Source: Gammaproteobacteria bacterium (GTDB taxonomy: Bacteria > Pseudomonadota > Gammaproteobacteria > UBA4575). Taken from it: a DNA stretch of 64,000 bases. The DNA is taken from assembly GCA_011523795.1 (NCBI GenBank), contig WTFY01000006.1:62001-126000 (forward strand), written 5' to 3'. Shown one piece after another: positions 1 through 64,000 of this stretch. Position numbers and translations under genes: made by a program. How positions within the stretch are numbered: the stretch's first letter is position 1; each line of letters opens with the position of its first letter. The notes beneath the pieces were generated by a model. That model saw nothing but the letters and a program-made list of their open reading frames with translations. It made no database searches and was not told the DNA's origin.

Positions 1-427
1 TGCCACGACCATGAGGGCACTTAACAAGACAACCTGCCTAAGTCTGCTTTGAGTCGTAATACTGGCTTACCAAAACTTGAACGGGACGACCTATAGTACT
101 TTTTTGCTCAGTTTCTGTCTGTCTTCGTCTGCAATGGAACGATATGGTCTGTCGCAAGTTGTTTGTACTGTCAAGCCCTTGGGTATGTACCCGTGTTAGT
201 GAGAGAGTTGGAGCGATAGTTTCCGGCACAGGCGGTCGTTGATCCAGCGAGTGAGCGAGGTCGAATGCGGTGATACTGGCAGGCCCGTAGCTGATGCGAT
301 AAGCCACCTTGGTTTACAATTGGAATCACCTGACTACTGTATCCCAATTTTGGAAGTCCACCTATAGTTAAAATTTCAAGCACAAAGGGTCTATGCCAAG
401 CCTTGACAAATCCGGTAGCATCACATC
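1..427. other. Gene-poor left edge
   Basis: No convincing protein gene is seen on either strand; the short open frames have no ribosome binding site and no family-like sequence. The only recognisable element is one inverted copy of the interspersed repeat described at 169-247. Confidence 0.5.
169..247 (-). repeat. Interspersed repeat, copy 1 (inverted)
   Basis: Read on the minus strand this copy has the full element: a CTGGATCAACG start, the highly conserved centre GGAAACTATCGCTCCAACTC, a CTCTCAC tract, and a terminal GGGCTTGACA. The centre is nearly identical to the copy at 8167-8247 and clearly related to 3786-3863. It points away from the amidohydrolase gene. Confidence 0.75.
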
Positions 428-1513
428 ATGAAGATCATCTCGCTGGTCATAACCTTTGCCGCTAGCGCTGTATTTACCTTTGCCGGGCTGGAGGCGGGTG
501 CCACTTCGGAAACAGTTGATGGTGAAACCATCACTTGCTACGACAGGACCGTGCAGCCTAGTACGGCAGTCGTAGATGCCCACTTGCACTTCCGTCCGTT
601 TGGAGGCAGGGCACTGCCATTCGAGGAGGTAGTTCAATATCTTGAAAAAGCCGGTGTGCAGTACGCAACGGTGTATGGCATCGGCCAGATGTTGCCAATT
701 TCATCATCATGTACATACTATCTTGACTGTCCCGGTACGCCGGTAATGCCTACGTTAAAGAATGACTTCTTTAACGCCGTGAATTACATATCCAAGGGCT
801 CGGGAACGGTCCATATGACACTGTCCATGAGCTTTCCAAACCTTGGCCAGCCGGATACCGTGCTCGATGGCATGCGGCTGCTGGACAGGGAGTTTCCCGG
901 GCTGTTCAAATGGATGGGTGAAGTCAACATGGTGAAGCAGGCGCTGTTTGGCAACCACCGTCTTGCCATTCCCATATCCAAGATCGCGAAATGGGAGCCG
1001 TTCATGGCCGAGCTGCGCAAGCGCGATATGCCCATCGCTATCCACTCGGATCTTGGAAGTAACGAGGAACCCACCCGCTACCTGCCCTGGATCGAAGAGG
1101 CGTTGCGCCTGTACCCGGACAATAAAATCATCTGGATGCACCTTGGCCTGTCTCGCGAGCTGACCACAATCGAAGCGGACCGGCACATCGCGATCCTGCA
1201 GTCCCTGCTTGACCGCTATCCGAAACTGATGCTTGACATCGCCTGGCGGGTGATAGATGACCATTACTTCTCGGACCCCGGGTTGCGTGCGCAGTACATT
1301 CCCTTTCTGAACGCTTATTCAGACCGCATTCTGCCCGGATCGGACTTTTTGGCGTCCAGCAACAAGAGTTTCGAGGTGTACCGGGCAGAGCTCGAGGTGA
1401 CCAGCCGGATCATCCGTCATCTTGACGACGATGCATTCAGGAATATCGCTCTTGGCGAGAATTACTTCAGGCTGCTTGATCTGGATAAGCGTGCACCTAA
1501 AATATGCCCTTGA
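428..1513 (+). CDS. Secreted amidohydrolase (metal-dependent TIM-barrel hydrolase)
   Basis: The 361-residue protein has an N-terminal hydrophobic signal sequence (about residues 1-25), so it probably acts in the periplasm. The mature part has the amidohydrolase-2 pattern: the HxH metal pair at H52 and H54 (DAHLHF), a later histidine at 206 (AIHSDLG), another at 238 (WMHLGLS) and the catalytic-type aspartate at 306 (PGSDF). These residues ligate one or two metal ions in the family, which hydrolyses or decarboxylates small cyclic or carboxylated substrates; the substrate cannot be read from the sequence. Its stop lies 7 nt from the stop of the convergent gene at 1521, leaving no room for separate terminators. 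Confidence 0.8.
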   Translation: MKIISLVITFAASAVFTFAGLEAGATSETVDGETITCYDRTVQPSTAVVDAHLHFRPFGGRALPFEEVVQYLEKAGVQYATVYGIGQMLPISSSCTYYLDCPGTPVMPTLKNDFFNAVNYISKGSGTVHMTLSMSFPNLGQPDTVLDGMRLLDREFPGLFKWMGEVNMVKQALFGNHRLAIPISKIAKWEPFMAELRKRDMPIAIHSDLGSNEEPTRYLPWIEEALRLYPDNKIIWMHLGLSRELTTIEADRHIAILQSLLDRYPKLMLDIAWRVIDDHYFSDPGLRAQYIPFLNAYSDRILPGSDFLASSNKSFEVYRAELEVTSRIIRHLDDDAFRNIALGENYFRLLDLDKRAPKICP

Positions 1514-1520
1514 GCTGTTT

Positions 1521-2303
1521 TCACGGGTGACCGAACCGGTAGGTGATTGCCAGGCGGATTACCCCGAGCGCGTTGTCGATCTTGTAGGGACAGGGCTTAT
1601 GCAGGCCGCCGGGTCCGCAGCGGTTATTGCCGGAATGGTTCACGTGGTGGGTGCTGCGCCCAAAATCCATGTACAGGCCCTCCAGGCGCACGTCCCAGGC
1701 CCTGGTCAAGTGGGTTTCCAGTCCTGCCCCGGCCACCCAGCCTACCTCGGTCGTGTGATCGCTAAAGGAATCGTCCGGGTCGACATGGGGGGCAATATCA
1801 CGTCCTGAATCGATGTCGGTGACCGAGCGGTTGACCCTGGACAGTGCCATCCCGGCAGTGGCAAAGAGTAATACCGGTCCCATCGCATGTTCCACGCCCA
1901 CCCGCGCACTGGCCACCCAGCGAAATTCCACCTCGACCGTTTCATCCAAGCCCTCGGGGTCCACCCGGTTCGAGCGAGCCGTCATGTCCCCGAGCATGCC
2001 GTCAACCTCGAGGCGCAACGGTATGCCTGCGAGCTCAAGCTTGCGTCCGGCCAGCACGCCGAACACCAGCCCTGAGTCATGGTAGTCAAGCGACCAGCCG
2101 GGCACACCCCAGTTGGCAAAGCCCTCTACATCCTCGATCCGGTTGTCCGTCCAGGCCGACCCGGTGAACAACCCGGCATACGTTGCCTCCGGATTGCGGG
2201 CAGGCTGTGCGTGAGCCATGCCTGTAAAGACCGCCAGCATCACCCCGGTGGCAAGCACGAGACCGGCTGCGTGACTGTGGCGCGACGTGCAAAAGGTGTT
2301 CAT
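1521..2303 (-). CDS. Outer-membrane beta-barrel protein (opacity/OmpA-like fold)
   Basis: The 260-residue product begins with a signal peptide ending near AHAQ (about residue 33). The rest is rich in alternating aromatic and polar residues, glycines and short turns, as in 8-stranded surface barrels. The C-terminus, AITYRFGHP, is strand-like but has two extra residues after the terminal aromatic. The family often forms adhesins or small porins; no specific function is visible. No good ribosome binding site precedes the first ATG, so the true start may be slightly downstream. It could be cotranscribed with the outer-membrane gene at 2479-3630, which lies upstream on the same strand. Confidence 0.7.
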   Translation of the reverse strand: MNTFCTSRHSHAAGLVLATGVMLAVFTGMAHAQPARNPEATYAGLFTGSAWTDNRIEDVEGFANWGVPGWSLDYHDSGLVFGVLAGRKLELAGIPLRLEVDGMLGDMTARSNRVDPEGLDETVEVEFRWVASARVGVEHAMGPVLLFATAGMALSRVNRSVTDIDSGRDIAPHVDPDDSFSDHTTEVGWVAGAGLETHLTRAWDVRLEGLYMDFGRSTHHVNHSGNNRCGPGGLHKPCPYKIDNALGVIRLAITYRFGHP

Positions 2304-2478
2304 GGGAATGGCTCGTGTTTCAGTAGGCGCCTGCAGGCAGGAAATTTGCCACCCGCTTGTACGCGAAGCATGTCGATGTGTCCAGGGGCCGCTCGGCCTT
2401 GTCCGGTCCCCGGTGTTGCAGGTCGACTCCGAAACCGTGCCTGCATATCGATATTGGTGGACATTGTCTCAGCAAACA

Positions 2479-3630
2479 CTACTTCCCTTTGAACTCCACG
2501 TAAATGGAGCCGAAATAGCCGAATGCGTCCGAGTATTCAATGCGTGCAGGCGAGTGGGGATCCCCGGGACCGAAGCGCTCTCCCGGTTCTGCATAACGCA
2601 TTTTCGGGACATCCGACAGATACTCCATGCCTGCGCCAACACGAAAGGTCACGTTCCTGGAATACGAGAAAATCAACGAGGTCTGCAGACTGAGAGTAAC
2701 GGCCCATCGGGTATCATTGGTGCGATAGTCCGTGACTTCATCCATCGCAAACGTGCCCGACGATATGAACGTGCGCTGGGCGCCTTGGTAGTCCGCGTCC
2801 AGGTAGTAGACTCCCAGTGTGCTGTCCAGGGCGAGGTTCCAGTCTGGTCGAAGCGGAAGGTTCATCTTGGTGCCGATTGCACCGCCATAGTAGTCGGCGT
2901 CCAGATCTTCGCTGAGCGTGAGATTGTTGATTGTGGCAGGGCGGTTGGATTCATAGGCGAACGTCTTGATGTCCTGGCGCAGTCTCTTGTAGCTGGGTCC
3001 AAGGGAGATCGAGGCGCTGGACCGGGCTGCCGGTTCAGGCTGCTTTCCAGTGACCAGGTCCAGCCCAAAAAAATCCACCTCCCTTTTCGTACGGATACGG
3101 ACGGGATCGCCCCAGGCAAAAATGGCCGAGCCGAACGGCATGGCTCCACCATCGATCCTTCCGATCCAGCCCACCGCCCGAACGTGCGGATCATCATGGA
3201 TCAAATCAAGCAAGTGTCTCTGGGTATGCGGGGTGATGCACTCCCCGATCGCCGCACCCGGCGGACAGTGCCGGTCTTGGAACCGGGTGCGGACCTCCGC
3301 CCATGGAGCGGGATCTTCGCGGTACTCGCGGGTATGCCTGGAAGTATAAGAGGTCCGAAAACCGCGCAGCTCGGTAAACCGGTGGCCATGTGCCTTGCCG
3401 AGGGTAAGGGAAACCCGTGCCCCATCATCCCTGCCATCATAGTGATCCAGAAAACCAAGGGCCTCTTCCCGGCCGTTGGTTCGGATGAACGGGCTGGACT
3501 CCGGCAGGTCCAGCAAGTGAATGCCTGCGCCTGCCTTGATATAAAAATCTTCAGCTGAAGCATCAGGGGAAGCGGCATTCACTTGAAGGCAAAGCAGGAG
3601 GAAGATGAGCAGCAGGAGTGGAATTCTCAT
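2479..3630 (-). CDS. Outer-membrane protein, paralogue of the 10026-11222 product
   Basis: The open frame extends to 3681, but the ATG at 3628-3630 is preferred: it has an AGGAA ribosome binding site and begins directly with a signal peptide (MRIPLLLLIF, cleaved near VNAA). The mature approximately 360 residues look like a large beta-barrel. Long blocks are shared with the gene at 10026, including IRTNGREE, GFLDHYD, VGWIG.IDGGAMPFGS, IRIRTKREVDF, FAYESNR and NNLTL, so the two are recent paralogues. I do not recognise a named family. The repeat block GWIG-IDGGAMPFGS could be a structured loop. Transcription runs away from the repeat copy at 3786. Confidence 0.7.
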   Translation of the reverse strand: MRIPLLLLIFLLLCLQVNAASPDASAEDFYIKAGAGIHLLDLPESSPFIRTNGREEALGFLDHYDGRDDGARVSLTLGKAHGHRFTELRGFRTSYTSRHTREYREDPAPWAEVRTRFQDRHCPPGAAIGECITPHTQRHLLDLIHDDPHVRAVGWIGRIDGGAMPFGSAIFAWGDPVRIRTKREVDFFGLDLVTGKQPEPAARSSASISLGPSYKRLRQDIKTFAYESNRPATINNLTLSEDLDADYYGGAIGTKMNLPLRPDWNLALDSTLGVYYLDADYQGAQRTFISSGTFAMDEVTDYRTNDTRWAVTLSLQTSLIFSYSRNVTFRVGAGMEYLSDVPKMRYAEPGERFGPGDPHSPARIEYSDAFGYFGSIYVEFKGK

Positions 3631-3785
3631 CGAATTCCTGTGTCTCATTGCCGCTGAAACGGTCAAATATCGATCCTGCATATGAGGACTTACAAATAGT
3701 TAGTAACCTTGGCCCGACATACAGACACACTCTGCTCTCGGCTTTTCAAGCTTCATCAGGCACCCCTTGCAATTCCGGTCGATCC

Positions 3786-3863
3786 CTGGATAACCGACTG
3801 TTTCTACGAAAAACTATCGCTTCAGCTCTCTCGACACCTGGAACATGCCCGGAGGGTTTGACA
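3786..3863 (+). repeat. Interspersed repeat, copy 2
   Basis: This copy shows the CTGGAT start, AAACTATCGCTTCAGCTCTC in the centre and a terminal GGGTTTGACA. It lies between the start of the outer-membrane gene (minus) and the end of the universal stress gene (minus) and is oriented against both. Confidence 0.75.
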
Positions 3864-3909
3864 TGGCGGGAAGAGCCTTGATTGTATAGAGACGAGTGAG
3901 GGTACCTGG

Positions 3910-4722
3910 CTAGTGTGACATCAGTACAGGAATCTCGGCCATTTGTGATACAAGATTGGTCACTCCGCTCAAAATGGCTTCACTGAACCGTGAGTGTCCG
4001 TAAGCACCCATTACGATCAAGTCCCTGTTCTCTTGTTTTGCCAGTGCAAGGAGCCTGCGGCCGACCGATTTTTCAATATCGCGCAAGAGGCTGGGTTCTG
4101 TGTACGGGTCTTCAACTGTATGCTGCTCTATTTTCGCATCGATACCGTGTGCGGTCAGGTATGAGGTCAGTGACTGTTTTTCATGATCGCTTAGCTCTCC
4201 AAGCGCTGCAATCACGATATCATTCGCCTGGTGCAAGAGCGGGAGAGTGTCATGTAATGCTCGTGCTGCTTCTCGAGTGCTTTTCCATGCAACCAATATG
4301 CGGTCAAAGCTTATGCTTGGAAGTTCTGCGGGGGGTAACAGCAATGCCGGGCAACCGGCTGTCAGCAGAACCTTGTCTACCACCTTGTGATTGTGTTTGT
4401 TTCGACGAAGCAGAACTATATCTGCAAAGAGGCTTTGTTGAGCTACTTCAGCAACTACATCCCCGCCTTCCGTATAATGCCAGCTCCCTTTTAAATTTGC
4501 TGCTTTCAGGGCTGATTCAAAGTGCTCATGAACTTCATTAGCCCTGTTTCGAAAAGACTCTACGTTTACGACATCCGGCATACTGAACATTGTTGAGGTC
4601 AATGGCACTACGTAAACTGCTGAAATGTGACCATCACCAACCTGGGCCAAGTTTGTTGCAGCTCTGATCAAGCTGGCGTGATCTGCCTTGTCTTCTAATA
4701 AAACAACGATACTTCTGTACAC
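3910..4722 (-). CDS. Tandem-domain universal stress protein
   Basis: The 270-residue protein has two Usp domains (about 1-145 and 146-270). The first opens with YRSIVVLLEDKADHASLIRA and the second with FDRILVAWKSTREAARAL, both typical beta1-alpha1 segments. The second domain carries a glycine-rich nucleotide loop, MGAYGHSRFSEAILSG, close to the family G-x2-G-x9-G(S/T) ATP motif. Two-domain Usp proteins (UspE-like) act in the cytoplasm in stress resistance. No partner gene adjoins it; the 346 nt upstream (4723-5068) are AT-rich and hold only repeat copy 3 and the leader of the small periplasmic gene. Confidence 0.9.
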   Translation of the reverse strand: MYRSIVVLLEDKADHASLIRAATNLAQVGDGHISAVYVVPLTSTMFSMPDVVNVESFRNRANEVHEHFESALKAANLKGSWHYTEGGDVVAEVAQQSLFADIVLLRRNKHNHKVVDKVLLTAGCPALLLPPAELPSISFDRILVAWKSTREAARALHDTLPLLHQANDIVIAALGELSDHEKQSLTSYLTAHGIDAKIEQHTVEDPYTEPSLLRDIEKSVGRRLLALAKQENRDLIVMGAYGHSRFSEAILSGVTNLVSQMAEIPVLMSH

Positions 4723-4940
4723 GGTAGTATCCTCTTGTCAGGTAAAGATTCTTCTGTCTGTATTATCCTATTATACAAGTATATTAGTGACCATACTTAC
4801 TTAGATTGTTATAAATTTTTCTGGTCTCAGCCCAAATGTGAAGGGTGCCAAGTGTGATAATGAGATTGCGTTTCATGAGCAAGATAAATCGATACCCTGC
4901 CTCCCAGAACTTGATTCGGGTCTGAACGCGAAATTCTCAT

Positions 4941-4994
4941 GTCCCATATCGCTGCAACTCTCTTAAACTTGGAATATAGCCAGGAGGTTTGACA
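4941..4994 (+). repeat. Interspersed repeat, copy 3 (partial)
   Basis: Only the right half is preserved: an ATATCGCTGCAACTCTCTTA centre, then AGGAGGTTTGACAT. It lies about 75 nt before the small periplasmic gene at 5069 and in the same direction, so its TTGACA could act as a -35 box for that gene. Confidence 0.6.
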
Positions 4995-5068
4995 TTACTT
5001 TATGCAAGGTGCAGCCTAGTCATGTTGGTTGATACATTCATTTGAGAATTAAAGTAAAGGAGAATCTC

Positions 5069-5365
5069 GTGAAAAAAGTCATTCCCTGTTTACTTGTTGC
5101 CACAGTACTTGTCGCAGGAACAGCCTCTGTATCCGCCGATCATGGCGGGCACATGGATAGTATGGCCGAAAAACTTGAACTTACCTCTGAACAGGAAGCT
5201 CAATTTCGAGAAATCATGCAAACCAAGCGCGAAAAGAAGAAAAGCTTCTTTAAAGAACTGCGTGCTGGCACACATGCTCAACTCAAAGAGGTGTTGACCG
5301 AAGAACAACTTGCAGAATTTGAAGAGATGTCGAAGCAGCGATGTCCGCGTAAAGGAAAACAGTGA
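5069..5365 (+). CDS. Spy/CpxP-like small periplasmic protein (LTxxQ motifs)
   Basis: The GTG at 5069 is chosen because an AAGGAG site (5057-5062) sits 6 nt before it and the protein then starts with a clean signal peptide (MKKVIPCLLVATVL, cleaved near VSAD). The mature part of about 75 residues is charged and helical, with two LTxxQ signatures, LTSEQ and LTEEQ, typical of Spy/CpxP proteins, which are ATP-independent periplasmic chaperones and metal or envelope stress factors. A frameshifted relative lies at 49229-49407. The context (repeat copy 3 upstream, universal stress gene next door) agrees with an envelope stress role, which is inferred. Confidence 0.8.
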   Translation: MKKVIPCLLVATVLVAGTASVSADHGGHMDSMAEKLELTSEQEAQFREIMQTKREKKKSFFKELRAGTHAQLKEVLTEEQLAEFEEMSKQRCPRKGKQ

Positions 5366-5470
5366 TTTTATAGGACTGATCATATCTGGGATTCAGGCTG
5401 TCAAGTTTGTTCGACAGAGCTGTTGCAATTAAAGGGAAGTTATTCACTCAAGCGGAAGAGCTTTTGGGGC

Positions 5471-5526
5471 ATGGCCTTCACTCCAGTTCTCTCACAGGAC
5501 CCGGCACCGATACAGGAAGCTTGACG
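5471..5526 (+). repeat. Interspersed repeat, copy 4 (partial)
   Basis: Retains CTCCAGTTCTCTCACA and the AGCTTGACG end. It stands about 75 nt before the autotransporter gene at 5602, in the same orientation and at a similar distance to that of copy 3 from its gene. Confidence 0.6.
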
Positions 5527-5601
5527 GGTGTAGTGCGCTTCATTGTAAAGTTTTTGTGAATTCTGATATTCTCGCTATTCCAAACATAAGGGGCATCAAG
5601 C

Positions 5602-8130
5602 ATGGAAACCGGAACACTTCCCACTTCGAGGTTGAAGATTCTTTTGTTCGGCCTGCTTGTACTGACCGGTGTATTTTCCGGAACGAATACCGCCTCGGCG
5701 CAGATGCATGAAGCTTGTCCACTCTCTCCTGGCCTGGTTCAGCCTGCGGACCCGCGGGTAACTGCCCAACAGGTGGAAAGTGGCAGCGCAAGCCTCATGG
5801 ACTTTGCGCTGGTTGCGAGAGATCATTTCAAGCGTGTATCCCAGGAAAGTTTACAGCAAGCGTACCACTTCGGATGCCTTATCAGGCAGGATGGGGGTCC
5901 TTGGCGTTCCGGTTCCACCTACCTGGTGCAGCTGACGCCTGATGGCAGGGTGTTCGTGCACACCAGGGAAATGGCGTTGTCGGGCAGACTCCTCAATCGC
6001 GCGATTCTTGCAAGAATTCTTACTTCGCTGGGAGTCTCCCAAGCGGATTTGACCAACCCGGCTGCCATCCTGAGAACATTGTCGCAAGAACCGCATGCCT
6101 CGTTCGATGCGACTGCTCCCATACCAGGTATACGGCCGGGCATACCAGGTGCCAAAGGCTATGCCAGTGTCTACAACCGGGCTCGCCAGGCGAGCCCGAT
6201 GATACTGCTGGCGGGGTTTGACCTTACCTCATCCCATCTGGCTCAGGAACCCATCGATTACGGTGACCCGGCCGTTACTGCTGCGAACGTGGTGGATCGC
6301 AGCACCTTGAAGGCCTTCGTCACGGAAGCGGGGAACTACTTTCTCAGACTGCGAGAGACTGGCGGTCGAGAAGCCATTTCAAAAGCCAAGGTTGCCTTGC
6401 GGGATCCGAACGGGCCCTGGAGACACGGCTCCGTGTACGTCTACGTTCTGGATCGTAACAGCAACATCATCCTGTTTCACGGGGCGTTTCCGGACCGGTT
6501 CGAGATTCGTCCCTTGGTGCCGACCGTTCGGGATGTGGTGACCGGGGAGTTCGTGCTGCCCCAAGTGATTGAGGCTGCGACCAGCAGCCCGGAAGGCGGC
6601 TTCGTGGAATACTACTTCGACGATCCCTCAGACGACACTGACAGTGCCGACATTCCCAAGGTGGGCTATGCCCGTGAGTTCCAAATCCGTAGGGCTGATG
6701 GAAGCCTTTCTCCAAATAGTGTTATTGTCGGATCAGGCTTTTACCAGAGTTCACCTGAGGTAGTGGCCGCGCGCCAGAACAAGGCGATCAAAGACGTATT
6801 GCCCCAGGTGATGCGTGCCATGACTGCGAGTACGGTGGATGCCGTCTCGACCCGCATTCAGCAGGCGAACTCCGGCGCACCGCCGGCCAAAGCGTTCAGC
6901 CTCGGCGGCGCCTCCACGCTCTACGATGCCCTGCTGGCAAATGGCCAGGCCCTGGGGACCGGCACCTTCGATCTGGGCCGGCTGTTTGCGAGTTCGTCCT
7001 TCACCCTCCCGCTTGACGGGACGGGTTCTTCAGGTGGCCTGTTCGGGGACCTGTCGATATGGGGCAGTGGAGACTACCGTGACTTCGATGGCGGCGACCG
7101 GCAGCTGGACTACGATGGTGACGTGGTCAGTGCCCACCTCGGGATCGACACTAGGCTGAGGACAGACCTGCTGGCAGGTGTTTCGGTTGCGTGGGCACAA
7201 GGCATGGTCGATTACCGGGACGAGAGCAATGTCACGGGCAAGTCCAAGACCACCCTGACGAGCATCAACCCCTACGTGGGCTGGCAGGCCTCGGAGAGGA
7301 TGAACTTGTGGGCTGCAGCCGGTTATGGCTGGGGCGAAGTGGAGGTGAATGACCAGTCTGCGGAAAAGGAAGACAGTGACATGGACCAGCAAATGGTCGC
7401 GGCAGGAATCAATGGACTGCTGTATGAAGCCGATGCCACGACCCTGAGGCTCAAGGCTGAGGCGGCGTTCACCTGGGCCGACATTGATGGTTCCGGGACC
7501 CTGGAGAGCATGAACTTGAATGCCAGCCGGCAGCGGCTTTTGATCGAAGGAGCCCACGTCCAGAAGCTTGCCTCGGGGGCAACGTTGACTCCCTCGCTGG
7601 AGTTAGGTGTGCGGCATGATGGAGGAGACGGGGATACCGGCAGCAGTATCGAGGCCGGGGGCGGCCTGCGTTATAACGATCCGGAGAGCGGGCTGACGGT
7701 CGAGGGACGAGCCCGGACACTGCTGAACCATAGCGACGATTACGATGAGTGGGGCATGAGTGGGCTGGTGCAACTTGATCCAGGTGCAGCAGGCGTGGGG
7801 CTTGCGCTTATGGTGCAGCCTGCGTGGGGTCATACAGCCAGCGGCGTGCAACGCTTGTGGGACACCGGGGGAGTGGCACTGGCCAACCAGGCAGCGGGAC
7901 GCGTGAATGCACGGCTGGCCTATGGCATTGGCTCAGCATGGGATGGCCAGGGCGTGTTGACTCCGTACACCGACATGCTGCTGTCCGGGGATGGGTCACG
8001 GCGTCTGAGTCTGGGCAGCCGGTTTGACATCGGGACCTCGCTCAGAATCAGCCTGGAAGGGGTGCACGACCAGCCAGTACATGGCAAAAGCCACCACAGT
8101 GTCATGCTGCACGGCGACCTGAACTGGTAG
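5602..8130 (+). CDS. Cache-domain autotransporter
   Basis: The 842-residue protein has a signal peptide (about 1-34, ending TASAQ). Two periplasm/surface-type Cache modules follow: roughly 45-205 (WRSGSTYLVQLTPDGRVFVH, later AGFDL) and 240-390 (WRHGSVYVYVLDRNSNIILF, GGFVEYYF, then VGSGFYQS). Both show the sCache pattern of a tyrosine strand, a D-x-N/G turn and a closing G-F/Y. Residues 400-540 form a linker and the last about 290 are an autotransporter beta-barrel with repeated GYGWGEVEV-type strands, ending in HGDLNW. Cache domains normally bind small metabolites in chemoreceptors and kinases; here the sensor is fused to a type V secretion barrel and should be displayed outside the cell. No ligand can be named. 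Confidence 0.8.
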   Translation: METGTLPTSRLKILLFGLLVLTGVFSGTNTASAQMHEACPLSPGLVQPADPRVTAQQVESGSASLMDFALVARDHFKRVSQESLQQAYHFGCLIRQDGGPWRSGSTYLVQLTPDGRVFVHTREMALSGRLLNRAILARILTSLGVSQADLTNPAAILRTLSQEPHASFDATAPIPGIRPGIPGAKGYASVYNRARQASPMILLAGFDLTSSHLAQEPIDYGDPAVTAANVVDRSTLKAFVTEAGNYFLRLRETGGREAISKAKVALRDPNGPWRHGSVYVYVLDRNSNIILFHGAFPDRFEIRPLVPTVRDVVTGEFVLPQVIEAATSSPEGGFVEYYFDDPSDDTDSADIPKVGYAREFQIRRADGSLSPNSVIVGSGFYQSSPEVVAARQNKAIKDVLPQVMRAMTASTVDAVSTRIQQANSGAPPAKAFSLGGASTLYDALLANGQALGTGTFDLGRLFASSSFTLPLDGTGSSGGLFGDLSIWGSGDYRDFDGGDRQLDYDGDVVSAHLGIDTRLRTDLLAGVSVAWAQGMVDYRDESNVTGKSKTTLTSINPYVGWQASERMNLWAAAGYGWGEVEVNDQSAEKEDSDMDQQMVAAGINGLLYEADATTLRLKAEAAFTWADIDGSGTLESMNLNASRQRLLIEGAHVQKLASGATLTPSLELGVRHDGGDGDTGSSIEAGGGLRYNDPESGLTVEGRARTLLNHSDDYDEWGMSGLVQLDPGAAGVGLALMVQPAWGHTASGVQRLWDTGGVALANQAAGRVNARLAYGIGSAWDGQGVLTPYTDMLLSGDGSRRLSLGSRFDIGTSLRISLEGVHDQPVHGKSHHSVMLHGDLNW

Positions 8131-8166
8131 GTACATCAATACCACTACATCCTGCCTCATCAGTTA

Positions 8167-8247
8167 CTGGATCAACGGCCACCTGTTACGGAAACTATCG
8201 CTCCAGCTCTCTCACAGAGCCTGGTACGTACACACAGGGGCCTGACA
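8167..8247 (+). repeat. Interspersed repeat, copy 5 (full length)
   Basis: Best-preserved copy together with 169-247: CTGGATCAACGGCCACCTGT, GGAAACTATCGCTCCAGCTC, TCTCACA, and a final GGGGCCTGACA. It lies 156 nt before the aldehyde dehydrogenase start and in the same orientation. Confidence 0.75.
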
Positions 8248-8402
8248 CGTCAGCATGAGGGCTTGAAGCCTGCATGACTTGCCAGATTCGCATTCGGGTG
8301 ATATCAGGACTGGGCGGTTCTCCGCCATGAGAGGTTCACACCAAAAGCGGATGAGGTTTTGGGGTGGCAGGACAGCTTCCTGCGGAAGCTAGTGAGGCAG
8401 TT

Positions 8403-9833
8403 GTGAGTAACCGAACTCAGTTTTACATCAATGGCAAGTGGGTCAACCCATCCACGAGTGCTGCCCTGGATGTCATTAACCCTGCAACGGAAAAAGCGAT
8501 TGGCACCGTTGCTATGGGTAGTCAGGAAGATGTAGACAATGCCGTTGCCGCAGCTCAAGCCGCGTTCAACTCGTATTCACAAACGTCACGCGAAGAGCGA
8601 ATTGAGCTGTTGGAACGAATCATCGGTCAGTACAAGGCAAATTTTAGCGATATTGCCGCGATGATCAGTGAAGAAATGGGAGCGCCCCAAAAGCTTGCCA
8701 TTGAGGAACAGGTTCCTATGGGTCTGGAGCACCTCGAAACGACACTTGAAGTCCTGCGCGAGTTCGAATTCGAGGAAGATGTAGGTTCTTTTTGGGTCAT
8801 TCATGAGCCCGCAGGTGTATGTGGACTGATCACCCCGTGGAACTGGCCGATGAACCAGATTACTTGCAAGGTTGCCCCGGCACTGGCGGCAGGGTGTACC
8901 ATGGTTCTAAAGCCCTCGGAGGTCGCTCCGTTCAATGCGATTCTGTTTGCCGAAATGCTGGATGCCGCCGGCGTACCTGCGGGGGTGTTCAATCTCGTAA
9001 ATGGCGATGGTTCGACAGTCGGAGCCGCCCTTTCATCGCATCCTGATATTGACATGGTTTCGTTCACTGGCTCGACACGGGCAGGAATCGAAGTCGCTCG
9101 AAACGCTGCGTCCACCGTCAAGCGGGTGGCACAAGAGTTAGGCGGGAAATCTGCCAATATCCTGCTTGATGACGCGAACTTTGAGCAAGCGATTGCTCGA
9201 GGTCTCTTCTCGATGTGCACGAACTCCGGTCAATCCTGTATTGCGCCGACTCGAATGCTCGTACCGGAGTCCCGCATGGATGAGGCCGCGACTATTGCCA
9301 AGGCGGCGGCTGAAAAAGTGAGAGTTGGCGATCCGAATGCATCGGATACCACGATCGGCCCCGTGGTTTCACGCAAGCAGTTCGAGCGGATTCAGAACCT
9401 GGTTCAAGCAGGTATTGACGAAGGCGCTCGACTGGAGACAGGTGGAACGGGTCGTCCTGACGGGCTGAAAATTGGTTACTACGTGAAACCTACAGTGTTT
9501 TCCCACGTAACCAATGACATGTCTATTGCACGTCAGGAAATCTTTGGCCCGGTTCTGTCCCTCATCGGTTATACGGATGAGGACGATGCCGTGCGGATTG
9601 CCAACGATTCGATATACGGGTTGTCGGGCTATGTGTCGTCAGCCGATCCAGAACGTGCTTATGCAGTCGCGCGCCGCATCCGGACCGGAAACGTCCATAT
9701 CAACGGAGTTTGTCACGATTTCAGAGCGCCATTTGGCGGATACAAGCAATCCGGAAATGGCCGGGAATGGGGTCGATATGGCCTTGAGGAATTTCTGGAG
9801 AAAAAGGCAATCATGGTATGTGGCAGCCAGTGA
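8403..9833 (+). CDS. NAD(P)+-dependent aldehyde dehydrogenase
   Basis: This is a full-length ALDH of about 476 residues from the GTG at 8403 (a GTG at 8364 is also open; the later one fits the family N-terminus SNRTQFYINGKWV and follows a GAGGCAG site). Motifs visible are TPWNWPMNQ for cofactor binding, FTGSTRAG, the general-base glutamate in ELGGKS and the catalytic cysteine in NSGQSCIAPTR. EIFGPVLS and the C-terminal GGYKQSGNGREWG are also typical. It oxidises an aldehyde to the acid in the cytoplasm; the substrate is unknown. It stands alone, downstream of repeat copy 5. Confidence 0.92.
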   Translation: MSNRTQFYINGKWVNPSTSAALDVINPATEKAIGTVAMGSQEDVDNAVAAAQAAFNSYSQTSREERIELLERIIGQYKANFSDIAAMISEEMGAPQKLAIEEQVPMGLEHLETTLEVLREFEFEEDVGSFWVIHEPAGVCGLITPWNWPMNQITCKVAPALAAGCTMVLKPSEVAPFNAILFAEMLDAAGVPAGVFNLVNGDGSTVGAALSSHPDIDMVSFTGSTRAGIEVARNAASTVKRVAQELGGKSANILLDDANFEQAIARGLFSMCTNSGQSCIAPTRMLVPESRMDEAATIAKAAAEKVRVGDPNASDTTIGPVVSRKQFERIQNLVQAGIDEGARLETGGTGRPDGLKIGYYVKPTVFSHVTNDMSIARQEIFGPVLSLIGYTDEDDAVRIANDSIYGLSGYVSSADPERAYAVARRIRTGNVHINGVCHDFRAPFGGYKQSGNGREWGRYGLEEFLEKKAIMVCGSQ

Positions 9834-10025
9834 TTTGACCCGGAGTGATGAACTGTCTGTTCAATCATGTCTGGATGGGGTTTCACTGCTGTCCTGCCTC
9901 TACACATGAAACGCTTTTGAGTGCGAAACCGGTGATTCGACCCTTTATTGGCCTCGCTATGGATTTGTGTGAATCTGCAGGCTACCCTTGCATGACATCA
10001 AGCGGCTGGACCAGGCGTAAACCGA

Positions 10026-11222
10026 GTGTTCCTTGAAAGAGTATTCCCAGGGTGGTGGAAAGTCATCCTGATGGCTTTCCCAGTTTTTCTCCTGCTGTGC
10101 CTTCAGGCTGATGCGGCCGCACCGGACACCTCAGCCGGAAAAATGTATGCCAGGGTTGGCGGGGGAGTATTTTTTCTGGACCTGTCCGAGACAAGCCCGT
10201 TTATCAGAACAAACGGCCGGGAGGAAGTCGTCGGGTTTCTTGACCACTACGATGCGGAGTTTGAGGATGGAGCACTGGTCACCTTCGCTGCCGGCAGGGA
10301 ATATGACCCGTTTGGAAATATCCCGCTAATCGAGTTAAGCGGGTTTTTCACTTCCTACACGTCCAGGCAGGTCAGCGATTACAGCGAGGATCCTGACCCA
10401 TGGACCGACGTACGCAGCGAGTTTCTGGAGCAGTACTGTCCGGGAGGGATAGAGGGTGAAATGTGCCTTACCGCAGAGACTGAACAGTATCTCGTTGCAT
10501 TGATAAAAAACGATCCGCAGGTCAGGTCAGTCGGCTGGATCGGTAAGATAGACGGCGGTGCCATGCCTTTCGGCTCTCCCAATTTTGCGTGGGGGGATCC
10601 CATCCGGATCCGTACGAAAAGAGAGGTTGACTTCTATGGTCTTGACCTTGTCACCAGTACGTTTGCCAGGCAGACAGACCGGGCTCAGACCCTGTTCTTT
10701 ATCGGGCCAAGCTTCAAGCGGCTGGACCAGGAAACCGGGACATTTGCCTACGAGTCCAACCGGCTCCCGTCCGTTAACAACCTGACGCTGGAGGAGGATT
10801 TGGAAGCCTCGTATTACGGCGCAGTCATCGGCACCAGGACGGACGTTCCGTTCAGGAAGCGCTGGAATATCATGGTTGACGGAAGACTGGGAGTCTACTA
10901 TCTCGATGCCGAATATCATGGGTCACAGAGGACCCTGTTGTCATCAGCCTCTCCCGTACTGGACGTGTCCACTGATCTGAAAACGAGTGATTCGGAATTT
11001 GCAGCAACCCTAAGCCTCCAGGCTTCCCTGAGCATTACTACCCGTGACAGGGTGACATTTCGTATCGGGACCGGTGTCGAGTATCTTTCGCATGCTCCGA
11101 AAATACGCTATGCGACGGTCGGGGAAAGTTTTGCAAGCGGTGACCCCCACACTCCCGCCCGAATAAGGTATTCGGACGCCTTCGGTGTGTTCGGCACAGT
11201 GTCTGCAGAGATCAGAATGTAG
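10026..11222 (+). CDS. Outer-membrane protein, paralogue of the 2479-3630 product
   Basis: The 398-residue frame opens at a GTG; an ATG at 10071 (MAFPVFLLLC) is a plausible alternative. Either way a signal peptide ends near LQADAAA. The mature sequence aligns almost end to end with the product at 2479-3630 (shared IRTNGREE, GFLDHYD, DGGAMPFGS, RIRTKREVDF, FAYESNR) with an insertion of about eight residues around REYDPFGNIPL. The function is unknown; a beta-barrel is likely from the alternating pattern and the aromatic-rich C-terminal third. The paralogues point in opposite directions about 6.4 kb apart, so the block between them may have moved or inverted. Confidence 0.7.
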   Translation: MFLERVFPGWWKVILMAFPVFLLLCLQADAAAPDTSAGKMYARVGGGVFFLDLSETSPFIRTNGREEVVGFLDHYDAEFEDGALVTFAAGREYDPFGNIPLIELSGFFTSYTSRQVSDYSEDPDPWTDVRSEFLEQYCPGGIEGEMCLTAETEQYLVALIKNDPQVRSVGWIGKIDGGAMPFGSPNFAWGDPIRIRTKREVDFYGLDLVTSTFARQTDRAQTLFFIGPSFKRLDQETGTFAYESNRLPSVNNLTLEEDLEASYYGAVIGTRTDVPFRKRWNIMVDGRLGVYYLDAEYHGSQRTLLSSASPVLDVSTDLKTSDSEFAATLSLQASLSITTRDRVTFRIGTGVEYLSHAPKIRYATVGESFASGDPHTPARIRYSDAFGVFGTVSAEIRM

Positions 11223-11368
11223 GAATTGGGCCCTGAGGCCGCAGCAGCACCGTGCAGGCGTTGCATAACGGGTGAACGATCAGATACAGCCCAGGATCGT
11301 ATGCGCGATCTCGGGGACTGAGTATTGCAACATTCGGTCGTTGCAGCAGGTTTTCATGGTACAGAGGA

Positions 11369-11827
11369 TCAGGCAAGCATATCGGGCAGGGCAGCCAGCG
11401 CCTCGTCGATTGATACGACCGGCAGGCCAGCCTTGACCCAACCCGGACCGCTGCCCGAACCAAGCATGCCTTCAGGAACATTGATGAAACGTTCGTGGCC
11501 TGCGAGTCGCAAGGCGCGCGTCACCAGTCCAGACCGGGTGCCGGTCGCACAGATCAGGGCAAGGGGGCGGTCTCCGGCCAGTTCACGGGCAATGGACAGG
11601 CGACTGGGAAAGCGCGTGTTATGCATGCTGACCGGCCAGGCACCCTTTGCAACACCGGTATCGCGCCATTCACCCCGGGTTCTGATATCGATCAGCCGAA
11701 CCCGGTCTTCCAGCAGTGCAGCATGTGCCTGATGCACGGACCAGGTACCGGGGCTTTGCGCCAGAACTACCTTTGAAATCGGCAGGGCAGCAAGCAGGGC
11801 GAGGAACTGCCGACGTTTTTGGTTCAT
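11369..11827 (-). CDS. Exported single-domain rhodanese-like sulfurtransferase
   Basis: The 152-residue protein starts MNQKRRQFLALLAAL, a short twin-arginine-like signal (RRQFL) with cleavage near VLAQ, so it is probably exported, possibly by Tat. The rhodanese fold follows: LIDIRTRGEW, a hydrophobic core, and the active-site loop ICATGTRS with the persulfide-forming cysteine, then SGLVTRALRLAGHERFINV. Such proteins move sulfane sulfur in the periplasm. It is not in an obvious operon; the small gene at 11879 lies upstream on the same strand with a 51-nt gap. Confidence 0.85.
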   Translation of the reverse strand: MNQKRRQFLALLAALPISKVVLAQSPGTWSVHQAHAALLEDRVRLIDIRTRGEWRDTGVAKGAWPVSMHNTRFPSRLSIARELAGDRPLALICATGTRSGLVTRALRLAGHERFINVPEGMLGSGSGPGWVKAGLPVVSIDEALAALPDMLA

Positions 11828-11878
11828 TCAACGGGCTCCTTGATTCGTCTTCCAGCCAGGCATCCGAATCACATTTAC

Positions 11879-12127
11879 CTAGTGCAGAAGGTGTTTTTGT
11901 TGAAGGAGCATGTGCTCGATCTCCGCATGCAATTGTTGCACATGATCAAGACGCAGTCCTATGGCGATCTCAACATCCGTGTCATTATCCCTGTAAGCAA
12001 AGCGAAGGGGAAGAATGGGCACTTTCCTCTTTGTGTTCTTTTCCATTGCCCAGGCGATGGGGTCCAAGGCTACTGATTTGCCTATTTTGACGGCTGACAG
12101 CTTTTGTTTTTCTTTGTTACCAGGCAT
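11879..12127 (-). CDS. Hypothetical protein, 82 residues
   Basis: No family recognised. The ATG is preceded by ACGGAGAAC at a normal distance, which supports translation. The product is basic at the N-terminus (MPGNKEKQKL) and has a helical, His/Gln-rich C-terminus (DHVQQLHAEIEHMLLQQKHL) that could form a short coiled coil. No signal peptide or membrane segment. It may be cotranscribed with the downstream rhodanese gene. Confidence 0.5.
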   Translation of the reverse strand: MPGNKEKQKLSAVKIGKSVALDPIAWAMEKNTKRKVPILPLRFAYRDNDTDVEIAIGLRLDHVQQLHAEIEHMLLQQKHLLH

Positions 12128-12387
12128 GGGAGTTCTCCGTAAATCCGTCTTCGAAAGGTTTCAGGTTATGTGATTTGATAAGCGCTTCTTCACTACTTAT
12201 ACCGTAGTATATCTCATGCCATGCATTGGGTTGGCATACCTGGCGAGTGTTCTGGTCTCCGCTTCGTAACCAGACCCGGGCATTGTGGTGTTTCGGCCAG
12301 AGTCTTGAAATGCCCGGACATGCCCCAATATATACTGCATCGCTGTTACAGGATTTGCAGGACTGAAGGTTCGCTGGTGTATTGAGA

Positions 12388-12408
12388 CCCGTGACACCCT
12401 GTCACGGG
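12388..12408. repeat. Perfect 9-bp inverted repeat
   Basis: CCCGTGACA and TGTCACGGG are exact reverse complements around a 3-nt CCC centre, 106 nt before the FadL-type start codon. The symmetry fits a dimeric repressor or activator site; a hairpin is also possible. Confidence 0.6.
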
Positions 12409-12420
12409 ACACTTGAAATT

Positions 12421-12450
12421 GCCATGCAACCATCTTGTGTACTGCATGGC
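12421..12450. repeat. 8-bp inverted repeat with 14-nt loop
   Basis: GCCATGCA and TGCATGGC are exact reverse complements, extendable by one T-A pair. It lies between the 9-bp palindrome and the FadL-type gene. Confidence 0.5.
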
Positions 12451-12513
12451 ATTGTGGAAATTTGCTTTTCCGGACTCATTTGAGGATTAACTTTCAAGTC
12501 AAAGGACTGCGTC

Positions 12514-13875
12514 ATGAACAGATTGGTTTCTTTTTCAATTTTCCTTTTGGTCACATTGGTCATCCCGTCTGCGATGGCTACGAACGGTTATTTTGTCTAC
12601 GGGTACGGGACGAAGAACAAGGGCCTGTCCGGTGCAGGGGTTGCATTGCCGCAAGACACGATCACAGCTGCAACGAATCCTGCCGGCATGGCTCAGCTAG
12701 GGAAAAGGCTCGATGCCGGGTTGGCCTTGTTCATCCCGAAACGGGAATACGAAAGCAGTACCAGCCTGGCAAACGGTGCCGGGGGTGCGTTTACTGTCGG
12801 CCCCAACGATATCGAGAGTGACCGCAAATCTTTCTTGGTTCCTCATATTGGATATAACCACCCGCTGGGTCCGCAGAGTTCAATCGGAATCACGTCGTTT
12901 GCCAATGGAGGCATGAACACGGTGTGGCACGGCGGGACCGCAAGCTTTGACCCGGACGGACCAGGCCCTGGCATGACCGGGACGTTCCCGGGAACCTACG
13001 GAGCGGGAACGACAGGCGTGGACCTGGCCCAGAATTTCCTGGCGTTGACCTATTCCCGAAAAGTCAATGAACGCTTCTCGTATGGTGTGGGCCCTGTTTT
13101 TGGCCTTCAGTATGTTCGCGTCAAGGGATTGTCTGCATTTGCCGGGTACACCGAGGATTTCGTGCGAAGCGCAGGAACGGTGCTGCCCGATGATCTCACT
13201 GACAAGGGCAGGGAACTGTCGTTCGGTTACGGAGTAAAGGGTGGCATCCTGTGGAGCCCTGTCCCCTACCTGACACTGGGAGGGTCCTACCAGTCACGCA
13301 TCTACATGAGCGAGTTCGACGATTATGCCAGCCTGCTGGCAGAGGACGGCGATTTTGATGTGCCACCGACCATGACACTGGGCCTTGCCCTGCGCCCGGA
13401 CAGCGACTGGACATTCGTGTTCGACTTCCAGAAAATCTGGTACAGCAAGATTGACTCACTGGCCAATCCGCTCTCGAACCTGTTCGACTGTCCGGCGCTC
13501 GGCGGAACCGACCCCGAGAGCTGCCTGGGTGGCGACAACGGGGCAGGGTTCGGCTGGAATGACATGGAAGTGTACAAGCTTGGCGTACAGTACTCGGTGT
13601 CTCCAAACCTGGAATTGCGTGCAGGCGCCAGCTTTACCGAGCACCCGATCCAGCGCAGTGAGGTGCTGTTCAATATCCTGGCACCGGCCACTTCAGAAGA
13701 GCACTATACGCTGGGCTTGACCAGGAAACTGCCTGGGGAACGGGAACTGAATTTTTCCGTGATGTACTCTCCGAGAGGCAGGCAGAGGGGTCAAAGCCCG
13801 TTCGATCCCACGCAAGCAGTCGAGGTGGAGATGAGCCAGTTTGAGCTGGAGGCAAGCTATTCAAGAAGGTTCTGA
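12514..13875 (+). CDS. FadL/OMPP1/TodX-family outer-membrane transporter
   Basis: The 453-residue precursor has a signal peptide cleaved near AMA and then the family N-terminus TNGYFVYGYGTKNKGLSGAG, whose residues form the hatch region. The signature AATNPAGMAQLG follows. The rest is a 14-strand type barrel ending in a strand with terminal phenylalanine (EASYSRRF). FadL proteins let hydrophobic molecules such as long-chain fatty acids or aromatic hydrocarbons diffuse laterally through the outer membrane. The palindromes upstream suggest regulation. The end converges with the SRPBCC gene at 14000. Confidence 0.92.
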   Translation: MNRLVSFSIFLLVTLVIPSAMATNGYFVYGYGTKNKGLSGAGVALPQDTITAATNPAGMAQLGKRLDAGLALFIPKREYESSTSLANGAGGAFTVGPNDIESDRKSFLVPHIGYNHPLGPQSSIGITSFANGGMNTVWHGGTASFDPDGPGPGMTGTFPGTYGAGTTGVDLAQNFLALTYSRKVNERFSYGVGPVFGLQYVRVKGLSAFAGYTEDFVRSAGTVLPDDLTDKGRELSFGYGVKGGILWSPVPYLTLGGSYQSRIYMSEFDDYASLLAEDGDFDVPPTMTLGLALRPDSDWTFVFDFQKIWYSKIDSLANPLSNLFDCPALGGTDPESCLGGDNGAGFGWNDMEVYKLGVQYSVSPNLELRAGASFTEHPIQRSEVLFNILAPATSEEHYTLGLTRKLPGERELNFSVMYSPRGRQRGQSPFDPTQAVEVEMSQFELEASYSRRF

Positions 13876-13999
13876 ACCGGGATCAATAACCGGTCCTGCC
13901 CGCGGGCACGGGCCAGCTGAATTCACCAGACGGGCTGAACAGGCCTGGTCCGAACCGGAAGATTGTTCCGGCAGTAGCGACAGGATGAATGTAGCCGGC

Positions 14000-14473
14000 C
14001 TAGCCAGGAGTGCCGCCTGGACGGTTCTGTGCGTACAGGGATTCCGCGTGGTATTTCAGGGCCGTGCCCACGTCGCTGAAGCCGCGGCGCATGTAGGGCC
14101 CGAAGCTCAGCCAGACCAGCGGGGCCAGTACACCGGTCAGTCGGTCCGTATTGTGATACGCGCAGCGACCGTCGCCCATGGGCTCGAGGTGTTGCTCGCG
14201 CACGGCGAACAGCAGCCAGCGTGTCCCGAACATCTTGCTCCAGGCGATCAGCCGGGGCTTTTCGAATGCGCACACGGTTTCGGTGATTTTCATTCTTGCA
14301 GGACCCATCCGCACTTTGAGTTGCGCGGGTGAGCCAATCCTGAAATCTGTGCGGGCCTGGGGTGTGAACGGGTTCCATTCATCGTATCTTTCAACCCCGG
14401 TAAGCACGTCCCAAACCAGCCCAACCGGTGCGTGAATCAGGACTCGATCAACGCGGATTTCAAACTTGCACAT
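14000..14473 (-). CDS. SRPBCC-fold (polyketide cyclase/START-like) protein
   Basis: The frame is open far upstream, but the AGAAGGA site lies 6 nt before the ATG at 14473, so the product is taken as 157 residues beginning MCKFEIRVDRVLIHAP. The family core is clear: VWDVLTGVERYDEWNPF near the start, then antiparallel strands and RMKITETVCAFEKPRLIAWS. These helix-grip proteins bind hydrophobic ligands; none can be assigned. The start overlaps the 3' end of a short-chain dehydrogenase remnant by 14 nt, as in a translationally coupled operon. Confidence 0.8.
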   Translation of the reverse strand: MCKFEIRVDRVLIHAPVGLVWDVLTGVERYDEWNPFTPQARTDFRIGSPAQLKVRMGPARMKITETVCAFEKPRLIAWSKMFGTRWLLFAVREQHLEPMGDGRCAYHNTDRLTGVLAPLVWLSFGPYMRRGFSDVGTALKYHAESLYAQNRPGGTPG

Positions 14474-14640
14474 GTTCATTCCTTCTGGAGTCTGCCAGGG
14501 CTCTGACCCAGGCTTCGGATTCCTCCCATAATCGCCTCGCAACGGACGCATCCCGGGTGTCCACGGGCGGTTCGGCAATGCTGCAGCGATAATAGTACTT
14601 CCCGCCTTCAATGGGGCGCTGGCCGGTATGCAAAATCCAG
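14460..14640 (-). pseudogene. C-terminal remnant of a short-chain dehydrogenase/reductase
   Basis: In this frame the last about 50 codons read GGKYYYRCSIAEPPVDTRDA, then ARRLWEESEAWV. This resembles the C-terminus of retinol-dehydrogenase-like SDRs, where a G(K/R)YF.xC strand is followed by P and A(A)RLWExSE. Upstream the similarity stops at about 14640, and no Rossmann glycine motif or YxxxK is present, so the 5' part of the gene is gone. The surviving stop overlaps the SRPBCC start. Confidence 0.5.
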
Positions 14641-15028
14641 GCTGTTGTCTGCAAAGGAAAAGTGTAGCAGGGATTTGACGACAGGGCGCAATGGCAGGTC
14701 GGCCTGCGAGGTTTCCCTGTTTCTGCCTTCCCGGCAAGGCTCATGCCGGGCCTGTGTGTTGCAGCGGGCGATCTGGCATTTATGCAGGCATAACAAAAAA
14801 CGATTGAAAACGAAGCCTAATCCGGTCTGAAAAACAGTAGGATAGAAGGTCGGTTTGAGACAGGCTGCCAGCCGGGAGCGAAAGGATGAGGCAAGGGCAA
14901 TTCAGGCGCTCCCTGGCACATGAAATCAGATACAATGGTACGTGTCATGCAGTCCGGGCCAGGCCATGCATGGGCGGCACATGACTCATTCAGACACCAG
15001 GGTACGATGACATCGGAATACACTTGAT

Positions 15029-15385
15029 ATGCTCGAAAACTATCTCCCTGTACTCATCTTTATTGCACTGGCTGCGATCATGGGGCTGGTGCCCACGGCC
15101 ATGGGTCTCGTGCTGGGGCCACGTTCCAGAGACGAGGCCAAGGATTCTCCCTATGAATGCGGATTCGAGGCGTTCGAGGATGCCAGGATGCAGTTTGACG
15201 TGCGGTACTATCTGGTGGCGATCCTGTTCATCATTTTTGACCTGGAGATCGCCTTTCTGTTTCCCTGGGCCGTAGCAATTCGCGAGGTCGGAATGGTGGG
15301 CTTCCTTGCCATGGCGGTATTCCTGGTGATCCTTACGGTAGGGTTCGTATACGAGTGGAAAAAGGGTGCCCTGGACTGGGATTGA
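15029..15385 (+). CDS. nuoA: NADH-quinone oxidoreductase subunit A
   Basis: 118 residues with three transmembrane helices (about 7-29, 62-82 and 88-108). The conserved loop SPYECGFE with its cysteine and the acidic helix start [18 protein letters not shown] are diagnostic. It is a small membrane-arm subunit at the junction with the peripheral arm of complex I. First gene of the nuo operon; the next start is 66 nt away. Confidence 0.96.
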
Positions 15386-15450
15386 GGTGCAGGGATGAAG
15401 GCGGGGTGCACCCGGAAGGTTTTCGGGGTCGAGTTGGAGAAGGTAGAGAT

Positions 15451-15927
15451 ATGGGTATAGAAGGGCGTCTCCAGCAGGGTTTTGTCACGACCCGGCTGGA
15501 CGAGCTTATCAACTGGGCGAGAACCGGCTCCCTGTGGCCGGTAACCTTCGGGCTCGCCTGCTGTGCCGTGGAGATGATGCATGCGGGGGCTTCACGCTAT
15601 GACCTCGATCGCTTCGGCGTCATGTTCCGGCCCAGTCCGAGGCAATCGGATGTCATGATCGTGGCCGGTACCCTTGTGAACAAGATGGCTCCTGCACTGC
15701 GCAAGGTGTATGACCAGATGGCCGAACCGAAATGGGTAATTTCCATGGGTTCGTGCGCCAATGGCGGAGGGTATTACCACTATTCTTATTCGGTCGTCAG
15801 GGGCTGTGACCGTATCGTTCCGGTGGATGTCTATGTCCCCGGCTGCCCGCCCACCGCAGAGGCCTTGCTCTACGGCATCCTTCAGTTGCAGAGCAAGATC
15901 AAGCGGACCAGCACGATTGCCCGGTAG
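15451..15927 (+). CDS. nuoB: NADH-quinone oxidoreductase subunit B (N2 cluster)
   Basis: The ATG at 15451 is chosen because GGAGAAGG lies 7 nt before it; the frame is open further upstream without a start signal. The 158-residue protein carries the tandem cysteines of the N2 [4Fe-4S] cluster ([12 protein letters not shown]37-C38), plus SMGSCANGG and VPGCPPT. It passes electrons to quinone at the base of the peripheral arm. Confidence 0.96.
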
Positions 15928-15938
15928 GCCCAGTAACC

Positions 15939-16658
15939 ATGCAGGACCGAATCCGTCAACTCGGCTCTGAACTGCAGCGCGCTTTCGCTTCGAAGCTGCA
16001 GGCCCTGGATATCGACCGCAATGAAATCACGCTGACCGTGGGCGCACCGAAGCTCATCGAAGTCATGCGCCAGCTGCATGAGCCGTCGGAATTCGGATTC
16101 GAACAGCTCGTGGACTTGTCCGGGGTCGATTTCCTGGAGTTCGGGCAGGGAGAATGGGATACGCACACGGCGACCTCCTCGGGATTCAGCCGTGGCGCGC
16201 AAAAAGCTTCTTTCGGGCGGTTTACATTTGATGACGCGCATCCGGACAGGCAGCTTGACAGACCCAGGTTCGCGGTGATCTACCACCTGCTTTCCGTATC
16301 CCGGAACCTGAGGCTGCGGATCAGAACGTTCTGCGAGGACGATGACCGGCCCATGCTGCCCTCGGTATGCGGGATCTGGTCATCGGCCGACTGGTATGAG
16401 CGAGAGGCCTTCGACCTGTACGGCATCCTCTTCGAGGGCCATCCCGACCTGCGACGGATACTGACCGACTATGGCTTCACCGGGCATCCGTTTCGCAAGG
16501 ATTTCCCCCTGGTGGGTCATGTGGAGGTTCGCTATGACCCGGAGCAGAAGCGTGTCATATACCAGCCCGTCTCCATTGAGCCGCGCATCAATGTACCCAA
16601 GGTGATCCGCGACGACTACCGGTTCGATGCGGATGATCGCGAGGAAAGCGATGCCTGA
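15939..16658 (+). CDS. nuoC: NADH-quinone oxidoreductase subunit C (30-kDa type)
   Basis: 239 residues. The subunit signature is intact near residue 150: [20 protein letters not shown], followed by [11 protein letters not shown] and RKDFP. The gene is separate from nuoD, unlike the fused nuoCD of enterobacteria, but its last 8 nt overlap the nuoD start. Confidence 0.96.
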
Positions 16659-17904
16659 GCTGCACCACTACACCATGAACTTCGGGCCGCAGCATCCTGC
16701 AGCGCATGGTGTGTTGAGACTGGTGCTGGAGATGGAAGGCGAGGTGGTCCGGCATGCCGACCCGCATATAGGGCTGCTGCACCGGGCCACGGAAAAGCTT
16801 GCAGAGAGCAAGCCCTATAACCACAGTATCGGCTACATGGACCGGCTCGACTACGTGTCCATGATGTGCAATGAACACGCCTACATACTGGCGATCGAAA
16901 AGCTCGCGGGGATTCAGGTGCCCGAACGGGCACAATACATCCGCGTCATGTTCGATGAGATCACAAGGATCCTCAATCACCTGCTGTGGCTGGGTGCGCA
17001 CGCGCTGGATATCGGCGCGATGACGGTATTCCTGTATGCCTTTCGCGAACGCGAAGACCTCATGGACTGCTACGAGGCGGTATCCGGTACACGCATGCAT
17101 GCTACTTACTACCGGCCAGGCGGTGTGCACCGCGACCTGCCGGATGAAATGCCGCAGTACGCCGAGTCGAGGTGGCACGAGAGGCAGCAGGTGGAAAGGC
17201 TGAACCGTGCGCGTTCCGGCTCGCTGCTGGATTTTATCGAAGACTTCACGCAGCGGTTTCCATCCTGCGTGGACGAGTACGAAACGCTGCTCACCGAGAA
17301 CAGAATCTGGAAGCAGCGCACCGTGGACATCGGTGTAGTCAGCCCGGAGCGCGCGCTTCAGCTTGGTTTTACGGGTCCGATGTTGCGCGGATCGGGTGTC
17401 GAGTGGGACCTGCGCCGCAAGCAACCCTACGAAGTGTACGAGAAGCTGGATTTCAGGATCCCGGTAGGGGTAAACGGGGATTGTTACGATCGCTACCTGG
17501 TGCGCATTGAGGAAATGCGCCAGTCCAATGCCATTGTCCGGCAGTGCGTGGACTGGCTTCGCTCCCACTCCGGCCCGGTGATGACGGACGAGCACAAGAT
17601 TGCGCCGCCCGAGCGGGAGAAGATGAAAATGGGAATGGAGGAGCTGATTCACCATTTCAAGTTGTTCACGGAAGGCTATTGCCTGCCACAGGGCGAGGTC
17701 TATTGCGCGATCGAGCACCCGAAGGGTGAGTTCGGCATCTACCTGGTGTCGGATGGCGCCAACAAGCCGTATCGCCTGAAGATCCGTGCTCCCGGATTTG
17801 CACACCTGGCCGCGCTCGACGAGATGTCGAGGGGGCACATGCTGGCGGATGTCGTGGCGATTATCGGCACCCAGGATATAGTCTTTGGAGAGGTTGACCG
17901 GTGA
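16651..17904 (+). CDS. nuoD: NADH-quinone oxidoreductase subunit D (49-kDa type)
   Basis: 417 residues from the ATG at 16651 (GAGGAAAGC just before it). The N-terminal [17 protein letters not shown] contains the quinone-site histidine loop, and [11 protein letters not shown] and [17 protein letters not shown] follow. The C-terminus GEVDR is the family ending. Together with NuoB it makes the quinone pocket. Confidence 0.96.
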
Positions 17905-18398
17905 CTGAACCCGAATCGGAAAATCTCCTGTCCGAATACGTGCGCGGGGAAATCGAGGCCTGGATGGCGCGCTACCCGGTGGACCGGAAGCAGTCTGCCG
18001 TGCTGGGCGCCCTGCGTGCGCTCCAGCATGAGGATGGGCACCTGGAGGTGGAGAAGATGAACGCGGTGGCCGGGTACCTGGAAATGCCTGCCATTGCCGT
18101 CTATGAAGTCGCCTCCTTCTATTCCATGTTCGAGCTCGAGCCGGTGGGAAAGCACACCCTCTCAGTCTGTACCAACCTGTCCTGCATGCTGTGCGGTGCG
18201 GACGAGATTGTCGAGCACCTCAGGAGCCGGCTGGGGATCGGACCCGGAGAGAGCACGCCTGACGGGAAGTTTTACCTGAAAAACGAGGAGGAATGCCTGG
18301 CCGCATGCTGCGTGGCACCGGTGATGCAGGTCGATCATGTGTACCAGGAGAACCTGACGGTCGAGAAAGTCGACAGGATACTGGAAGAACTGGACTGA
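17901..18398 (+). CDS. nuoE: NADH-quinone oxidoreductase subunit E (24-kDa type)
   Basis: 165 residues, starting with a GTG that overlaps the nuoD stop by 4 nt. The N1a [2Fe-2S] ligands are in [13 protein letters not shown] and [11 protein letters not shown]. The N-terminal helix bundle [19 protein letters not shown] is typical. Part of the NADH dehydrogenase module. Confidence 0.95.
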
Positions 18399-18402
18399 AA
18401 CG

Positions 18403-19704
18403 ATGTTACTCAACGGCGTGTGTTTCGAGACCCTGAAATTTGACCAGCCCTGGACGCTGGAAAATTATCTCGGTATTGGCGGGTATTCCGCCTGGGAGAA
18501 AATCCTGCAGCAGAACATTCCGCCTGCAGACATCGTGGAGCAGGTCAAGGCTTCCGGCCTGAGAGGGCGGGGCGGCGCAGGGTTTCCCACGGGCCTGAAA
18601 TGGAGTTTCATGCCCCGGGACCCGGGTGTGCAGAGCTATATCGTATGCAATTCGGACGAATCCGAGCCGGGTACCTGCAAGGATCGCGACATCCTGAGGT
18701 ACAACCCGCATGCGGTCATCGAGGGTATGGCGATCGCAGCCTATGCCATGGGCGCCTCCGTCGGATACAACTACGTGCGCGGCGAGTTTTTGGATGAGCC
18801 GTACACGCGGTTCACGGACGCTCTGAACGAGGCCTATTCGGCAGGGTACCTGGGGGACCACGTTCTGGGTTCTGAATTTACCTTCTACCTGTATGACACG
18901 CTGGGTGCAGGCGCCTATATCTGCGGCGAGGAGACCGCGCTGCTCGAGTCGCTGGAAGGCAAGAAGGGGCTGCCCAGGTTCAAGCCGCCTTTCCCGGCCA
19001 GCAAGGGCCTGTACGGCAAGCCCACCACGATCAACAACACGGAGACTTTCGCATCGGTACCCAGCATCATTCGAAACGGTGCCGAGTGGTTCAATTCTTT
19101 GGGTGTGGAGAAGAGCGGGGGAACCAAGTGCTTCTCGGTTTCCGGACATGTGAACAGGCCTGGAAATTTCGAAGTCCCGCTCGGCACGCCATTTTCGCAA
19201 CTGCTCGAACTGGCTGGAGGGATGCGCGACGGACATTCACTCAAGGCGGTGATTCCCGGAGGTTCATCCGTGCCGGTTGTGCCGGGCGAAGTCATGCTGG
19301 AAACGAACATGGATTATGAATCGATTGCCCGTGCAGGCTCCCTGCTGGGGTCGGGGGCGGTCGTGGTCATGGATGAGACTACCGACATGGTCAGGGTTTT
19401 GCAGCGCATCTCGCGATTTTACTTTGCCGAATCCTGCGGACAGTGTACGCCCTGCAGGGAAGGCACCGGCTGGCTGTACCGGATGATCAGCCGCATCATT
19501 GAAGGCCAGGGCAGGCTCGAAGACATGGACAAGCTGGATGATGTGGCGCACAAGATCGAGGGCAGGACCATCTGCGCGCTGGGCGATGCGGCCGCCATGC
19601 CGGTTCGCAGCTTCATCCGCCATTACCGTGCCGAATTCGAACACTACATCGAGCATGGGCGCAGCATGCTGGACGCCTCACCCTCCAGTGAAAAGGCAGC
19701 CTGA
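18403..19704 (+). CDS. nuoF: NADH-quinone oxidoreductase subunit F (NADH/FMN binding)
   Basis: 433 residues. The NADH loop [18 protein letters not shown], the FMN-region sequence [15 protein letters not shown] and the N3 cluster [15 protein letters not shown] are intact. It oxidises NADH and reduces FMN. Only 4 nt separate it from nuoE. Confidence 0.97.
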
Positions 19705-19707
19705 AAC

Positions 19708-22107
19708 ATGGATCGTGAGCAGATAGCCGAAGAACTGGTTCCGCTGTTTATTGACGATCGCGAGGTGCATGCCTGCAGGGGGGCCATGCTGATCGAGGTG
19801 GCGGACCAGCATGGCATCCGCATTCCGCGATTCTGCTACCACAAAAAGCTCTCGGTTGCCGCCAACTGCCGCATGTGCATGGTGGAAGTCGAAAAGGCAC
19901 CCAAGGCGTTGCCTGCCTGCGCGACACCCGTGACCGAGGGGATGAAGGTATACACCCGCTCCCCGGTGGCCCTGGATGCCCAGAAAAGCACCATGGAGTT
20001 CTTGCTGATCAACCACCCGCTGGATTGCCCCGTGTGCGACCAGGGGGGAGAGTGTGAATTGCAGGATACCGCCATGGGATTCGGCCAGGGGATTTCACGT
20101 TACACGGAAAGGAAACGCGTGGTCGCGGACAAGGACCTGGGTCCACTGGTGTCCACGGACATGACGCGCTGCATTCACTGCACGCGCTGTGTGCGGTTCG
20201 GCAGCGAGATCGCCGGCATCCAGGAACTGGGAGCCACCGGGCGGGGCGAGTTCATGGAAATAGGCACGTTCGTCGAACGCTCGCTCAGTTCCGAGCTGTC
20301 CGGGAATGTCATCGATGTCTGTCCGGTGGGAGCCCTGAACGCCAAGCCGTCGCGCATGCAAGCCCGCTCATGGGAGATGCTGCAGTTTCCGGGCATTGCC
20401 CCGCATGACGCGGTCGGTTCCAACATTTACCTGCACCTGCTCCGAGGACAGGTGATGCGTGTGGTCCCGCGTGAGAATGATGCCGTGAACGAGACCTGGA
20501 TTTCTGACCGAGACCGGTTCAGTTACGAGGGACTGCATGCCCAGGACCGGGTCCTGCAGCCCCTGGTGCGGGGTGACAAGGGATGGCAGGAAAGCGACTG
20601 GATGGGCAGCCTGCAACTCGTGGCACGGCAAATCAGGCATTGCCCGCCGGACCAGGCCGGTGTGCTGGCCGCCCCGCATTCCACCCTGGAAGAGCTGTAC
20701 CTGCTCCAGAAGCTGTTCCGCAGCATCGGGGTTCACAACATCGATCATCGTGTACGCCAGACGGATTTTGCAGACCAGGAGGGCATGCCCCTGTTTCCGT
20801 GCCTGGGGCAGTCCCTGGAATCCATCGAACACAATGATGCGGTTTTCCTGGTCGGCAGCGACATCCGGTTCGAACAACCCATGGTTGCGCACAGGATGCG
20901 CAAGGCTGCCGCCCGGGGCGGCCAGGTCGTATCCCTCAATCCCCGGGAATTCGATTTCCATTTTGCCTCGCAGCATACCTGGGGCCTGGCTCCCCAGTAC
21001 TGGCCGTATGCCTTGGCGGAGGTTGCAAAATGCCTGGGTGGTGAAAACGCATCGGGCGGACTTATGCCTGCCCTGAACCGGCTGGTTGCCAAGGTGTCCG
21101 TTTCCGCGTATGCGCAGCACATCGCAGACCTGCTGCAAAATGCCGAACGTGCAGGTATTTTCATGGGCGCCATGGCGGATGCCCACCCGCAGGCCTCGGC
21201 CCTGCGCGCCCTGACTCATTTTATTGCGGGCCAGGCCGATGCAGGTTTCGGGATGCTTCCCCAGGCCGGAAATTCTGCCGGGGCCTGGTTGAGCGGTGTA
21301 CTCCCGCATCGCTTGCCGGCAGGCGTGCCTACTACGCAGCCGGGCCTGGATGCGGCAGAAATGCTGGCCCATCCCATGAAACTCTTCGTGCTGTTCAACC
21401 TGGAACCCGAGTTTGACTTTGCCAGTGCACCGGCTGCCCTGCAGGCCATGCGTGATGCCGAGTTCGTGGTGGTGTTTTCTCCCTATGTTACCGAGGAGAT
21501 GAAGGGTTACGCGGACGTAGTCCTTCCGCTCGCGACTTTTGCGGAAACCGAGGGGACGTACGTAAATGCCGAAGGACGGTGGCAGACCGTGGGACGCGCA
21601 GTACCGGCACCCGGGCAGGCCCGCCCGGCCTGGCGCGTACTGCGGGTGCTGGCTGACTGCCTGAACCTGCAGGGCATGGCTTACCGGTCAGTCCAGCAGG
21701 TTCTCGAAGAAATCAGGTTGCAGGTTTCACAGCGGGCCAAGCCCCAGGACAGCCGGTATGTCCCGGGAACTGTCAGCGAGCCGGATACCCTGCAAGGCGT
21801 GTACCGCGTGTCCGGCATACCGGCCTATGCTACGGACCATGTCGTACGGCGTGCGGATTCCCTGCAAAATACCCCGCTTGCCCCCCCGCCGCATGTTGCA
21901 ATGTGCGAACAGCAGGCAAGCGAGTTCGGTGTACTCGGCCATCGGAAGGTGCGGGTCGTGCAGGAAGACCAGGAGACCGAGCTCGACCTGCATCTCGATC
22001 CGGGGGTTCCCATGCATTGCGTGTGGATACAAAAAAGTGCGCGGCATGTGGATGAGCTGGGCCGCGACGTGGCACAGGTAGACGTGCGAAGGTGTGCCCA
22101 TGACTGA
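19708..22107 (+). CDS. nuoG: NADH-quinone oxidoreductase subunit G
   Basis: 799 residues with an N-terminal ferredoxin-like part holding the cysteine sets [34 protein letters not shown] and [16 protein letters not shown] for clusters N1b, N4 and N5. A large molybdopterin-oxidoreductase-like region without cofactor function follows ([20 protein letters not shown]). The C-terminus (about 690-799) is a longer, less conserved extension. The stop overlaps the nuoH start. Confidence 0.96.
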
Positions 22108-23164
22108 ATGGTGGATTGAATTGACCTCTCCCGTGCCCCACGTGTTGCTCGTTTCCGCTTACATGCTCGTGTTCATGCTGGTGCTCATCGGCTGCGTGGC
22201 CTATGTCACGTTTGCGGAGCGCAAGGTGCTTGGGTTCATGCAGGTGCGTGTCGGACCCAACCGGGTGGGCCCGAGAGGCCTGGGCCAGCCCATCGCCGAT
22301 GCTTTCAAGCTGATGTTCAAGGAGATGATCCTGCCCCGTGATGCAGATCGTTTCCTGTTCCGGGTTGCCCCCCTGCTGTCCATGACGCCTGCGCTTGCCG
22401 CCTGGGCGGTCATTCCGTTCTCGGAAAACCTGAGGTTTGCCGACATCAATGCAGGCCTGCTGTATATACTGGCCATGACCTCGCTGGGCGTATATGGCGT
22501 AATCATCGCCGGCTGGGCGTCCAACTCCAAGTATGCGCTGCTCGGTTCCCTGCGCTCGGCGGCACAGATCGTCGCGTATGAGATCGCGATGGGGTTCGCG
22601 CTTGTGGGAGTGCTGATGGCAAGCGGCAGCCTCAGGCTGGGCGACATTGTCGGCGCACAGCAGGGAAGTGTCCTGAACTGGTACTGGCTGCCGTTATTGC
22701 CACTGTTCCTCACGTACCTGATTTCGGGTGTCGCCGAGACGAACCGGGCCCCGTTTGACGTGGTGGAAGGCGAATCTGAGATCGTTGCCGGCTTTCATGT
22801 CGAGTACTCGGGGATGGGTTTTGCCGTATTTTTTCTCGCCGAGTATGCAAACATCATACTGATTTCGGGCCTCACGGCATTACTGTTTCTTGGAGGCTGG
22901 CTCAGCCCCCTGGAAGGAATCGTACCCGAAAGCGTCCTGCATGTGCCCTACCTGGGTCCGGTACTGGCTTCCGGCCCCCACTGGTTCGTGGCCAAGACCT
23001 GCTTTTTCATCTTTTGCTTCCTGTGGTTTCGCGCCACGTTCCCGCGGTACCGCTATGACCAGATCATGCGGCTCGGCTGGAAAGTCCTGCTGCCGCTGAC
23101 ACTGGTCTGGATATTTGTTGAAGGCGTGTTGCTTTACTTTGAGCTTCCGCCCTGGTTTGACTAG
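22100..23164 (+). CDS. nuoH: NADH-quinone oxidoreductase subunit H
   Basis: The ATG at 22100 has GAAGGTG 5 nt before it. The 354-residue protein has about eight transmembrane helices and the quinone-channel motifs [20 protein letters not shown] and [20 protein letters not shown]. It connects the peripheral arm to the proton-pumping arm. Confidence 0.96.
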
Positions 23165-23174
23165 GCAGGCACCG

Positions 23175-23663
23175 ATGAACAGGATCAGGAACCTCATTCG
23201 CAGCTTTACCTTGTCGGAACTTCTGAACGGGATGCGGCTGACAGGCAGGCGTTTCGCGTCCAGGAAGTTTACTGTGCAGTATCCCGAGGAGAAGACTCCG
23301 CAGTCTCCGCGCTTTCGCGGCTTGCATGCGTTGCGCGAGTATCCCAACGGAGAGGAGCGCTGCATAGGCTGCAAGCTTTGCGAGGCGGTCTGTCCTGCCC
23401 TTGCCATCACGATCGATACCGAGGAACGCGAAGACGGGAGCCGCCGCACGACCCGGTATGACATCGACTTGTTCAAGTGCGTGTACTGCGGGTTTTGCGA
23501 GGAGGCCTGTCCGGTGGATGCCGTCGTCGAAACCAGGATATTCGAGTACGCATTTTTTGAAAGGGGCGAGCAGGTCATGACGAAGGAAATGCTGCTGGAG
23601 GTGGGCAGGAAACACGAGGCCCAGATCGCCGAAGACCGCAAGCCCGGGTCATTGGATCACTAG
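23175..23663 (+). CDS. nuoI: NADH-quinone oxidoreductase subunit I (2x[4Fe-4S])
   Basis: 162 residues from the ATG at 23175, 10 nt after the nuoH stop. Two ferredoxin motifs, [15 protein letters not shown] and [15 protein letters not shown], bind clusters N6a and N6b. The preceding [19 protein letters not shown] is typical of the subunit. Confidence 0.97.
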
Positions 23664-23678
23664 ATACAGTAGGAACCC

Positions 23679-24266
23679 ATGCTGGTACAGAGCGCAGTTT
23701 TCTATTTTTTTGCAACGGTACTGGTGCTGTCGGCGCTCGCCATGATCACGGTTCGAAACCCTGTGCATGCGGTCCTGTTCCTGGTGCTTGCATTTTTTAC
23801 CAGTGCCGCGATCTGGCTGTTGCTCGAAGCGGAGTTTCTGGGGATCACCCTGGTGCTGGTGTATGTCGGTGCGGTCATGGTGCTGTTCCTGTTTGTGGTC
23901 ATGATGCTGGACATCAATCTTGCCAGGATGCGTGCGGGCTTTGCGCGTTACCTGCCGGTAGGGCTTCTGGTAGGTGCGGCCATGGCTGCGGAAATGATCG
24001 TGATCCTGAACACACCGGCGTTTGACCGGCCGAGGCCTGAACCCAAGGCTCCAGATCACAGCAACACGCAGGAACTGGGGGAACTCCTGTTTACCGAATA
24101 CGTGTACCCGTTTGAACTGGCAGGGGTCATATTGCTGGTGGCCATTGTTGCAGCCATCACGCTGACGCTGCGCCGGCGTGAACGTGCCAAGAGCCAGCGT
24201 CCTTCAAAGCAGGTCAGAGTGGATAAAAAAGACCGGGTACGACTGGTTTCCATGGATTCCGAATAG
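23679..24266 (+). CDS. nuoJ: NADH-quinone oxidoreductase subunit J
   Basis: 195 residues, five transmembrane helices. [20 protein letters not shown] and [20 protein letters not shown] include the conserved pi-bulge helix 3. A basic hydrophilic tail of about 35 residues follows the last helix. Membrane-arm subunit. Confidence 0.95.
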
Positions 24267-24298
24267 GCGGGATTGCCAGCCAAGAGACAAGGATCAGC

Positions 24299-24604
24299 AT
24301 GATAACCCTTACACATTTTCTCGCGCTCGGTGCCATTCTTTTTTCCCTCGGCGTGGCGGGCATCTTCCTGAACAGGAAAAATGTGATTCTCCTGCTGATG
24401 GCGATCGAGCTGATGCTGCTGGCCGTGAACATGAACTTCATCGCTTTTTCACATTATTTGGACGATCTGGCAGGACAGGTGTTCGTGTTCTTCATTCTCA
24501 CGGTGTCTGCTGCGGAGGCGGCGATCGGGCTTGCCATACTGGTCGTGCTTTACCGTGTTCGCCAGACCATCAATGTACAGGATCTTGAGAGCCTGAAAGG
24601 CTAG
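24299..24604 (+). CDS. nuoK: NADH-quinone oxidoreductase subunit K
   Basis: 101 residues, three transmembrane helices, MrpC-like. The conserved membrane glutamates are in [16 protein letters not shown] and [14 protein letters not shown]. It carries a step of the proton path. Confidence 0.96.
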
Positions 24605-24619
24605 CTAGCCGAGAGACCA

Positions 24620-26566
24620 GTGAAAACGCTTTGCCTGATCATAGTATTGTCGCCGCTGGCCGGGGCCCTGGCTGCAGGCCTGCTGGGCCGGCAGATCGGC
24701 CGTGCGGGCTCGCACTGGGTCACGATCGCGGGGGTGCTGGTATCTTTTGTCCTGAGCCTGCTCGTATTCTGGCAGGTCGTGGCGGTTGGTTCGGGGCCGG
24801 TTTCTATCGACGTCTACGAATGGCTGAGCCTCGGAAGCCTGGTATTCAAGATCGGCTTCCTGGTGGACTCGCTGACGGTCATCATGATGGTTGTCGTGAC
24901 ATTCGTATCCCTGATGGTGCACGTCTATACCATCGGGTACATGCGTGACGACCCCGGTTACCAGCGGTTCTTCTCCTATATTTCCCTGTTCACGTTCTCG
25001 ATGCTGATGCTGGTCATGGCCAATAATTTCCTGCAGCTGTTTTTCGGCTGGGAAGCCGTGGGCCTCGTGTCTTATCTCCTGATCGGCTTCTGGTACACCC
25101 GGGAGTCTGCAATCTTTGCCAACCTGAAGGCGTTTCTCGTCAACCGGGTGGGGGATCTCGGGTTTCTGCTGGGCATTGCAGCGGTACTGGCAGTTTTCAA
25201 TAGCCTGGATTACCAGAGCGTTTTCGCTCAGGCACCGGATGCGCTTGGGCAGACGATCGCGCTGAGCGAAAGCATCCAGTGGCCGGCCATGACGGTGATC
25301 TGCCTGCTGCTGTTTGTCGGGGCCATGGGAAAATCCGCCCAGGTTCCCCTGCACGTGTGGCTGCCCGATTCCATGGAAGGTCCGACCCCGATCTCTGCAC
25401 TGATTCATGCCGCGACCATGGTGACCGCCGGCATCTTCATGGTGGCCCGCATGTCACCCCTGTTCGAACTCAGCGACATGGCGCTTTCGGTGATTCTCGT
25501 CATCGGGGCCCTGACTGCATTTTCCATGGGTCTCGTGGGCATCGTGCAGAACGACATCAAGCGGGTGGTGGCCTACTCGACGCTCTCGCAACTGGGCTAC
25601 ATGACGGTCGCACTCGGGGCTTCTGCCTATTCGGCTGCGATATTCCACCTGTTCACGCATGCGTTCTTCAAGGCCCTGCTGTTTCTGGCTGCAGGCTCCG
25701 TGATCGTGGCCCTGCATCATGAACAGGACCTTCGCAACATGGGCGGTTTGCGCAGGCGGATGCCGATTACGTACTGGACGGCGTTGATCGGTACGCTGGC
25801 GCTGGCAGGATTTCCAGGTTTTTCCGGGTTTTTCTCCAAGGACACCATCATCGAGGCGGTGCGCCACACGCACATTCCGGGTGCCGGGTTTGCCTACGTG
25901 CTGGTACTGGCAGGTGTATTCGTGACTGCCTTTTATTCGTTCAGGCTGCTGTTTCTCGTGTTTCACGGCAAGAGCAGGGTGAACACCGAGGTGGAGAGCC
26001 ATGTCAGGGAATCTCCTGCAGTCATCACGGTGCCGCTGGTCATGCTGGCGATTCCTTCGGTATTTGCAGGCTTGCTGATAGGACCGCTGGTATTCGGGGA
26101 TTTCTTTGCGCAGAGCCTGTTCGTGGCGGACAGGCATGGCGGTCTGGCGGAACTGCAGTCCGGTTATCACGGGGTGCTGTCATTCGTCCTGCACGGCTTG
26201 CAGGGCATGGCGGTCTGGCTGGCCCTTGCAGGGATACTCTGCGCCTGGTGGGTCTATCTGAAACAGCCGGAACTTGCGCGGTGGGGAAAACAGAGATTGG
26301 CTCCGCTGCACAGGATGCTGGAATACAAGTACGGATTCGATGAATTCTACCAGGGGTTTTTCGCCCGAGGTACGCGTGGCCTGGGGCAGGTCTGCGACCG
26401 CTTTGGAGATCGCCTGCTGATCGATGGCCTCATCGTCAATGGTACAGCCAGACTGGTGAACTGGTTCTCCCTGAGGATCCGTAACGTGCAGACCGGCTAT
26501 CTGTACCATTATGCCTTCACGATGATCCTTGGCCTGCTGATCATGCTCGGAATCCGGTTTTTGTAG
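24620..26566 (+). CDS. nuoL: NADH-quinone oxidoreductase subunit L (antiporter-like)
   Basis: 648 residues starting at a GTG. Family motifs seen are FFGWEAVGLVSYLLIGFW, GAMGKSAQVPLHVWLPDSME with the key lysine, PTPISALIHAATMVTAGIFM and FFKALLFLAAGS. The last about 120 residues include the long lateral helix and final membrane helix. It is the distal proton-pumping subunit. Confidence 0.97.
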   Translation: MKTLCLIIVLSPLAGALAAGLLGRQIGRAGSHWVTIAGVLVSFVLSLLVFWQVVAVGSGPVSIDVYEWLSLGSLVFKIGFLVDSLTVIMMVVVTFVSLMVHVYTIGYMRDDPGYQRFFSYISLFTFSMLMLVMANNFLQLFFGWEAVGLVSYLLIGFWYTRESAIFANLKAFLVNRVGDLGFLLGIAAVLAVFNSLDYQSVFAQAPDALGQTIALSESIQWPAMTVICLLLFVGAMGKSAQVPLHVWLPDSMEGPTPISALIHAATMVTAGIFMVARMSPLFELSDMALSVILVIGALTAFSMGLVGIVQNDIKRVVAYSTLSQLGYMTVALGASAYSAAIFHLFTHAFFKALLFLAAGSVIVALHHEQDLRNMGGLRRRMPITYWTALIGTLALAGFPGFSGFFSKDTIIEAVRHTHIPGAGFAYVLVLAGVFVTAFYSFRLLFLVFHGKSRVNTEVESHVRESPAVITVPLVMLAIPSVFAGLLIGPLVFGDFFAQSLFVADRHGGLAELQSGYHGVLSFVLHGLQGMAVWLALAGILCAWWVYLKQPELARWGKQRLAPLHRMLEYKYGFDEFYQGFFARGTRGLGQVCDRFGDRLLIDGLIVNGTARLVNWFSLRIRNVQTGYLYHYAFTMILGLLIMLGIRFL

Positions 26567-26572
26567 AAGCGC

Positions 26573-28084
26573 ATGTCAGGTTCATTTCCCATGCTGAGTC
26601 TGCTGATCTGGCTGCCGATAGCCGGAGGCCTGCTGGCCATCCCTGCAGGAAGGGTTTCGGTGCATGCGGTGCGATGGCTGGCCCTGCTTGTTGCCGTGGC
26701 GACGTTCTTGGCAAGTATCTCGCTGCTGTTCGGGTTTGATGCCAAGCAGCATGCCATGCAGTTCAGCGAGCACGTTCCCTGGATCCGGGCATTCGATGTG
26801 TACTACTCGCTGGGTGTCGACGGGATATCAGTTCCCCTGATACTGCTTACCACCGTCATCACCGTTCTTGTGGTGATCGCCGGATGGGAAATTGCCCCGG
26901 GCCGAATCGGTGAATATTTCGCTGCGTTCCTGGTCCTGGAAGGCCTGATGATTGGTGTCTTCTGCGCACTGGATGCCGTTCTCTTCTATGTCTTTTTTGA
27001 GGGCATGCTGATTCCGATGTTCCTGATCATCGGGATATGGGGCGGACCCCGCAGGGTATATGCGACCGTAAAGTTCTTCCTGTACACGTTCTTCGGTTCG
27101 ATTTTCCTGCTCGTGGCACTGGTTTACCTCTACCTGCAGGCCGGCACGTTCGAGATTGCACAGCTGCAGCAGTTTCACCTTACTGCCCGCGAGCAGTACC
27201 TGGTATTCCTGGCCTTCCTGATTGCGTTTGCCGTCAAGATTCCCATGTGGCCTGTTCACACCTGGTTGCCGGATGCGCATGTCGAGGCACCGACCGGTGG
27301 CTCGGTCGTGCTGGCGGCAATCCTGCTGAAGGTAGGGGGGTACGGGTTCCTGCGATTCAGCCTTCCCATGGCCTCTTATGCCAGCAGCAAGCTGGCCATT
27401 GTCATCATTGCCGCTTCGCTCATTGCAATCGTCTACATCGGCCTGGTGGCCCTGGTTCAGCGTGACATGAAAAAACTGATCGCCTATTCGTCCATTGCCC
27501 ATATGGGGTTTGTCACGCTTGGATTCTTTGTGATCTTTGCACTGTTCAACCGGGCCGATGCTTCGGCGGCCATGGCTGTGCAGGGAGGTATGGTCCAGAT
27601 GATCTCGCATGGATTCATTTCAGGAGCCATGTTCCTGTGCGTGGGGGTGCTGTATGACCGGATACACAGCAGGCAGATTGCAGACTACGGGGGCGTGGTC
27701 CACAGCATGCCGATATTTGCGACATTTTTTGTGATCTTTGCCATGGCTAACGTAGGCCTTCCGGGCACCTCGGGGTTTGTAGGCGAACTCATGGTGATCC
27801 TGGCAAGTTTCAAGGCCAATGTATGGTATGCCGTTCTTGCGGCCTTGACCCTGGTGGTCGGTGCCGCATACACCCTCTGGATGATAAAGCGGGTCGTGTT
27901 CGGTGCCCCGGGAAATGAACGCGTGGCTGCCATGACGGATTTGAACGGCAGGGAGTTTTTCTGCTTGCTGGTGCTGACCCTGCTGGTACTGTGGCTTGGC
28001 CTGTGGCCTGCGCCACTGATTGAATTGATGGATGCATCAGTGGGCCATTTGCTCCAGCAGTCACAACTGGTCAATCTCAGGTGA
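26573..28084 (+). CDS. nuoM: NADH-quinone oxidoreductase subunit M (antiporter-like)
   Basis: 503 residues, about 14 transmembrane helices. FEGMLIPMFLIIGIWGGPRR, FAVKIPMWPVHTWLPDAHVE and APTGGSVVLAAILLKVGGYG are diagnostic. Six nt from nuoL; its stop overlaps the GTG at 28081. Confidence 0.97.
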   Translation: MSGSFPMLSLLIWLPIAGGLLAIPAGRVSVHAVRWLALLVAVATFLASISLLFGFDAKQHAMQFSEHVPWIRAFDVYYSLGVDGISVPLILLTTVITVLVVIAGWEIAPGRIGEYFAAFLVLEGLMIGVFCALDAVLFYVFFEGMLIPMFLIIGIWGGPRRVYATVKFFLYTFFGSIFLLVALVYLYLQAGTFEIAQLQQFHLTAREQYLVFLAFLIAFAVKIPMWPVHTWLPDAHVEAPTGGSVVLAAILLKVGGYGFLRFSLPMASYASSKLAIVIIAASLIAIVYIGLVALVQRDMKKLIAYSSIAHMGFVTLGFFVIFALFNRADASAAMAVQGGMVQMISHGFISGAMFLCVGVLYDRIHSRQIADYGGVVHSMPIFATFFVIFAMANVGLPGTSGFVGELMVILASFKANVWYAVLAALTLVVGAAYTLWMIKRVVFGAPGNERVAAMTDLNGREFFCLLVLTLLVLWLGLWPAPLIELMDASVGHLLQQSQLVNLR

Positions 28085-28089
28085 ACGGC

Positions 28090-29526
28090 ATGGAAAGTTT
28101 AGGTGCAGACGTGATGCTGGCGTTACCCGAGGTTATCCTGCTGGGTGCAGCCTCGACGGTGCTCGTCCTGAGCCTTTATGCGGGAAGGGCCGGCGAAGCA
28201 CTGGCGTTCTGGTCCAGCCTGGCTGTGTTGGGTGCCGTTGCCGTGCTGGTCGGGTTCACGACCACGCCGCAGGAAACCTTTGCATTTGGAAGCCTGTATA
28301 TCCATGACCCGCTCGCGGTGGCGGTCAAGCTGTTTGCATGCCTGACTGCAGCGGTCGTATTCATGTATGCGCGCCCCTACCTGCAACAGCGTTCCCACGC
28401 CAGGCCGGAATTCTATGTTCTCGGGCTGTTTGCCACCCTGGGTGTACTGGTAATGGCTTCGGCCCATAATTTCATCCTGGTTTATCTGGGACTGGAACTT
28501 CTCTCCCTGTGCCTGTATGCGCTCGTGGTATTCGAGCGTGACTCCAGTGATGCCTCGGAAGCGGCGATAAAGTATTTTGTACTCGGTGCTATCGCATCAG
28601 GCATGCTGCTCTATGGCATGTCCATCCTGTACGGGCTGACGGGAAGCCTGGACCTGGCCGAAATCAGTGCACACTTGGGGAGCAGGACCACAGACAGTAT
28701 TGCACTGGTGTTTGCACTGGCCTTTATCGTGGTGGGCCTGGCCTTTAAATTTGGTGCCGTGCCCTTCCACATGTGGGTACCGGATGTCTATCACGGTGCC
28801 CCGACGGCGGTTACCCTTTTTATCGCCACGATGCCGAAACTTGCTGCATTCGTAATGACCATTCGCCTGTTAAGCAATGGTCTCCAGGAATTGCTTACAG
28901 ATTGGCAGCAAATGCTGGTGGTGGTGACGGTCTTGTCAGTGATATTTGGAAACGTCATCGCCATTGCACAGAGCAATATCAAGCGCATGCTGGCCTATTC
29001 GGCCATTTCCCATATAGGCTTTATCCTGCTGGGAATATTGTCGGGTTCGGACTTTGGCTATGCGGCCGCACTGTTCTATACGGTCATCTACGTCTTGATG
29101 GCTGCCGGTGCATTTGGCGTACTGGTACTGTTTGCCAGTCAGGGCAGGAGCATGGACAGGCTTGTGGACCTGAAGGGACTGGGCAAGAGCAGCCCATGGT
29201 TCGCACTGATCATGCTGTTGCTGATGTTTTCCATGGCAGGGGTTCCGTTGACAGTCGGTTTTTACGCCAAGCTGTATATTCTGCAAAGCCTGGTTCAAGA
29301 CGGCATGCTGTGGCTGGCGATTCTGGCAATCGTGATGTCCGTGATCGGAGCGTTTTATTATCTGCGCGTGGTCAAGTACATGTATTTCGATGAACCGGAT
29401 GAGCAACTGCATGTCCGGGGGCCGGGTCTGGCCCAAGCCGCTCTGTCTGTCAACGGGTTACTGGTGATTGTCCTGTTTGTATTTCCTAATACCCTGCTTG
29501 ATTATTGCGTGCGGGTATTGAACTGA
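28090..29526 (+). CDS. nuoN: NADH-quinone oxidoreductase subunit N (antiporter-like)
   Basis: 478 residues from the ATG at 28090, which has AGGTGA 5 nt before it; a GTG at 28081 overlapping nuoM is the alternative. Motifs are YLGLELLSLCLYALVVFERD, FKFGAVPFHMWVPDVYHGAP and SNIKRMLAYSAISHIGF. Last gene of the operon, 75 nt before the tRNA gene. Confidence 0.96.
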   Translation: MESLGADVMLALPEVILLGAASTVLVLSLYAGRAGEALAFWSSLAVLGAVAVLVGFTTTPQETFAFGSLYIHDPLAVAVKLFACLTAAVVFMYARPYLQQRSHARPEFYVLGLFATLGVLVMASAHNFILVYLGLELLSLCLYALVVFERDSSDASEAAIKYFVLGAIASGMLLYGMSILYGLTGSLDLAEISAHLGSRTTDSIALVFALAFIVVGLAFKFGAVPFHMWVPDVYHGAPTAVTLFIATMPKLAAFVMTIRLLSNGLQELLTDWQQMLVVVTVLSVIFGNVIAIAQSNIKRMLAYSAISHIGFILLGILSGSDFGYAAALFYTVIYVLMAAGAFGVLVLFASQGRSMDRLVDLKGLGKSSPWFALIMLLLMFSMAGVPLTVGFYAKLYILQSLVQDGMLWLAILAIVMSVIGAFYYLRVVKYMYFDEPDEQLHVRGPGLAQAALSVNGLLVIVLFVFPNTLLDYCVRVLN

Positions 29527-29601
29527 AGCGTGCCATGCGTCTTCGGTGGGCCGGTAACCGCTTGAGATGTACGGGTCGAGCCAGTAAACTTCACTTCCTG
29601 A

Positions 29602-29678
29602 TGCGGGGTGGAGCAGTCTGGCAGCTCGTCGGGCTCATAACCCGAAGGTCGCAGGTTCAAATCCTGCCCCCGCTACCA
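29602..29678 (+). tRNA. Initiator tRNA-Met (CAT)
   Basis: A 77-nt cloverleaf with anticodon CAT at 29636-29638. It has the initiator hallmarks: three consecutive G-C pairs in the anticodon stem (GGG...CCC), an A11-T24 D-stem pair and an unpaired first acceptor position. The T arm is GCAGG TTCAAAT CCTGC and the encoded 3' end is ACCA. Position 1 is T and position 72 is T, where the usual bacterial initiator has C1 and A72; the mismatch is kept but with other bases. The 3' part is the integration site of the following element. Confidence 0.92.
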
Positions 29679-29768
29679 TTTGGACTGTCCGAGAAGCTCC
29701 CAGGAAGTCCAGTAAAGTCCGGTAAACGTATTAAAAACAGTTAGTTAAAATAATAAAACGTATCATTG
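29655..29768 (+). repeat. Left attachment-site repeat (attL) of the integrative element
   Basis: Begins in the T arm of the tRNA gene (GTTCAAATCCTGCCCCC) and continues through ATTTGGACTGTCCGAGAAGC and TCCCAGGAAGTCC, an exactly matched block also found at 48260-48310. Beyond that, similarity with the right copy goes on, with substitutions, to ACGTATCATTG and more weakly to about 29793. Confidence 0.85.
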
Positions 29769-29800
29769 CTTCCAACAAGGTCCATTGACATCCTAGAAAA

Positions 29801-29823
29801 TTGACAGTATATTTGACAGTATA
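29801..29823 (+). promoter_or_regulatory. Paired TTGACAGTATA motifs (candidate integrase arm sites, left)
   Basis: TTGACAGTATA occurs twice with a 12-nt period, between the left repeat and the integrase start. The same arrangement with one-base changes occurs at 48185-48207 just inside the right end. Matching pairs at both ends fit arm-type binding sites of the tyrosine integrase or sites for its excisionase. Confidence 0.55.
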
Positions 29824-29854
29824 TTCTGGTTCAAATTAAAAAGTACTGTCATAA

Positions 29855-31090
29855 ATGCCCCTCACCAATTCCCGCCTCAAGGCAGCAAAGCCACGTTCCA
29901 GCGATTACCGAATAGCCGATAATGGCGGTCTTTTCTTGCTCGTCAAGGCGAATGGCAGCAAATACTGGCGTCTGGACTATCGTTTTCGCGGTAAGCGTAA
30001 CACCTTGGCATTGGGTGTTTACCCTCTGGTGAGTCTCAAGGATGCTAGGGAAAAGCGCAGGCACGCCAAGATTCATCTTGAGGCCGATCGGGACCCCAGC
30101 GAGGTCCGCAAGGAAGAAAAGCGAGCCAAGCAGGTGGATCGCTTTGAAGATGTAGCCCGTCAGTGGTGGGAGCATTACAAAGAAGTCTGGACTCCGAAGC
30201 ATGCAGCCAATGTATTCAGACGGCTGGAAGCCAATGCTTTCCAAGATCTGGGACATTTGTCCATTGATGAAATTACACCCCAGAGGGTCATTGTCATGCT
30301 TCGCAAGATTGAGGCACGGGATGCACTCGATGTGGCTAGTCGGGTCAAACAGGCGGTGCATGCTGTCTGCCGTTTTGCAATCCAGCAAGGCATAGCTACC
30401 CACAATCCGGCCAGTGACCTGGATGGCATTGTCCGGCAGCGCAAGGTCCGGCATCGTCCTTCACTGCCCAGGGAAGAACTGCCACAGTTCCTGCAGCTCC
30501 TTGAGACCTACAGCGATCGTGGCCGACTGTTGACTCAGCGTGCAATCAAGCTACTACTGCTGACCTTTGTACGCTCCGGCGAGCTGCGGGGCGCACGCTG
30601 GGAGGAGTTTGATTTCGAGGACAAAGTCTGGCGCATCTCCGCAGGCCGCATGAAGATGGGCAATGAACACCTGGTGCCCCTGTCCCGACAGGCCCTGGAA
30701 GTGCTTGAGCTGTTGCAGAGCATGACCGGCAACTACGAGCTAGTGTTTCCCTCCGAACGGGACCGCAGCCGCGAGATGTCGGACAACACGATGCGCCGGG
30801 CAATCTTCAAGCTAGGGTATGACGGGACCGTGGATGGCAAGAGCAAGGCAGTGCCGCACGGGTTCCGTGCTACCGCTTCCTCGATCCTGAACGAGTCCGG
30901 CTTCAACCCGGATGCCATCGAGCGTCAACTGGCCCACAAAGAAAGAAACAGCGTACGGGCGGCCTATACCTACCATGCCCGCTACCTAGACGAACGAAGG
31001 ACCATGATGCAGTGGTGGGCCGATTACCTAGACGAGATGCGGGCATCGGGCAAGGTGATTCCATTGTTCTCCAGGGCAGCCAACGGCTAA
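29855..31090 (+). CDS. P4-type tyrosine integrase
   Basis: 411 residues with the DUF4102 N-terminus of P4-like integrases (MPLTNSRLKAAKPRSSDYRI, GGLFLLVKANGSKYWRLDYR, LALGVYPLVSLKDAR), a SAM-like core-binding domain and the catalytic domain. Catalytic residues are visible in VRSGELRGARW (Arg), HGFRATASSIL (His-x2-Arg) and RAAYTYHARYLDERR (Tyr). It starts 177 nt after the tRNA and transcribes into the element, the usual layout for tRNA-targeting islands; it should catalyse integration and excision between the repeats at 29655 and 48260. Confidence 0.95.
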   Translation: MPLTNSRLKAAKPRSSDYRIADNGGLFLLVKANGSKYWRLDYRFRGKRNTLALGVYPLVSLKDAREKRRHAKIHLEADRDPSEVRKEEKRAKQVDRFEDVARQWWEHYKEVWTPKHAANVFRRLEANAFQDLGHLSIDEITPQRVIVMLRKIEARDALDVASRVKQAVHAVCRFAIQQGIATHNPASDLDGIVRQRKVRHRPSLPREELPQFLQLLETYSDRGRLLTQRAIKLLLLTFVRSGELRGARWEEFDFEDKVWRISAGRMKMGNEHLVPLSRQALEVLELLQSMTGNYELVFPSERDRSREMSDNTMRRAIFKLGYDGTVDGKSKAVPHGFRATASSILNESGFNPDAIERQLAHKERNSVRAAYTYHARYLDERRTMMQWWADYLDEMRASGKVIPLFSRAANG

Positions 31091-31110
31091 GCAGTCGGAT
31101 TCTATCTGCA

Positions 31111-31298
31111 TCACCCCTGCTGCCGGGATTCGATCCACTGGACCACCGCCTGCTCATGCTAGCCAACCGAGCAGACCCTGGTGTACTGGATCTATTTTGG
31201 GAAGTTGCCCTTGGCAATCAGGGCGTAAATCGTGGAGCAGGAATATCCGATCATGCGCTGGACTTCCTTGAGCCTTACAATCCTGTGATTTACAGATA
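31111..31298 (-). pseudogene. Decayed alpA-like excisionase/HTH gene
   Basis: Minus-strand translation gives HRIVRLKEVQRMIGYSCSTI, YALIAKGNFPK, stop, IQYTRVCSVG, stop, HEQAVVQWIESRQQG. It matches the intact AlpA at 34274-34495 nearly residue by residue (YRIVRLKEVQRMTGLSRSTI; WHEQAVIQWIESRKQ). Two in-frame stops and loss of the start codon show that it is dead. It lies antisense just behind the integrase gene. Confidence 0.85.
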
Positions 31299-31352
31299 AG
31301 CTCTTTTTGTGCTGTAAGGTCTACCTACGCAAGACACAAAGGAGGAAATTCG

Positions 31353-31400
31353 ATGGAAAACCGAACTAGTTTCCGTCATGGTTTTTTGTTGGTTTCCTGA
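31353..31400 (+). other. 15-codon open frame with a very strong ribosome binding site
   Basis: AAAGGAGG at 31338-31345 is followed at ideal spacing by ATG and a frame reading MENRTSFRHGFLLVS. It could be a leader peptide for the protease gene behind it or the remnant of a truncated gene. Nothing beyond the start signal supports it. Confidence 0.25.
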
Positions 31401-31433
31401 CTGATTCTCAATGAGTACTATTCGAGTATTGGT

Positions 31434-32519
31434 TTGCGAAGGGTCCATGAAATTTTTCGCCATGCTACCATGGCTCATGGTGCAACAAACAAAATAGAGT
31501 CAATGGCAGGGAAGCATGAGAGGTATGTCCAGCTGGAGCGCATGGATGTCCAGATGGAAACAACCATTGCTGCAGCTGCAGCGCATTTCTTTTCCCCTTT
31601 GGCCATCGGCCAACATAATCGTCGAGAAGAAGGATCTAAAGGAGCTCTGACCCCTGCAAAGAGTGCGGATTTCATGGACTTTCTGAAAGAAAGGGGAGCA
31701 CTTCCAGATCCATATAAGTATATCTACCAGATTCGGGACCTGCTTTCGCGGATGGAGCAGGCCAACATCCTGGTTTCATTTCCGTCGTACACGAATAACG
31801 TAATGCTCCCCAAGAGCTACTACGCTTTGCACGAAACGTCGGTACAGAGGGCACAGGGATTTCTCTGGCTGGCGAAAGCACTAGGCGGGAGGTTTGTGTA
31901 TGAACAAGTGTCTACGGCAGTTGTCCACATCGTAGGAGAGGACAATACTAGCGAAGGTAGTGGCATCGTGTTTGATCCTCACCACATAATCACTTGTCGC
32001 CATGTAGTAACGGATATGACGGTGGCGAGGAAGCAAGTTTTCCAACATAAGACAGTGAGTGTCGAAAAGATTATCAAACACCCAGACATCGATGTCGCTG
32101 TCATCAAAACAAGAGAACAGTTGTCTCCAACTCCGGGCTTAGTTTTTCTGCGTCCAGAGGTGTCGCAGAAAGTGTATCGGTTTGGGCACGCTCGTGTCCC
32201 GTGTTCCGTCCCAATGAGCAATAGGGAGCCGACTATCGAAAGCGGCGAGATCACTCGCATGTCGATGATCGTGTTTGGTGGCTCCGAGCTATTTCTGTAT
32301 TCTGCGGTGTCAAGACCAGGGGATAGCGGCGGTGCGATAGTCTCGGAGGATGGCTACATAGTAGGTATGACGACTGAATTGTCCGATGCCCGCTACAAGG
32401 GCCGTGATGGTGAGGATGTTTTCTCGCCTCACTATGCGGGCATTCCTTCCGATGTGATTGCAAAAGCTGTCGAGGACTTGGACTTGGGCATACTCATACC
32501 GTACGAAATGTTTGAGTAG
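31434..32519 (+). CDS. Trypsin-like (S1/HtrA-fold) serine protease, cytoplasmic
   Basis: The C-terminal about 220 residues form a chymotrypsin-fold protease with a full triad: H190 (IITCRHVV), D220 (HPDIDVAVIK) and S298 (RPGDSGGAIVS). No signal peptide or PDZ domain is present. The first about 150 residues are helical and not recognised. The start is unsure: a TTG opens the frame, with ATGs at 31470 and 31503, none with a good ribosome site. Solitary intracellular trypsin-like proteases are known as effectors in some phage-defence systems and this one sits in a defence-like element; that role is inferred. Confidence 0.8.
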   Translation: MRRVHEIFRHATMAHGATNKIESMAGKHERYVQLERMDVQMETTIAAAAAHFFSPLAIGQHNRREEGSKGALTPAKSADFMDFLKERGALPDPYKYIYQIRDLLSRMEQANILVSFPSYTNNVMLPKSYYALHETSVQRAQGFLWLAKALGGRFVYEQVSTAVVHIVGEDNTSEGSGIVFDPHHIITCRHVVTDMTVARKQVFQHKTVSVEKIIKHPDIDVAVIKTREQLSPTPGLVFLRPEVSQKVYRFGHARVPCSVPMSNREPTIESGEITRMSMIVFGGSELFLYSAVSRPGDSGGAIVSEDGYIVGMTTELSDARYKGRDGEDVFSPHYAGIPSDVIAKAVEDLDLGILIPYEMFE

Positions 32520-32660
32520 GCTGGTTTGACCATCACTCACCACTTCCGGTTCGAGACAACTGCACTAGGAAGCGAGAACCGTGGAGTCCTTCTTTGTTCC
32601 GAATCTGTTTGCACCCGACCTCCACGAGCGGATGATATCCATGCAGGATGACAGCCGTGT

Positions 32661-32707
32661 TCCGGCCGCGTCACTACAAAGTGAAACGCGGTAGTGACGC
32701 GGCCGGA
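32661..32707. repeat. Perfect 17-bp inverted repeat
   Basis: TCCGGCCGCGTCACTAC and GTAGTGACGCGGCCGGA are exact reverse complements around a 13-nt centre. It lies 142 nt after the protease stop in a gene-free stretch. No T-run follows on either side, so it may be a recombination or binding site, or a structured RNA element. Confidence 0.75.
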
Positions 32708-32811
32708 TATCGGTCCCAAATGCAGGTAGTCCCGTACTGTACAATTTTGGGGTGCGAATGCCCCACAGATTACGGCGTCGGAATCTTAGCTGTGTGATAA
32801 GAAGATTTTCC

Positions 32812-32839
32812 GTGACAGAGAGGCGCCAAATGGTATACT
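32812..32839 (+). promoter_or_regulatory. Sigma-70-type promoter
   Basis: GTGACA (-35, one base from consensus), a 16-nt spacer and TATACT (-10, one base from consensus). It is one of the better promoter matches noticed in the element and points into a 565-nt region without a gene ahead of the second recombinase. Confidence 0.5.
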
Positions 32840-33404
32840 GACTCGTAACAGTTTTGTACCGGCGCCGCTACGGTATATCAGCGGCAATTGAGGCACCTCC
32901 GGACTGCGAAAAGGTGCCCCGGCTGAAAGGCTGCAGTCCATATTCAACTTCAGCCTGTATCTCTGTTACAGGGAGCAGGCATGCGGAACCAGGCTCTTTT
33001 GGGGCCGGTCTCCGTTTCAACTCAAGGCCTTGTTGCCTGCAGGCACCTGCGGGGTCCTCCCTGTGCGTGTCATCCATTTAATGCCCTGTACAGGACGTAC
33101 CGCCCTGGCCCTTTTGGGTCCAGCAGGTGCTGTGCTGCGCGAAGGGCCGTGTATTTCAATTCCGTGGACTGGGTTCCACACAATTTAAAAGGAGGGTATT
33201 CCCATATTCGAAAATCGCCTCGCAAGGGCCACGTTGACTGTCGCAGGAGTGGTATTCCACAGAAATCCTTCTGCGAGGCCTCAACTGAGGCACAACCAAG
33301 TCATTGAGGGAGTCGTGTCCCATGAGCGTACTCGCGTAAGCGAATCCTGAACCGCCCAGGCGGCCAGCAGCTCAGAAACACTCACCGAAAGGAAAGAACA
33401 CGTA
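32840..33404 (+). ncRNA. Structured non-coding leader or RNA candidate
   Basis: No gene-like frame on either strand. Several short stems follow each other: GCCGCT/AGCGGC near 32870, GGCACCT/AGGTGCC around 32890-32920, and GGACTGC/GCAGTCC around 32900-32940, which competes with the previous one. It may be an untranslated leader of the second recombinase or an independent RNA. No known RNA family recognised. Confidence 0.35.
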
Positions 33405-34271
33405 ATGAGAGACTTGAACTACAACTTGAAACAGCTCTGCAGGAACTGCAGAGAGGGCAGCTATGCCACCCAGCAGAACCGGGAACGGATATTGACTCAG
33501 GCCGCTGATGAGCTTCACCAGATGGGCTATCGCAGGATGCAGGCCAGGTCACTGAAGCCTAAGCACATCGAGGCCCTGGTGAAGCTGTGGCGGGAGAAGG
33601 ACCTGTCCATCGGAACCATAAAAAACAGGATGGCCGCACTGCGATGGTGGGCTACCAAGGTCAACAAGCTGAACGTCATCGCTAAGTCGAATGAGTTCTA
33701 TGGCATTCCGGACCGAAGGTTCGTAACCAACCAGAGTAAGGCTAAGGAACTCACCGAACCCCAGCTCAGTAAGGTCAGGGACGAACACGTCCGCATGAGC
33801 CTCGAGCTGCAGCGGGCCTTTGGTCTCAGGAGAGAAGAAGCCATGAAGTTTACTCCCAGCTATGCAGACCAGGGCGATCATATCCAACTGAAAGCGAGCT
33901 GGACGAAAGGTGGCAGGCCACGAGCCATTCCCGTTCGAACAGAACACCAGAGAGACGTCCTGAACCAGGCTCGGCGCTTGGTCGGCTTCGGCTCCCTGAT
34001 CCCGCCCCATCGAAATTACGCGCAGCACCTCAGGGTCTACGAAGGCCATACCACAAGGGCAGGCCTGTCCAGCCTGCACGGGCTGCGCCATGCCTATGCC
34101 CAGGAACGCTACGAGGAACTGACCGGCTGGAAGTGTCCGGCCACCGGAGGCCCCGGAAGAGAAGCCCTGAGCCCGGAACAGAGAGAACTGGACCACGAGG
34201 CCCGGCTGACCATCAGCCAGGAGTTGGGCCATGAGAGATCACAAATAACGACAGCCTACGTAGGAAGATAA
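33405..34271 (+). CDS. Second tyrosine recombinase (integrase-domain protein)
   Basis: 288 residues with AAGGAAAG before the ATG. The N-terminal half is a SAM-like DNA-binding domain (KPKHIEALVKLWREKDLSIG, TIKNRMAALRWW). The C-terminal half carries tyrosine-recombinase residues: Arg in FGLRREEAMKF, Lys in SWTKGGRPR, HGLRHAYAQ, then ELGHERSQITTAYVGR with the presumed nucleophilic Tyr four residues from the end. It is unlike the P4 integrase at 29855 and resembles recombinases found inside integrative and plasmid elements. It runs straight into alpA. Confidence 0.8.
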   Translation: MRDLNYNLKQLCRNCREGSYATQQNRERILTQAADELHQMGYRRMQARSLKPKHIEALVKLWREKDLSIGTIKNRMAALRWWATKVNKLNVIAKSNEFYGIPDRRFVTNQSKAKELTEPQLSKVRDEHVRMSLELQRAFGLRREEAMKFTPSYADQGDHIQLKASWTKGGRPRAIPVRTEHQRDVLNQARRLVGFGSLIPPHRNYAQHLRVYEGHTTRAGLSSLHGLRHAYAQERYEELTGWKCPATGGPGREALSPEQRELDHEARLTISQELGHERSQITTAYVGR

Positions 34272-34273
34272 CC

Positions 34274-34495
34274 ATGAAGATTGAAACGGGAAAAAGTATG
34301 AGGAATCTACCCATAAACTACAGGATTGTAAGATTGAAGGAGGTCCAGCGCATGACCGGACTTTCCCGCTCTACCATCTATGCCCAGATTGCAAGGGGCA
34401 ATTTCCCGAAGCAGATCAGGTTGACCGGTGCCCGTTCGGTGGGCTGGCATGAACAGGCAGTGATCCAGTGGATCGAGTCTAGGAAGCAGGCATGA
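34274..34495 (+). CDS. alpA: AlpA-family HTH regulator/excisionase
   Basis: 73 residues, 2 nt behind the recombinase, with GGAAGA before the ATG. The MerR-like HTH is plain: RIVRLKEVQRMTGLSRSTIY, then AQIARGNFPKQIRL and GWHEQAVIQWIESR. AlpA proteins activate integrase expression or help excision of P4-type elements. A dead homologue lies at 31111-31298. Confidence 0.9.
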   Translation: MKIETGKSMRNLPINYRIVRLKEVQRMTGLSRSTIYAQIARGNFPKQIRLTGARSVGWHEQAVIQWIESRKQA

Positions 34496-34516
34496 TATTC
34501 AGGATTAGAAGATTAT

Positions 34517-34894
34517 ATGCATTTCAATGTCAGGTCCCCATACAGCTATTTTTCCTACACAGCGGCGTTGTCTGCCTTCAAGATAAAGCTAAGAACTAGT
34601 TTTTCCGGCGCTGTCCCAATGTGGGAATTTATGCGGTTGTTCGGATTAAACTTTGTTGTCCCAGCCTTTGATCGGGAAGCGAATCATCCCATCTACGTCG
34701 GCGAACTTCCTATAGGTTGGGAGATACCAACCGTACACGGCCTGCCGACCTTCACCAATTTTTATCTCAGCGGTGTCCTGCGTCATTCTTTCTGCTTCAT
34801 CTTGGGCAGGCAGAAAACCCAAAGAGCGTTCGGTGACTTATCTACCATGTACGTACTACTAACTCCTCTGTCTGAATACGGTGTACAGCGTTAG
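34517..34894 (+). CDS. Uncertain hypothetical protein, 125 residues
   Basis: No family recognised and no clear ribosome binding site. The 3' end overlaps the convergent methylase gene by 53 nt. Composition is ordinary for a protein (aromatic-rich, MWEFMRLFGLNFVVPAF), so it may be a real or truncated gene, but the evidence is weak. Confidence 0.3.
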   Translation: MHFNVRSPYSYFSYTAALSAFKIKLRTSFSGAVPMWEFMRLFGLNFVVPAFDREANHPIYVGELPIGWEIPTVHGLPTFTNFYLSGVLRHSFCFILGRQKTQRAFGDLSTMYVLLTPLSEYGVQR

Positions 34895-35681
34895 CAGCCA
34901 GAACACTAGAACGGTTTACTACATCAAGCCTCCCAATTCCACTGTATATTTCCCTAACTGAAATGTGGTTGGCATTGGTTACAAGGACTTGAGCACCACG
35001 ACTAGAAGCCCTTTCTACTGCATCACGTAACCGTATCTGATCTGTCCATGAAAAGATTTTATCATTGTATTTGAGGAATCCGTTGAGGTTATGATTGACC
35101 GTGTAGGGCGGGTCCACAAAAACAAAATCCTCTGGGCCTGCAGCCTCCATCGATTCTTCGAAGTCTCGACAGATAATTTCTGCATTTAACAAAAGTCTAC
35201 CAATTTTGGCAAAATTATCAGTTGACAGAACTACACTATTTTTTGAACCAATTGGTACGTTAAATTCATTGCTCTTATTAACTCGGTAAAGCCCGTTCCA
35301 GCAAGTGCGGTTTAGGTAAATTAACCACACTGCCCTCCCTATTGAGTCCGTTGGTTTTGAAGATCTGGTGTGATAGAAGTAATCCTTGCTATGTGCGTTA
35401 TGGTGCTTAAGGAGCTTTTTAGTAATGGATTCTGGATCTTCACATATCGCTTGAAAGCAATCGATCAAATCGGAGTTTATATCCGAAAGAATAGCCTTTT
35501 TTGGCTGAAGTGCAAAAAACATAGCTCCACTACCTAGAAATGGTTCGATATATCGCTTATAGCGAGTTGGAACCATATCGAGGTAACGCGAGGTGAACCA
35601 ACGTTTGCCACCGGCCCATTTTAGAAATGGAACAACCTGATCACCAGCTGAGAAGTTAGATAAAGTACCACCAGAGTTCAT
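34842..35681 (-). CDS. D12-class (Dam-like) DNA adenine-N6 methyltransferase
   Basis: 279 residues from the ATG at 35681, which overlaps the upstream gene stop as ATGA. Family motifs in order: FLKWAGGKRW (SAM region), EPFLGSGAMFF (motif I), YLNRTCWNGLYR, and the catalytic DPPY in FVFVDPPYTVNH. It should transfer a methyl group from SAM to adenine in a short recognition site, perhaps GATC-like as in Dam, but specificity cannot be read. It is the last gene of a three-gene operon with the unknown protein and the DGQHR protein. Confidence 0.92.
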   Translation of the reverse strand: MNSGGTLSNFSAGDQVVPFLKWAGGKRWFTSRYLDMVPTRYKRYIEPFLGSGAMFFALQPKKAILSDINSDLIDCFQAICEDPESITKKLLKHHNAHSKDYFYHTRSSKPTDSIGRAVWLIYLNRTCWNGLYRVNKSNEFNVPIGSKNSVVLSTDNFAKIGRLLLNAEIICRDFEESMEAAGPEDFVFVDPPYTVNHNLNGFLKYNDKIFSWTDQIRLRDAVERASSRGAQVLVTNANHISVREIYSGIGRLDVVNRSSVLAANAVHRIQTEELVVRTW

Positions 35682-37027
35682 GATGGGCACAGACTCCAAA
35701 TCGCAACGCGCTCATGGCTCGCCAATACACTTAGTTCGCGTGCCAATTCTAAGGCTATGCCACTGAAAGAATCAAACAATTCCGGGTCTCGACTTTCGAC
35801 TTGAGCAAGCTCGACGAGGCTATCTTGGACGTCTGTCCACAAGTCATGCAACTCGGACGGAGGATGTCCAGGTGGCCAAATGCCACAGCTTTCACCGAGT
35901 TGCTTCCACCAGAATGCTAAATGATCGGCATTTATGTCAGCATTTTCGAGTAGACGGTGGGCTGTACCAGTCGCTAGTCGAAGTAAAAGCAGGGCACGTG
36001 AAACTACAGCTAGGGAATCTTCCCAGATATTACTAGGTACCCTGGATGAGTATTTGAAAACTAAGGGATCAGCAGGAGAAATTTGCCTACATAAGAATCT
36101 CTTGATGCGTCTTTTCGCTGAGGGTTGTAAACTCAATCCAGTTAAGAACCTGTCGATCAATTTCTCAAACTTAGAGTCACCACTGCTAGCTTGTTTGCCA
36201 GTGGATCCAAAATAAAATTGCTCGATAGAGAGCCGAAGGATATGTCGGTCTATCTGCTCAAAGCTTGATGTTGTGCTTGGTTCGAGCAATCCCCACATGT
36301 CACGGACAAATTCTAAGCAAGCCGCAGCATTTGCTTCCCAGGTAACAGGTACACCATCAGGACGGTAGCTAGATTCGTTACGAGCATCTCGATCCTTAGT
36401 GACTAGCCTAAGATCCATTCCCCATTGCATAAACCACTCTTTTGCGTGGGGAGCCACTGCAATAGCACCACCCTGCGATTGAAACCATTGATTGAGACTG
36501 TAACTGTCAGGTCGAATAAGTTCGGCAAAGGCATCACGGGACTCTGCCATTTGAGCCCATTCCTCTAAGGCGAGCCATGCCATAAGGTGAGTCCCTTGAC
36601 CCGAACATAACTTTGTTGCCGAATTGGCCTGTTGGACAATGAAGTGTTGATTGTTGAATATTCCAATTCCAAAGCCTGCTAAGAGTGACATAGCAGCTCG
36701 TAACTCGGCATAGTAGGCGAGGTGCAGGGCACGATGTGTGTCACCGGTCAAAATACATCCTACAGCTCGGCCAAGGTAACTCCAGCCGTCTTTAGCATGA
36801 AGTGTCACACTTGCAGCGATGTATTGCGCTAGATTGCGTTTGTGTTGTGGCGTTGCTGGAGTGGCTCTCTCTAACCGAGAGATTGTATCTTTGGCGTAGT
36901 AGTTATTTTTACCGACCCAAGATGATTTACCAAGGAATATCTTTAACCCAGCTACTGTTGATTCAATTTCTGCTTGCCTTACATTACTAATTGCAGTCTT
37001 AGCGCTTTGAGACAACGCTGCCGTCAT
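35678..37027 (-). CDS. Unknown protein between DGQHR and methylase genes
   Basis: 449 residues, soluble, mostly helical by composition, with no motif I can name. Notable blocks are AYYAELRAAMSLLAGFGIGI, WLALEEWAQMAESRDAF, DRHILRLSIEQFYFG and TGTAHRLLENADINADHLAF. Start and stop both overlap the neighbouring genes by 4 nt (ATGA), so it is translationally coupled in an operon with them and probably works with the methylase. The codon use is AT-richer than the nuo region, as for the whole block. Confidence 0.8.
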   Translation of the reverse strand: MTAALSQSAKTAISNVRQAEIESTVAGLKIFLGKSSWVGKNNYYAKDTISRLERATPATPQHKRNLAQYIAASVTLHAKDGWSYLGRAVGCILTGDTHRALHLAYYAELRAAMSLLAGFGIGIFNNQHFIVQQANSATKLCSGQGTHLMAWLALEEWAQMAESRDAFAELIRPDSYSLNQWFQSQGGAIAVAPHAKEWFMQWGMDLRLVTKDRDARNESSYRPDGVPVTWEANAAACLEFVRDMWGLLEPSTTSSFEQIDRHILRLSIEQFYFGSTGKQASSGDSKFEKLIDRFLTGLSLQPSAKRRIKRFLCRQISPADPLVFKYSSRVPSNIWEDSLAVVSRALLLLRLATGTAHRLLENADINADHLAFWWKQLGESCGIWPPGHPPSELHDLWTDVQDSLVELAQVESRDPELFDSFSGIALELARELSVLASHERVAIWSLCPS

Positions 37028-38568
37028 GTCTGCCCCAATAACCGTTTTGCGACACCCGCAATTTCTCCTTTCTCCTTGGTAAGATGCTCAAGCAACTGAA
37101 TACGAATCTCCTTATATCCGCCACTTCCGCGGAACACCAGTTTAGCTCTCCGAAGTTCTTCTTCTAGTCCTGGTGCAGAACTAGACCGCCAATCAAACGA
37201 CACAAGGCGTTCACAAACTTGGGTAACAAAACTTGAGAATTTCTGCTCCTGTAATGACTTAAGTGAACTTTCCACTGTACTCTCAAGATCTGAACTTAAC
37301 CTGTCATCCGGTCGCCAATCACCCAAGTTCAATTTACCCGCTCGAAAGTAAAAAATGTCGTTCAGCACATGTAAAAAACCCCGAACGCCCTGATCAGTTG
37401 TAATAAGTGAATGCGGGCCATAAAACGCGAAATCCTTGCGCGGATCTAAGCCTTTGCTTTTCCGCGACTGGGACGCAGTTTGTTTGGCAATTTCCCGTAA
37501 ATCCTCCGCCCACTCGGACTCCGTTGCTGAGATTGCAGCCCGAAACTGGCGCCACGCGAAAATAAGAAATGCTGCTTGTTGCGCTCGGCTCCAGCCAAGA
37601 ACTTCTCCTTCCTGACGAGAACGACCTCCAAACAATCCTCCACTCCTCTTTGAGTGCCTACTATCCCAAGAACGGACAAATGTCGCTGACAAGGACTTAA
37701 TCCAAGCACTTTGAGTCACCCACCTATTATTGCGCTCCCCAAGCATATTTATCCTGTCATACCAGGGGCTCTTTGGAAATGACCACAACACCTCGGTCAA
37801 CTCTTGGGCTCGCGTTTCTCGATATACGATGTGACTCTCCTCCTGCTCAAGCCAATTTTCGCTCCTGAGAAGCGGATAGAGATCAAATGCCAAGCTGGGG
37901 TTGATGCGTTTAGGTTTTATGTTGATCGTCCAAAACAAATAAGCCTGCCAGCTTATGTCTAGCCCGACAAAGGCTACAACTGGGAGTTCGAAGTCTTTTA
38001 ACTTCGTAGCACTGTCAAATGCCCAAAGACGATGTTGCCCATCGATAACTTCGAAAGGTGGCAACTGTTTCGGTGACCAGTCAGAACTCCAGGTATCGTA
38101 GGGAAGTCGAAGTTGTGTAGTCCCATTAACGTCTACCAGTGACACTAGGTCCGAATTGGCCACGGTGCTTCCATAACGCTCGTCACCTTTAGTTAAGATA
38201 TTGAGTACAATTGCTGTTGGAAGCCAACCAGGTTTTCGAAGATTGTTAAAGTTTGTGCTTGCCCGCTTGGTCTCGCTCAGCGTTGACCAAGGAAAACCAT
38301 ACTCGACAAATCGGCTGATTTCTTCCGATCGCTTCGAATCGTGCTGTCGCTGAATACCAAGATCCTTTGTCCTCGGTGTTGCATCCTTGGCGACTCGTCT
38401 AGCAATACCTGAAAGGCTTCTAAGCTCTCGAGCAGAAAGTGAAAATAAGTAGAAATGTTTTTCTGGCTTGGAGCGGTATTCATCTGAATCGAAATCAATT
38501 TTATTCCAACCCGGTAACCACTGACGGACTTTCAATACGGGTACTAGGCTGTGTTGTCTTGTGCTCAT
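37024..38568 (-). CDS. DGQHR-domain protein (DndB/ParB-like fold)
   Basis: 514 residues. The signature VIDGQHRLWAF sits at about 174-183, preceded by RSEEISRFVEYG and GWLPTAIVLNI, and followed by FWTINIKPKRINPSLAFDLY, the arrangement of DGQHR proteins related to DndB and other DNA-modification-linked families with a ParB/sulfiredoxin-like core. About 300 more residues, rich in Arg and Trp, have no recognised domain. It is the first gene of the operon; two ATTCTAGGAT repeats lie 27 and 62 nt before its ATG. A role in DNA modification or restriction is inferred from the family and from the adjoining methylase. Confidence 0.8.
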   Translation of the reverse strand: MSTRQHSLVPVLKVRQWLPGWNKIDFDSDEYRSKPEKHFYLFSLSARELRSLSGIARRVAKDATPRTKDLGIQRQHDSKRSEEISRFVEYGFPWSTLSETKRASTNFNNLRKPGWLPTAIVLNILTKGDERYGSTVANSDLVSLVDVNGTTQLRLPYDTWSSDWSPKQLPPFEVIDGQHRLWAFDSATKLKDFELPVVAFVGLDISWQAYLFWTINIKPKRINPSLAFDLYPLLRSENWLEQEESHIVYRETRAQELTEVLWSFPKSPWYDRINMLGERNNRWVTQSAWIKSLSATFVRSWDSRHSKRSGGLFGGRSRQEGEVLGWSRAQQAAFLIFAWRQFRAAISATESEWAEDLREIAKQTASQSRKSKGLDPRKDFAFYGPHSLITTDQGVRGFLHVLNDIFYFRAGKLNLGDWRPDDRLSSDLESTVESSLKSLQEQKFSSFVTQVCERLVSFDWRSSSAPGLEEELRRAKLVFRGSGGYKEIRIQLLEHLTKEKGEIAGVAKRLLGQT

Positions 38569-39031
38569 TATGCTGTTACTTCCAGCTTCCCAGAATTCTA
38601 GGATGTATTTAGCCCGGACTATTCATTCCATTCTAGGATTAGGGTTTGCAGGCATGCATTAATTGTTTGTTATGGCTAAGAAGTTTATTGCTGAACCGGA
38701 ATCGATGTGAAAAAGAAACCGTACACCCACCATGCCCGACGATACCTGTCTTTCCTCTAATCTTCCAGTCGTACAATGCAAAAAAATGCATGCCGCTTTA
38801 GCCTGATGACCTAATTTCGCTACAGAATTTTGCCAAGCAAAAAGTTGGCAGGATAGTACGATTGGATAGAATGTCTATTACATTCAGCCCAGTTGACTGC
38901 ACACCCTTCTTCTTTACTTGCTGTACTAAGAGTCAGTTTAAATGTTTGCTAATTTTTAGTTGTCAGATATTTGCGAATCTAGTGGATCATACTACCTTCA
39001 ATATCACCCGACAAAAATCTAGATCACGTGA
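38569..39031. other. AT-rich gap between two defence operons
   Basis: 463 nt without a gene. It should hold the promoter of the DGQHR operon (right to left) and the terminator of the restriction operon (also right to left). Apart from the direct repeat at 38595-38639, no clear terminator hairpin was found. Confidence 0.5.
38595..38639. repeat. Two direct ATTCTAGGAT repeats
   Basis: Exact 10-nt copies at 38595-38604 and 38630-38639, 35 nt apart start to start, just before the DGQHR gene. They may be operator sites for the operon. Confidence 0.4.
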
Positions 39032-41857
39032 TTAATCCACTCCATCGATAAATGTCTCAACAAAACCCTTGATATTTTCAGTAATGCGCTCTGCAAAAGG
39101 AAGGCGTTCCCTGAGCTTTGGTTTTGTATGCGCAATGGCAATTACTGCATCCGGCAAGGGTGTCTTTTCAGTGAACAGATAATCTCCGATCACCCGCTGT
39201 AACCCCTCCACATCCAGCCCTTCCCCCTCACTCAAAGCCTGGATGGCCTTATGCTTCTCTTCCGTCCAGTACTGCTCGAACGCTGCACCTACATCACCTT
39301 CTTTCGGTATCTCGGGGAAATGCTCGGCAATGAATCGTTCAATCAGTTCTTTCTTGCTGTGTAGTTGAGCTTCAGTCTCCAGAATCTTGATGATTTTCTC
39401 ACATTCTTTTTCCTGTTCTTCAGGTTTGGCAGATTGCATGTTACGCAGCAGGGCAATGATATAACTGACGTTGATCTCATCTCGATGAATCAACTCCAGT
39501 TCGAAATCTATGTCATCTAGGATCGATACCTTTTCCTTTTGCCGGTTGGTTTTAACCTTGTCATACAAATCCAGGTACTTGCTCTTGTAGTCATCGAAAC
39601 ACTGCTCATCCATGGCCAAATCACCAAAACTGAACTCGGTAAAGCAGTTGAGTACATTTTTGATCCGGATCAGTTCACGAAACGCCTGGATGAACTTCAT
39701 TTCATCTTCTTCAGTCAGCAGTTCATTGACACTGTCCACAGTCGGAGCAATCTTCAGTAGTTCATTGACTGCCTCAGCAAACTTCTCCACATATTTCTCA
39801 TAGGGTTCCAGGATGACTTCTTCGATGGCTTTCTTGTTCGCAAACAGCTCGATCGCCTGGTCGGTGGCCGGCTTGAGGTTGCGAAAGCACACCACGTTGC
39901 CCTGTGACTTCTTTTGCCCCAGGATGCGGTTGGTGCGCGAATAGGCCTGGACCAGACCATGGTACTTGAGATTCTTGTCCACATAGATGGTATTGAGTGA
40001 TCTACTGTCAAAGCCGGTCAGGAACATGTTCACGACCAGCAGGATGTCAATTTGCCGCGACTTGACCTTTTTGCCGATATCCTTGTAATAGCCATAAAAT
40101 TTGTCGGTGGAGAAGTTGGTCCCGAAGGTCCCGTTATAATCTTGGATGAAGCTTTCCAGCTTGTCGCGGCTGTGCTGGTTGACATATCCGTGTGAAACAT
40201 CGGTGACATCCGTCTCAAGATTCCCGTCGGCATCCTGGTCGTCCTCATTGACCCGGTAGGAGAAGATCGTGCCGATCCTGAGATTGTGCTCTTTGGCGGC
40301 TTTCTTCTGTTTGAACAGTTCATAGTACTTGATCAGAGTCTGGATATTGGCCACACAGAAGATGGCTGTGAACTCCCGGGCATGGGTCTTGCGGTTATGG
40401 TTTTTAATGATGTAGTCAGCGATCAAATCCAGCCGCTCGTCCGCTTCCATGACCTCAGCCGTATCAATGGCCTCGACTTCAATGTCCCGGACTTCGTCTT
40501 TAATTTTAACAGTGCGGATGTACTCCACCGAGAACTTGAGCACGTTCTCATCCCGGATCGCATCGGTGATGACATACTTGTGCAGGCATTCGTTGAACAG
40601 GTCTTTGGTGGTGCGTTTGCCATGAACGTTGGTCGAGGAGTTCTCGGCAAAGATCGGGGTGCCGGTAAAGCCGAACATCTGGACCCTGGGGAAGTATTCT
40701 CTGATTCTCTTGTGCATGTCTCCGAACTGGCTGCGGTGACATTCATCAAAGATGAAGACCATGCCCTTCTCTTGTAAAGGAGCCATGGTTTTTTGGTACC
40801 AGTCCTTGCTGATGGCCGTGTTCAGCTTCTGCAGGGTGGTGACGATCAAAGAGATGTCATCGTCGCCGAGCTGTGCCACTAGTTCTTTCGTGTTGTTGGT
40901 GGCATCTACACTGCCTTCTCTGAAGCTGTTGAACTCCTTGATGGTCTGGTAGTCGAGATCCTTGCGATCCACCACGAACACAACCTTGTGCACGTGTGGG
41001 GACTGGGTGAGGATCTGGGCCGTCTTGAATGAAGTCAGGGTCTTGCCGGATCCGGTGGTATGCCAGACATACCCGAACTTCTCGCTGTTCTTCACCCGCT
41101 CGACGATCGCCTCGACCGTATGATACTGGTAGGGACGCAATACCATCAGCCTTTGTTCGCTTTCATTCAACACGACGTACTTGGTAATCAGCTTGGACAG
41201 CTGGCACTTCTCCAGGAACACCTCGGCAAATTCGCTGAGCTGGGTGATCTTTTTATTGGCAGAATCGGCCCAGAAAAAGGTTTGCTTGAAATCCTGGTTG
41301 GCTACAGGGTTATTGGCATAGTACTTGGTATTCACCCCATTACTGATGACAAAGAGTTGAATGTATCTGAACAGGCCATAACCTGCGGCAAAGGAGTGAC
41401 GGTGATAGCGGTTGGTCTGATTGAAGGCTTCCCGGAGTTCTAGGCCTCGGCGTTTGAGTTCAATCTGGACCAACGGCAAACCATTGATGAGCAGAGTCAC
41501 GTCATAACGGTTGGCGTAGGTGCCGTGCATGGTGACCTGATGGGTCACCTGGTATTCATTCTTGCACCAGTGGATCTGGTCGATCAGTTCAAGATATCCG
41601 ATCGTGCCGTCCTCTTTAGTGTAGTCCACCTTGTCGCGCAAGATCTTGGCTCTCTCGAAGATATTGCCGCGGGCAAGCTTGTTTAATACCTGCTTGAACT
41701 CCTGGTCGGACAGGCTTGTTTGGTTATGTTTCTCGAGCTGGCGTTTAAGGTTTTCAATCAGGTCCTTTTCATCCTTGATGTGTACCTGTTCAAAACCCAG
41801 GGTTTCCAGCTGGGCAATGAGCTTGTTCTCTAAGGCTTGTTCAGATTCAGTAGTCAT
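39032..41857 (-). CDS. hsdR: Type I restriction endonuclease subunit R
   Basis: 941 residues. The N-terminal PD-(D/E)xK nuclease is seen as D119 and E133-L-K135 (RYDVTLLING and QIELKRRG). A superfamily 2 motor follows with Walker A TTGSGKT (266-272), DECH (370-373), GFTGTP and later helicase motifs (LVVNMFLTGFDSRSLNTIYV, QAYSRTNR). The C-terminus binds the modification complex. With HsdM and HsdS it should translocate and cut unmodified foreign DNA. Its ATG overlaps the stop of the Abi_C-type gene by 4 nt. Confidence 0.95.
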   Translation of the reverse strand: MTTESEQALENKLIAQLETLGFEQVHIKDEKDLIENLKRQLEKHNQTSLSDQEFKQVLNKLARGNIFERAKILRDKVDYTKEDGTIGYLELIDQIHWCKNEYQVTHQVTMHGTYANRYDVTLLINGLPLVQIELKRRGLELREAFNQTNRYHRHSFAAGYGLFRYIQLFVISNGVNTKYYANNPVANQDFKQTFFWADSANKKITQLSEFAEVFLEKCQLSKLITKYVVLNESEQRLMVLRPYQYHTVEAIVERVKNSEKFGYVWHTTGSGKTLTSFKTAQILTQSPHVHKVVFVVDRKDLDYQTIKEFNSFREGSVDATNNTKELVAQLGDDDISLIVTTLQKLNTAISKDWYQKTMAPLQEKGMVFIFDECHRSQFGDMHKRIREYFPRVQMFGFTGTPIFAENSSTNVHGKRTTKDLFNECLHKYVITDAIRDENVLKFSVEYIRTVKIKDEVRDIEVEAIDTAEVMEADERLDLIADYIIKNHNRKTHAREFTAIFCVANIQTLIKYYELFKQKKAAKEHNLRIGTIFSYRVNEDDQDADGNLETDVTDVSHGYVNQHSRDKLESFIQDYNGTFGTNFSTDKFYGYYKDIGKKVKSRQIDILLVVNMFLTGFDSRSLNTIYVDKNLKYHGLVQAYSRTNRILGQKKSQGNVVCFRNLKPATDQAIELFANKKAIEEVILEPYEKYVEKFAEAVNELLKIAPTVDSVNELLTEEDEMKFIQAFRELIRIKNVLNCFTEFSFGDLAMDEQCFDDYKSKYLDLYDKVKTNRQKEKVSILDDIDFELELIHRDEINVSYIIALLRNMQSAKPEEQEKECEKIIKILETEAQLHSKKELIERFIAEHFPEIPKEGDVGAAFEQYWTEEKHKAIQALSEGEGLDVEGLQRVIGDYLFTEKTPLPDAVIAIAHTKPKLRERLPFAERITENIKGFVETFIDGVD

Positions 41858-42480
41858 GCTTCTTCAGGATTATTTTCCAAAGTGTAATCCCCCAGGTACA
41901 TCGCATAGGTCTCAGGTTCTTGTTCAAACAGTGCCTTGCTGTACATCACCTTTCCGTCCAAAGGGTACAAACCATCCAGATAGTTATTGAATGCTTCGTT
42001 CTTGTCATACCTGATCTCATCCTCTGTGAGAGCATCCAGTTTTCGCAGCATGTATGTACACAGGCTGTCGGTCATGCCAATCACCATCTCTGACAAGTCC
42101 GCATCGTTGACCTGTTCCTTGAATGAAGCCCTGCCGTGACTAATATCACCATGCTGGTTTCTCAGCTCCGCAAGATAGTGAACGATTGAACCCAGCCGAT
42201 TGGTCAAGTCCGCATCAAAGAATCTGTCTCTATCCTCCAGTGCAGAAAGGGCTTGCTTGAACAAACTTTGACAATCCCGGTATTCATCCAGAACATGGAG
42301 CGGCTCCTGCTTCAGCGAAGCAATGACTAGCTTGGAGATTCCTTCAATGACAGATTTACACGTTTCAATCGTGATATCAGGCTTCTCATCAACGTGCCCC
42401 TCAATGACATCAAGCAGGCTGTTGTAGTATTCAAGCCTGTATTTTTGAATCCTTTTGATTTCCCTCCTTACTCTTTCCAT
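41854..42480 (-). CDS. Abi_C-like (abortive-infection family) protein inside the hsd operon
   Basis: 208 residues, helical. The block ITIETCKSVIEGISKLVIAS followed by LAELRNQHGDISHGRASF resembles the abortive-infection C-terminal (Abi_C/HEPN-like) domain, where an RN...HG.xHG pattern is conserved. The N-terminal 30 residues are a basic helix (MERVRREIKRIQKYRLEYYN). It lies 12 nt behind hsdS and overlaps hsdR, so it is made together with the restriction enzyme. A backup abortive response or a regulator of restriction are both possible. Confidence 0.6.
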   Translation of the reverse strand: MERVRREIKRIQKYRLEYYNSLLDVIEGHVDEKPDITIETCKSVIEGISKLVIASLKQEPLHVLDEYRDCQSLFKQALSALEDRDRFFDADLTNRLGSIVHYLAELRNQHGDISHGRASFKEQVNDADLSEMVIGMTDSLCTYMLRKLDALTEDEIRYDKNEAFNNYLDGLYPLDGKVMYSKALFEQEPETYAMYLGDYTLENNPEEA

Positions 42481-42492
42481 GTGTGATTGAAA

Positions 42493-43647
42493 CTATACAA
42501 ACATTTGCTGGAACAGCCCTTTCTTGAAGATCTGGGCTTGTTTGATCTGTTCTGTGACTAATTCGATTTTTTTGTCAATCATAGATAGGAAGCTGGCAAT
42601 CTTTTGCTGTTCTTTAATATCCGGTGCGCTGAATGAGATTTTCTTCATCTCGCCCTTACTGATTTCAAGAAAGGTTGAACCGTTCGCTCTGCGTAAAAAC
42701 TGTTTTTTATTTTTAATAATCCAATAATAGATATATTCATTTGAAAATAGTAAGTCATTCACAATAAATGACTGAAAACCTTGGTTAGTGGTGCATTCTT
42801 TACGAGCAATACTCACTTCACCTATGGTAGCCCTGCTAGTGAACAATATAGTTCCTACAGGCAATAATGTTGCAGATGATTTAGCCAAACCTTCTTTAGA
42901 AATTTTGCGAATGCTATTTCCAGAGTATTTAAATTTAATTTCTGTGGGAGTAAACCAAAGAATATCTCCATTCCACAGATTTTGTTTATTAGTGTCAGGT
43001 GTGCCTCCTCCAGTTATTTGCCCAACACAACCTAATTTCTTTTCTTCCCAATCCGGATAATCTTTCCCCTGCTCATCCTTAAACCGAATTTCCTGACTGA
43101 AAAGCTTCTGCATCATGCCTTTCTTATACTGCTCCAGTAAGGATTTCTTTTTGCTTAATTGTTCAATCTTGGTATCGACGGATGACAGGAAGGCGGCAAT
43201 TTTTTGTTGTTCTTCTAGTGACTGAGAAATGAAAGCTTTACTTCGGTGCACATCATTTCGGTTTAAGGTAGGGACAGTTGAGCCTGAGTTATATCTCTCA
43301 AATCGAATTTGGTTGTAAAAGTAGTAAATGTATTTTGGGTCATTACCGAAAAAATCTGTCACCCATAAAGTTGTATTGTGTGGCCAAAAACTTTCATCAA
43401 CAAAAGTGACTTCCCCTATTGTTCCTGACCTACCAGTAATAACACCCGGTCCTTCAATCTTAAATTCATTATGGTGTCTTAGAATTCCATTTGAATACAC
43501 TACGGGGTACTTTCCGTCTTTAATTTGTGTTGTTGGCAAGTCAAAGCCTCTTTGAAGAGGAGCAATATTTTCAACCTTCCTACTTGCCCATTTCTCAAGA
43601 AATTCAGGAAATCGCAAAACTGGCTTTTTCTGCTGAGTTTCTGTCAT
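42493..43647 (-). CDS. hsdS: Type I restriction specificity subunit S
   Basis: 384 residues built as two halves. Each half has a target-recognition domain followed by a conserved coiled-coil: EEQQKIAAFLSSVDTKIEQL after the first and KEQQKIASFLSMIDKKIELV after the second. Each domain reads one half of a bipartite DNA site; the site cannot be inferred. A typical WASRKVENIAPLQRGFDLP start and DWEEKKLGCVGQITGGGTP second-domain start are visible. Confidence 0.94.
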   Translation of the reverse strand: MTETQQKKPVLRFPEFLEKWASRKVENIAPLQRGFDLPTTQIKDGKYPVVYSNGILRHHNEFKIEGPGVITGRSGTIGEVTFVDESFWPHNTTLWVTDFFGNDPKYIYYFYNQIRFERYNSGSTVPTLNRNDVHRSKAFISQSLEEQQKIAAFLSSVDTKIEQLSKKKSLLEQYKKGMMQKLFSQEIRFKDEQGKDYPDWEEKKLGCVGQITGGGTPDTNKQNLWNGDILWFTPTEIKFKYSGNSIRKISKEGLAKSSATLLPVGTILFTSRATIGEVSIARKECTTNQGFQSFIVNDLLFSNEYIYYWIIKNKKQFLRRANGSTFLEISKGEMKKISFSAPDIKEQQKIASFLSMIDKKIELVTEQIKQAQIFKKGLFQQMFV

Positions 43648-43663
43648 AAATTACTCTTTATTA

Positions 43664-45226
43664 TCAAAACGGACTTCCTATCCCTAGTTCCTTGCAGAAC
43701 CCTGCAATGGTTTTGTCCGTTTCCTGCATATCTGCCTCCAGTGCTTTTAAGTCTTCAGCGACTGCGCTAAGATTTACAGGTTTTTCTTCTTTAAAGGTAT
43801 CCACATACCGTGGAATATTCAGGTTGAAATCGTTCTGCTTGACCTGATCCAGACTAGCAACATAGGCATACTTGTCGATGGATTCTCGTTTTTGGTACGC
43901 ATCCACAATCTTTTCAACATGTTCATCCGTGAGGGTGTTCTGGTTTCCTGATTTCTCAAAATGCTGTGAAGCATCAATAAACAGAATATCGTTGTCATGT
44001 ACACGACACTTCTTCAACACCAGTATGCATGCAGGAATACTGGTCCCATAAAACAGGTTGGCCGGTAACCCAATCACAGCATCCAGATAGTTCTGTTCCT
44101 GGATAATGTATTTTCGTATTTCTTCTTCTGCAGTCCCCCGAAACAGCACTCCATGAGGCAGTACCACTGCCATCGTTGCATTCTCTGCCATCTGGTAGAT
44201 CATGTGCTGGACGAAGGCAAAATCCGCCTTGGTCTTGGGGGCTAGCCTGCCGTACTGACTGAACCGGTCATCGGTTTCGTAGAGCAGGTTATCCTTGCCT
44301 TTCCATCTGGCCGAAAAGGGCGGATTGGCCACGACGGCTTCAAAGCGATCATCCAGATGTTGTGGATACTCAAGCGTATCCTCCTGTCTGATATCAAACT
44401 GCCTGAAATGCACGTCATGCAGGATCATGTTCATGCGACAAAGGTTGTAGGTGGTCCGATTGAGTTCCTGCCCAAAGAACTCACTGACCTCGGCCTCCTT
44501 GCCAATCCTCAGCAGCAGTGAACCCGAACCGCAAGTCGGATCATAGGCGCTCTTGATGCGCGGTCTATCCAGCGTGACGATCTTGGCCAGGATCTTGGAG
44601 ACCTGTTGCGGGGTATAGAACTCTCCCGCCTTCTTGCCTGCACCGGATGCGAACTGGCCGATCAGATATTCATAGGCATCCCCCAGCACATCGGAGTCAG
44701 ATTCCTCCAGCCCAAAATCGATCTTGCCCAGATGCGCCAGAACTTTTGCAATGAGTGTATTACGGGCATCAGGAGTACGGCCTAATTTGGTGCTGCCCAA
44801 ATCCAGATCCTCGAACAACTTGTTGAAGTCATCCTCGCTTTCCGTGCCCATTGTGCTGGACTCGATATTATTGAGAATGATCTGTAAGTCTTCGAGAATG
44901 AAATTGCTTTTCTCTTCGAGATCAGCGTTGCCCTTGGCAGTGATGGCAGAAAACAACTCATCCGGTGCAAGGAAATAGCCAAGCTTCAGCAATGATTCTT
45001 CACGAATCGCATCAATATCCTCCTCATCCGTAACATCACAGTAATCCTTGACTTCCTCGGTTTCTAACAAAGTGTTGGCATAGAGATGTTGTTTTTCAGA
45101 AAGGTACTTGTAGAACACGAACCCCAGAATATAGTCACGGAACTCGTCCGCATCCATCTTGCCACGCAGCTCATTGGCAATGCTCCAGAGTTGCCTCTGC
45201 AACGTTTGTTTCTGGTCTTCTGTCAC
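43664..45226 (-). CDS. hsdM: Type I restriction-modification methyltransferase subunit M
   Basis: 520 residues. Helical N-domain (LWSIANELRGKMDADEFRDY), then SAM motif I DPTCGSGSLLL (229-239) and the adenine-methylase motif IV NPPF (301-304). GEFYTPQQVSKILAKIV is diagnostic for HsdM. It methylates adenine in the host site together with HsdS. First gene of the hsd operon; 16 nt to hsdS. Confidence 0.96.
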   Translation of the reverse strand: MTEDQKQTLQRQLWSIANELRGKMDADEFRDYILGFVFYKYLSEKQHLYANTLLETEEVKDYCDVTDEEDIDAIREESLLKLGYFLAPDELFSAITAKGNADLEEKSNFILEDLQIILNNIESSTMGTESEDDFNKLFEDLDLGSTKLGRTPDARNTLIAKVLAHLGKIDFGLEESDSDVLGDAYEYLIGQFASGAGKKAGEFYTPQQVSKILAKIVTLDRPRIKSAYDPTCGSGSLLLRIGKEAEVSEFFGQELNRTTYNLCRMNMILHDVHFRQFDIRQEDTLEYPQHLDDRFEAVVANPPFSARWKGKDNLLYETDDRFSQYGRLAPKTKADFAFVQHMIYQMAENATMAVVLPHGVLFRGTAEEEIRKYIIQEQNYLDAVIGLPANLFYGTSIPACILVLKKCRVHDNDILFIDASQHFEKSGNQNTLTDEHVEKIVDAYQKRESIDKYAYVASLDQVKQNDFNLNIPRYVDTFKEEKPVNLSAVAEDLKALEADMQETDKTIAGFCKELGIGSPF

Positions 45227-45537
45227 TTTGCAGGCTCTAACATATATACATGGCAGATTGTGCCTTAATCTCAGAATAATGAAGTTGTCCCGAAATTTCG
45301 TCTTTTGCTACTTGTTGCTATAAACTTTGAAATCGTACCATTATTTTCATAACACAACCTTTGTTTACAGGTGATACTGTCCGATCAGAAGAAGGGATCA
45401 ATAGTGCAATTTTTCGTCACTTCCGCCTTCCGCTTCCGAGTGTGAATGTGAGCGTGTAGAGTATCTGTTCATGCTCTATGAAAAGGTGCTCGCATCATTA
45501 CTAAAGGCCAGAAAAAGCAAAGAACGCGGTAAAATAG
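45227..45537. other. Divergent intergenic region hsdM / HEPN gene
   Basis: 311 nt, AT-rich, with promoters expected for both directions. I see no repeat, hairpin or tRNA here. Confidence 0.4.
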
Positions 45538-46902
45538 ATGAGTGATAGAAGGTCTTGTATTCAGTATATCCAGGATATCGTCAGGAAAATCGATGATCTT
45601 CCGGATGGCCCACTCTCACTCTGGATTCGCGACACTGTAGAAAATCAATACTCCTTTCCGATTACACTGGATGTGGGCGATGGAAAGGTGATTTATATCA
45701 CGCCTGAGATTAACAGGATGCTTTATTCACTTTCCAAGTCGGTAATGAATGCATACTTTGGTACAAACAAATCTGACTTTACCGACTCAGAGTGGCACCG
45801 CATGGTGAAGCGGGCGTTTGGAAGGGCTCTTGTCTGCCATGACAATGAAATGGGCATGGCGGAAGACGCTGAAGTCATTCTGAAGTCCGTGACTGGAAGA
45901 CTTCGTGACTGGATCAATGACATACTGGAGCGTGAGTATGTTTTCGCTTGCCACCTCTGCAACGTTCATGATCTTGAACCTCTTTCCATAGGTCCTGTTC
46001 GGTTCGAGCCTAGGCTTGCATGGCTTGAAAGAACACATGGGAATGGCAGCGTATCGAAGGTTTCGCTGTCGCGTATACAAAGATTGTGGCGAGGAGAAAG
46101 ACTTCGCAAGAGAAAGGCTTCTGTGGATGAAATGCTTGAAAAGGAGATTCTTGGTGTTATTGGAGAGAGCGATTTTGTTTGCAGTGTTACTGTTTCAAAG
46201 ATGGGAGCGAAGGCAGGTTCTCAGAAAGCGTTGACAGCTGCTCGAATTGCCACGACAGTGATTTCTCTTGCATTTAAAAAATCATCATCAGCTTTGGATG
46301 TGATAACGCTTCCTTTCGACCGACAATCGTATCTGCAGGATTACCTGGTTGCCATCCCGGGTAGGCCGTGCGGATGGCAAAGCTTACGGTCGTATGTTCC
46401 AGGTGGAGTTACTTGGCTGCAAGAGGAGGAATGGGCTAAGTTACGAACAAACTTCGATGAGATATTTTATTGCGCTGGAGAGGTCATTAAATGTTTTATA
46501 TATGGTGAGGATTCTGTGGCACGGCCCAAGGTGTTAAATGCACTTTTTCAGTCGATTCTTTGGTTTCATGAGGGCTGCCGAGAGAAGGTAGATCTCATGG
46601 CCATTGTTAAATTTTGTTCATCCATGGAAGCATTAGCTCATGGCAGGAATGAAAAAGGTATATTGAATTTGATAAAAGCCCGCCTAATCATCAAGAATGA
46701 AGTTAAGCTCTGCAAGGACATCAAAAAGATTTATACAGAAGGGCGCAGCCGTACGGTTCACGGTACTAACGACAAGCTAGGACATGACTGGAGTGACTCC
46801 AGAAATTATGCAGAGCAATTAGCGCAACAATGCCTTATAAGCTGTCTGCAGCAGGCAGCAGAACGTAACGATATAGATGATGCTAGATGCTTTTCGGAAT
46901 AA
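45538..46902 (+). CDS. HEPN-like (ApeA-type) protein, candidate RNase effector
   Basis: 454 residues. The C-terminal third has the pattern of ApeA-like HEPN domains: a helix with FCSSMEALAHGRNEKGI and then IYTEGRSRTVHG, giving an R403-x4-H408 motif that fits the catalytic Rx4-6H of HEPN ribonucleases. The N-terminal 300 residues are unrecognised and contain two Cys pairs (ACHLC). It is transcribed away from the restriction operon. Phage-triggered RNA cleavage is a family-based guess; the domain call is by eye only. Confidence 0.55.
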   Translation: MSDRRSCIQYIQDIVRKIDDLPDGPLSLWIRDTVENQYSFPITLDVGDGKVIYITPEINRMLYSLSKSVMNAYFGTNKSDFTDSEWHRMVKRAFGRALVCHDNEMGMAEDAEVILKSVTGRLRDWINDILEREYVFACHLCNVHDLEPLSIGPVRFEPRLAWLERTHGNGSVSKVSLSRIQRLWRGERLRKRKASVDEMLEKEILGVIGESDFVCSVTVSKMGAKAGSQKALTAARIATTVISLAFKKSSSALDVITLPFDRQSYLQDYLVAIPGRPCGWQSLRSYVPGGVTWLQEEEWAKLRTNFDEIFYCAGEVIKCFIYGEDSVARPKVLNALFQSILWFHEGCREKVDLMAIVKFCSSMEALAHGRNEKGILNLIKARLIIKNEVKLCKDIKKIYTEGRSRTVHGTNDKLGHDWSDSRNYAEQLAQQCLISCLQQAAERNDIDDARCFSE

Positions 46903-47082
46903 GGAGAATGATTTTATGTGGGGAATCCCAGGAGAGTAGCCTCAGGTAGTGATTAAGAAAAAATCGCTTCCCTGGCTTTTCCTTCATTCCGGATTGGCTT
47001 ACTTGGTATTGGGGTTCTTATTTCAGATTGCAGGGACTGCCATCATAAATTTTAAGATTTTGGAGTAACTAAGACACACTAC

Positions 47083-47952
47083 ATGAATGGGCACTGCACG
47101 AATGAGGTCGAAAGGGAGTCAATCATTCTTAATTCTGCATGGAAGATGATTGATGGAATGGTGAATTGGACAATGTTTGTAAAAAACGAGCATGCTGGGC
47201 CGATAAATTTACTGTTTGAAACTCCACAGCATGCGCGGCTTTTTATAGTTTTGTTGCGCGACTTTTTATCCCAAGTGGGGTCCTCTGAGAGCGAGCGTGC
47301 ACCTCTCGGCTTGATACGCCCGCCAGATGATGCGTGCCCATCTGATAGAACATTTATTTTCCATCTCAGGCAAGTTTGTAAAAACCCGCAACTGGGCGGG
47401 AATCCGACAAGCCTCCACGAACAAATTGAAGCCTTCGCTCTTTGGTTAGAAGGTGAATTTGTTGCACCCAATGTTAATTTTGGTGCAATCGATATAGATA
47501 CGGATCTGCACATTAAGCGTCACCGGTACATCAGCATGTGTGGTGATATTGCAAAACATCATTTGGCCCGTCTTTCCGCTAATGTTAAACACCTGCGTAA
47601 GCTGTTGAAGAGTGCTGGTCATGAGGTGGATAAGCAAAAGGCTTCCTTAGCAATAGACGATTTCTTTAATTGGTTTTTTGGTGACATCTTTATGTACCAC
47701 TCTGGCCAAATTGCTGAATTTCTGAACAACATACGTTGGGCAATTTTCGAGTATCTGCAGCTGGAGTATCGGCGTTCGTGGCATTTGACCGAGAATGCGA
47801 CACAAGATTTTAAAGCATACAGCTACCACATTCCGGATGAGGTTACCGATCCAATTGCGCGAGCAATGTATTGGGAAGTCATGAATAGGGTAAGGAAAAA
47901 ACCTTGGGTGCATCGGTTCGTCATCTGTGACTCTCTAAAGAAGTGCTACTAG
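47083..47952 (+). CDS. Unknown protein at the right end of the element
   Basis: 289 residues, helical, no motif recognised. The block KRHRYISMCGDIAKHHLARL, SANVKHLRKLLKS is strongly charged and IRWAIFEYLQLEYRRSWH is amphipathic. It starts 180 nt after the HEPN gene on the same strand. No signal peptide. Placement beside the restriction and HEPN genes suggests cargo of the same kind. Confidence 0.6.
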   Translation: MNGHCTNEVERESIILNSAWKMIDGMVNWTMFVKNEHAGPINLLFETPQHARLFIVLLRDFLSQVGSSESERAPLGLIRPPDDACPSDRTFIFHLRQVCKNPQLGGNPTSLHEQIEAFALWLEGEFVAPNVNFGAIDIDTDLHIKRHRYISMCGDIAKHHLARLSANVKHLRKLLKSAGHEVDKQKASLAIDDFFNWFFGDIFMYHSGQIAEFLNNIRWAIFEYLQLEYRRSWHLTENATQDFKAYSYHIPDEVTDPIARAMYWEVMNRVRKKPWVHRFVICDSLKKCY

Positions 47953-48184
47953 AACTGCTATCAAACCTGTATTTACAGAGAGCTTTAAGATAGGTTTTGA
48001 GTCTGATGCGATATAAGTGAGGTGTTTGCTAAATTGATAACTTCTTCCGCTCGGACAATACATCTGAGCTACAGTGTTGAGTCAGTCAAACAACTGGTAT
48101 GTCCAGCTTAAAAAATGGAAGTTTCCAAGGTCTTTGGGCATCTCTTCGAAACAATGTTGGACTGCTTGAAAGGTAGGTTTACAT

Positions 48185-48207
48185 TTGTCAGTACATTTGA
48201 CAGTACA
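48185..48207 (+). promoter_or_regulatory. Paired TTG(A/T)CAGTACA motifs (candidate arm sites, right)
   Basis: TTGTCAGTACA and TTGACAGTACA with a 12-nt period, 53 nt inside the right repeat. They mirror the pair TTGACAGTATA at 29801-29823 at the other end. Confidence 0.5.
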
Positions 48208-48259
48208 ATTAAAAGCAGAACTTGTTAAAAGCTTTAACATATAATGAGTTAAGAATCTT

Positions 48260-48368
48260 GTTCAAATCCTGCCCCCATTTGGACTGTCCGAGAAGCTCCC
48301 AGGAAGTCCTGTAAAGTCCAATAAGCGTCTTTAAAACAGTAAGTTAGAATAAAAAAGACGTATCATTG
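48260..48368 (+). repeat. Right attachment-site repeat (attR) of the integrative element
   Basis: Carries GTTCAAATCCTGCCCCC, lacks the next six bases (GCTACC) present on the left, then ATTTGGACTGTCCGAGAAGC and TCCCAGGAAGTCC, then a diverged continuation to ACGTATCATTG. The missing bases include the acceptor 3' end and part of CCA, so this copy could not end a functional tRNA. Together with 29655-29768 it encloses an element of about 18.6 kb. Confidence 0.85.
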
Positions 48369-48393
48369 TGTCCGACAGGGTTTATTGATATCC

Positions 48394-48655
48394 GACTATC
48401 CTGGCGCGCTGTCCAGTTCCGACGGTCCGGCATCGACCTACCTTCACATGATGCGGCACAACGCGACGACGATAACGCAGGCGCTGACTTTATAGGCTCG
48501 GCGCAACGAGGGCCCGCCGTTTGGCCTTTATCGCGGCGGTGCGGACCAGGATGTAGGCTTCGATGGATTTGGAGGACGCGATGCTCCGATGGTCCTGCCA
48601 CGCCACGCGCGGTCGGCGAGCGGATCAAGACGCTTGAGACTAGGTCGTGGACTCA
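48394..48655. other. Scarred junction without an intact gene
   Basis: GC-rich segment different in composition from the element on its left. On the minus strand a short frame reads SIEAYILVRTAAIKAKRRA then stops; it looks like worn coding DNA, perhaps of an insertion element, but I cannot name it. Confidence 0.3.
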
Positions 48656-48765
48656 TCAGCACGTGGCCGGATTCTGACGGTTTGCAATCTTGATCATGGC
48701 AAGGAAGTTGACGGCACGCTTTTCGTAGCGTGTGGCAATGCGCCGGAACTGCTTGAGATCCAGTA
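48656..48765 (-). pseudogene. C-terminal fragment of an IS5-type transposase
   Basis: Minus-strand translation LKQFRRIATRYEKRAVNFLA, MIKIANRQNPATC then stop matches the conserved C-terminus of IS5-family DDE transposases (LKQFRRIATRY-K--NFLA). Everything upstream in the gene is gone, and no flanking inverted repeats were found. It marks past IS activity next to the right end of the element. Confidence 0.75.
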
Positions 48766-48797
48766 CCTCACTTGGTTATTGAAAACAAGCACTTATC

Positions 48798-49028
48798 GTG
48801 CAATCATGTGATCAACACAGCAATGACAAGTCAAAAAGACCAATGGAAAAAGGGCCTTATACCCTGAGTAACGCTGAAGTTACGCCACGCGGTGACAAGT
48901 TCATTATCACCATGCAAACTAAGCAAGGTGAGCAGCACAGGTATGAAGCCGACTACCTCGCCATATTAAAATTCGCCGCCAGGATGTCGCAGGCTTACAG
49001 GGAATACAATAGAAAAGATGAAGGCTGA
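48798..49028 (+). CDS. Hypothetical small protein
   Basis: 76 residues from a GTG, or 61 from the ATG at 48843 (MEKGPYTLSNAEV). Charged, with a beta-like first half (KFIITMQTKQGEQHRYEADY) and a helical end. No family recognised and no strong ribosome binding site. Confidence 0.35.
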   Translation: MQSCDQHSNDKSKRPMEKGPYTLSNAEVTPRGDKFIITMQTKQGEQHRYEADYLAILKFAARMSQAYREYNRKDEG

Positions 49029-49228
49029 TTACAGGTGATGGTTGTATTTGTGGATCAGTGTCAGAGGCATCCAGTCTATCAGGGGGGTTAGTCGCACTAC
49101 CAGCTACTGTTTTCCTTTGTGGTGGCATCTACGCTGTAACAGTTCTTCAGATTATGCGAATTGCCCGGTTGTCAGGGTCTCTTTAGCTTGCACGTGCATG
49201 GCAGTGCGCGGCTCTTGATGGAAGCTTT

Positions 49229-49407
49229 TCATTTTTTATGCTTGGCGTGCGTGATTTCCCAAGAGTGCATTTCCTGCTCGGCAGCAAGTTCAAGTTCCTC
49301 GATAGCACAATTTACATACCCGCCTCTTTCACCGTGATCTGCGGATGCAGAGGCATCGCCCCCGTGGAAAGTATTGCAATCCGTAAACCAGGTATTAATT
49401 TGTTCAT
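49229..49407 (-). pseudogene. Frameshifted Spy/CpxP-like gene
   Basis: A good AAGGAAGAG site precedes an ATG at 49407 and a signal-like start MNKLIPGLRIAILST. Near 49365 the frame breaks; the other frame continues as DASASADHGERGG, then AIEELELAAEQEMHSWEITH and AKHKK. Joined, this aligns with the small periplasmic protein at 5069 (MKKVIP..., SADHGGHMDSMAEKLELTSE, QEAQFREIMQTKREKKK). The intact frame reads only 31 residues, and the LTEEQ half is missing. Confidence 0.65.
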
Positions 49408-49547
49408 GGGCTCTTCCTTTGCATTGACCTTGAGGGTAAGTGTCGGCTTGCCTGGGTGCGCAAATGGCACGTTCAGTACTGCCCGGCGTCCTGCCCCTAG
49501 GATGAACCGGTGTTGAAAGGGGTATAGCAGGCATGACACTCCAACTT

Positions 49548-50213
49548 TCAGAACCGTGCATCGTTCAGCAACCGATAGGCTTCAGCAGAACGGACACTTT
49601 CATTGCCCTTTGCATAGTCAATGGGCAGCCGTCCCTTTTTATCTGGAATTCCCGGGTCCGCACCAACTGATAGCAGCATTTCGACAATCTTAGGGTTGTG
49701 ATTGTAAGCGCTTGCCACGTGAAGCGGTGTGCGCCCGTACCTGTCTTTCCCGGTCAGGTCTGCACCTGCTTCCAGCAACGCTTCGATTACATGCGGATTG
49801 TTGTTATGGGCAGCGGCCATATGCAGCGGTGTGGCTCCATCCCCGGCTCGCATATGTACGTCTGCACCGGCCGCTAGTAATGTTTCAATGACAGATGGAC
49901 TGTCTGTTTGGGCTGCAGCGACATGAAGCGGTGTACTTCCATACCTATTTCGTGCATGCACATCTGCACCGGCCTCGAGCAATACATGAACGATGTCCGG
50001 ATCATGCGCATGGGCAGACGCCGTGTGTAGCGGCGTGGCTCCATTTTCAGTACGCGCATTCAGCTTCGCACCCGCAGACAGGTAATATCGTACCTTCGAT
50101 ACCGTTGCCGTTTCAAAAAACAGCCTGCTGTTCCATCCGGCATACGCGGTGGCAAAGAGTGTCAGGCTGATTATTGTTGCATGGGCCAATACGAGTAATA
50201 TTCTAGTCTTCAT
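49548..50213 (-). CDS. Exported ankyrin-repeat protein
   Basis: 221 residues from the ATG at 50213, which follows GGGGAAAA. A signal peptide ends near ATAYA. At least four ankyrin repeats follow with the canonical NG.TPLH.A...D..IV..LLEAGADV pattern (for example RYGSTPLHVAAAQTDSPSVI and RYGRTPLHVASAYNHNPKIV), with one extra residue per repeat in the loop, then a half repeat DKKGRLPIDYAKG. Ankyrin repeats bind other proteins; with a signal peptide this one should work in the periplasm or outside. Confidence 0.9.
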   Translation of the reverse strand: MKTRILLVLAHATIISLTLFATAYAGWNSRLFFETATVSKVRYYLSAGAKLNARTENGATPLHTASAHAHDPDIVHVLLEAGADVHARNRYGSTPLHVAAAQTDSPSVIETLLAAGADVHMRAGDGATPLHMAAAHNNNPHVIEALLEAGADLTGKDRYGRTPLHVASAYNHNPKIVEMLLSVGADPGIPDKKGRLPIDYAKGNESVRSAEAYRLLNDARF

Positions 50214-50539
50214 TTTTCCCCGGTCCACGACACATAAAAGATTTACGGGTCACTGGTATCGGCAACAACCGGGTCTCGGAACCCAGGCCAGAAATCAATG
50301 TTGTCCCGATTCTATCATTATGTATTGAAGTTTGGATTCGGGAATGGTGTCCACCAGGGCACTGTGTGCTGCCCCTTGCCCGGTGAGGAATCGCCTGGGA
50401 CCATGGGCCGGGACTGGTGTGATACGCTGACCTGCAACAGCCTGGCCCGCTCCAGGCTGGGCCAACGTCTTTTGCTGCTTGCACTGTCACCTTGGGTCAT
50501 GGATCATCCACTGGAACGGTTTGGTAGTGCTGAAACTGG
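50214..50539. other. Intergenic region without a recognised feature
   Basis: 326 nt between the ankyrin gene (minus) and the dehydrogenase-like gene (plus). Divergent promoters are expected. One short stem, GCCTGG/CCAGGC, lies near 50440-50460. Confidence 0.4.
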
Positions 50540-51112
50540 ATGGTCGGTTTGGAAATGAGCGGCTTACAGGCAGAAGAAATTGAAATCGGTATCATTGGAC
50601 GGGGAACCCTGGCTGATTTGATCGCCACCCACCTTGGCAAGGCGGGCTATGCGCTGGGCGGGCTGGAGGATGAATCTGGTGTATCCAACAGTCTCATCTC
50701 CCGGGAATTTCCATCCCCCAGGATGCTCGCGGGAGCCTGTCCGGTCATCGTCACGGCCCTGTCTGACGGGACCGAACTGGAAAGGGTTCTTTTTGGAGAT
50801 ACGGGCATTGCACAGTGCTGGAGGACGGACACACTGGTCATAGACATGAGCACGGTGTCCCCCGAGTTCCTGCAGGAACTTTCTGAACAGCTTGTGGAAA
50901 ATGGGATTGCATTCCTGGATGCCGTGATCATCAATGAGGATGCAGGAGACCCAGATTCCATACAGATGATGCTGGTTGGTGGTGACGCCAACGATTACGA
51001 GAGAGCCTTACCGATCTTTGAGAAGATTGCGCGAAGCGTCCGGCACCTCGGCTCAAGCGGGGCCAGCCAGTTTTACCGCCAGGCGTTTGCCGTGAGGAAA
51101 AAGCGACAGTAG
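50540..51112 (+). CDS. Truncated beta-hydroxyacid dehydrogenase-like protein
   Basis: 190 residues (or 185 from the ATG at 50555). The Rossmann domain resembles 3-hydroxyisobutyrate/6-phosphogluconate dehydrogenases: IEIGIIGRGTLADLIATHLG, VIDMSTVSPEF, FLDAVIINEDAGDPDSIQMM and LVGGDANDYERALPIFEKI. The active-site region that should read G-x-G-x2-x2-K is here GSSGASQFYRQA, without the lysine, and the helical C-terminal domain is missing. It is probably a decayed gene or a non-catalytic NAD-binding protein. Confidence 0.6.
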   Translation: MVGLEMSGLQAEEIEIGIIGRGTLADLIATHLGKAGYALGGLEDESGVSNSLISREFPSPRMLAGACPVIVTALSDGTELERVLFGDTGIAQCWRTDTLVIDMSTVSPEFLQELSEQLVENGIAFLDAVIINEDAGDPDSIQMMLVGGDANDYERALPIFEKIARSVRHLGSSGASQFYRQAFAVRKKRQ

Positions 51113-51194
51113 CCGTGAACAGCCCGCCGACGACTGCAACAGATGGCGTCGTCTTTTGGGATGCGCATTGCCCGAGTCCAGTCATGCAGATGGA

Positions 51195-51222
51195 TTGAGT
51201 GCAGGGAATTTGGATATACTAT
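51195..51222 (+). promoter_or_regulatory. Possible sigma-70 promoter for the small HTH gene
   Basis: TTGAGT, 16-nt spacer, TACTAT, about 95 nt before the ATG at 51316. The match is moderate. Confidence 0.3.
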
Positions 51223-51315
51223 AGCCCTAGGACACCTGAAACTCCCAGGACGAAACGGATTCGGCACAATGTCCAGGGCAGTAGGAACGGGTATCTCAGC
51301 GGGGACTAGCAGAAT

Positions 51316-51540
51316 ATGGCGTTAGTAGAGTATGTCAGCATCACCAAGGCATCCAGGATTTCCGGGATTCCTGTCACCAAGATTTATCGCTTCATCCATG
51401 CGGGTGAGCTTAAGGTTTATCAGCAAAACGGCACGTATGAAATCAATATCCGGGACCTGATGAGAAAGAAGGCCAGGATGAAGGACCTGGAGTTGCTGGA
51501 GCCGGCATTCATGAACTTCATTTCCAAGGTAGACAAGTAA
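51316..51540 (+). CDS. Small helix-turn-helix DNA-binding protein
   Basis: 74 residues. The first 50 form an excisionase/MerR-type HTH (EYVSITKASRISGIPVTKIY, RFIHAGELKVYQQNG, TYEINIRDLMRKK), and the rest is a charged helix. Such proteins are regulators or excisionases. It stands alone outside the att-bounded element, next to other eroded genes, so it may be left over from an older insertion or regulate locally. Confidence 0.75.
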   Translation: MALVEYVSITKASRISGIPVTKIYRFIHAGELKVYQQNGTYEINIRDLMRKKARMKDLELLEPAFMNFISKVDK

Positions 51541-51596
51541 CCCGGGGATATCTCGCGCTTGTACTTGGGCTACATGGCCGGCGACCGGTTTTCCGC

Positions 51597-52079
51597 CTAG
51601 GATTCCAGTTTTCGAAATCCTCCTGCATGCCAGACGGTGGGCAGGCCGGTGCCGAGGGTAAGGTGCTCTACCTCGCCGACAAGAATTACATGGTCACCTC
51701 CCGGGTAGACATGTTTCGTTCTACACTCCAGGGAAACGGGGGTGTCCGGAAGAACCGGCAAGCCGACGCCACCTTCGATGAACTCATCGCCGGCAAACTT
51801 GTCACAGCCTTTCGTTGCAAATTTCATGGCCAGTTCCTCGTATTTCTCGTCGATAATGTTGACGGCAAACTGCTTCCCCGTATTGAAGGGTTTGAAGCAA
51901 TCTGCACTGTTAGCCAGGCATACGAGGATCAGTGGCGGGGAAAGGGAAAGCGAGGAGAAGGCAGAGGCAGTGAATCCGAACCTTTCTTCATTGACTGAAG
52001 TGGTGACTATGGTGACACCGCTCGGGAACAGGCCCATGGCCTGCTTGAACTGGTCTGTGCTGACTGCATCGGTACTCAT
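51597..52079 (-). CDS. Flavin reductase-like (FMN-binding split-barrel) protein
   Basis: 160 residues from the ATG at 52079 (the frame is open further but without a start signal). Family features are FKQAMGLFPSGVTIVTTSVN, GFTASAFSSLSLSPPLILVC and FAVNIIDEKYEELAMKFA, then a C-terminal HVILVGEVEHL. These enzymes reduce FMN or FAD with NAD(P)H for a partner monooxygenase, or bind flavin as oxygenase components. In this neighbourhood it could feed the SfnG-like monooxygenase at 57462. Confidence 0.88.
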   Translation of the reverse strand: MSTDAVSTDQFKQAMGLFPSGVTIVTTSVNEERFGFTASAFSSLSLSPPLILVCLANSADCFKPFNTGKQFAVNIIDEKYEELAMKFATKGCDKFAGDEFIEGGVGLPVLPDTPVSLECRTKHVYPGGDHVILVGEVEHLTLGTGLPTVWHAGGFRKLES

Positions 52080-52375
52080 AGCATTATTCGCCTGTGGAAA
52101 TGGAACTGGTACAGGGGTAACGGTTGCATGCAGGGTACTCCTTTCTGCCTCTCTGTAGTGGCAATGCAACCAGTATACCACCAAGCGGGCGTATCTGTCT
52201 GAGCCTGCCAGGCGTACTGCACCCGGTTTCCAGATTTTCTGACGTATCATTTAGACACATTTCATGACATTTGCTTGTCTTTTTGACACAATTGGAAATT
52301 CAGGCGGTATAATAGGCTGATGGACAGGTGGAACTCCCGGTACAGGGAGAGTGCCTGAGAAATGAGGAGGTGCAG

Positions 52376-53764
52376 ATGCAGATTTCGCACAAGATTCTGG
52401 TAGTGGAACACGATATCGAATTCGGCGAGTCGGTCACACAGTTGCTTGAAAAAGAAGGCATGACGGTAACTCATGTCAGGAAAGTGTCAGAAGCCATGCC
52501 CAGGCTGCACTCGGAGGACTTCGACCTGGTGTTGAGTGATCTCAAGCTTAGCGGGCAGACTGGGCTGGACTTGCTCAGGAAGATTCGTACATCGGGACTG
52601 GAGTGCCCGAGAGTCATCATGACACACTACACGTCAATAAAATGTGCCGTACAGGCCTTACGCCTGGGTGCTGTCGACTACATACTCAAGCCGTTTTCAG
52701 ACAAGTACCTTATTCATGCAGTGACCCGGGCGATCAATGAACAGAGTATCCAGAAAGAGAATCGCCAGCTGAAACGGAATCTGCAAAATGCATTGCACAA
52801 CAGCACAGAGATCATTGGCGAGAGCCAGTCGGTACGGGAACTGAAAATCTTGTTGGACAGGGTTGGGCCGAGTGAGGCGACGGTACTCATCCAGGGGGAA
52901 AGTGGTACAGGAAAGGAGCTGGTCGCGATGGGGATTCATGAAGCGAGTCAGCGCTTTGACGGCAATTTTGTTCCGGTGAACTGTGGTGCCATACCGGCAG
53001 AGCTGATGGAATCCGAGTTCTTTGGACACGTGAAGGGGGCATTCACGGGTGCAGTTTCATCAAAAGACGGCCTGATTCGTGAAGCACATGGAGGCACGCT
53101 GTTTCTTGATGAAATTTCCGAACTCGCTCCGATGCTGCAGGTCAAATTGCTCCGGTTCATCCAGGACAGGGTCGTGCGTCCCATTGGCGATAGCCAGTCG
53201 TTCAAGGTGGATGTCCGCATCATCGCTGCAAGCAACAGGGATCTGCAAAAAGAGGTTGCTGCAGGCCGCATGCGTGAGGACCTGTATTACCGGTTGAACG
53301 TCATCCAGGTCCTGGTACCGCCTCTGCGTCAGCGGCTGGATGATATCGAGTTGCTGTTGAATTACTTCGTGAAGCGATACAACCTGAAACTCGGCAGGAG
53401 AATCAGCCGGGTCAATGACAGTTTGTGCGAGTTCCTGAAGGATTATGACTGGCCGGGAAATGTGCGTGAACTCGAGAATTCAGTCGAGCGCGCAATCATT
53501 CTGGCAAAGGGCGAGGAACTTGATATCGACGATTTCAAGCATATCAAAAGCAACGGGGCGAATGTAGCCATAAACGGCAATGGCCGCGAGAACTCACTGA
53601 CACCCCTGTCTGTTGAAGAGTATATGAAGAGTATTGTGCTCGAATATCAGAATCAGTGCAGCGAAACGGAGCTGGCCAAAATGCTGGGAATTGGGCGCAA
53701 GGCCCTTTGGATGCGCCGCAACCGCTGGGAACTGTACCGGGAGAAGCCTAGAAAGGTTTCTTAG
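52376..53764 (+). CDS. Sigma-54-dependent NtrC-type response regulator
   Basis: 462 residues from the ATG at 52376, which has GAGGAGG 5 nt before it. A receiver domain (1-120) has the phospho-acceptor D55 in VLSDLKLSG and the lysine in YILKPFSD; the usual acidic pair is H12-D13. The AAA+ domain has Walker A GESGTGKE, the sigma-54 contact loop KGAFTGA and the arginine finger region REDLYYRLNV. A Fis-type HTH ends the protein (TELAKMLGIGRKALWMRRNR). No sensor kinase gene is in the window. A sigma-54 promoter lies about 200 nt behind it. Confidence 0.94.
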   Translation: MQISHKILVVEHDIEFGESVTQLLEKEGMTVTHVRKVSEAMPRLHSEDFDLVLSDLKLSGQTGLDLLRKIRTSGLECPRVIMTHYTSIKCAVQALRLGAVDYILKPFSDKYLIHAVTRAINEQSIQKENRQLKRNLQNALHNSTEIIGESQSVRELKILLDRVGPSEATVLIQGESGTGKELVAMGIHEASQRFDGNFVPVNCGAIPAELMESEFFGHVKGAFTGAVSSKDGLIREAHGGTLFLDEISELAPMLQVKLLRFIQDRVVRPIGDSQSFKVDVRIIAASNRDLQKEVAAGRMREDLYYRLNVIQVLVPPLRQRLDDIELLLNYFVKRYNLKLGRRISRVNDSLCEFLKDYDWPGNVRELENSVERAIILAKGEELDIDDFKHIKSNGANVAINGNGRENSLTPLSVEEYMKSIVLEYQNQCSETELAKMLGIGRKALWMRRNRWELYREKPRKVS

Positions 53765-53957
53765 GTAACCGCCCCGCCGCCGATTGTCCCCGGCTGCGGG
53801 CAACTGTAACGGTCGTGTACCAGGCGGCTCAGGCCCGTTGACCAGTTCCCTGCTGCAATCTTCACCCTTGTTTCCAAACTGCCACGGCATGTATCGGATT
53901 GAAACACTTATTCCTGAAGACATGGTTGAATGTGGTACAAGCGGTAGGTTCACGACT

Positions 53958-53975
53958 TGGTACGAGTTTTGCATG
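53958..53975 (+). promoter_or_regulatory. Sigma-54 (-24/-12) promoter
   Basis: TTGGTACGAGTTTTGCAT has GG at -24 and GC at -12 separated by exactly 10 nt and fits the TGGYACG-N4-TTGCA consensus. It is oriented toward the binding-protein gene at 54115 with a leader of about 140 nt that includes the palindrome TATATGCATATA (54068-54079). The adjacent NtrC-type regulator is the obvious activator candidate. The rest of the 350-nt gap shows no other feature. Confidence 0.8.
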
Positions 53976-54114
53976 AGTCTGATTGACTGGAGTCATTATT
54001 GATTAGGGTATGTATTTGATGTTCGATACTGGCTCTTCTTAAGACTTTGGTGTTAAATGCCATTGGCTATATGCATATACCAGGAACAAATAACTCAAGT
54101 TGAGGAGTGACAAT

Positions 54115-55536
54115 ATGATACGAAAAAATATAAAACGGACGATTGTGTTGGCAATTTCCTTTACAGCTCTGCTGTTAGGTTCGTTGCCAGCCTTCTCGGA
54201 ACAGATGTACATCCCGATACCAAGCTATCGAGTTGGCCCATACGCGGCTGGTGGAACTGGTTATTACGGGGGCATCCTTGATTACTACAACCTGAAGAAC
54301 ATTCGGGATGGAGGTGTAGGCGGTGTCCAGCTCATCTGGTCAGAGTGCGAAACGGAATACGCTGTGGAAAGAGGCGTGGAATGCTACAAGCGCATGAAGG
54401 ACCGTGAAGGTGGTGCGCTATTTTTCGATCCGCTCAGCGTGGGTATAGCAATTGCACTGAACGAAGTAGTGCGTGCGGACAAGATTCCCATGATCACAGT
54501 GAATCACGGCATGAGTGAAACCATGGATGGCGAAGTCTTCCCTTATGTGTTCCCGCTGGGAATGGGTGTTCCGGATGAGTACAACGCGACTGTACGTTTC
54601 ATGGCTCATCTGGTGACAGGGGATAATCCCAACACGGTTGACCTGAAAGCAGCCATGTCTGGTAAGAAAGTGGTTACTTTGTTCCATGGTTCACCCTATG
54701 GAAGAAATGCACTTGAGTACATGGATGCCATGGGTGAGGAATATGGATTCGAGCACCATAAGATTGAGATACCGCATCCTGGTAACGAGCAGGGGTCTCA
54801 GTGGACGCGAATCCGCAAGCTGAAGCCTGACTTCGTGTTCCTGCGTGGTTGGGGCGTGATGAACCCGGTTGCCATTCAGGCAGCCGCCCGAATCGGGTTC
54901 CCGGTTGACCATCTGATTGGAAACATCTGGAGCAACTCTGACGAGGACGTACGGCCAGCCGGCAAGGCAGCGCATGGCTATCAGGCGATTACCACGCACC
55001 CCGCAGGAATCTTTACCAAGGTTCAGCAGGAGATAATTGACATCGTCTATGGAGATGGGAAAGGAGACCTGCAGGACAAAAGCCGTCTGGGTAGTGTGTA
55101 TCACAACTTGGGCATAACGGCTGGAATCATGCACGTGGAAGCCATTATCAATGCGCAAAAACGATGGGGTAACAAAGCCTTGAATGCACGTCAGGTGCGC
55201 TGGGGTTTTGAGAACATCTATTTCGACGAGAAGCGTGTTGAGGAGTTGGGGGCCACCGGGCTGCTTGCACCCATGAAAGTGACGTGCAAGGACCACATCG
55301 GCGGTCATAACTCGAAGTTCCAGAAATACGATGTAGAAAAGAGGCAATGGGAAATCGTGACGCCGTGGATCAAGAGTCAAGCACCACCGGAAATGCTGTA
55401 CAGCTTGGCCGAAATCTACAGATCAGAAAACAAGATCGAAAAGCGTGACTGCAATAACCCAGATGATCGTGACAACTGGACATTGGAAGGTGAACAGCCT
55501 CCGGTACCTGAAGGAGTGAGTACTTGGAGCAGCTAA
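54115..55536 (+). CDS. ABC-type periplasmic substrate-binding protein (LivK-like)
   Basis: 473 residues from the ATG at 54115 (GAGGAG at 54102-54107). Signal peptide ending at PAFSE. The fold is that of branched-chain amino-acid-type binding proteins: YRVGPYAAGGTGYYGGILDY at the start, GVGGVQLIWSECETEY, KKVVTLFHGSPYGRNALEYM and LKPDFVFLRGWGVMNPVAIQ. No permease or ATPase gene is nearby, so it uses a transporter encoded elsewhere or serves as a sensor. Expression from the sigma-54 promoter suggests starvation or substrate induction. The ligand is unknown. Confidence 0.88.
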   Translation: MIRKNIKRTIVLAISFTALLLGSLPAFSEQMYIPIPSYRVGPYAAGGTGYYGGILDYYNLKNIRDGGVGGVQLIWSECETEYAVERGVECYKRMKDREGGALFFDPLSVGIAIALNEVVRADKIPMITVNHGMSETMDGEVFPYVFPLGMGVPDEYNATVRFMAHLVTGDNPNTVDLKAAMSGKKVVTLFHGSPYGRNALEYMDAMGEEYGFEHHKIEIPHPGNEQGSQWTRIRKLKPDFVFLRGWGVMNPVAIQAAARIGFPVDHLIGNIWSNSDEDVRPAGKAAHGYQAITTHPAGIFTKVQQEIIDIVYGDGKGDLQDKSRLGSVYHNLGITAGIMHVEAIINAQKRWGNKALNARQVRWGFENIYFDEKRVEELGATGLLAPMKVTCKDHIGGHNSKFQKYDVEKRQWEIVTPWIKSQAPPEMLYSLAEIYRSENKIEKRDCNNPDDRDNWTLEGEQPPVPEGVSTWSS

Positions 55537-55582
55537 CGATCAGACAAATGATCATGAGAGTTAGCGAGTGTTGATTATTGCG

Positions 55583-55625
55583 AAAATAGCCGGATACAAG
55601 GATGTGGTCCGGCTATATTTGTTCT
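55583..55625 (+). terminator. Rho-independent terminator-like hairpin
   Basis: ATAGCCGGA and TCCGGCTAT pair as a 9-bp stem with a 13-nt loop, followed by ATTTGTT. It lies 50 nt after the binding-protein stop and separates that unit from ribBA. Confidence 0.7.
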
Positions 55626-55724
55626 AATCTGGACTAGTTTGAATGGTCGTCTCGAGAACCTTGATCCGATACATGCGTGAGGTTATGGCCGTAGAGCTTG
55701 TCTGATAATTCTGAGTTTTTAACG

Positions 55725-56966
55725 ATGCCTGAGTGGGAACCCATCAACTTTAGTACGATTTCAGAGGCGCTTGTTGAATTGCGCCGGGGAAATCTCGTGA
55801 TCGTGGTAGATGATGAAAATCGTGAAAACGAGGGTGATTTTGTCGGGGCGGCGGAAAAGTGTACGCCTGAGATGATCAACTTCATGGCTGCTCAGGGGCG
55901 CGGGCTCATTTGTGCTGCGATCACCGAGCAGCGAGCCGAAGAAATCGGTTTGGACCTGATGGTGCCCAAGGATGAAAATAATGCGTTACACGCTACACCC
56001 TTTACGGTATCGGTAGATTTAAAACACGGTACGACTACGGGAATTTCGACAGCAGACCGGGCAAAGACTGTCAAGGCGCTGTCTGACCCGCAAATAACCA
56101 AAGAGGATTTTGCACGGCCTGGCCATGTATTTCCACTCAAGTCAACGGAAGGAGGGATTTTTCAGAGAGAGGGTCATACCGAGGCAGCTACGGACCTGAT
56201 GGGACTGGCCGGCTTGCGAAAGGCTGGTGTGCTGTGTGAAATCCTGAAAGAGGATGGCACCATGGCAAGGCTGCCTGACCTGATGGAGATTGCAAAGCAG
56301 TACAACCTGAAGATCATCACGATCAGGGAGTTGATTCGCTACAGGCTCCGCACGGAGTCCAGGGTAGAGCGCGTGGTGACTGTCCAGCTCCCGACACGGA
56401 GTGGCGAATTCGAATTGATAGCGTTCCGTGACAACTTCACTCATCTGGAACACCTGGCCTTGGTAAAGGGGTCGTGGAGCCAAGATGAAGATGTGCTTGT
56501 CAGAATCCACTCCGAGTGTCTTACTGGAGATGTGTTCCACTCGGCACGGTGCGACTGCGGGGATCAGCTAGAGATTGCCATGCAGCTTGTACAGGAACAG
56601 GAATGCGGCGTGGTGCTGTATATGAGGGAAGAAGGCCGGGGCATTGGTTTGGTCAGCAAACTCAAAGCCTATTCCTTGCAGGAATGCGGGTTTGACACGG
56701 TTCAGGCAAATCGTGCGCTGGGATTTGATGCGGATCAGAGGGATCATTCGGTAGCCGCCCATATGCTTCATGCTCTACATGTGAAGCGTGTTCAGTTGTT
56801 GACCAACAACCCAAACAAGTGCAGCTGGCTGGAGAATTATGGAATAAAGCTGGTGAAGCGTATTCCCATCCTGTCTTCTAGCACCCCGAATAAGTTGGGC
56901 AAGAGCTACATGAAGATAAAAAGGGAGAAGCTGGGCCATATAATTGCTATAGATAAAGAGAAGTAG
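55725..56966 (+). CDS. ribBA: Bifunctional DHBP synthase / GTP cyclohydrolase II
   Basis: 413 residues from the ATG at 55725, which matches the family start better than the TTG at 55698. The RibB half (1-200) has [15 protein letters not shown] and [16 protein letters not shown]. The RibA half has the zinc ligands in [20 protein letters not shown] and the catalytic [10 protein letters not shown]. It makes the two precursors of riboflavin, from ribulose 5-phosphate and GTP. No FMN riboswitch consensus is seen upstream. Placement beside flavin-using enzymes suggests dedicated flavin supply. Confidence 0.93.
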
Positions 56967-57079
56967 TTGGAGTATGAGTTACCTGTTCGCACTGCAGCAG
57001 ACAATGCATAGTGCAGGGAGCCGAAATTAATTATACTTAGTGCCGTTTTTTATTTTAGTGATTATGAGGAGGCTGACAG

Positions 57080-57268
57080 ATGAGTACTCAAGGTGAATTT
57101 GGTCTGAAGGACGTAACAGCACAAATGATCAAGACTGTTCGCAAGGAAACGCGTGCAGGTACCATAGATTGCAGGGATGCGCTGATTGAAAGCCAGGGAG
57201 ATACGGATAAGGCAATAGAGATACTGAAGCAAAAAGGGATAGGAACACCTAAGAAAGTCTGGGTCTGA
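57080..57268 (+). CDS. Stand-alone EF-Ts N-terminal (UBA/TS-N) domain microprotein
   Basis: 62 residues with a strong GAGGAGG site 7 nt before the ATG. The sequence DVTAQMIKTVRKETRAGTID, CRDALIESQGDTDKAIEILK, QKGIG follows the EF-Ts N-terminal module (V-T-A--VK-LRE-TGAGMMDCKKAL-E-NGD--KAIE-LR-KG) almost position by position. The coiled-coil and dimerisation core of EF-Ts are absent, and the gene ends naturally, so it is not a simple truncation. The module binds EF-Tu in EF-Ts and resembles UBA domains; here a link to EF-Tu or another partner is open. Confidence 0.85.
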   Translation: MSTQGEFGLKDVTAQMIKTVRKETRAGTIDCRDALIESQGDTDKAIEILKQKGIGTPKKVWV

Positions 57269-57284
57269 ACAACGCAGGTGTCTT

Positions 57285-57404
57285 ATGGGTTCTCAGGAGT
57301 TTACAAGGGACTGGATTAGCTTCATTTTGGCAGTAGCAGGCTTTGGCCGTCTGGCAGCAGACTGGGTGATTGAACCTGTCATGCACGCAGCGGCAGGCCG
57401 ATAA
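57285..57404 (+). CDS. 39-residue hydrophobic microprotein
   Basis: AGGTG precedes an ATG at 57285 and the frame reads MGSQEFTRDWISFILAVAGF, GRLAADWVIEPVMHAAAGR. One membrane-compatible helix covers about residues 9-32. It lies 16 nt after the EF-Ts-domain gene and 57 nt before the monooxygenase gene, so it is probably in the same transcript. No known family. Confidence 0.45.
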   Translation: MGSQEFTRDWISFILAVAGFGRLAADWVIEPVMHAAAGR

Positions 57405-57461
57405 ACTAAACAGATGAAAAGTGCAACAGCTTATCGACTAACAAGTGAAATGAGGTGAGAT

Positions 57462-58634
57462 ATGGCGAAATTTCCAAGACTATTACCAAATTCTGAGAAT
57501 CCGCTGAAACCTTCTGCCTGGGTGGAATCGGATCAGGTTGAATTTGCGTACTGGGTGCCAAACATTTCCGGAGGTTTGGTCATCACGACCCTGCCAATGG
57601 ATACTGACTGGACACCGGAAGCAAACATTAAATATGCAAAGGATGCTGAAGCCTCTGGCTTTGCGACTGCGCTGGCACAAACGCGCTGGTTTGCAAGTTA
57701 TGGTGCGGACCATCAGCACGAGGCCTTTACCATTGCAAATGTAATCCTGCAGCACACCGAGAAACTGGAGGTCATCACTGCATGTCATCCGGGGCTATGG
57801 CACCCAGCCATTGTCGCCAAGATGCAAGCCTCCCTGGATTGCTGTACACAAGGGCGTACATCCATCAATATTGTAAGCGGCTGGTTCAAGGGCGAGTACA
57901 CGGGATATGGATTGCCATGGCTCGAACATACTGAGCGATACCGCAGGTCTGAAGAATTCATCCGCATCATGAAAGGGATGTGGACTGAAGAAGAGTTCAC
58001 ATTCTATGGTGACTTTTATCAGATCAATGGTGCGCCTATGCTGCCCAAGCCGCTGCACCGAATCGTGGTGTTCCAGGGAGGAAATTCCAAAGACGCCAGG
58101 AGGATGGCAGGCCGGGTTACCGACGTGCTGTTCATGAACGGCAACACCAATAAAGGTTTCAAGGAGATTATGGATGATTCCAGGGCTGCTGCAGTCGAGT
58201 CAGGCCGTGATCCTAGCGAAATCAACTTCGGATGTAACGGATTCTGCATAGTCCGTGACACGATGGAAGAGGCTACTGAAACACTGCGTGACATTATCGT
58301 CAACGCGGATGTTGAAGCTGTAAAGGGCTTCGGCGAGGCAGTCAAGCAGGCTGGTCGCTCTTCCAAGGAAGGGGAAGGCATGTGGGCGAACTCTTCTTTC
58401 GAAGACCTGGTTCAATATAATGACGGCTTCAAGACCGGTCTTATCGGTACGCCTGAATCAGTTGCAGACCGGATCATCGAGCTCAAGCAGCTTGGTATCA
58501 AGGTTATTCTCACCGGTTACTTGCATTACAACTGGGAGCTGAAGCAATTCGGTGAGAAGGTCATTCCGCTGGTTCGTGAAAAAGAGGAAGACCTGCGCAA
58601 AGGCAGAACTGTTGGCAAGAAAAAGTCAGCGTAA
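57462..58634 (+). CDS. sfnG: Flavin-dependent monooxygenase, SfnG/dimethylsulfone type
   Basis: 390 residues with GAGGTG before the ATG. It belongs to the luciferase-like class; the N-terminus FAYWVPNISGGLVITTLP, then DWTPEANIKYAKDAEASGF and SINIVSGWFKGEYTGYG, resembles dimethylsulfone monooxygenase SfnG and related SsuD/MsuD enzymes. Such enzymes use FMNH2 and oxygen to release sulfur from small organosulfur compounds, here perhaps dimethyl sulfone to methanesulfinate. The symbol is by resemblance; other alkanesulfonate-type substrates are possible. FMN reductase genes flank it. Confidence 0.8.
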   Translation: MAKFPRLLPNSENPLKPSAWVESDQVEFAYWVPNISGGLVITTLPMDTDWTPEANIKYAKDAEASGFATALAQTRWFASYGADHQHEAFTIANVILQHTEKLEVITACHPGLWHPAIVAKMQASLDCCTQGRTSINIVSGWFKGEYTGYGLPWLEHTERYRRSEEFIRIMKGMWTEEEFTFYGDFYQINGAPMLPKPLHRIVVFQGGNSKDARRMAGRVTDVLFMNGNTNKGFKEIMDDSRAAAVESGRDPSEINFGCNGFCIVRDTMEEATETLRDIIVNADVEAVKGFGEAVKQAGRSSKEGEGMWANSSFEDLVQYNDGFKTGLIGTPESVADRIIELKQLGIKVILTGYLHYNWELKQFGEKVIPLVREKEEDLRKGRTVGKKKSA

Positions 58635-58651
58635 CCCTGCCTAGGTTTCAA

Positions 58652-58685
58652 CCGGGAGCTACGGTTAACTTACAATCGTGGCTCC
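58652..58685. repeat. Hairpin behind the monooxygenase gene
   Basis: GGAGCTACG and CGTGGCTCC form a 9-bp stem with one G-T pair and a 13-nt loop, 18 nt after the monooxygenase stop. No T-run follows, but it may end or protect the transcript. Confidence 0.4.
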
Positions 58686-58711
58686 TATGTGGGCTAAAAT
58701 CCAGTTCGATG

Positions 58712-58757
58712 CCAGGACTGTACATGCATCCGGTCGCGGATGCCTGTACGAGTCTGG
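58712..58757. repeat. Long imperfect inverted repeat
   Basis: Two 21-nt arms around a GTCG loop pair over about 19 positions, with one mismatch and two single-base bulges (ends CCAG...CATCCG and CGGATG...CTGG). Located between the monooxygenase gene and the reductase pseudogene. Confidence 0.55.
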
Positions 58758-58788
58758 TGTAACGGGCTTGCAGGTGAACCTGCTTGAC

Positions 58789-58961
58789 TGCTTGGCGTAT
58801 TGGGAGGACTGAGCCGCAAAATTCTGATTGCAATCAACAGTCACCACTCGGAACCAGGTCTGGCAGATTAAGGAATCCTGGAACAGCTTGATCAGCCGGG
58901 TCGCGCGATTGTGAACTTTGTGAGGAGCACCCCGTATGACAAACTGGGCACAGTGGGGCTC
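58789..58961 (+). pseudogene. Internally deleted duplicate of the FMN reductase gene
   Basis: 58789-58837 matches the 5' end of the gene at 59093 (TGCTTGGCGTAT, GGAGGACTGAG, CTGATTGCAATCAA). The next base onward matches that gene from 59521 (CACTCGGAA, AACAGCTTGATCAG, GACAAACTG). The equivalent of 59149-59520, 372 nt or 124 codons, is missing. No start codon remains and an in-frame TAA follows GLAD. It is a dead tandem copy. Confidence 0.85.
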
Positions 58962-59092
58962 CGGGGTCATTCGTACTAAGGAAATTGTTGATAATTTCCG
59001 CTTGAATGTGGGTTGAGTTCGGTACACCATACTCAGTCGGGGACGAAAACAGGTCAGAAACAAGTGCATTAGAATTCGTTTGAGGTATACAA

Positions 59093-59689
59093 ATGAAACT
59101 GCTTGGCGTATCGGGAGGACTGAGTCGCAAGACTCTGATTGCAATCAAGAAGGCACTGGATTCTGCCAAGCGTTATGACAATACCGTTGAAACGGAAGCG
59201 ATCAGTCTCAACGAGTATGATATCCAGTTCTGTGATGCGAGAGATCCGAACAAGTATGAAGGTGATGCGAGGCTTGTCATCGACAAATTTGTGGAGACGG
59301 ATGCCCTGTTGCTTGGCACACCCATGTATCGAGGTACTTACACTGGGCTGCTGAAAAACATGTTTGACCTGATTCCCAATGACGCGCTGTTGGGCAAGCC
59401 GGTTGGGATGATTGCAACAGGCGGAAGTGACCATCACTATCTTGCACTGGAGCATGAAATGAAACCTTTACTGGGGTTTTTCTATGTACACGTGATACCG
59501 GGTAGCGTCTATGCCAACAACAGCCACTACTCGGAATCAGATCTGGTGGATGAAGGGATTCTGGAACAGCTTGATCAGTTGGGTCGTGCGATTGTAAACT
59601 TTGCCAGGATCATCCCGGATGACAAACTGAGCATAGTGGGCCCCCTGGGTCCATCCATACAAAGAAAGTCATTGAAAAAACCTGGTTAA
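59093..59689 (+). CDS. NAD(P)H-dependent FMN reductase (MsuE/SsuE-like)
   Basis: 198 residues, flavodoxin-like fold. Family features are KLLGVSGGLSRKTLIAIKKA for phosphate binding, TPMYRGTYTGLLKNMFDLIP and LLGKPVGMIATGGSDHHYLA, and a long C-terminal helix. It would supply reduced FMN to the monooxygenase at 57462. A broken duplicate of it lies directly upstream. Confidence 0.88.
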   Translation: MKLLGVSGGLSRKTLIAIKKALDSAKRYDNTVETEAISLNEYDIQFCDARDPNKYEGDARLVIDKFVETDALLLGTPMYRGTYTGLLKNMFDLIPNDALLGKPVGMIATGGSDHHYLALEHEMKPLLGFFYVHVIPGSVYANNSHYSESDLVDEGILEQLDQLGRAIVNFARIIPDDKLSIVGPLGPSIQRKSLKKPG

Positions 59690-59737
59690 ACACTATGTTG
59701 TACCTGTAAAACCTATCGCAAGGAGAGAATTGAAAAG

Positions 59738-60043
59738 ATGTCTGACGAAGCACCCAAATACAAGAAATTGCGCCAAACGGTTGATTCTGAGCACTATCGG
59801 ACCGATACGTCTACGTTACTTGCGTACGATGAAGGTACTGGGCAGTTCCTGTTTCGGGCCTTGAATTCCAACTATTTCTTGCAGGACGATCAGAAGGAGA
59901 GCATAGAAGTGTTGGACATGGACGAAGCTGAAAAAGCGTATGACAGAATGCCGAACAAGCATATTTCAAACATTGTTGCGGCATTCCCCAAATACCATGG
60001 AGGCGTGGGTCTAGATACGTACACCAACCTGTATGATGACTAG
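59738..60043 (+). CDS. Hypothetical protein, 101 residues
   Basis: No family recognised. AAGGAGAG precedes the ATG at slightly long spacing. Acidic, soluble, with a YHGGVGLDTYTNLYDD end. It follows the FMN reductase by 48 nt and is probably cotranscribed. The 299 nt after it (to 60342) show no further gene or structured RNA. Confidence 0.6.
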   Translation: MSDEAPKYKKLRQTVDSEHYRTDTSTLLAYDEGTGQFLFRALNSNYFLQDDQKESIEVLDMDEAEKAYDRMPNKHISNIVAAFPKYHGGVGLDTYTNLYDD

Positions 60044-60342
60044 AGTTCAATTGCTGGACAGTCATCATGACATGTGCTGAAGCAGTGCGCGGTTCATAGT
60101 TCTGCTTTCTGGTAGGGTACGTGCGCTGCTGCCTGTGTCCCCATAGCATGTCCAGTGGTTCATGGCAGGCAGGTACTTAGGTCTGGTAACCAAGGAGTCG
60201 AGCCATCTCACACGGAATAGATTCAAATCGGTCTTGCAGGGAAGTCAGTGGTGTTTTTGCCTGCAGCCGGGATTGATTTTGCCGCCTCTTCACGCTGATA
60301 GAAGTGAAAGCCCTGTAAACCTAGGTCAGTGACAGATTGCAA

Positions 60343-60909
60343 ATGAGCAAAGAGAATGTTGAAAGCTTGGGTACTGTGAAAGTTGCGGTGCAGAAAATCA
60401 TCGACCGCGCAGACAAGGATCCCGAGTATGGAAAATTCAAGTACTATGTCAATACGCACTGGGAAGGTGGAACACTCTGCAAGAACCAGATCCGGAGGGA
60501 GCACAAACTGCTCGTAGATGAGCCGGCTGCGTTTGGCGGAACAGACCTGAGCGCCAGCCCTGTGGAGTTAGTGCTGGTTGCCTTGGGATCCTGCCAGCAG
60601 ATCATGCTGGCTGCACTCGCTGCAGTGAGGGGAATACCCCTTGAAGAATGTGACGTCACGCTGAAAGCAGGGCTTGATGTGAGAGGCTTGCTTGGCCTGG
60701 AGTCGGATCAGGAAATTTCTCCGGGGTTTTCCGGAGTAAACTATGAAACCCATATAAAAAGCTCTGCACCAAGAGAGTTGCTGGAGACACTAGTCCGGGA
60801 CGTTGAACGCCAGTGTCCTGTCATGGATATGCTGACCCGGAAGGTTCAGGTAGAGGGATCTACCAAAATCAATGACCAGGAATTTGACCTGTATGCAAAA
60901 CCCACCTGA
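60343..60909 (+). CDS. OsmC/Ohr-family protein
   Basis: 188 residues from the ATG at 60343. The two redox cysteines of the family are in LVALGSCQQIMLAALAAVRG and VERQCPVMDMLTRKV; DLSASPVELVLVAL is the typical preceding segment. OsmC/Ohr proteins reduce organic hydroperoxides with lipoylated or thiol partners. The first 60 residues (to HWEGGTLCKN) are a longer N-terminal part than in plain OsmC. A lipoamide dehydrogenase with its own lipoyl domain follows 165 nt downstream and could be its reductant; that link is inferred. Confidence 0.85.
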   Translation: MSKENVESLGTVKVAVQKIIDRADKDPEYGKFKYYVNTHWEGGTLCKNQIRREHKLLVDEPAAFGGTDLSASPVELVLVALGSCQQIMLAALAAVRGIPLEECDVTLKAGLDVRGLLGLESDQEISPGFSGVNYETHIKSSAPRELLETLVRDVERQCPVMDMLTRKVQVEGSTKINDQEFDLYAKPT

Positions 60910-61074
60910 TCGTTTGGGGCGTTTCAAGAAATCCATAGTGCATACTCTTGCCGTATTTTCGGCCGATTCATCTTACCCGCGAATTGACGTTGGCTGCAGG
61001 TTCTGTCAGTCCGGTTCGCCACATTGAATCCCTAAAAGTTCTCACTTTCCCGTAAGCTGCTGCGAGGAACACAT

Positions 61075-62766
61075 ATGGGCGTATTGCTTGAGGTTTGTAC
61101 ACCTGACCTGAACGGGCCTGACCCCGCACCCGTGGTGGAAATCCCGGTAACTGTAGGTGATGCTGTACAGGCTGGAGATCATCTGATTACGGTAGAGACC
61201 GAGAAGGCTGCTATAGAAATTCCTTCTCCATACACCGGTGTCGTGAAGGAAATTCTGGTTGAGCTGCAGGAGGAAGTGACAGAAGGCAAGGCACTGATAA
61301 AAATCGAGTCGGAAAACGATTCCCGGGTTGAAGTGCGTCAGGGTGCTGAAGTTCCCGAGGGGAACCTCAGCACACAAGTTGTCGTTCTGGGTTCTGGCCC
61401 AGGGGGATATTCATCCGCATTCAGGGCTGCGGACCTGGGCATGAAAGTGGTTCTCGTGGAGCGGCATGACAGTCTTGGGGGTGTTTGCCTGAATACAGGC
61501 TGTATCCCTTCCAAGTCATTGCTGCATGCGGCCAAGGTGTTAAGCGATATGAAGGAGATGCGCAATCTGGGGATACATTTTTCCTCGGTGGAACTGGATG
61601 TACACGAACTGCGCAACTGGAAGGACGGCGTAATCAGCCAGCTGAACCGGGGTCTCAGTACCCTTGCGAAAAAGCGGAAGGTGACCGTGGTTCAGGGTGA
61701 TGGCAAATTTGTTTCATCGACCCAACTGGAAGTCAGGCTTTCAAATGGCGAACGCATCGAAGTGGAATTCGAGCAGGCTATCATTGCCGCGGGATCAGAA
61801 CCGGTGAAAATGTCAGGATTTCCTTACGACGATCCGCGTGTCATTACGTCTACAGAAGCTCTCGAGCCTGACCAGATTCCCGGCAGACTGCTCATTGTGG
61901 GAGGAGGTATCATAGGTCTTGAGATGGCATGCGTGTACCATGAACTGGGTGCAAAAGTCACAATTGTCGAATTGGCAGACTCCCTGATACCCGGTGCAGA
62001 CCCAGATCTCGTGATGCCCTTGCAGAGGCATGTTCAGGGCCTCTATGAAAATATCTTTTTAAGCACCCGGGTTGCAGAGATTGAATCTACCCTGAACGGC
62101 ATGTTTGTCACGTTCAGCGGTCAAGTCTCGCAGAGGAAAGATGTCTTTGATCAGGTGATGGTGGCAGTGGGCAGGCAACCTAACGGCAAGTTGATTGATG
62201 CAGAAAAAGCGGGTGTCGAAGTGGATGAGAAGGGGTTCATACAAACGGATCATCATATGAGGACAAATGTAGGAAATATCTTTGCAGTAGGCGATATAGC
62301 AGGGCCACCCATGCTGGCGCACAAGGCATCACATGAAGGCAAGGTGGCTGCTGAGGTGATTGCAGGAATGGATAGGCAATTTGACGGTGCACTGATTCCT
62401 TCCGTTGCCTATACAGATCCTGAAGTTGCATGGGTTGGAATGACAGAATCTCAGGCAAAGGAATCGGGCATTGAGTATGAAAAAGGGACATTTCCTTGGG
62501 CTGCCAGCGGTCGTGCTTTGAGCCTGGGAAGAAAAGAAGGCCTTACCAAGGTTCTGTTTGACTCGAAGACTGGGAAAATCATAGGGGCAGGAATTGTAGG
62601 GACCAGTGCCGGCGACTTGATTTCAGAGGCTGCCCTTGCGATTGATAAAGGCTGTTCGGCTAATGAGATAGCAAATCTCATCCATCCTCATCCGACGCTT
62701 TCTGAGACGGTAGGATTTGCTGCAGAAGTCGTGGAAGGTACTATTGTGGAGATGTACGTGAAATAA
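61075..62766 (+). CDS. lpdA: Dihydrolipoyl dehydrogenase with N-terminal lipoyl domain
   Basis: 563 residues. A lipoyl domain (1-80) has the lipoylation lysine K44 in VETEKAAIEIP. After a linker comes the E3 flavoenzyme: FAD site VVLGSGPGGYSSAFRAADLG, redox disulfide C138/C143 in GGVCLNTGCIPSK, NAD site LIVGGGIIGLEMACVYHELG, and the C-terminal HPHPTLSETVG with the catalytic His-Glu. It reoxidises dihydrolipoamide with NAD+. No E1 or E2 gene is next to it, so it may serve several complexes or the OsmC protein upstream. Confidence 0.94.
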   Translation: MGVLLEVCTPDLNGPDPAPVVEIPVTVGDAVQAGDHLITVETEKAAIEIPSPYTGVVKEILVELQEEVTEGKALIKIESENDSRVEVRQGAEVPEGNLSTQVVVLGSGPGGYSSAFRAADLGMKVVLVERHDSLGGVCLNTGCIPSKSLLHAAKVLSDMKEMRNLGIHFSSVELDVHELRNWKDGVISQLNRGLSTLAKKRKVTVVQGDGKFVSSTQLEVRLSNGERIEVEFEQAIIAAGSEPVKMSGFPYDDPRVITSTEALEPDQIPGRLLIVGGGIIGLEMACVYHELGAKVTIVELADSLIPGADPDLVMPLQRHVQGLYENIFLSTRVAEIESTLNGMFVTFSGQVSQRKDVFDQVMVAVGRQPNGKLIDAEKAGVEVDEKGFIQTDHHMRTNVGNIFAVGDIAGPPMLAHKASHEGKVAAEVIAGMDRQFDGALIPSVAYTDPEVAWVGMTESQAKESGIEYEKGTFPWAASGRALSLGRKEGLTKVLFDSKTGKIIGAGIVGTSAGDLISEAALAIDKGCSANEIANLIHPHPTLSETVGFAAEVVEGTIVEMYVK

Positions 62767-62890
62767 CCCGGTTTACAGCAGGTGGTGATTGCAGTGGGTA
62801 CTGTGTAATTTTCTTGATGTTCATGACATTCTCACCTATACTGCGCGGCAAGGATTGAAGAGATTTAGACGTTGTTTTACAACGGTTTGC

Positions 62891-62914
62891 AGGGGCCCTG
62901 GTGGGCCCTTTTTA
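62891..62914 (+). terminator. Terminator-like hairpin in the rimP leader
   Basis: GGGCCC, loop TGGT, GGGCCC, then TTTTTATT: a stem of six GC pairs extendable by two, with a T-run. It ends about 9 nt before the rimP ATG, so it may end readthrough from lpdA or act as an attenuator of the rimP-nusA operon, which is often controlled in its leader. Confidence 0.7.
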
Positions 62915-62922
62915 TTGGACGC

Positions 62923-63399
62923 ATGAATTTGAATACAGACCCATTTGGCATAGTGCCGATCGTAAAGCCGGTCATCACAGGAATGGGTTATGAACTTTGG
63001 GGGCTGGAGTGCCAGGCAGGTATAAGGTCAGCAAAAGTCAGGGTATATATTGATGGGGCTAACGGAATTACTCTTGAGGATTGTTCACAAGTAAGTGAGC
63101 AGATAAGTGCCGTGCTTGATGTGGAGGACCTGATTCACATGCCTTACACCTTGGAGATTTCCTCACCAGGCATCAACCGTTCATTGTTCACTGTTGAACA
63201 GATTCAGGCTGCTGTGGGCCGCAAGATAAAGGTAAAGACCTCATGGCCCCTTGAAGGGCGAAAGAATTTTAGCGGAATTTTGGAGCGCGTAGGTGAAATG
63301 GGTTTAGAAATAAGAGTGCAGGAGAATGCTTCGTGTACAGTCCCGCTGAATGCTGTCAGGAATGCAAAGCTGGATGAAGAAATCCAGTTTCAAAATTGA
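62923..63399 (+). CDS. rimP: Ribosome maturation factor RimP
   Basis: 158 residues from the ATG at 62923. Two-domain pattern: GYELWGLECQAGIRSAKVRV, YIDGANGITLEDCSQVSEQI and YTLEISSPGINRSLFTVEQI, then a small SH3-like C-domain (NFSGILERVG). It helps assemble the 30S subunit. The start is preceded by the terminator-like hairpin and not by a strong ribosome site, so translation may be weak. Confidence 0.93.
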   Translation: MNLNTDPFGIVPIVKPVITGMGYELWGLECQAGIRSAKVRVYIDGANGITLEDCSQVSEQISAVLDVEDLIHMPYTLEISSPGINRSLFTVEQIQAAVGRKIKVKTSWPLEGRKNFSGILERVGEMGLEIRVQENASCTVPLNAVRNAKLDEEIQFQN

Positions 63400-63415
63400 T
63401 TTGAGTTATACAAGC

Positions 63416-64000
63416 ATGAATAAAGAAATTTTGCTGGTAGTCGATACAGTTTCGAATGAAAAGGGTGTCGATAAGGAAATCATCTTTGAGGCGATTGAGG
63501 CTGCACTGGCTACCGCCACACGGAAAAAACACGGCTTGGAAATGGATGTGCGCGTTGCGATTGATCGTGAGTCTGGTGACTATGATGCCTTCAGACGCTG
63601 GCTGGTGATGGACGACGAGGATCCTGAATTTGAATCACCAGACAGACAGACCCTATACAGTTATGCCCGCGAAAAGCACCCTGATATCACGGTGGGCCAG
63701 TATATAGAGATACCGATTGAGTCCGTCTCTTTCGGCCGGATATCTGCACATACTGCAAAACAGGTCATTGTTCAGAAAGTGCGTGAAGCAGAAAGGATGC
63801 AGGTTGTGGATGCATTCAGAGACCGTGTCGGTGAATTGATCATGGGGGTGGTCAAACGTTCCGACCATTCCGGAACTTACGTGGACCTGGGTGGAAATGC
63901 GGAGGGATATATTCCACGTGAACAGATGGTACCAAGAGAAATCGTCCGTCCTGGTGATCGGATACGAGCATACTTGCGTGAGGTCTGTGAGGAGACACGG
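63416..64000 (+). CDS. nusA: Transcription factor NusA (5' part, cut by window edge)
   Basis: 195 codons are visible from the ATG at 63416, 17 nt after rimP. The NusA N-domain reads NKEILLVVDTVSNEKGVDKE, IIFEAIEAALATATRKKHG and the S1 domain begins GELIMGVVKRSDHSGTYVDL. KH domains lie beyond the window. NusA binds RNA polymerase and controls pausing, termination and antitermination; rimP-nusA(-infB) is its usual operon. Confidence 0.95.
   Translation, partial: MNKEILLVVDTVSNEKGVDKEIIFEAIEAALATATRKKHGLEMDVRVAIDRESGDYDAFRRWLVMDDEDPEFESPDRQTLYSYAREKHPDITVGQYIEIPIESVSFGRISAHTAKQVIVQKVREAERMQVVDAFRDRVGELIMGVVKRSDHSGTYVDLGGNAEGYIPREQMVPREIVRPGDRIRAYLREVCEETR

What the first reader, a model, noticed from the sequence alone, without database searches (positions are those of the whole stretch)
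5602..8130. Cache sensor domains fused to an autotransporter barrel
Cache domains bind amino acids, amines or organic acids in membrane receptors. Here two such modules are followed by a type V secretion barrel with no signalling domain, so ligand binding would take place on the cell surface or in a released passenger. I know of no standard family with this order.
Basis: partly seen in the sequence, partly recalled or inferred. Interest (0 to 1): 0.62.

Follow-up and report, generated by a model that had tools for sequence, protein, structure and literature searches.

The report
Surface-displayed carboxylate-binding Cache pair, sponge symbionts
A bacterium, probably a sponge symbiont, makes a protein that seems to hold a small-acid-binding sensor domain on the outside of the cell with no signalling part attached, and bacteria of several other phyla carry the same sensor pair with a different export tag, which suggests a shared outside-the-cell job in the symbiosis.

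Summary
ORF 5602-8130 (842 aa) has an N-terminal signal-like segment, two Cache modules and a C-terminal autotransporter-type barrel; no signalling domain was found. Module 2 is confidently modelled (passenger pLDDT 90.5) and matches single-Cache domains that bind C2/C3 carboxylates (Z 12.7-13.3). The four residues that hold the carboxylate in PscD (Tyr, His, Tyr, Lys) map to Y279, H293, Y337 and K353 and are identical in 47 of 47 aligned family members. Module 1 is a diverged Cache with half the pocket. The barrel and pore helix match EspP, NalP and Hbp (Z about 20), although the model has 18 strands, not 12. New here: the Cache pair is a cassette. In Proteobacterial MAGs it carries this barrel. 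In a Latescibacterota-type phylum it carries a type IX secretion tail, and five of five such genomes tested encode SprA, against none of five without such tails. Most carriers look like sponge-symbiont MAGs. The window's genome has no other dCache_2 match and no MCP signalling domain. Best reading: an extracellular small-carboxylate-binding, non-signalling module, tethered to the surface; its task (recognition or adhesion, or scavenging) is inferred. No paper joining Cache and autotransporter or type IX secretion was found in the searches made.

The parts
5602..8130 (+). whole gene: Cache-Cache-helix-barrel protein, 842 aa
   Evidence: relatives over the full length L002-L013
5602..5703 (+). 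N-terminal signal-peptide-like segment, residues 1-34 (basic start, hydrophobic core, ASAQ), read by eye
   Evidence: sequence; similar hydrophobic N-terminus in relatives; no signal-peptide program was available
5749..6231 (+). Cache module 1, residues 50-210; keeps Y107 and H120, lacks the Lys; C92 of the conserved pair C39/C92
6271..6753 (+). Cache module 2, residues 224-384, sCache_2 type with full carboxylate tetrad
6436..6438 (+). Y279, equivalent of PscD Tyr90
   Evidence: PMC5062169 passages
6478..6480 (+). H293, equivalent of PscD His103
6610..6612 (+). Y337, equivalent of PscD Tyr143
6658..6660 (+). K353, equivalent of PscD Lys156
6754..6870 (+). long helix 385-423 after module 2, modelled as the helix that enters the barrel
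   Evidence: VIA-align spans 385-727 on EspP 8bnz
7051..8127 (+). outer-membrane barrel, residues 484-842, 18 strands in the model, ends in W842

Best explanation
It is an exported, surface-tethered ligand-binding protein. Steps and their standing: (1) a signal peptide sends it through the inner membrane (read by eye); (2) the C-terminal barrel enters the outer membrane and the chain passes to the outside, the helix 385-423 staying in the pore (inferred from family, model and matches to EspP/NalP/Hbp); (3) the two Cache modules stand on the surface (inferred, supported by T9SS-tailed homologues in other phyla); (4) module 2 binds a C2/C3 carboxylate such as acetate, propionate, pyruvate or lactate in a Tyr-His-Tyr-Lys pocket, while module 1 is structural or a weaker site (predicted from conserved residues); (5) binding is not turned into a cytoplasmic signal, since no signalling domain was found in the protein and no MCP domain in the genome (shown by search). 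I think it acts outside the cell as a metabolite-dependent recognition or adhesion surface toward host or neighbours (inferred, weakest step).
For: Fold: passenger pLDDT 90.5, pTM 0.87; module 2 to carboxylate sCache domains Z 12.7-13.3 at 20-24% identity. Pocket: profile aligns to 4k08 (E 6e-16) and 5g4y (E 5e-12) with the tetrad in register; tetrad identical in 47 of 47 rows; PscD residues from PMC5062169 passages. Selection: module 2 is the most conserved part among 16 barrel forms, mean pairwise identity 73.5% against 58.6% (module 1), 64.9% (linker), 60.7% (barrel). Its dN/dS is lowest in 4 of 4 close pairs (0 to 0.19); in the distant window-L002 pair the linker is lower (0.137 against 0.161). 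Display: PF03797 over cut-off; EspP Z 20.1, NalP 19.7, Hbp 19.6. Outside location: 25 of 63 related ORFs carry a T9SS tail, 18 a barrel; SprA in 5 of 5 T9SS-tail genomes, 0 of 5 others. No MCP domain and no other dCache_2 match in the genome.
Against: No ligand, localisation or expression was measured. The 47 rows are 52% or more identical to the window, and module 2 has 38 invariant columns of 162, so an invariant tetrad is expected in part from relatedness. The barrel model is weaker (whole pLDDT 78, pTM 0.64; the last ~110 residues partly under 60) and has 18 strands rather than 12. The five SprA-positive genomes are one phylum, hence one historical event. The adhesion or recognition role has no direct support.
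Confidence: 0.6

Rival explanations
1. Carboxylate scavenger: the Cache pair captures short-chain acids in the sponge matrix and concentrates them at the surface for uptake.
For: Pocket of the C2/C3 carboxylate type; many copies in some genomes, up to 13 matches, fit an abundant binding layer.
Against: No conserved transporter neighbour: of nine neighbour genes tested only outer-membrane-type genes recur, and only in the same genus. The pair occurs with unrelated tails, so no fixed partner is implied. PscD affinities are 23-356 micromolar, poor for scavenging.
Confidence: 0.2
2. Gated channel: the 18-stranded barrel is a porin-like channel and the Cache pair sits in the periplasm, binding acids that enter.
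For: The model has 18 strands and the barrel also matches OprD-type channels, OpdO 2y0k Z 12.6 and OccK10 4fso Z 12.4, a group recalled to be 18-stranded and to carry carboxylates and basic amino acids.
Against: Best matches are autotransporters with the helix included, Z 17-20; PF03797 over cut-off; homologues of the Cache pair carry T9SS tails that lead outside; related barrels carry long Calx-beta/Ig-like repeats (read by eye), typical surface passengers.
Confidence: 0.12
3. Ordinary adhesin passenger: the Cache fold has lost ligand binding and serves as a scaffold.
For: Module 1 has lost the Lys position (S in 41 of 47); conserved acidic loop 340-350 could be a metal site; other passengers on this barrel are adhesin-like repeats.
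Against: Module 2 keeps all four ligand residues in 47 of 47 rows and is under the strongest constraint in the close pairs.
Confidence: 0.2

Closest known systems
sCache_2 chemoreceptor domains: PscD (5g4y), Adeh_3718 (4k08), V. parahaemolyticus MCP (2qhk/4exo)
   Same: Fold, order of elements and the Tyr-His-Tyr-Lys carboxylate tetrad of PscD
   Different: Those sit in the periplasm of membrane receptors with a signalling domain; here two tandem modules, no signalling domain found, outer-membrane barrel; the Trp sandwich is Tyr281/Phe339
Type Va autotransporters (EspP, NalP, Hbp)
   Same: PF03797 barrel, pore helix, C-terminal aromatic residue
   Different: Passenger is a Cache pair, not a beta-helix; barrel about 360 residues with 18 modelled strands instead of 12
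T9SS cargo proteins with type A sorting domain (TIGR04183)
   Same: Close homologues of the Cache pair in other phyla carry this tail
   Different: The window protein has a barrel instead; its genome has no SprA match
Cache-domain enrichment in sponge Thaumarchaeota (PMC7848895, section 20 read)
   Same: Cache domains proposed as surface recognition proteins of sponge symbionts
   Different: Archaeal; families and tails not described in the section read; homology to this family not tested

Membership tests
Cache superfamily, sCache_2 type (module 2) | Cache fold | tested here: met
   Z 12.7-13.3 over 132-136 residues to four sCache entries
Cache superfamily, sCache_2 type (module 2) | Pfam curated score | tested here: inconclusive
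   dCache_2 24.5 bits against 26.5, 26.9 with neighbours in the frame; sCache_2 12.5 against 25
Cache superfamily, sCache_2 type (module 2) | Carboxylate-liganding Tyr90/His103/Tyr143/Lys156 | tested here: met
   Y279/H293/Y337/K353 in 47 of 47 rows
Cache superfamily (module 1) | Cache fold | tested here: inconclusive
   hhalign to module 2 E 5.3e-7 over 70 columns, confident model; the fold search did not cover this part
Type Va autotransporter | PF03797 barrel over cut-off | tested here: met
   49.5 bits against 26
Type Va autotransporter | 12-stranded barrel | tested here: inconclusive
   18 strands modelled, last part of low confidence
Type Va autotransporter | helix in the pore joining passenger and barrel | tested here: met
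   helix 385-423; alignment to EspP 8bnz, NalP and Hbp begins at 382-391; model only
Type Va autotransporter | Sec signal peptide | not tested
   read by eye
Type Va autotransporter | passenger outside the cell | not testable with these tools
   needs labelling or proteolysis
Chemoreceptor or other membrane sensor | signalling domain in the protein | tested here: not met
   none in Pfam or NCBIfam scans; no MCPsignal in the genome

The most novel reading that the evidence does not exclude
A payload shared across phyla: an extracellular carboxylate-binding Cache pair has spread by gene transfer among sponge symbionts and has been refitted with each lineage's own export route (type V-like barrel in Proteobacteria, type IX tail in Latescibacterota-type bacteria, other tails elsewhere), because reading or holding small acids outside the cell is a common requirement of life in the sponge.
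Probability: 0.4. Interest if true: 0.82.

Novelty: new variant of a known kind. Interest (0 to 1): 0.63.

Why it matters
Cache domains are known as the input half of membrane receptors. Here one is used without any receptor, apparently on the outer surface, with its ligand-pocket module as the most conserved part. The same payload with a different export tail in each lineage points to a shared function in sponge symbiosis, a field rich in repeat-protein candidates but poor in testable ones. The ligand class is specific enough for a simple binding test.

Tried and rejected
Chemoreceptor reading rejected: no MCP domain in the genome (the control rang in 7 of 14 well-known genomes). Mobile-element reading: no match to the passenger in plasmid and phage records and none confirmed in viral contigs. 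Sequence search of solved structures with the whole-passenger profile gave only two chance-level matches, E 0.95-0.97; the mixed module-2 profile was needed. Foldseek on the passenger gave low TM-scores, 0.15-0.22 of the query, spread over PAS and Cache proteins; VIA-align resolved module 2 only. Of nine neighbour genes compared with the fetched loci, only the two related 400-aa outer-membrane-type genes and one small barrel recur, and only within the genus. Single origin of the barrel forms: the Cache tree holds the 13 Proteobacterial-barrel rows apart, p-AU 0.037, but the group was named after the tree was seen and the bootstrap had not settled, so tail exchange is likely, not proven. NCBI phylum labels mix 'Gemmatimonadota' and 'Latescibacterota' MAGs that one search places in one phylum, so counts of phylum changes overstate transfer. 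Cross-phylum near-copies from one metagenome (L012 and L027, both SB0662) may be binning errors.

Rows dropped: A1 holds the window plus 46 of the 55 ORFs. Left out: L001 (same gene), L004, L006, L011, L014 (two pieces of a broken frame), L016, L028 and one fragment of L029. Two of the 13 'Proteobacterial-barrel' rows, L027 and L031, are cut by the contig end and were counted as barrel forms because their ends match this protein's linker by eye. Family members were found by six exact peptide patterns, so distant or non-sponge relatives may be missed.

Full report
What is there. The ORF at 5602-8130 is intact. Pfam finds an autotransporter barrel well over its cut-off and a Cache domain just under its cut-off in one protein; NCBIfam finds only a chance match. 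An AlphaFold2 model of residues 35-400 from a 47-row alignment is confident (pLDDT 90.5, pTM 0.87). It shows two modules of the same order, each with its own leading helix, so they look like tandem single-Cache modules rather than one double Cache. Module 2 matches single-Cache chemoreceptor domains 2qhk, 4k08, 4exo and 5g4y at Z 12.7-13.3. Module 1 matches module 2 by profile (E 5.3e-7) but was not covered by the fold search.

The pocket. In the paper on PscD (PMC5062169, abstract and passages seen), Tyr90, His103, Tyr143 and Lys156 hold propionate, with Trp92 and Trp145 above and below; the domain binds glycolate, acetate, propionate and pyruvate. A profile of module 2 with diverged relatives aligns to 5g4y and 4k08 and puts Y279, H293, Y337 and K353 in those places. 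All four are identical in 47 of 47 rows; the sandwich places are Y281 (45 of 47) and F339 (46 of 47). Module 1 keeps Y107 (45 of 47) and H120 (47 of 47) but not the Lys (Ser in 41 of 47). Cysteines 39 and 92 occur together in 43 of 47 rows, 3 of the rest lacking the first place to a gap. Module 2 is the best conserved part of the barrel forms (mean identity 73.5% over 120 pairs, barrel 60.7%) and has the lowest dN/dS in four of four close pairs (0 to 0.19). In the fifth, distant pair (window and L002, where dS is about 1.2 and near saturation) the linker is slightly lower, 0.137 against 0.161. A passenger module more conserved than its barrel argues for a function in the pocket.

The barrel. 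The full-length model (pLDDT 78.2, pTM 0.64) has a helix at 385-423 and 18 strands from 484 to 840. VIA-align puts EspP (8bnz, Z 20.1), NalP (1uyn, 19.7) and Hbp (3aeh, 19.6) on top, the helix included. Eighteen strands would be odd for a type Va autotransporter; the last third of the barrel is less sure. Related barrels in the class (matches in 8 of 274 genomes at E 1e-8, the window's own included) carry long repeat passengers that I read as Calx-beta or Ig-like by eye, and in one further gammaproteobacterial genome (L055, barrel 58% identical) the Cache pair again. So this barrel is a general chassis. The window's genome has two other PF03797 proteins, with different passengers.

The cassette. 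A scan of 84,980 species genomes gave 44 distinct loci. Of 63 related ORFs in them and in the window's own gene, 18 have a barrel, 25 a T9SS sorting tail, 16 another end (several of these are broken frames) and 4 are cut by the contig end. NCBIfam confirms the T9SS tail (TIGR04183) in 4 of 10 proteins tested, all four from genomes labelled Gemmatimonadota or Latescibacterota. SprA, the T9SS channel, is found in 5 of 5 genomes whose homologues bear that tail and in 0 of 5 with barrel or other tails, the window's own included. The five are one phylum (G165 taken as the genome of L023 and L044 from equal ORF lengths), so this is a match of tail to machinery, not five independent events. In that phylum 24 of 64 genomes have a match, some of them only weak ones over module 2, with up to 13 matches in one genome. 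Around the window the gene is in 3 of 5 genomes of the genus and in none of the other 89 of the 94 genomes searched. In the Cache tree the window and L002 group with L044, a T9SS-tailed gene (support 100/97). One clade for the 13 Proteobacterial-barrel rows is rejected only weakly (p-AU 0.037).

Sponge link. Of the 44 loci, 22 come from MAGs named RHO, COS, IRC or APA. These fit the host sponges of PMC8163846 (Rhopaloeides, Coscinoderma, Ircinia, Aplysina; passages seen); that paper does not spell out the prefixes in what I saw, so this is inference. Ten more are SB06xx bins, recalled as Ircinia ramosa. The other 12 (seven jk18x/p16x, two Plut, EF100, rhlh7, OX638377) I could not assign. PMC7848895 (section 20 read) reports Cache domains enriched in sponge Thaumarchaeota and proposes surface recognition; I did not test kinship with those.

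How it works. The genome has no MCP domain and no second dCache_2 match, so the Cache pair is not part of a chemotaxis receptor there. The common factor among the forms is export to the outside. I therefore read it as a surface-held carboxylate-binding module facing host or neighbours; recognition or adhesion is my choice, scavenging the main rival.

Is it in print? Searches for Cache domain + autotransporter (1 paper; the passages seen concern a periplasmic receptor and an unrelated secretion system), dCache + autotransporter (4 papers, listing seen only; one is the same paper), Cache domain + type IX secretion (0) and sponge + Cache domain + symbiont (3) showed no description. In the Cache superfamily paper (PMC4822843) the words 'secreted', 'stand-alone' and 'adhesin' do not occur in the text held. 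Subscription papers and preprints outside PMC were not searched.

Noticed in passing
window 2479-3681 (-) and 10026-11222 (+): Two outer-membrane-type proteins of about 400 aa with no Pfam match flank the gene; both match the same homologue upstream of the Cache-barrel gene in two other genomes of the genus, L002 2774-4015 and L014 4517-5821. A direct comparison of the two window copies printed nothing; their kinship is seen through the shared hits.
   Followed up: partly
window 29602-47952: Island-like block next to tRNA-Met (29602-29678): tyrosine-recombinase-like ORFs (29855, 33405, by eye), adenine-methylase-type gene, a DpdB-like gene and a type I restriction-modification set.
   Followed up: partly
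L036 3995-5068, 5290-6528, 6532-7194, 8426-9703: Four short secreted Cache proteins end in the same motif WGQLKSxF, possibly another sorting signal.
   Followed up: no
L030 5578-11334 and L032 5830-10194: Gemmatimonadetes-labelled proteins with two to three Cache pairs in a row, repeats and a more distant barrel (31-32% identical to this one).
   Followed up: partly
L018, L021, L023, L025, L026, L029: Tandem arrays of two to five Cache-pair ORFs with T9SS tails in one phylum.
   Followed up: partly
L014 5923-8567: The gene is split into two overlapping frames in this genus member: a frameshift in the MAG or a broken gene.
   Followed up: no
window residues 340-350 (6619-6651): Acidic loop DDPSDDTDSAD in module 2 with D340, D344 and D347 identical in 47 of 47 rows, perhaps a metal site.
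   Followed up: no

Follow-up and report, generated by a model that had tools for sequence, protein, structure and literature searches.

A mobile three-gene operon pairs a DGQHR protein and a helical protein of an unnamed family with an exchangeable DNA-modification enzyme: a probable defence module

Results

Organization of the operon and of its island

In the window, by which the whole stretch of 64,000 nucleotides that was analysed is meant, three open reading frames on the minus strand form an operon that encodes, in the order of reading, a DGQHR protein, a helical protein (hereafter the middle protein) and a D12 adenine methylase (Table 1). Both junctions are ATGA overlaps. The first one, between the DGQHR and the middle gene, reads '...cagacATGAcgg' (37027-37024) and the second one, between the middle and the methylase gene, reads '...cccatcATGAact' (35681-35678). 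The methylase comprises 279 residues when read from the ATG at 35681 and 285 residues when read from an alternative TTG start 18 bases upstream of it. Counted from this farthest start, the middle and methylase genes overlap by 22 bases, and the same overlap was found again in five relatives. A promoter scan near the operon gave matches at chance level.

The operon is located in an att-bounded island of 18.6 kb with a G+C content of 0.47 versus 0.58 and 0.51 in the flanks, and the density of GATC is equal inside and outside the island. At its left end the gene of a tyrosine integrase is the next one after tRNA-Met, the 3' end of which is part of the att repeat. A gap of 463 bases separates the operon from the R gene of a type I restriction-modification (R-M) locus, and the operon reads towards the pair of AlpA and integrase genes on its other side. 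HsdS of this locus was assigned by Pfam, and the HsdR-like protein clusters with the Pfam-confirmed HsdR of locus L020. The initial annotation had described a three-gene operon with two ATGA overlaps in an att-bounded element beside a restriction system; the reading frames, both junctions, the repeats at the tRNA end, the integrase and the type I R-M neighbour are all present.

The island carries several other genes. A protein with an Abi_C domain is encoded between the HsdR-like and HsdS genes. The second integrase, which is unrelated to the first one, and the AlpA-type regulator point at the trio, and two nested elements may thus make up the island. A trypsin-like serine peptidase with an N-terminal extension is encoded between both integrase genes. 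At the right end lie two further reading frames, for which Pfam gave no significant match.

Table 1. Features of the island, with positions in the window.
Feature	Position	Strand	Basis or remark
tRNA-Met	29602-29678		tyrosine-integrase gene next after it
Left att repeat, 3' end of tRNA-Met and beyond	29655-29710	.	17 + 35 exact bases common to 48260-48309
Island integrase adjoining tRNA-Met	29855-31090	+	PF00589, PF13356, PF22022
Trypsin-like serine peptidase, 361 aa	31434-32519	+	PF13365
Second tyrosine integrase, 3' side of operon	33405-34271	+	PF12834/PF12835
AlpA-type regulator/excisionase	34274-34495	+	PF05930
Dam-type D12 N6-adenine DNA methyltransferase	34842-35699	-	Pfam, NCBIfam, PADLOC; conserved motifs
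Middle protein, 449 aa, unnamed family	35678-37027	-	no library match; AlphaFold; conservation in 26 sequences
DGQHR protein, 514 aa	37024-38568	-	TIGR03187 and PF14072 above cut-offs; AlphaFold model
Type I R-M locus: HsdR, Abi_C-domain protein, HsdS, HsdM-like	39032-45226	-	neighbour of operon
Abi_C-domain protein, 208 aa	41854-42480	-	PF14355
Open reading frame, 454 aa	45538-46902	+	
Open reading frame, 289 aa	47083-47952	+	
Right att repeat	48260-48309	.	matches 29655-29710

The methylase

The methylase, named a D12 adenine methylase from the outset, scored 175 bits against Pfam MethyltransfD12 and 235 bits against TIGR00571 dam (cut-off 115), and in PADLOC it matches generic MTase_II models. 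It keeps the DPPY and FxGxG motifs; by its motifs it is an intact Dam-family D12 enzyme with predicted activity. A comparison of seven trio methylases showed that all of them retain K9, N120, R124 and P134 of E. coli Dam and that six retain L122. We take this set to include contacts with GATC, which suggests a GATC-like target. The gene is the sole D12 gene found in its genome.

The DGQHR protein

The DGQHR protein scored 74.6 bits against TIGR03187 (cut-off 58.9) and 30.7 bits against PF14072, the DndB family of Pfam (cut-off 29.1), the latter match covering the N-terminal half only. The motif itself occupies residues 176-180 and is invariant in 24 sequences. With 69.5 bits the protein stays far under the cut-off of the TIGR04172 equivalog (450), and with 30.3 bits under that of the DpdB equivalog NF041060 (300); PADLOC-DB 2.0.0 returned a weak match to DpdB only (30 bits). 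Neither dnd nor dpd genes were found among the island reading frames examined.

In the AlphaFold model of the protein (pLDDT 78, pTM 0.64), residues 36-222 were aligned by VIA-align with ParB CTPase structures in the top seven rows (Z 5.2-6.4, rmsd 2.6-3.8), where a Z of about 6 alone means little and the weight comes from seven related proteins agreeing over the DGQHR domain. SspE appeared lower among the structural matches of this domain (Z 3.1). As the seven matches agree with the published assignment of DGQHR and DUF262 domains to the ParB/Srx fold (PMC4619093), residues 36 to 222 or thereabouts model as a ParB/Srx-type NTPase domain. The remainder (residues ~230-514) consists mainly of helices; it contains conserved Trp, Arg and Gln residues and has a tail of the form DWR(T/S)...K...RGxxGY.

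The middle protein

For the middle protein no match was obtained in Pfam, NCBIfam or PADLOC with the single sequence and no credible match in Pfam or PHROGs with 22 members of its family; the PDB sequence profile, Foldseek (PDB, BFVD) and VIA-align gave no credible match either. The initial annotation could name no family for it, and in every library searched this remained the case. The AlphaFold model is confident (pLDDT 89.4, pTM 0.91) and all-helical except for one beta hairpin. The structure predictions proposed at that stage thus yielded a helical fold without a match in the PDB for this protein and a mostly helical C-terminal part for the DGQHR protein. Near-invariant in 26 middle sequences are H77, D80, W82, H102, Y105, Y106, R110, T146, H147, D205, R216, N217, S220, Y221 and R344. 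The near-invariant polar residues suggest a functional site, and such a pattern would be expected of an active site or a tight interface sooner than of a free scaffold.

Conservation of the DGQHR-middle pair

By tblastn the trio was recovered on a Zymomonas plasmid and a Rhizobium plasmid. Profile searches yielded 17 genome loci and the first loci on viral contigs, and an independent search with the DGQHR protein yielded further viral-contig loci, each of them also with the middle protein and a D12 methylase. After removal of duplicates 33 distinct loci were left, the window included, which span Alpha- and Betaproteobacteria, Binatota, a cyanobacterium, a methanogen, plasmids and prophages. 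The search for the same trio in other genomes, as advised in the initial annotation, thus revealed a conserved unit, and this rules out a chance assembly of the three genes. At these 33 loci each full-length DGQHR protein of this type is accompanied by the middle protein, mostly directly adjacent. Both are present in 32 of the 32 loci whose contig reaches both; L004 is cut near the contig end and its DGQHR gene lies outside the view. In the genomes sampled the family is rare, with 2 of 369 genomes of the class and 2 of 398 of the phylum, the window's own genome included. In the phylum sample the long type of DGQHR protein was confined to the two genomes with the middle protein, and nine other genomes had short partial DGQHR matches only.

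Two loci, L021 and L051, have an interrupted DGQHR reading frame next to a middle frame that is still open. For L021, a Brevundimonas locus (G642 is the same genome and both were taken as one locus), a natural split at the domain boundary was considered and rejected, because the frame changes inside a conserved stretch, which points to a broken copy or a sequencing error. On the viral contig of L051 (4001-8883) about 2.2 kb lie between the broken DGQHR gene and the middle gene, as if by insertion.

The distances among DGQHR proteins and those among middle proteins are correlated with r = 0.96 over 24 loci, a value that is inflated by kinship and of a kind that any operon moving as a block would show too; none of 5000 permutations was as high, and within each methylase class the correlation is 0.95-0.99. 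The main split and most of the inner groups are common to both trees.

A constant fourth gene, such as a hidden nuclease, was not found: every other gene cluster is confined to 5 or fewer of 25 loci, and most of the recurrent ones that were checked encode recombinases. Next to the trio, L003 (10310-11821), L007 (10235-11746), L016 (10564-13281) and L019 (4317-6161) encode large proteins of 503-905 aa that have no Pfam match. In an all-against-all comparison they did not group with each other.

Exchange of the modification enzyme

The third gene is of the Dam-type D12 family at 15 loci (window, L002, L005-L011, L025, L029, L044, L045, L046 and L051) and of a second D12 family of 376-404 aa at 14 loci (L003, L004, L015-L020, L022-L024, L031, L048 and L049). 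An MT-A70 enzyme with a DPPW motif is found at one locus (L021), Dnd phosphorothioation genes are found at two (L013 and L014), and at one locus (L012, Candidatus Binatus) no modifier is linked to the pair. In L025, L046, L021 and L014 the orientation of the modification gene is convergent instead of co-directional. On either tree, that of the DGQHR or that of the middle protein, the type of modification changed at least six times, and the Dam-type enzymes of Zymomonas and L029 sit within a clade that otherwise has the second D12 family. Together with the tree structure shared by the DGQHR and middle proteins, these changes indicate that the pair is the unit of descent and that the modifier is swapped. 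Judged by gene content, the constant core consists of the DGQHR and middle proteins and the modification enzyme is an exchangeable slot.

The pair of Candidatus Binatus is intact and located among housekeeping genes, and two D12 genes are present elsewhere in that genome. In Pseudanabaena, dndC, dndD and dndE follow the pair on the same strand, with a Pbe-like gene further upstream; in Methanoregula the pair faces dndA at a contig end, and a stretch with dndB and dndC is found on another contig. A role of the pair as a substitute for DndB was rejected, as a separate DndB-family gene is present in both Dnd-linked genomes. This implies that the pair is an addition to the phosphorothioation genes and not their usual DndB. 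Because the slot is taken by, or linked to, such genes in two lineages, the connection with Dnd-type pathways that the initial annotation had drawn from the DGQHR identity, an identity borne out by TIGR03187, is a genomic fact beyond analogy.

Genomic context at other loci

Type I R-M genes lie beside the trio in the window and in L020, and Dnd/Pbe genes in L013. The trio is prophage cargo in L023, which has a terminase and an integrase, in L024, where it lies at a viral contig's end, downstream of a tail-fibre gene, and in L025, where it is positioned between primase and tape-measure genes. Several chromosomal loci have resolvases or integrases no more than 8 kb away. Defence genes are known to accumulate in prophage hotspots (PMC9122126). 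The context of the trio, i.e. an island beside type I R-M genes, Dnd/Pbe genes and cargo positions in prophages, is of the defence type.

Discussion

Comparison with known systems

DndI and SspE, the characterised proteins with the closest logic, are NTPase-gated, mark-sensing nucleases with a related DUF262 domain and a motif of the DGQQR type, for which the motif or the NTPase arginine is needed (PMC11662687, PMC13251355): the R87A substitution in DndI lowers phage resistance and abolishes discrimination, and R133A in SspE abolishes defence (PMC11662687, PMC13251355). The trio resembles SspABCD-SspE and DndBCDE-DndI in that a ParB/Srx-type domain with a DGQxR motif adjoins DNA-modifying enzymes and is proposed to act as a mark-gated NTPase (PMC11662687, PMC13251355). 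Unlike SspE and DndI, it has no HNH, DUF1524 or DUF262 match in Pfam, its mark would usually be 6mA made by a D12 methylase, and it includes an extra obligate helical protein. With DndB and other DGQHR proteins (PF14072, TIGR03187) it shares the DGQHR motif, a score barely above the cut-off of Pfam DndB and the linkage to dnd genes in two loci. It differs from DndB by some 280 extra C-terminal residues in the DGQHR protein, by the constant helical partner, by a methylase as the usual third gene and by the fact that both Dnd-linked genomes have separate DndB-family genes besides it.

In fused GmrSD a helical linker of 200-400 residues joins the DUF262 domain (a ParB/Srx NTPase with a DGQQR motif) to HNH (PMC4619093), and the DGQHR protein likewise has a predicted ParB/Srx NTPase domain followed by a helical region. 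However, GmrSD, a type IV restriction system, attacks modified invader DNA and has HNH, whereas the trio brings its own modifier and has no HNH. As in type II R-M systems, the operon combines a solitary-type DNA methylase with partners that might attack DNA lacking the mark, but the trio contains no restriction endonuclease that is recognisable by Pfam, NCBIfam or PADLOC, and its pair is constant while the methylase family changes.

A probable defence module

The trio is probably a modification-based defence module that is built around a new protein family. Several points favour the defence reading, among them that the third slot, where filled, always concerns DNA modification. Arguing from architecture, i.e. 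from the likeness to SspE/DndI and GmrSD, we infer the following mechanism. The methylase, or another DNA-modifying enzyme in relatives, would mark the host's own DNA. The DGQHR protein would bind and hydrolyse a nucleotide in its ParB/Srx domain, with an activity that is set by the DNA mark, and together with its obligate middle partner it would act on DNA or on the infected cell if the mark is absent or wrong, so that phages would be restricted. The damaging activity would most likely reside in the middle protein or in the C-terminal helical domain of the DGQHR protein and use an active site of a new kind. The DGQHR domain and the helical region might correspond to the first two parts of GmrSD; the effector would then come from the middle protein or be concealed in the C-terminal region. 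For this full reading, a mobile and modification-gated defence module with a mark-sensing, NTP-gated pair, we consider the chances evenly balanced. Somewhat more tentative is the idea of a reader and effector core without commitment to a single mark: the helical protein would have a new fold and an active site of a new kind, and together with the ParB-type NTPase it would be joined to chemically unrelated marks, either 6mA, made by three methylase families, or backbone phosphorothioate, and would attack unmarked DNA or cells.

Several points count against the defence reading. Neither Pfam, NCBIfam and PADLOC nor conservation revealed a nuclease motif in any of the three proteins, in agreement with the initial annotation, to which no nuclease was visible. 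The pair of L012 has no linked modifier, the DGQHR gene is broken in L021 and L051 next to an open middle frame, and any operon that is transferred as one block would give correlated trees. The initial annotation had put forward an undescribed defence or DNA-modification system of three genes; the conserved unit and the defence context speak for it, but the methylase is not a constant partner and is exchanged.

No description of a trio of DGQHR protein, middle protein and modifier was found in the open-access papers that were searched. The passages on DndB, HEPN, Dam and ParB in a survey of Dnd gene neighbourhoods have nothing resembling the trio (PMC10853773). If the defence reading is true, neither PADLOC (2023 version) nor the open-access papers found contain this type of defence, and its protein family, perhaps its fold too, is recognised by none of the libraries searched. 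The exchange between methylase and phosphorothioation genes beside a constant pair would then open to test the general question how one sensor-effector pair can respect self-marks of different chemistry. DGQHR proteins, which are widespread and poorly understood, would gain a concrete system for study.

Alternative explanations

The trio could be a modification complex without restriction, in which the pair regulates or targets where, when and how much the linked enzyme modifies and in which the output is an epigenetic mark. We regard this as rather unlikely. It would agree with the place of the DGQHR protein in the DndB/DGQHR group and with the lack of a nuclease motif in the trio proteins, and DndB is described as an ATP-modulated negative regulator that limits phosphorothioation (PMC10853773). 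The Dam-type and second-type D12 enzymes look complete and may need no helper. On the other hand, one pair serves unrelated modifiers, which makes a subunit for dedicated contacts less likely, and the pair occurs once without a linked modifier (L012). The separate DndB-family genes in both Dnd-linked genomes imply that the pair is not simply the DndB regulator of the Dnd genes there.

It is decidedly unlikely that the trio acts by abortive infection or as a toxin-antitoxin system, in which the middle protein would damage the cell by an enzymatic activity (as an unusual RNase or a nucleotide-degrading enzyme, for instance), would be restrained by the DGQHR protein, would be released when a phage disturbs methylation or methylation is lost, and would have the cell as its target. 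The conserved polar residues on a helical fold are consistent with such an enzyme, and HEPN RNases are reported from Dnd neighbourhoods (PMC10853773). By eye the blocks YYAxLRAAxSxLA and RNxxSY of the middle protein look HEPN-like, and a HEPN identity was considered and judged unlikely because the Rx4-6H motif is not conserved: in no more than 11 of the 26 middle sequences does any R column have an H at +5 to +7, and the invariant block is RNxxSY. None of the 22 family members matched HEPN in Pfam, and there was no HEPN chain among the Foldseek and VIA-align matches of the whole model, nor any fold match in the PDB. An hhalign comparison with the window's own Abi_C protein, the sole one made, was negative, and the PF05168 members in relatives were too few for a useful profile.

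Self-service of a mobile element, in which the methylase protects the DNA of an island, plasmid or prophage from host restriction or aids its replication and the DGQHR protein and its partner aid maintenance or transfer, would suit the presence of the trio in prophages and on plasmids and the ParB fold of the N-terminal domain but is highly improbable, since the pair of L012 is also found among housekeeping genes, an exchange of a base methylase for Dnd genes is ill-suited to protection from one host enzyme, and maintenance needs no modification enzyme.

The trio on a Zymomonas plasmid

A complete trio is carried by plasmid pZZM405 of Zymomonas mobilis CP4 (L002, NC_013788.1), the record of which is labelled ZM4. 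Strain CP4 is industrial and non-pathogenic. The plasmids pZZM401-405 derive from strain CP4 via a strain mix-up (PMC5930841). The methylome of ZM4 has CAGN4CTG, GAAGN7TCC and GANTC as its only motifs (PMC8432527); it was considered as evidence against an active trio methylase and was dropped because the plasmid belongs to CP4 (PMC5930841). Near the trio, pZZM405 has a DarTG-like pair of a DUF4433 gene and a macro-domain gene.
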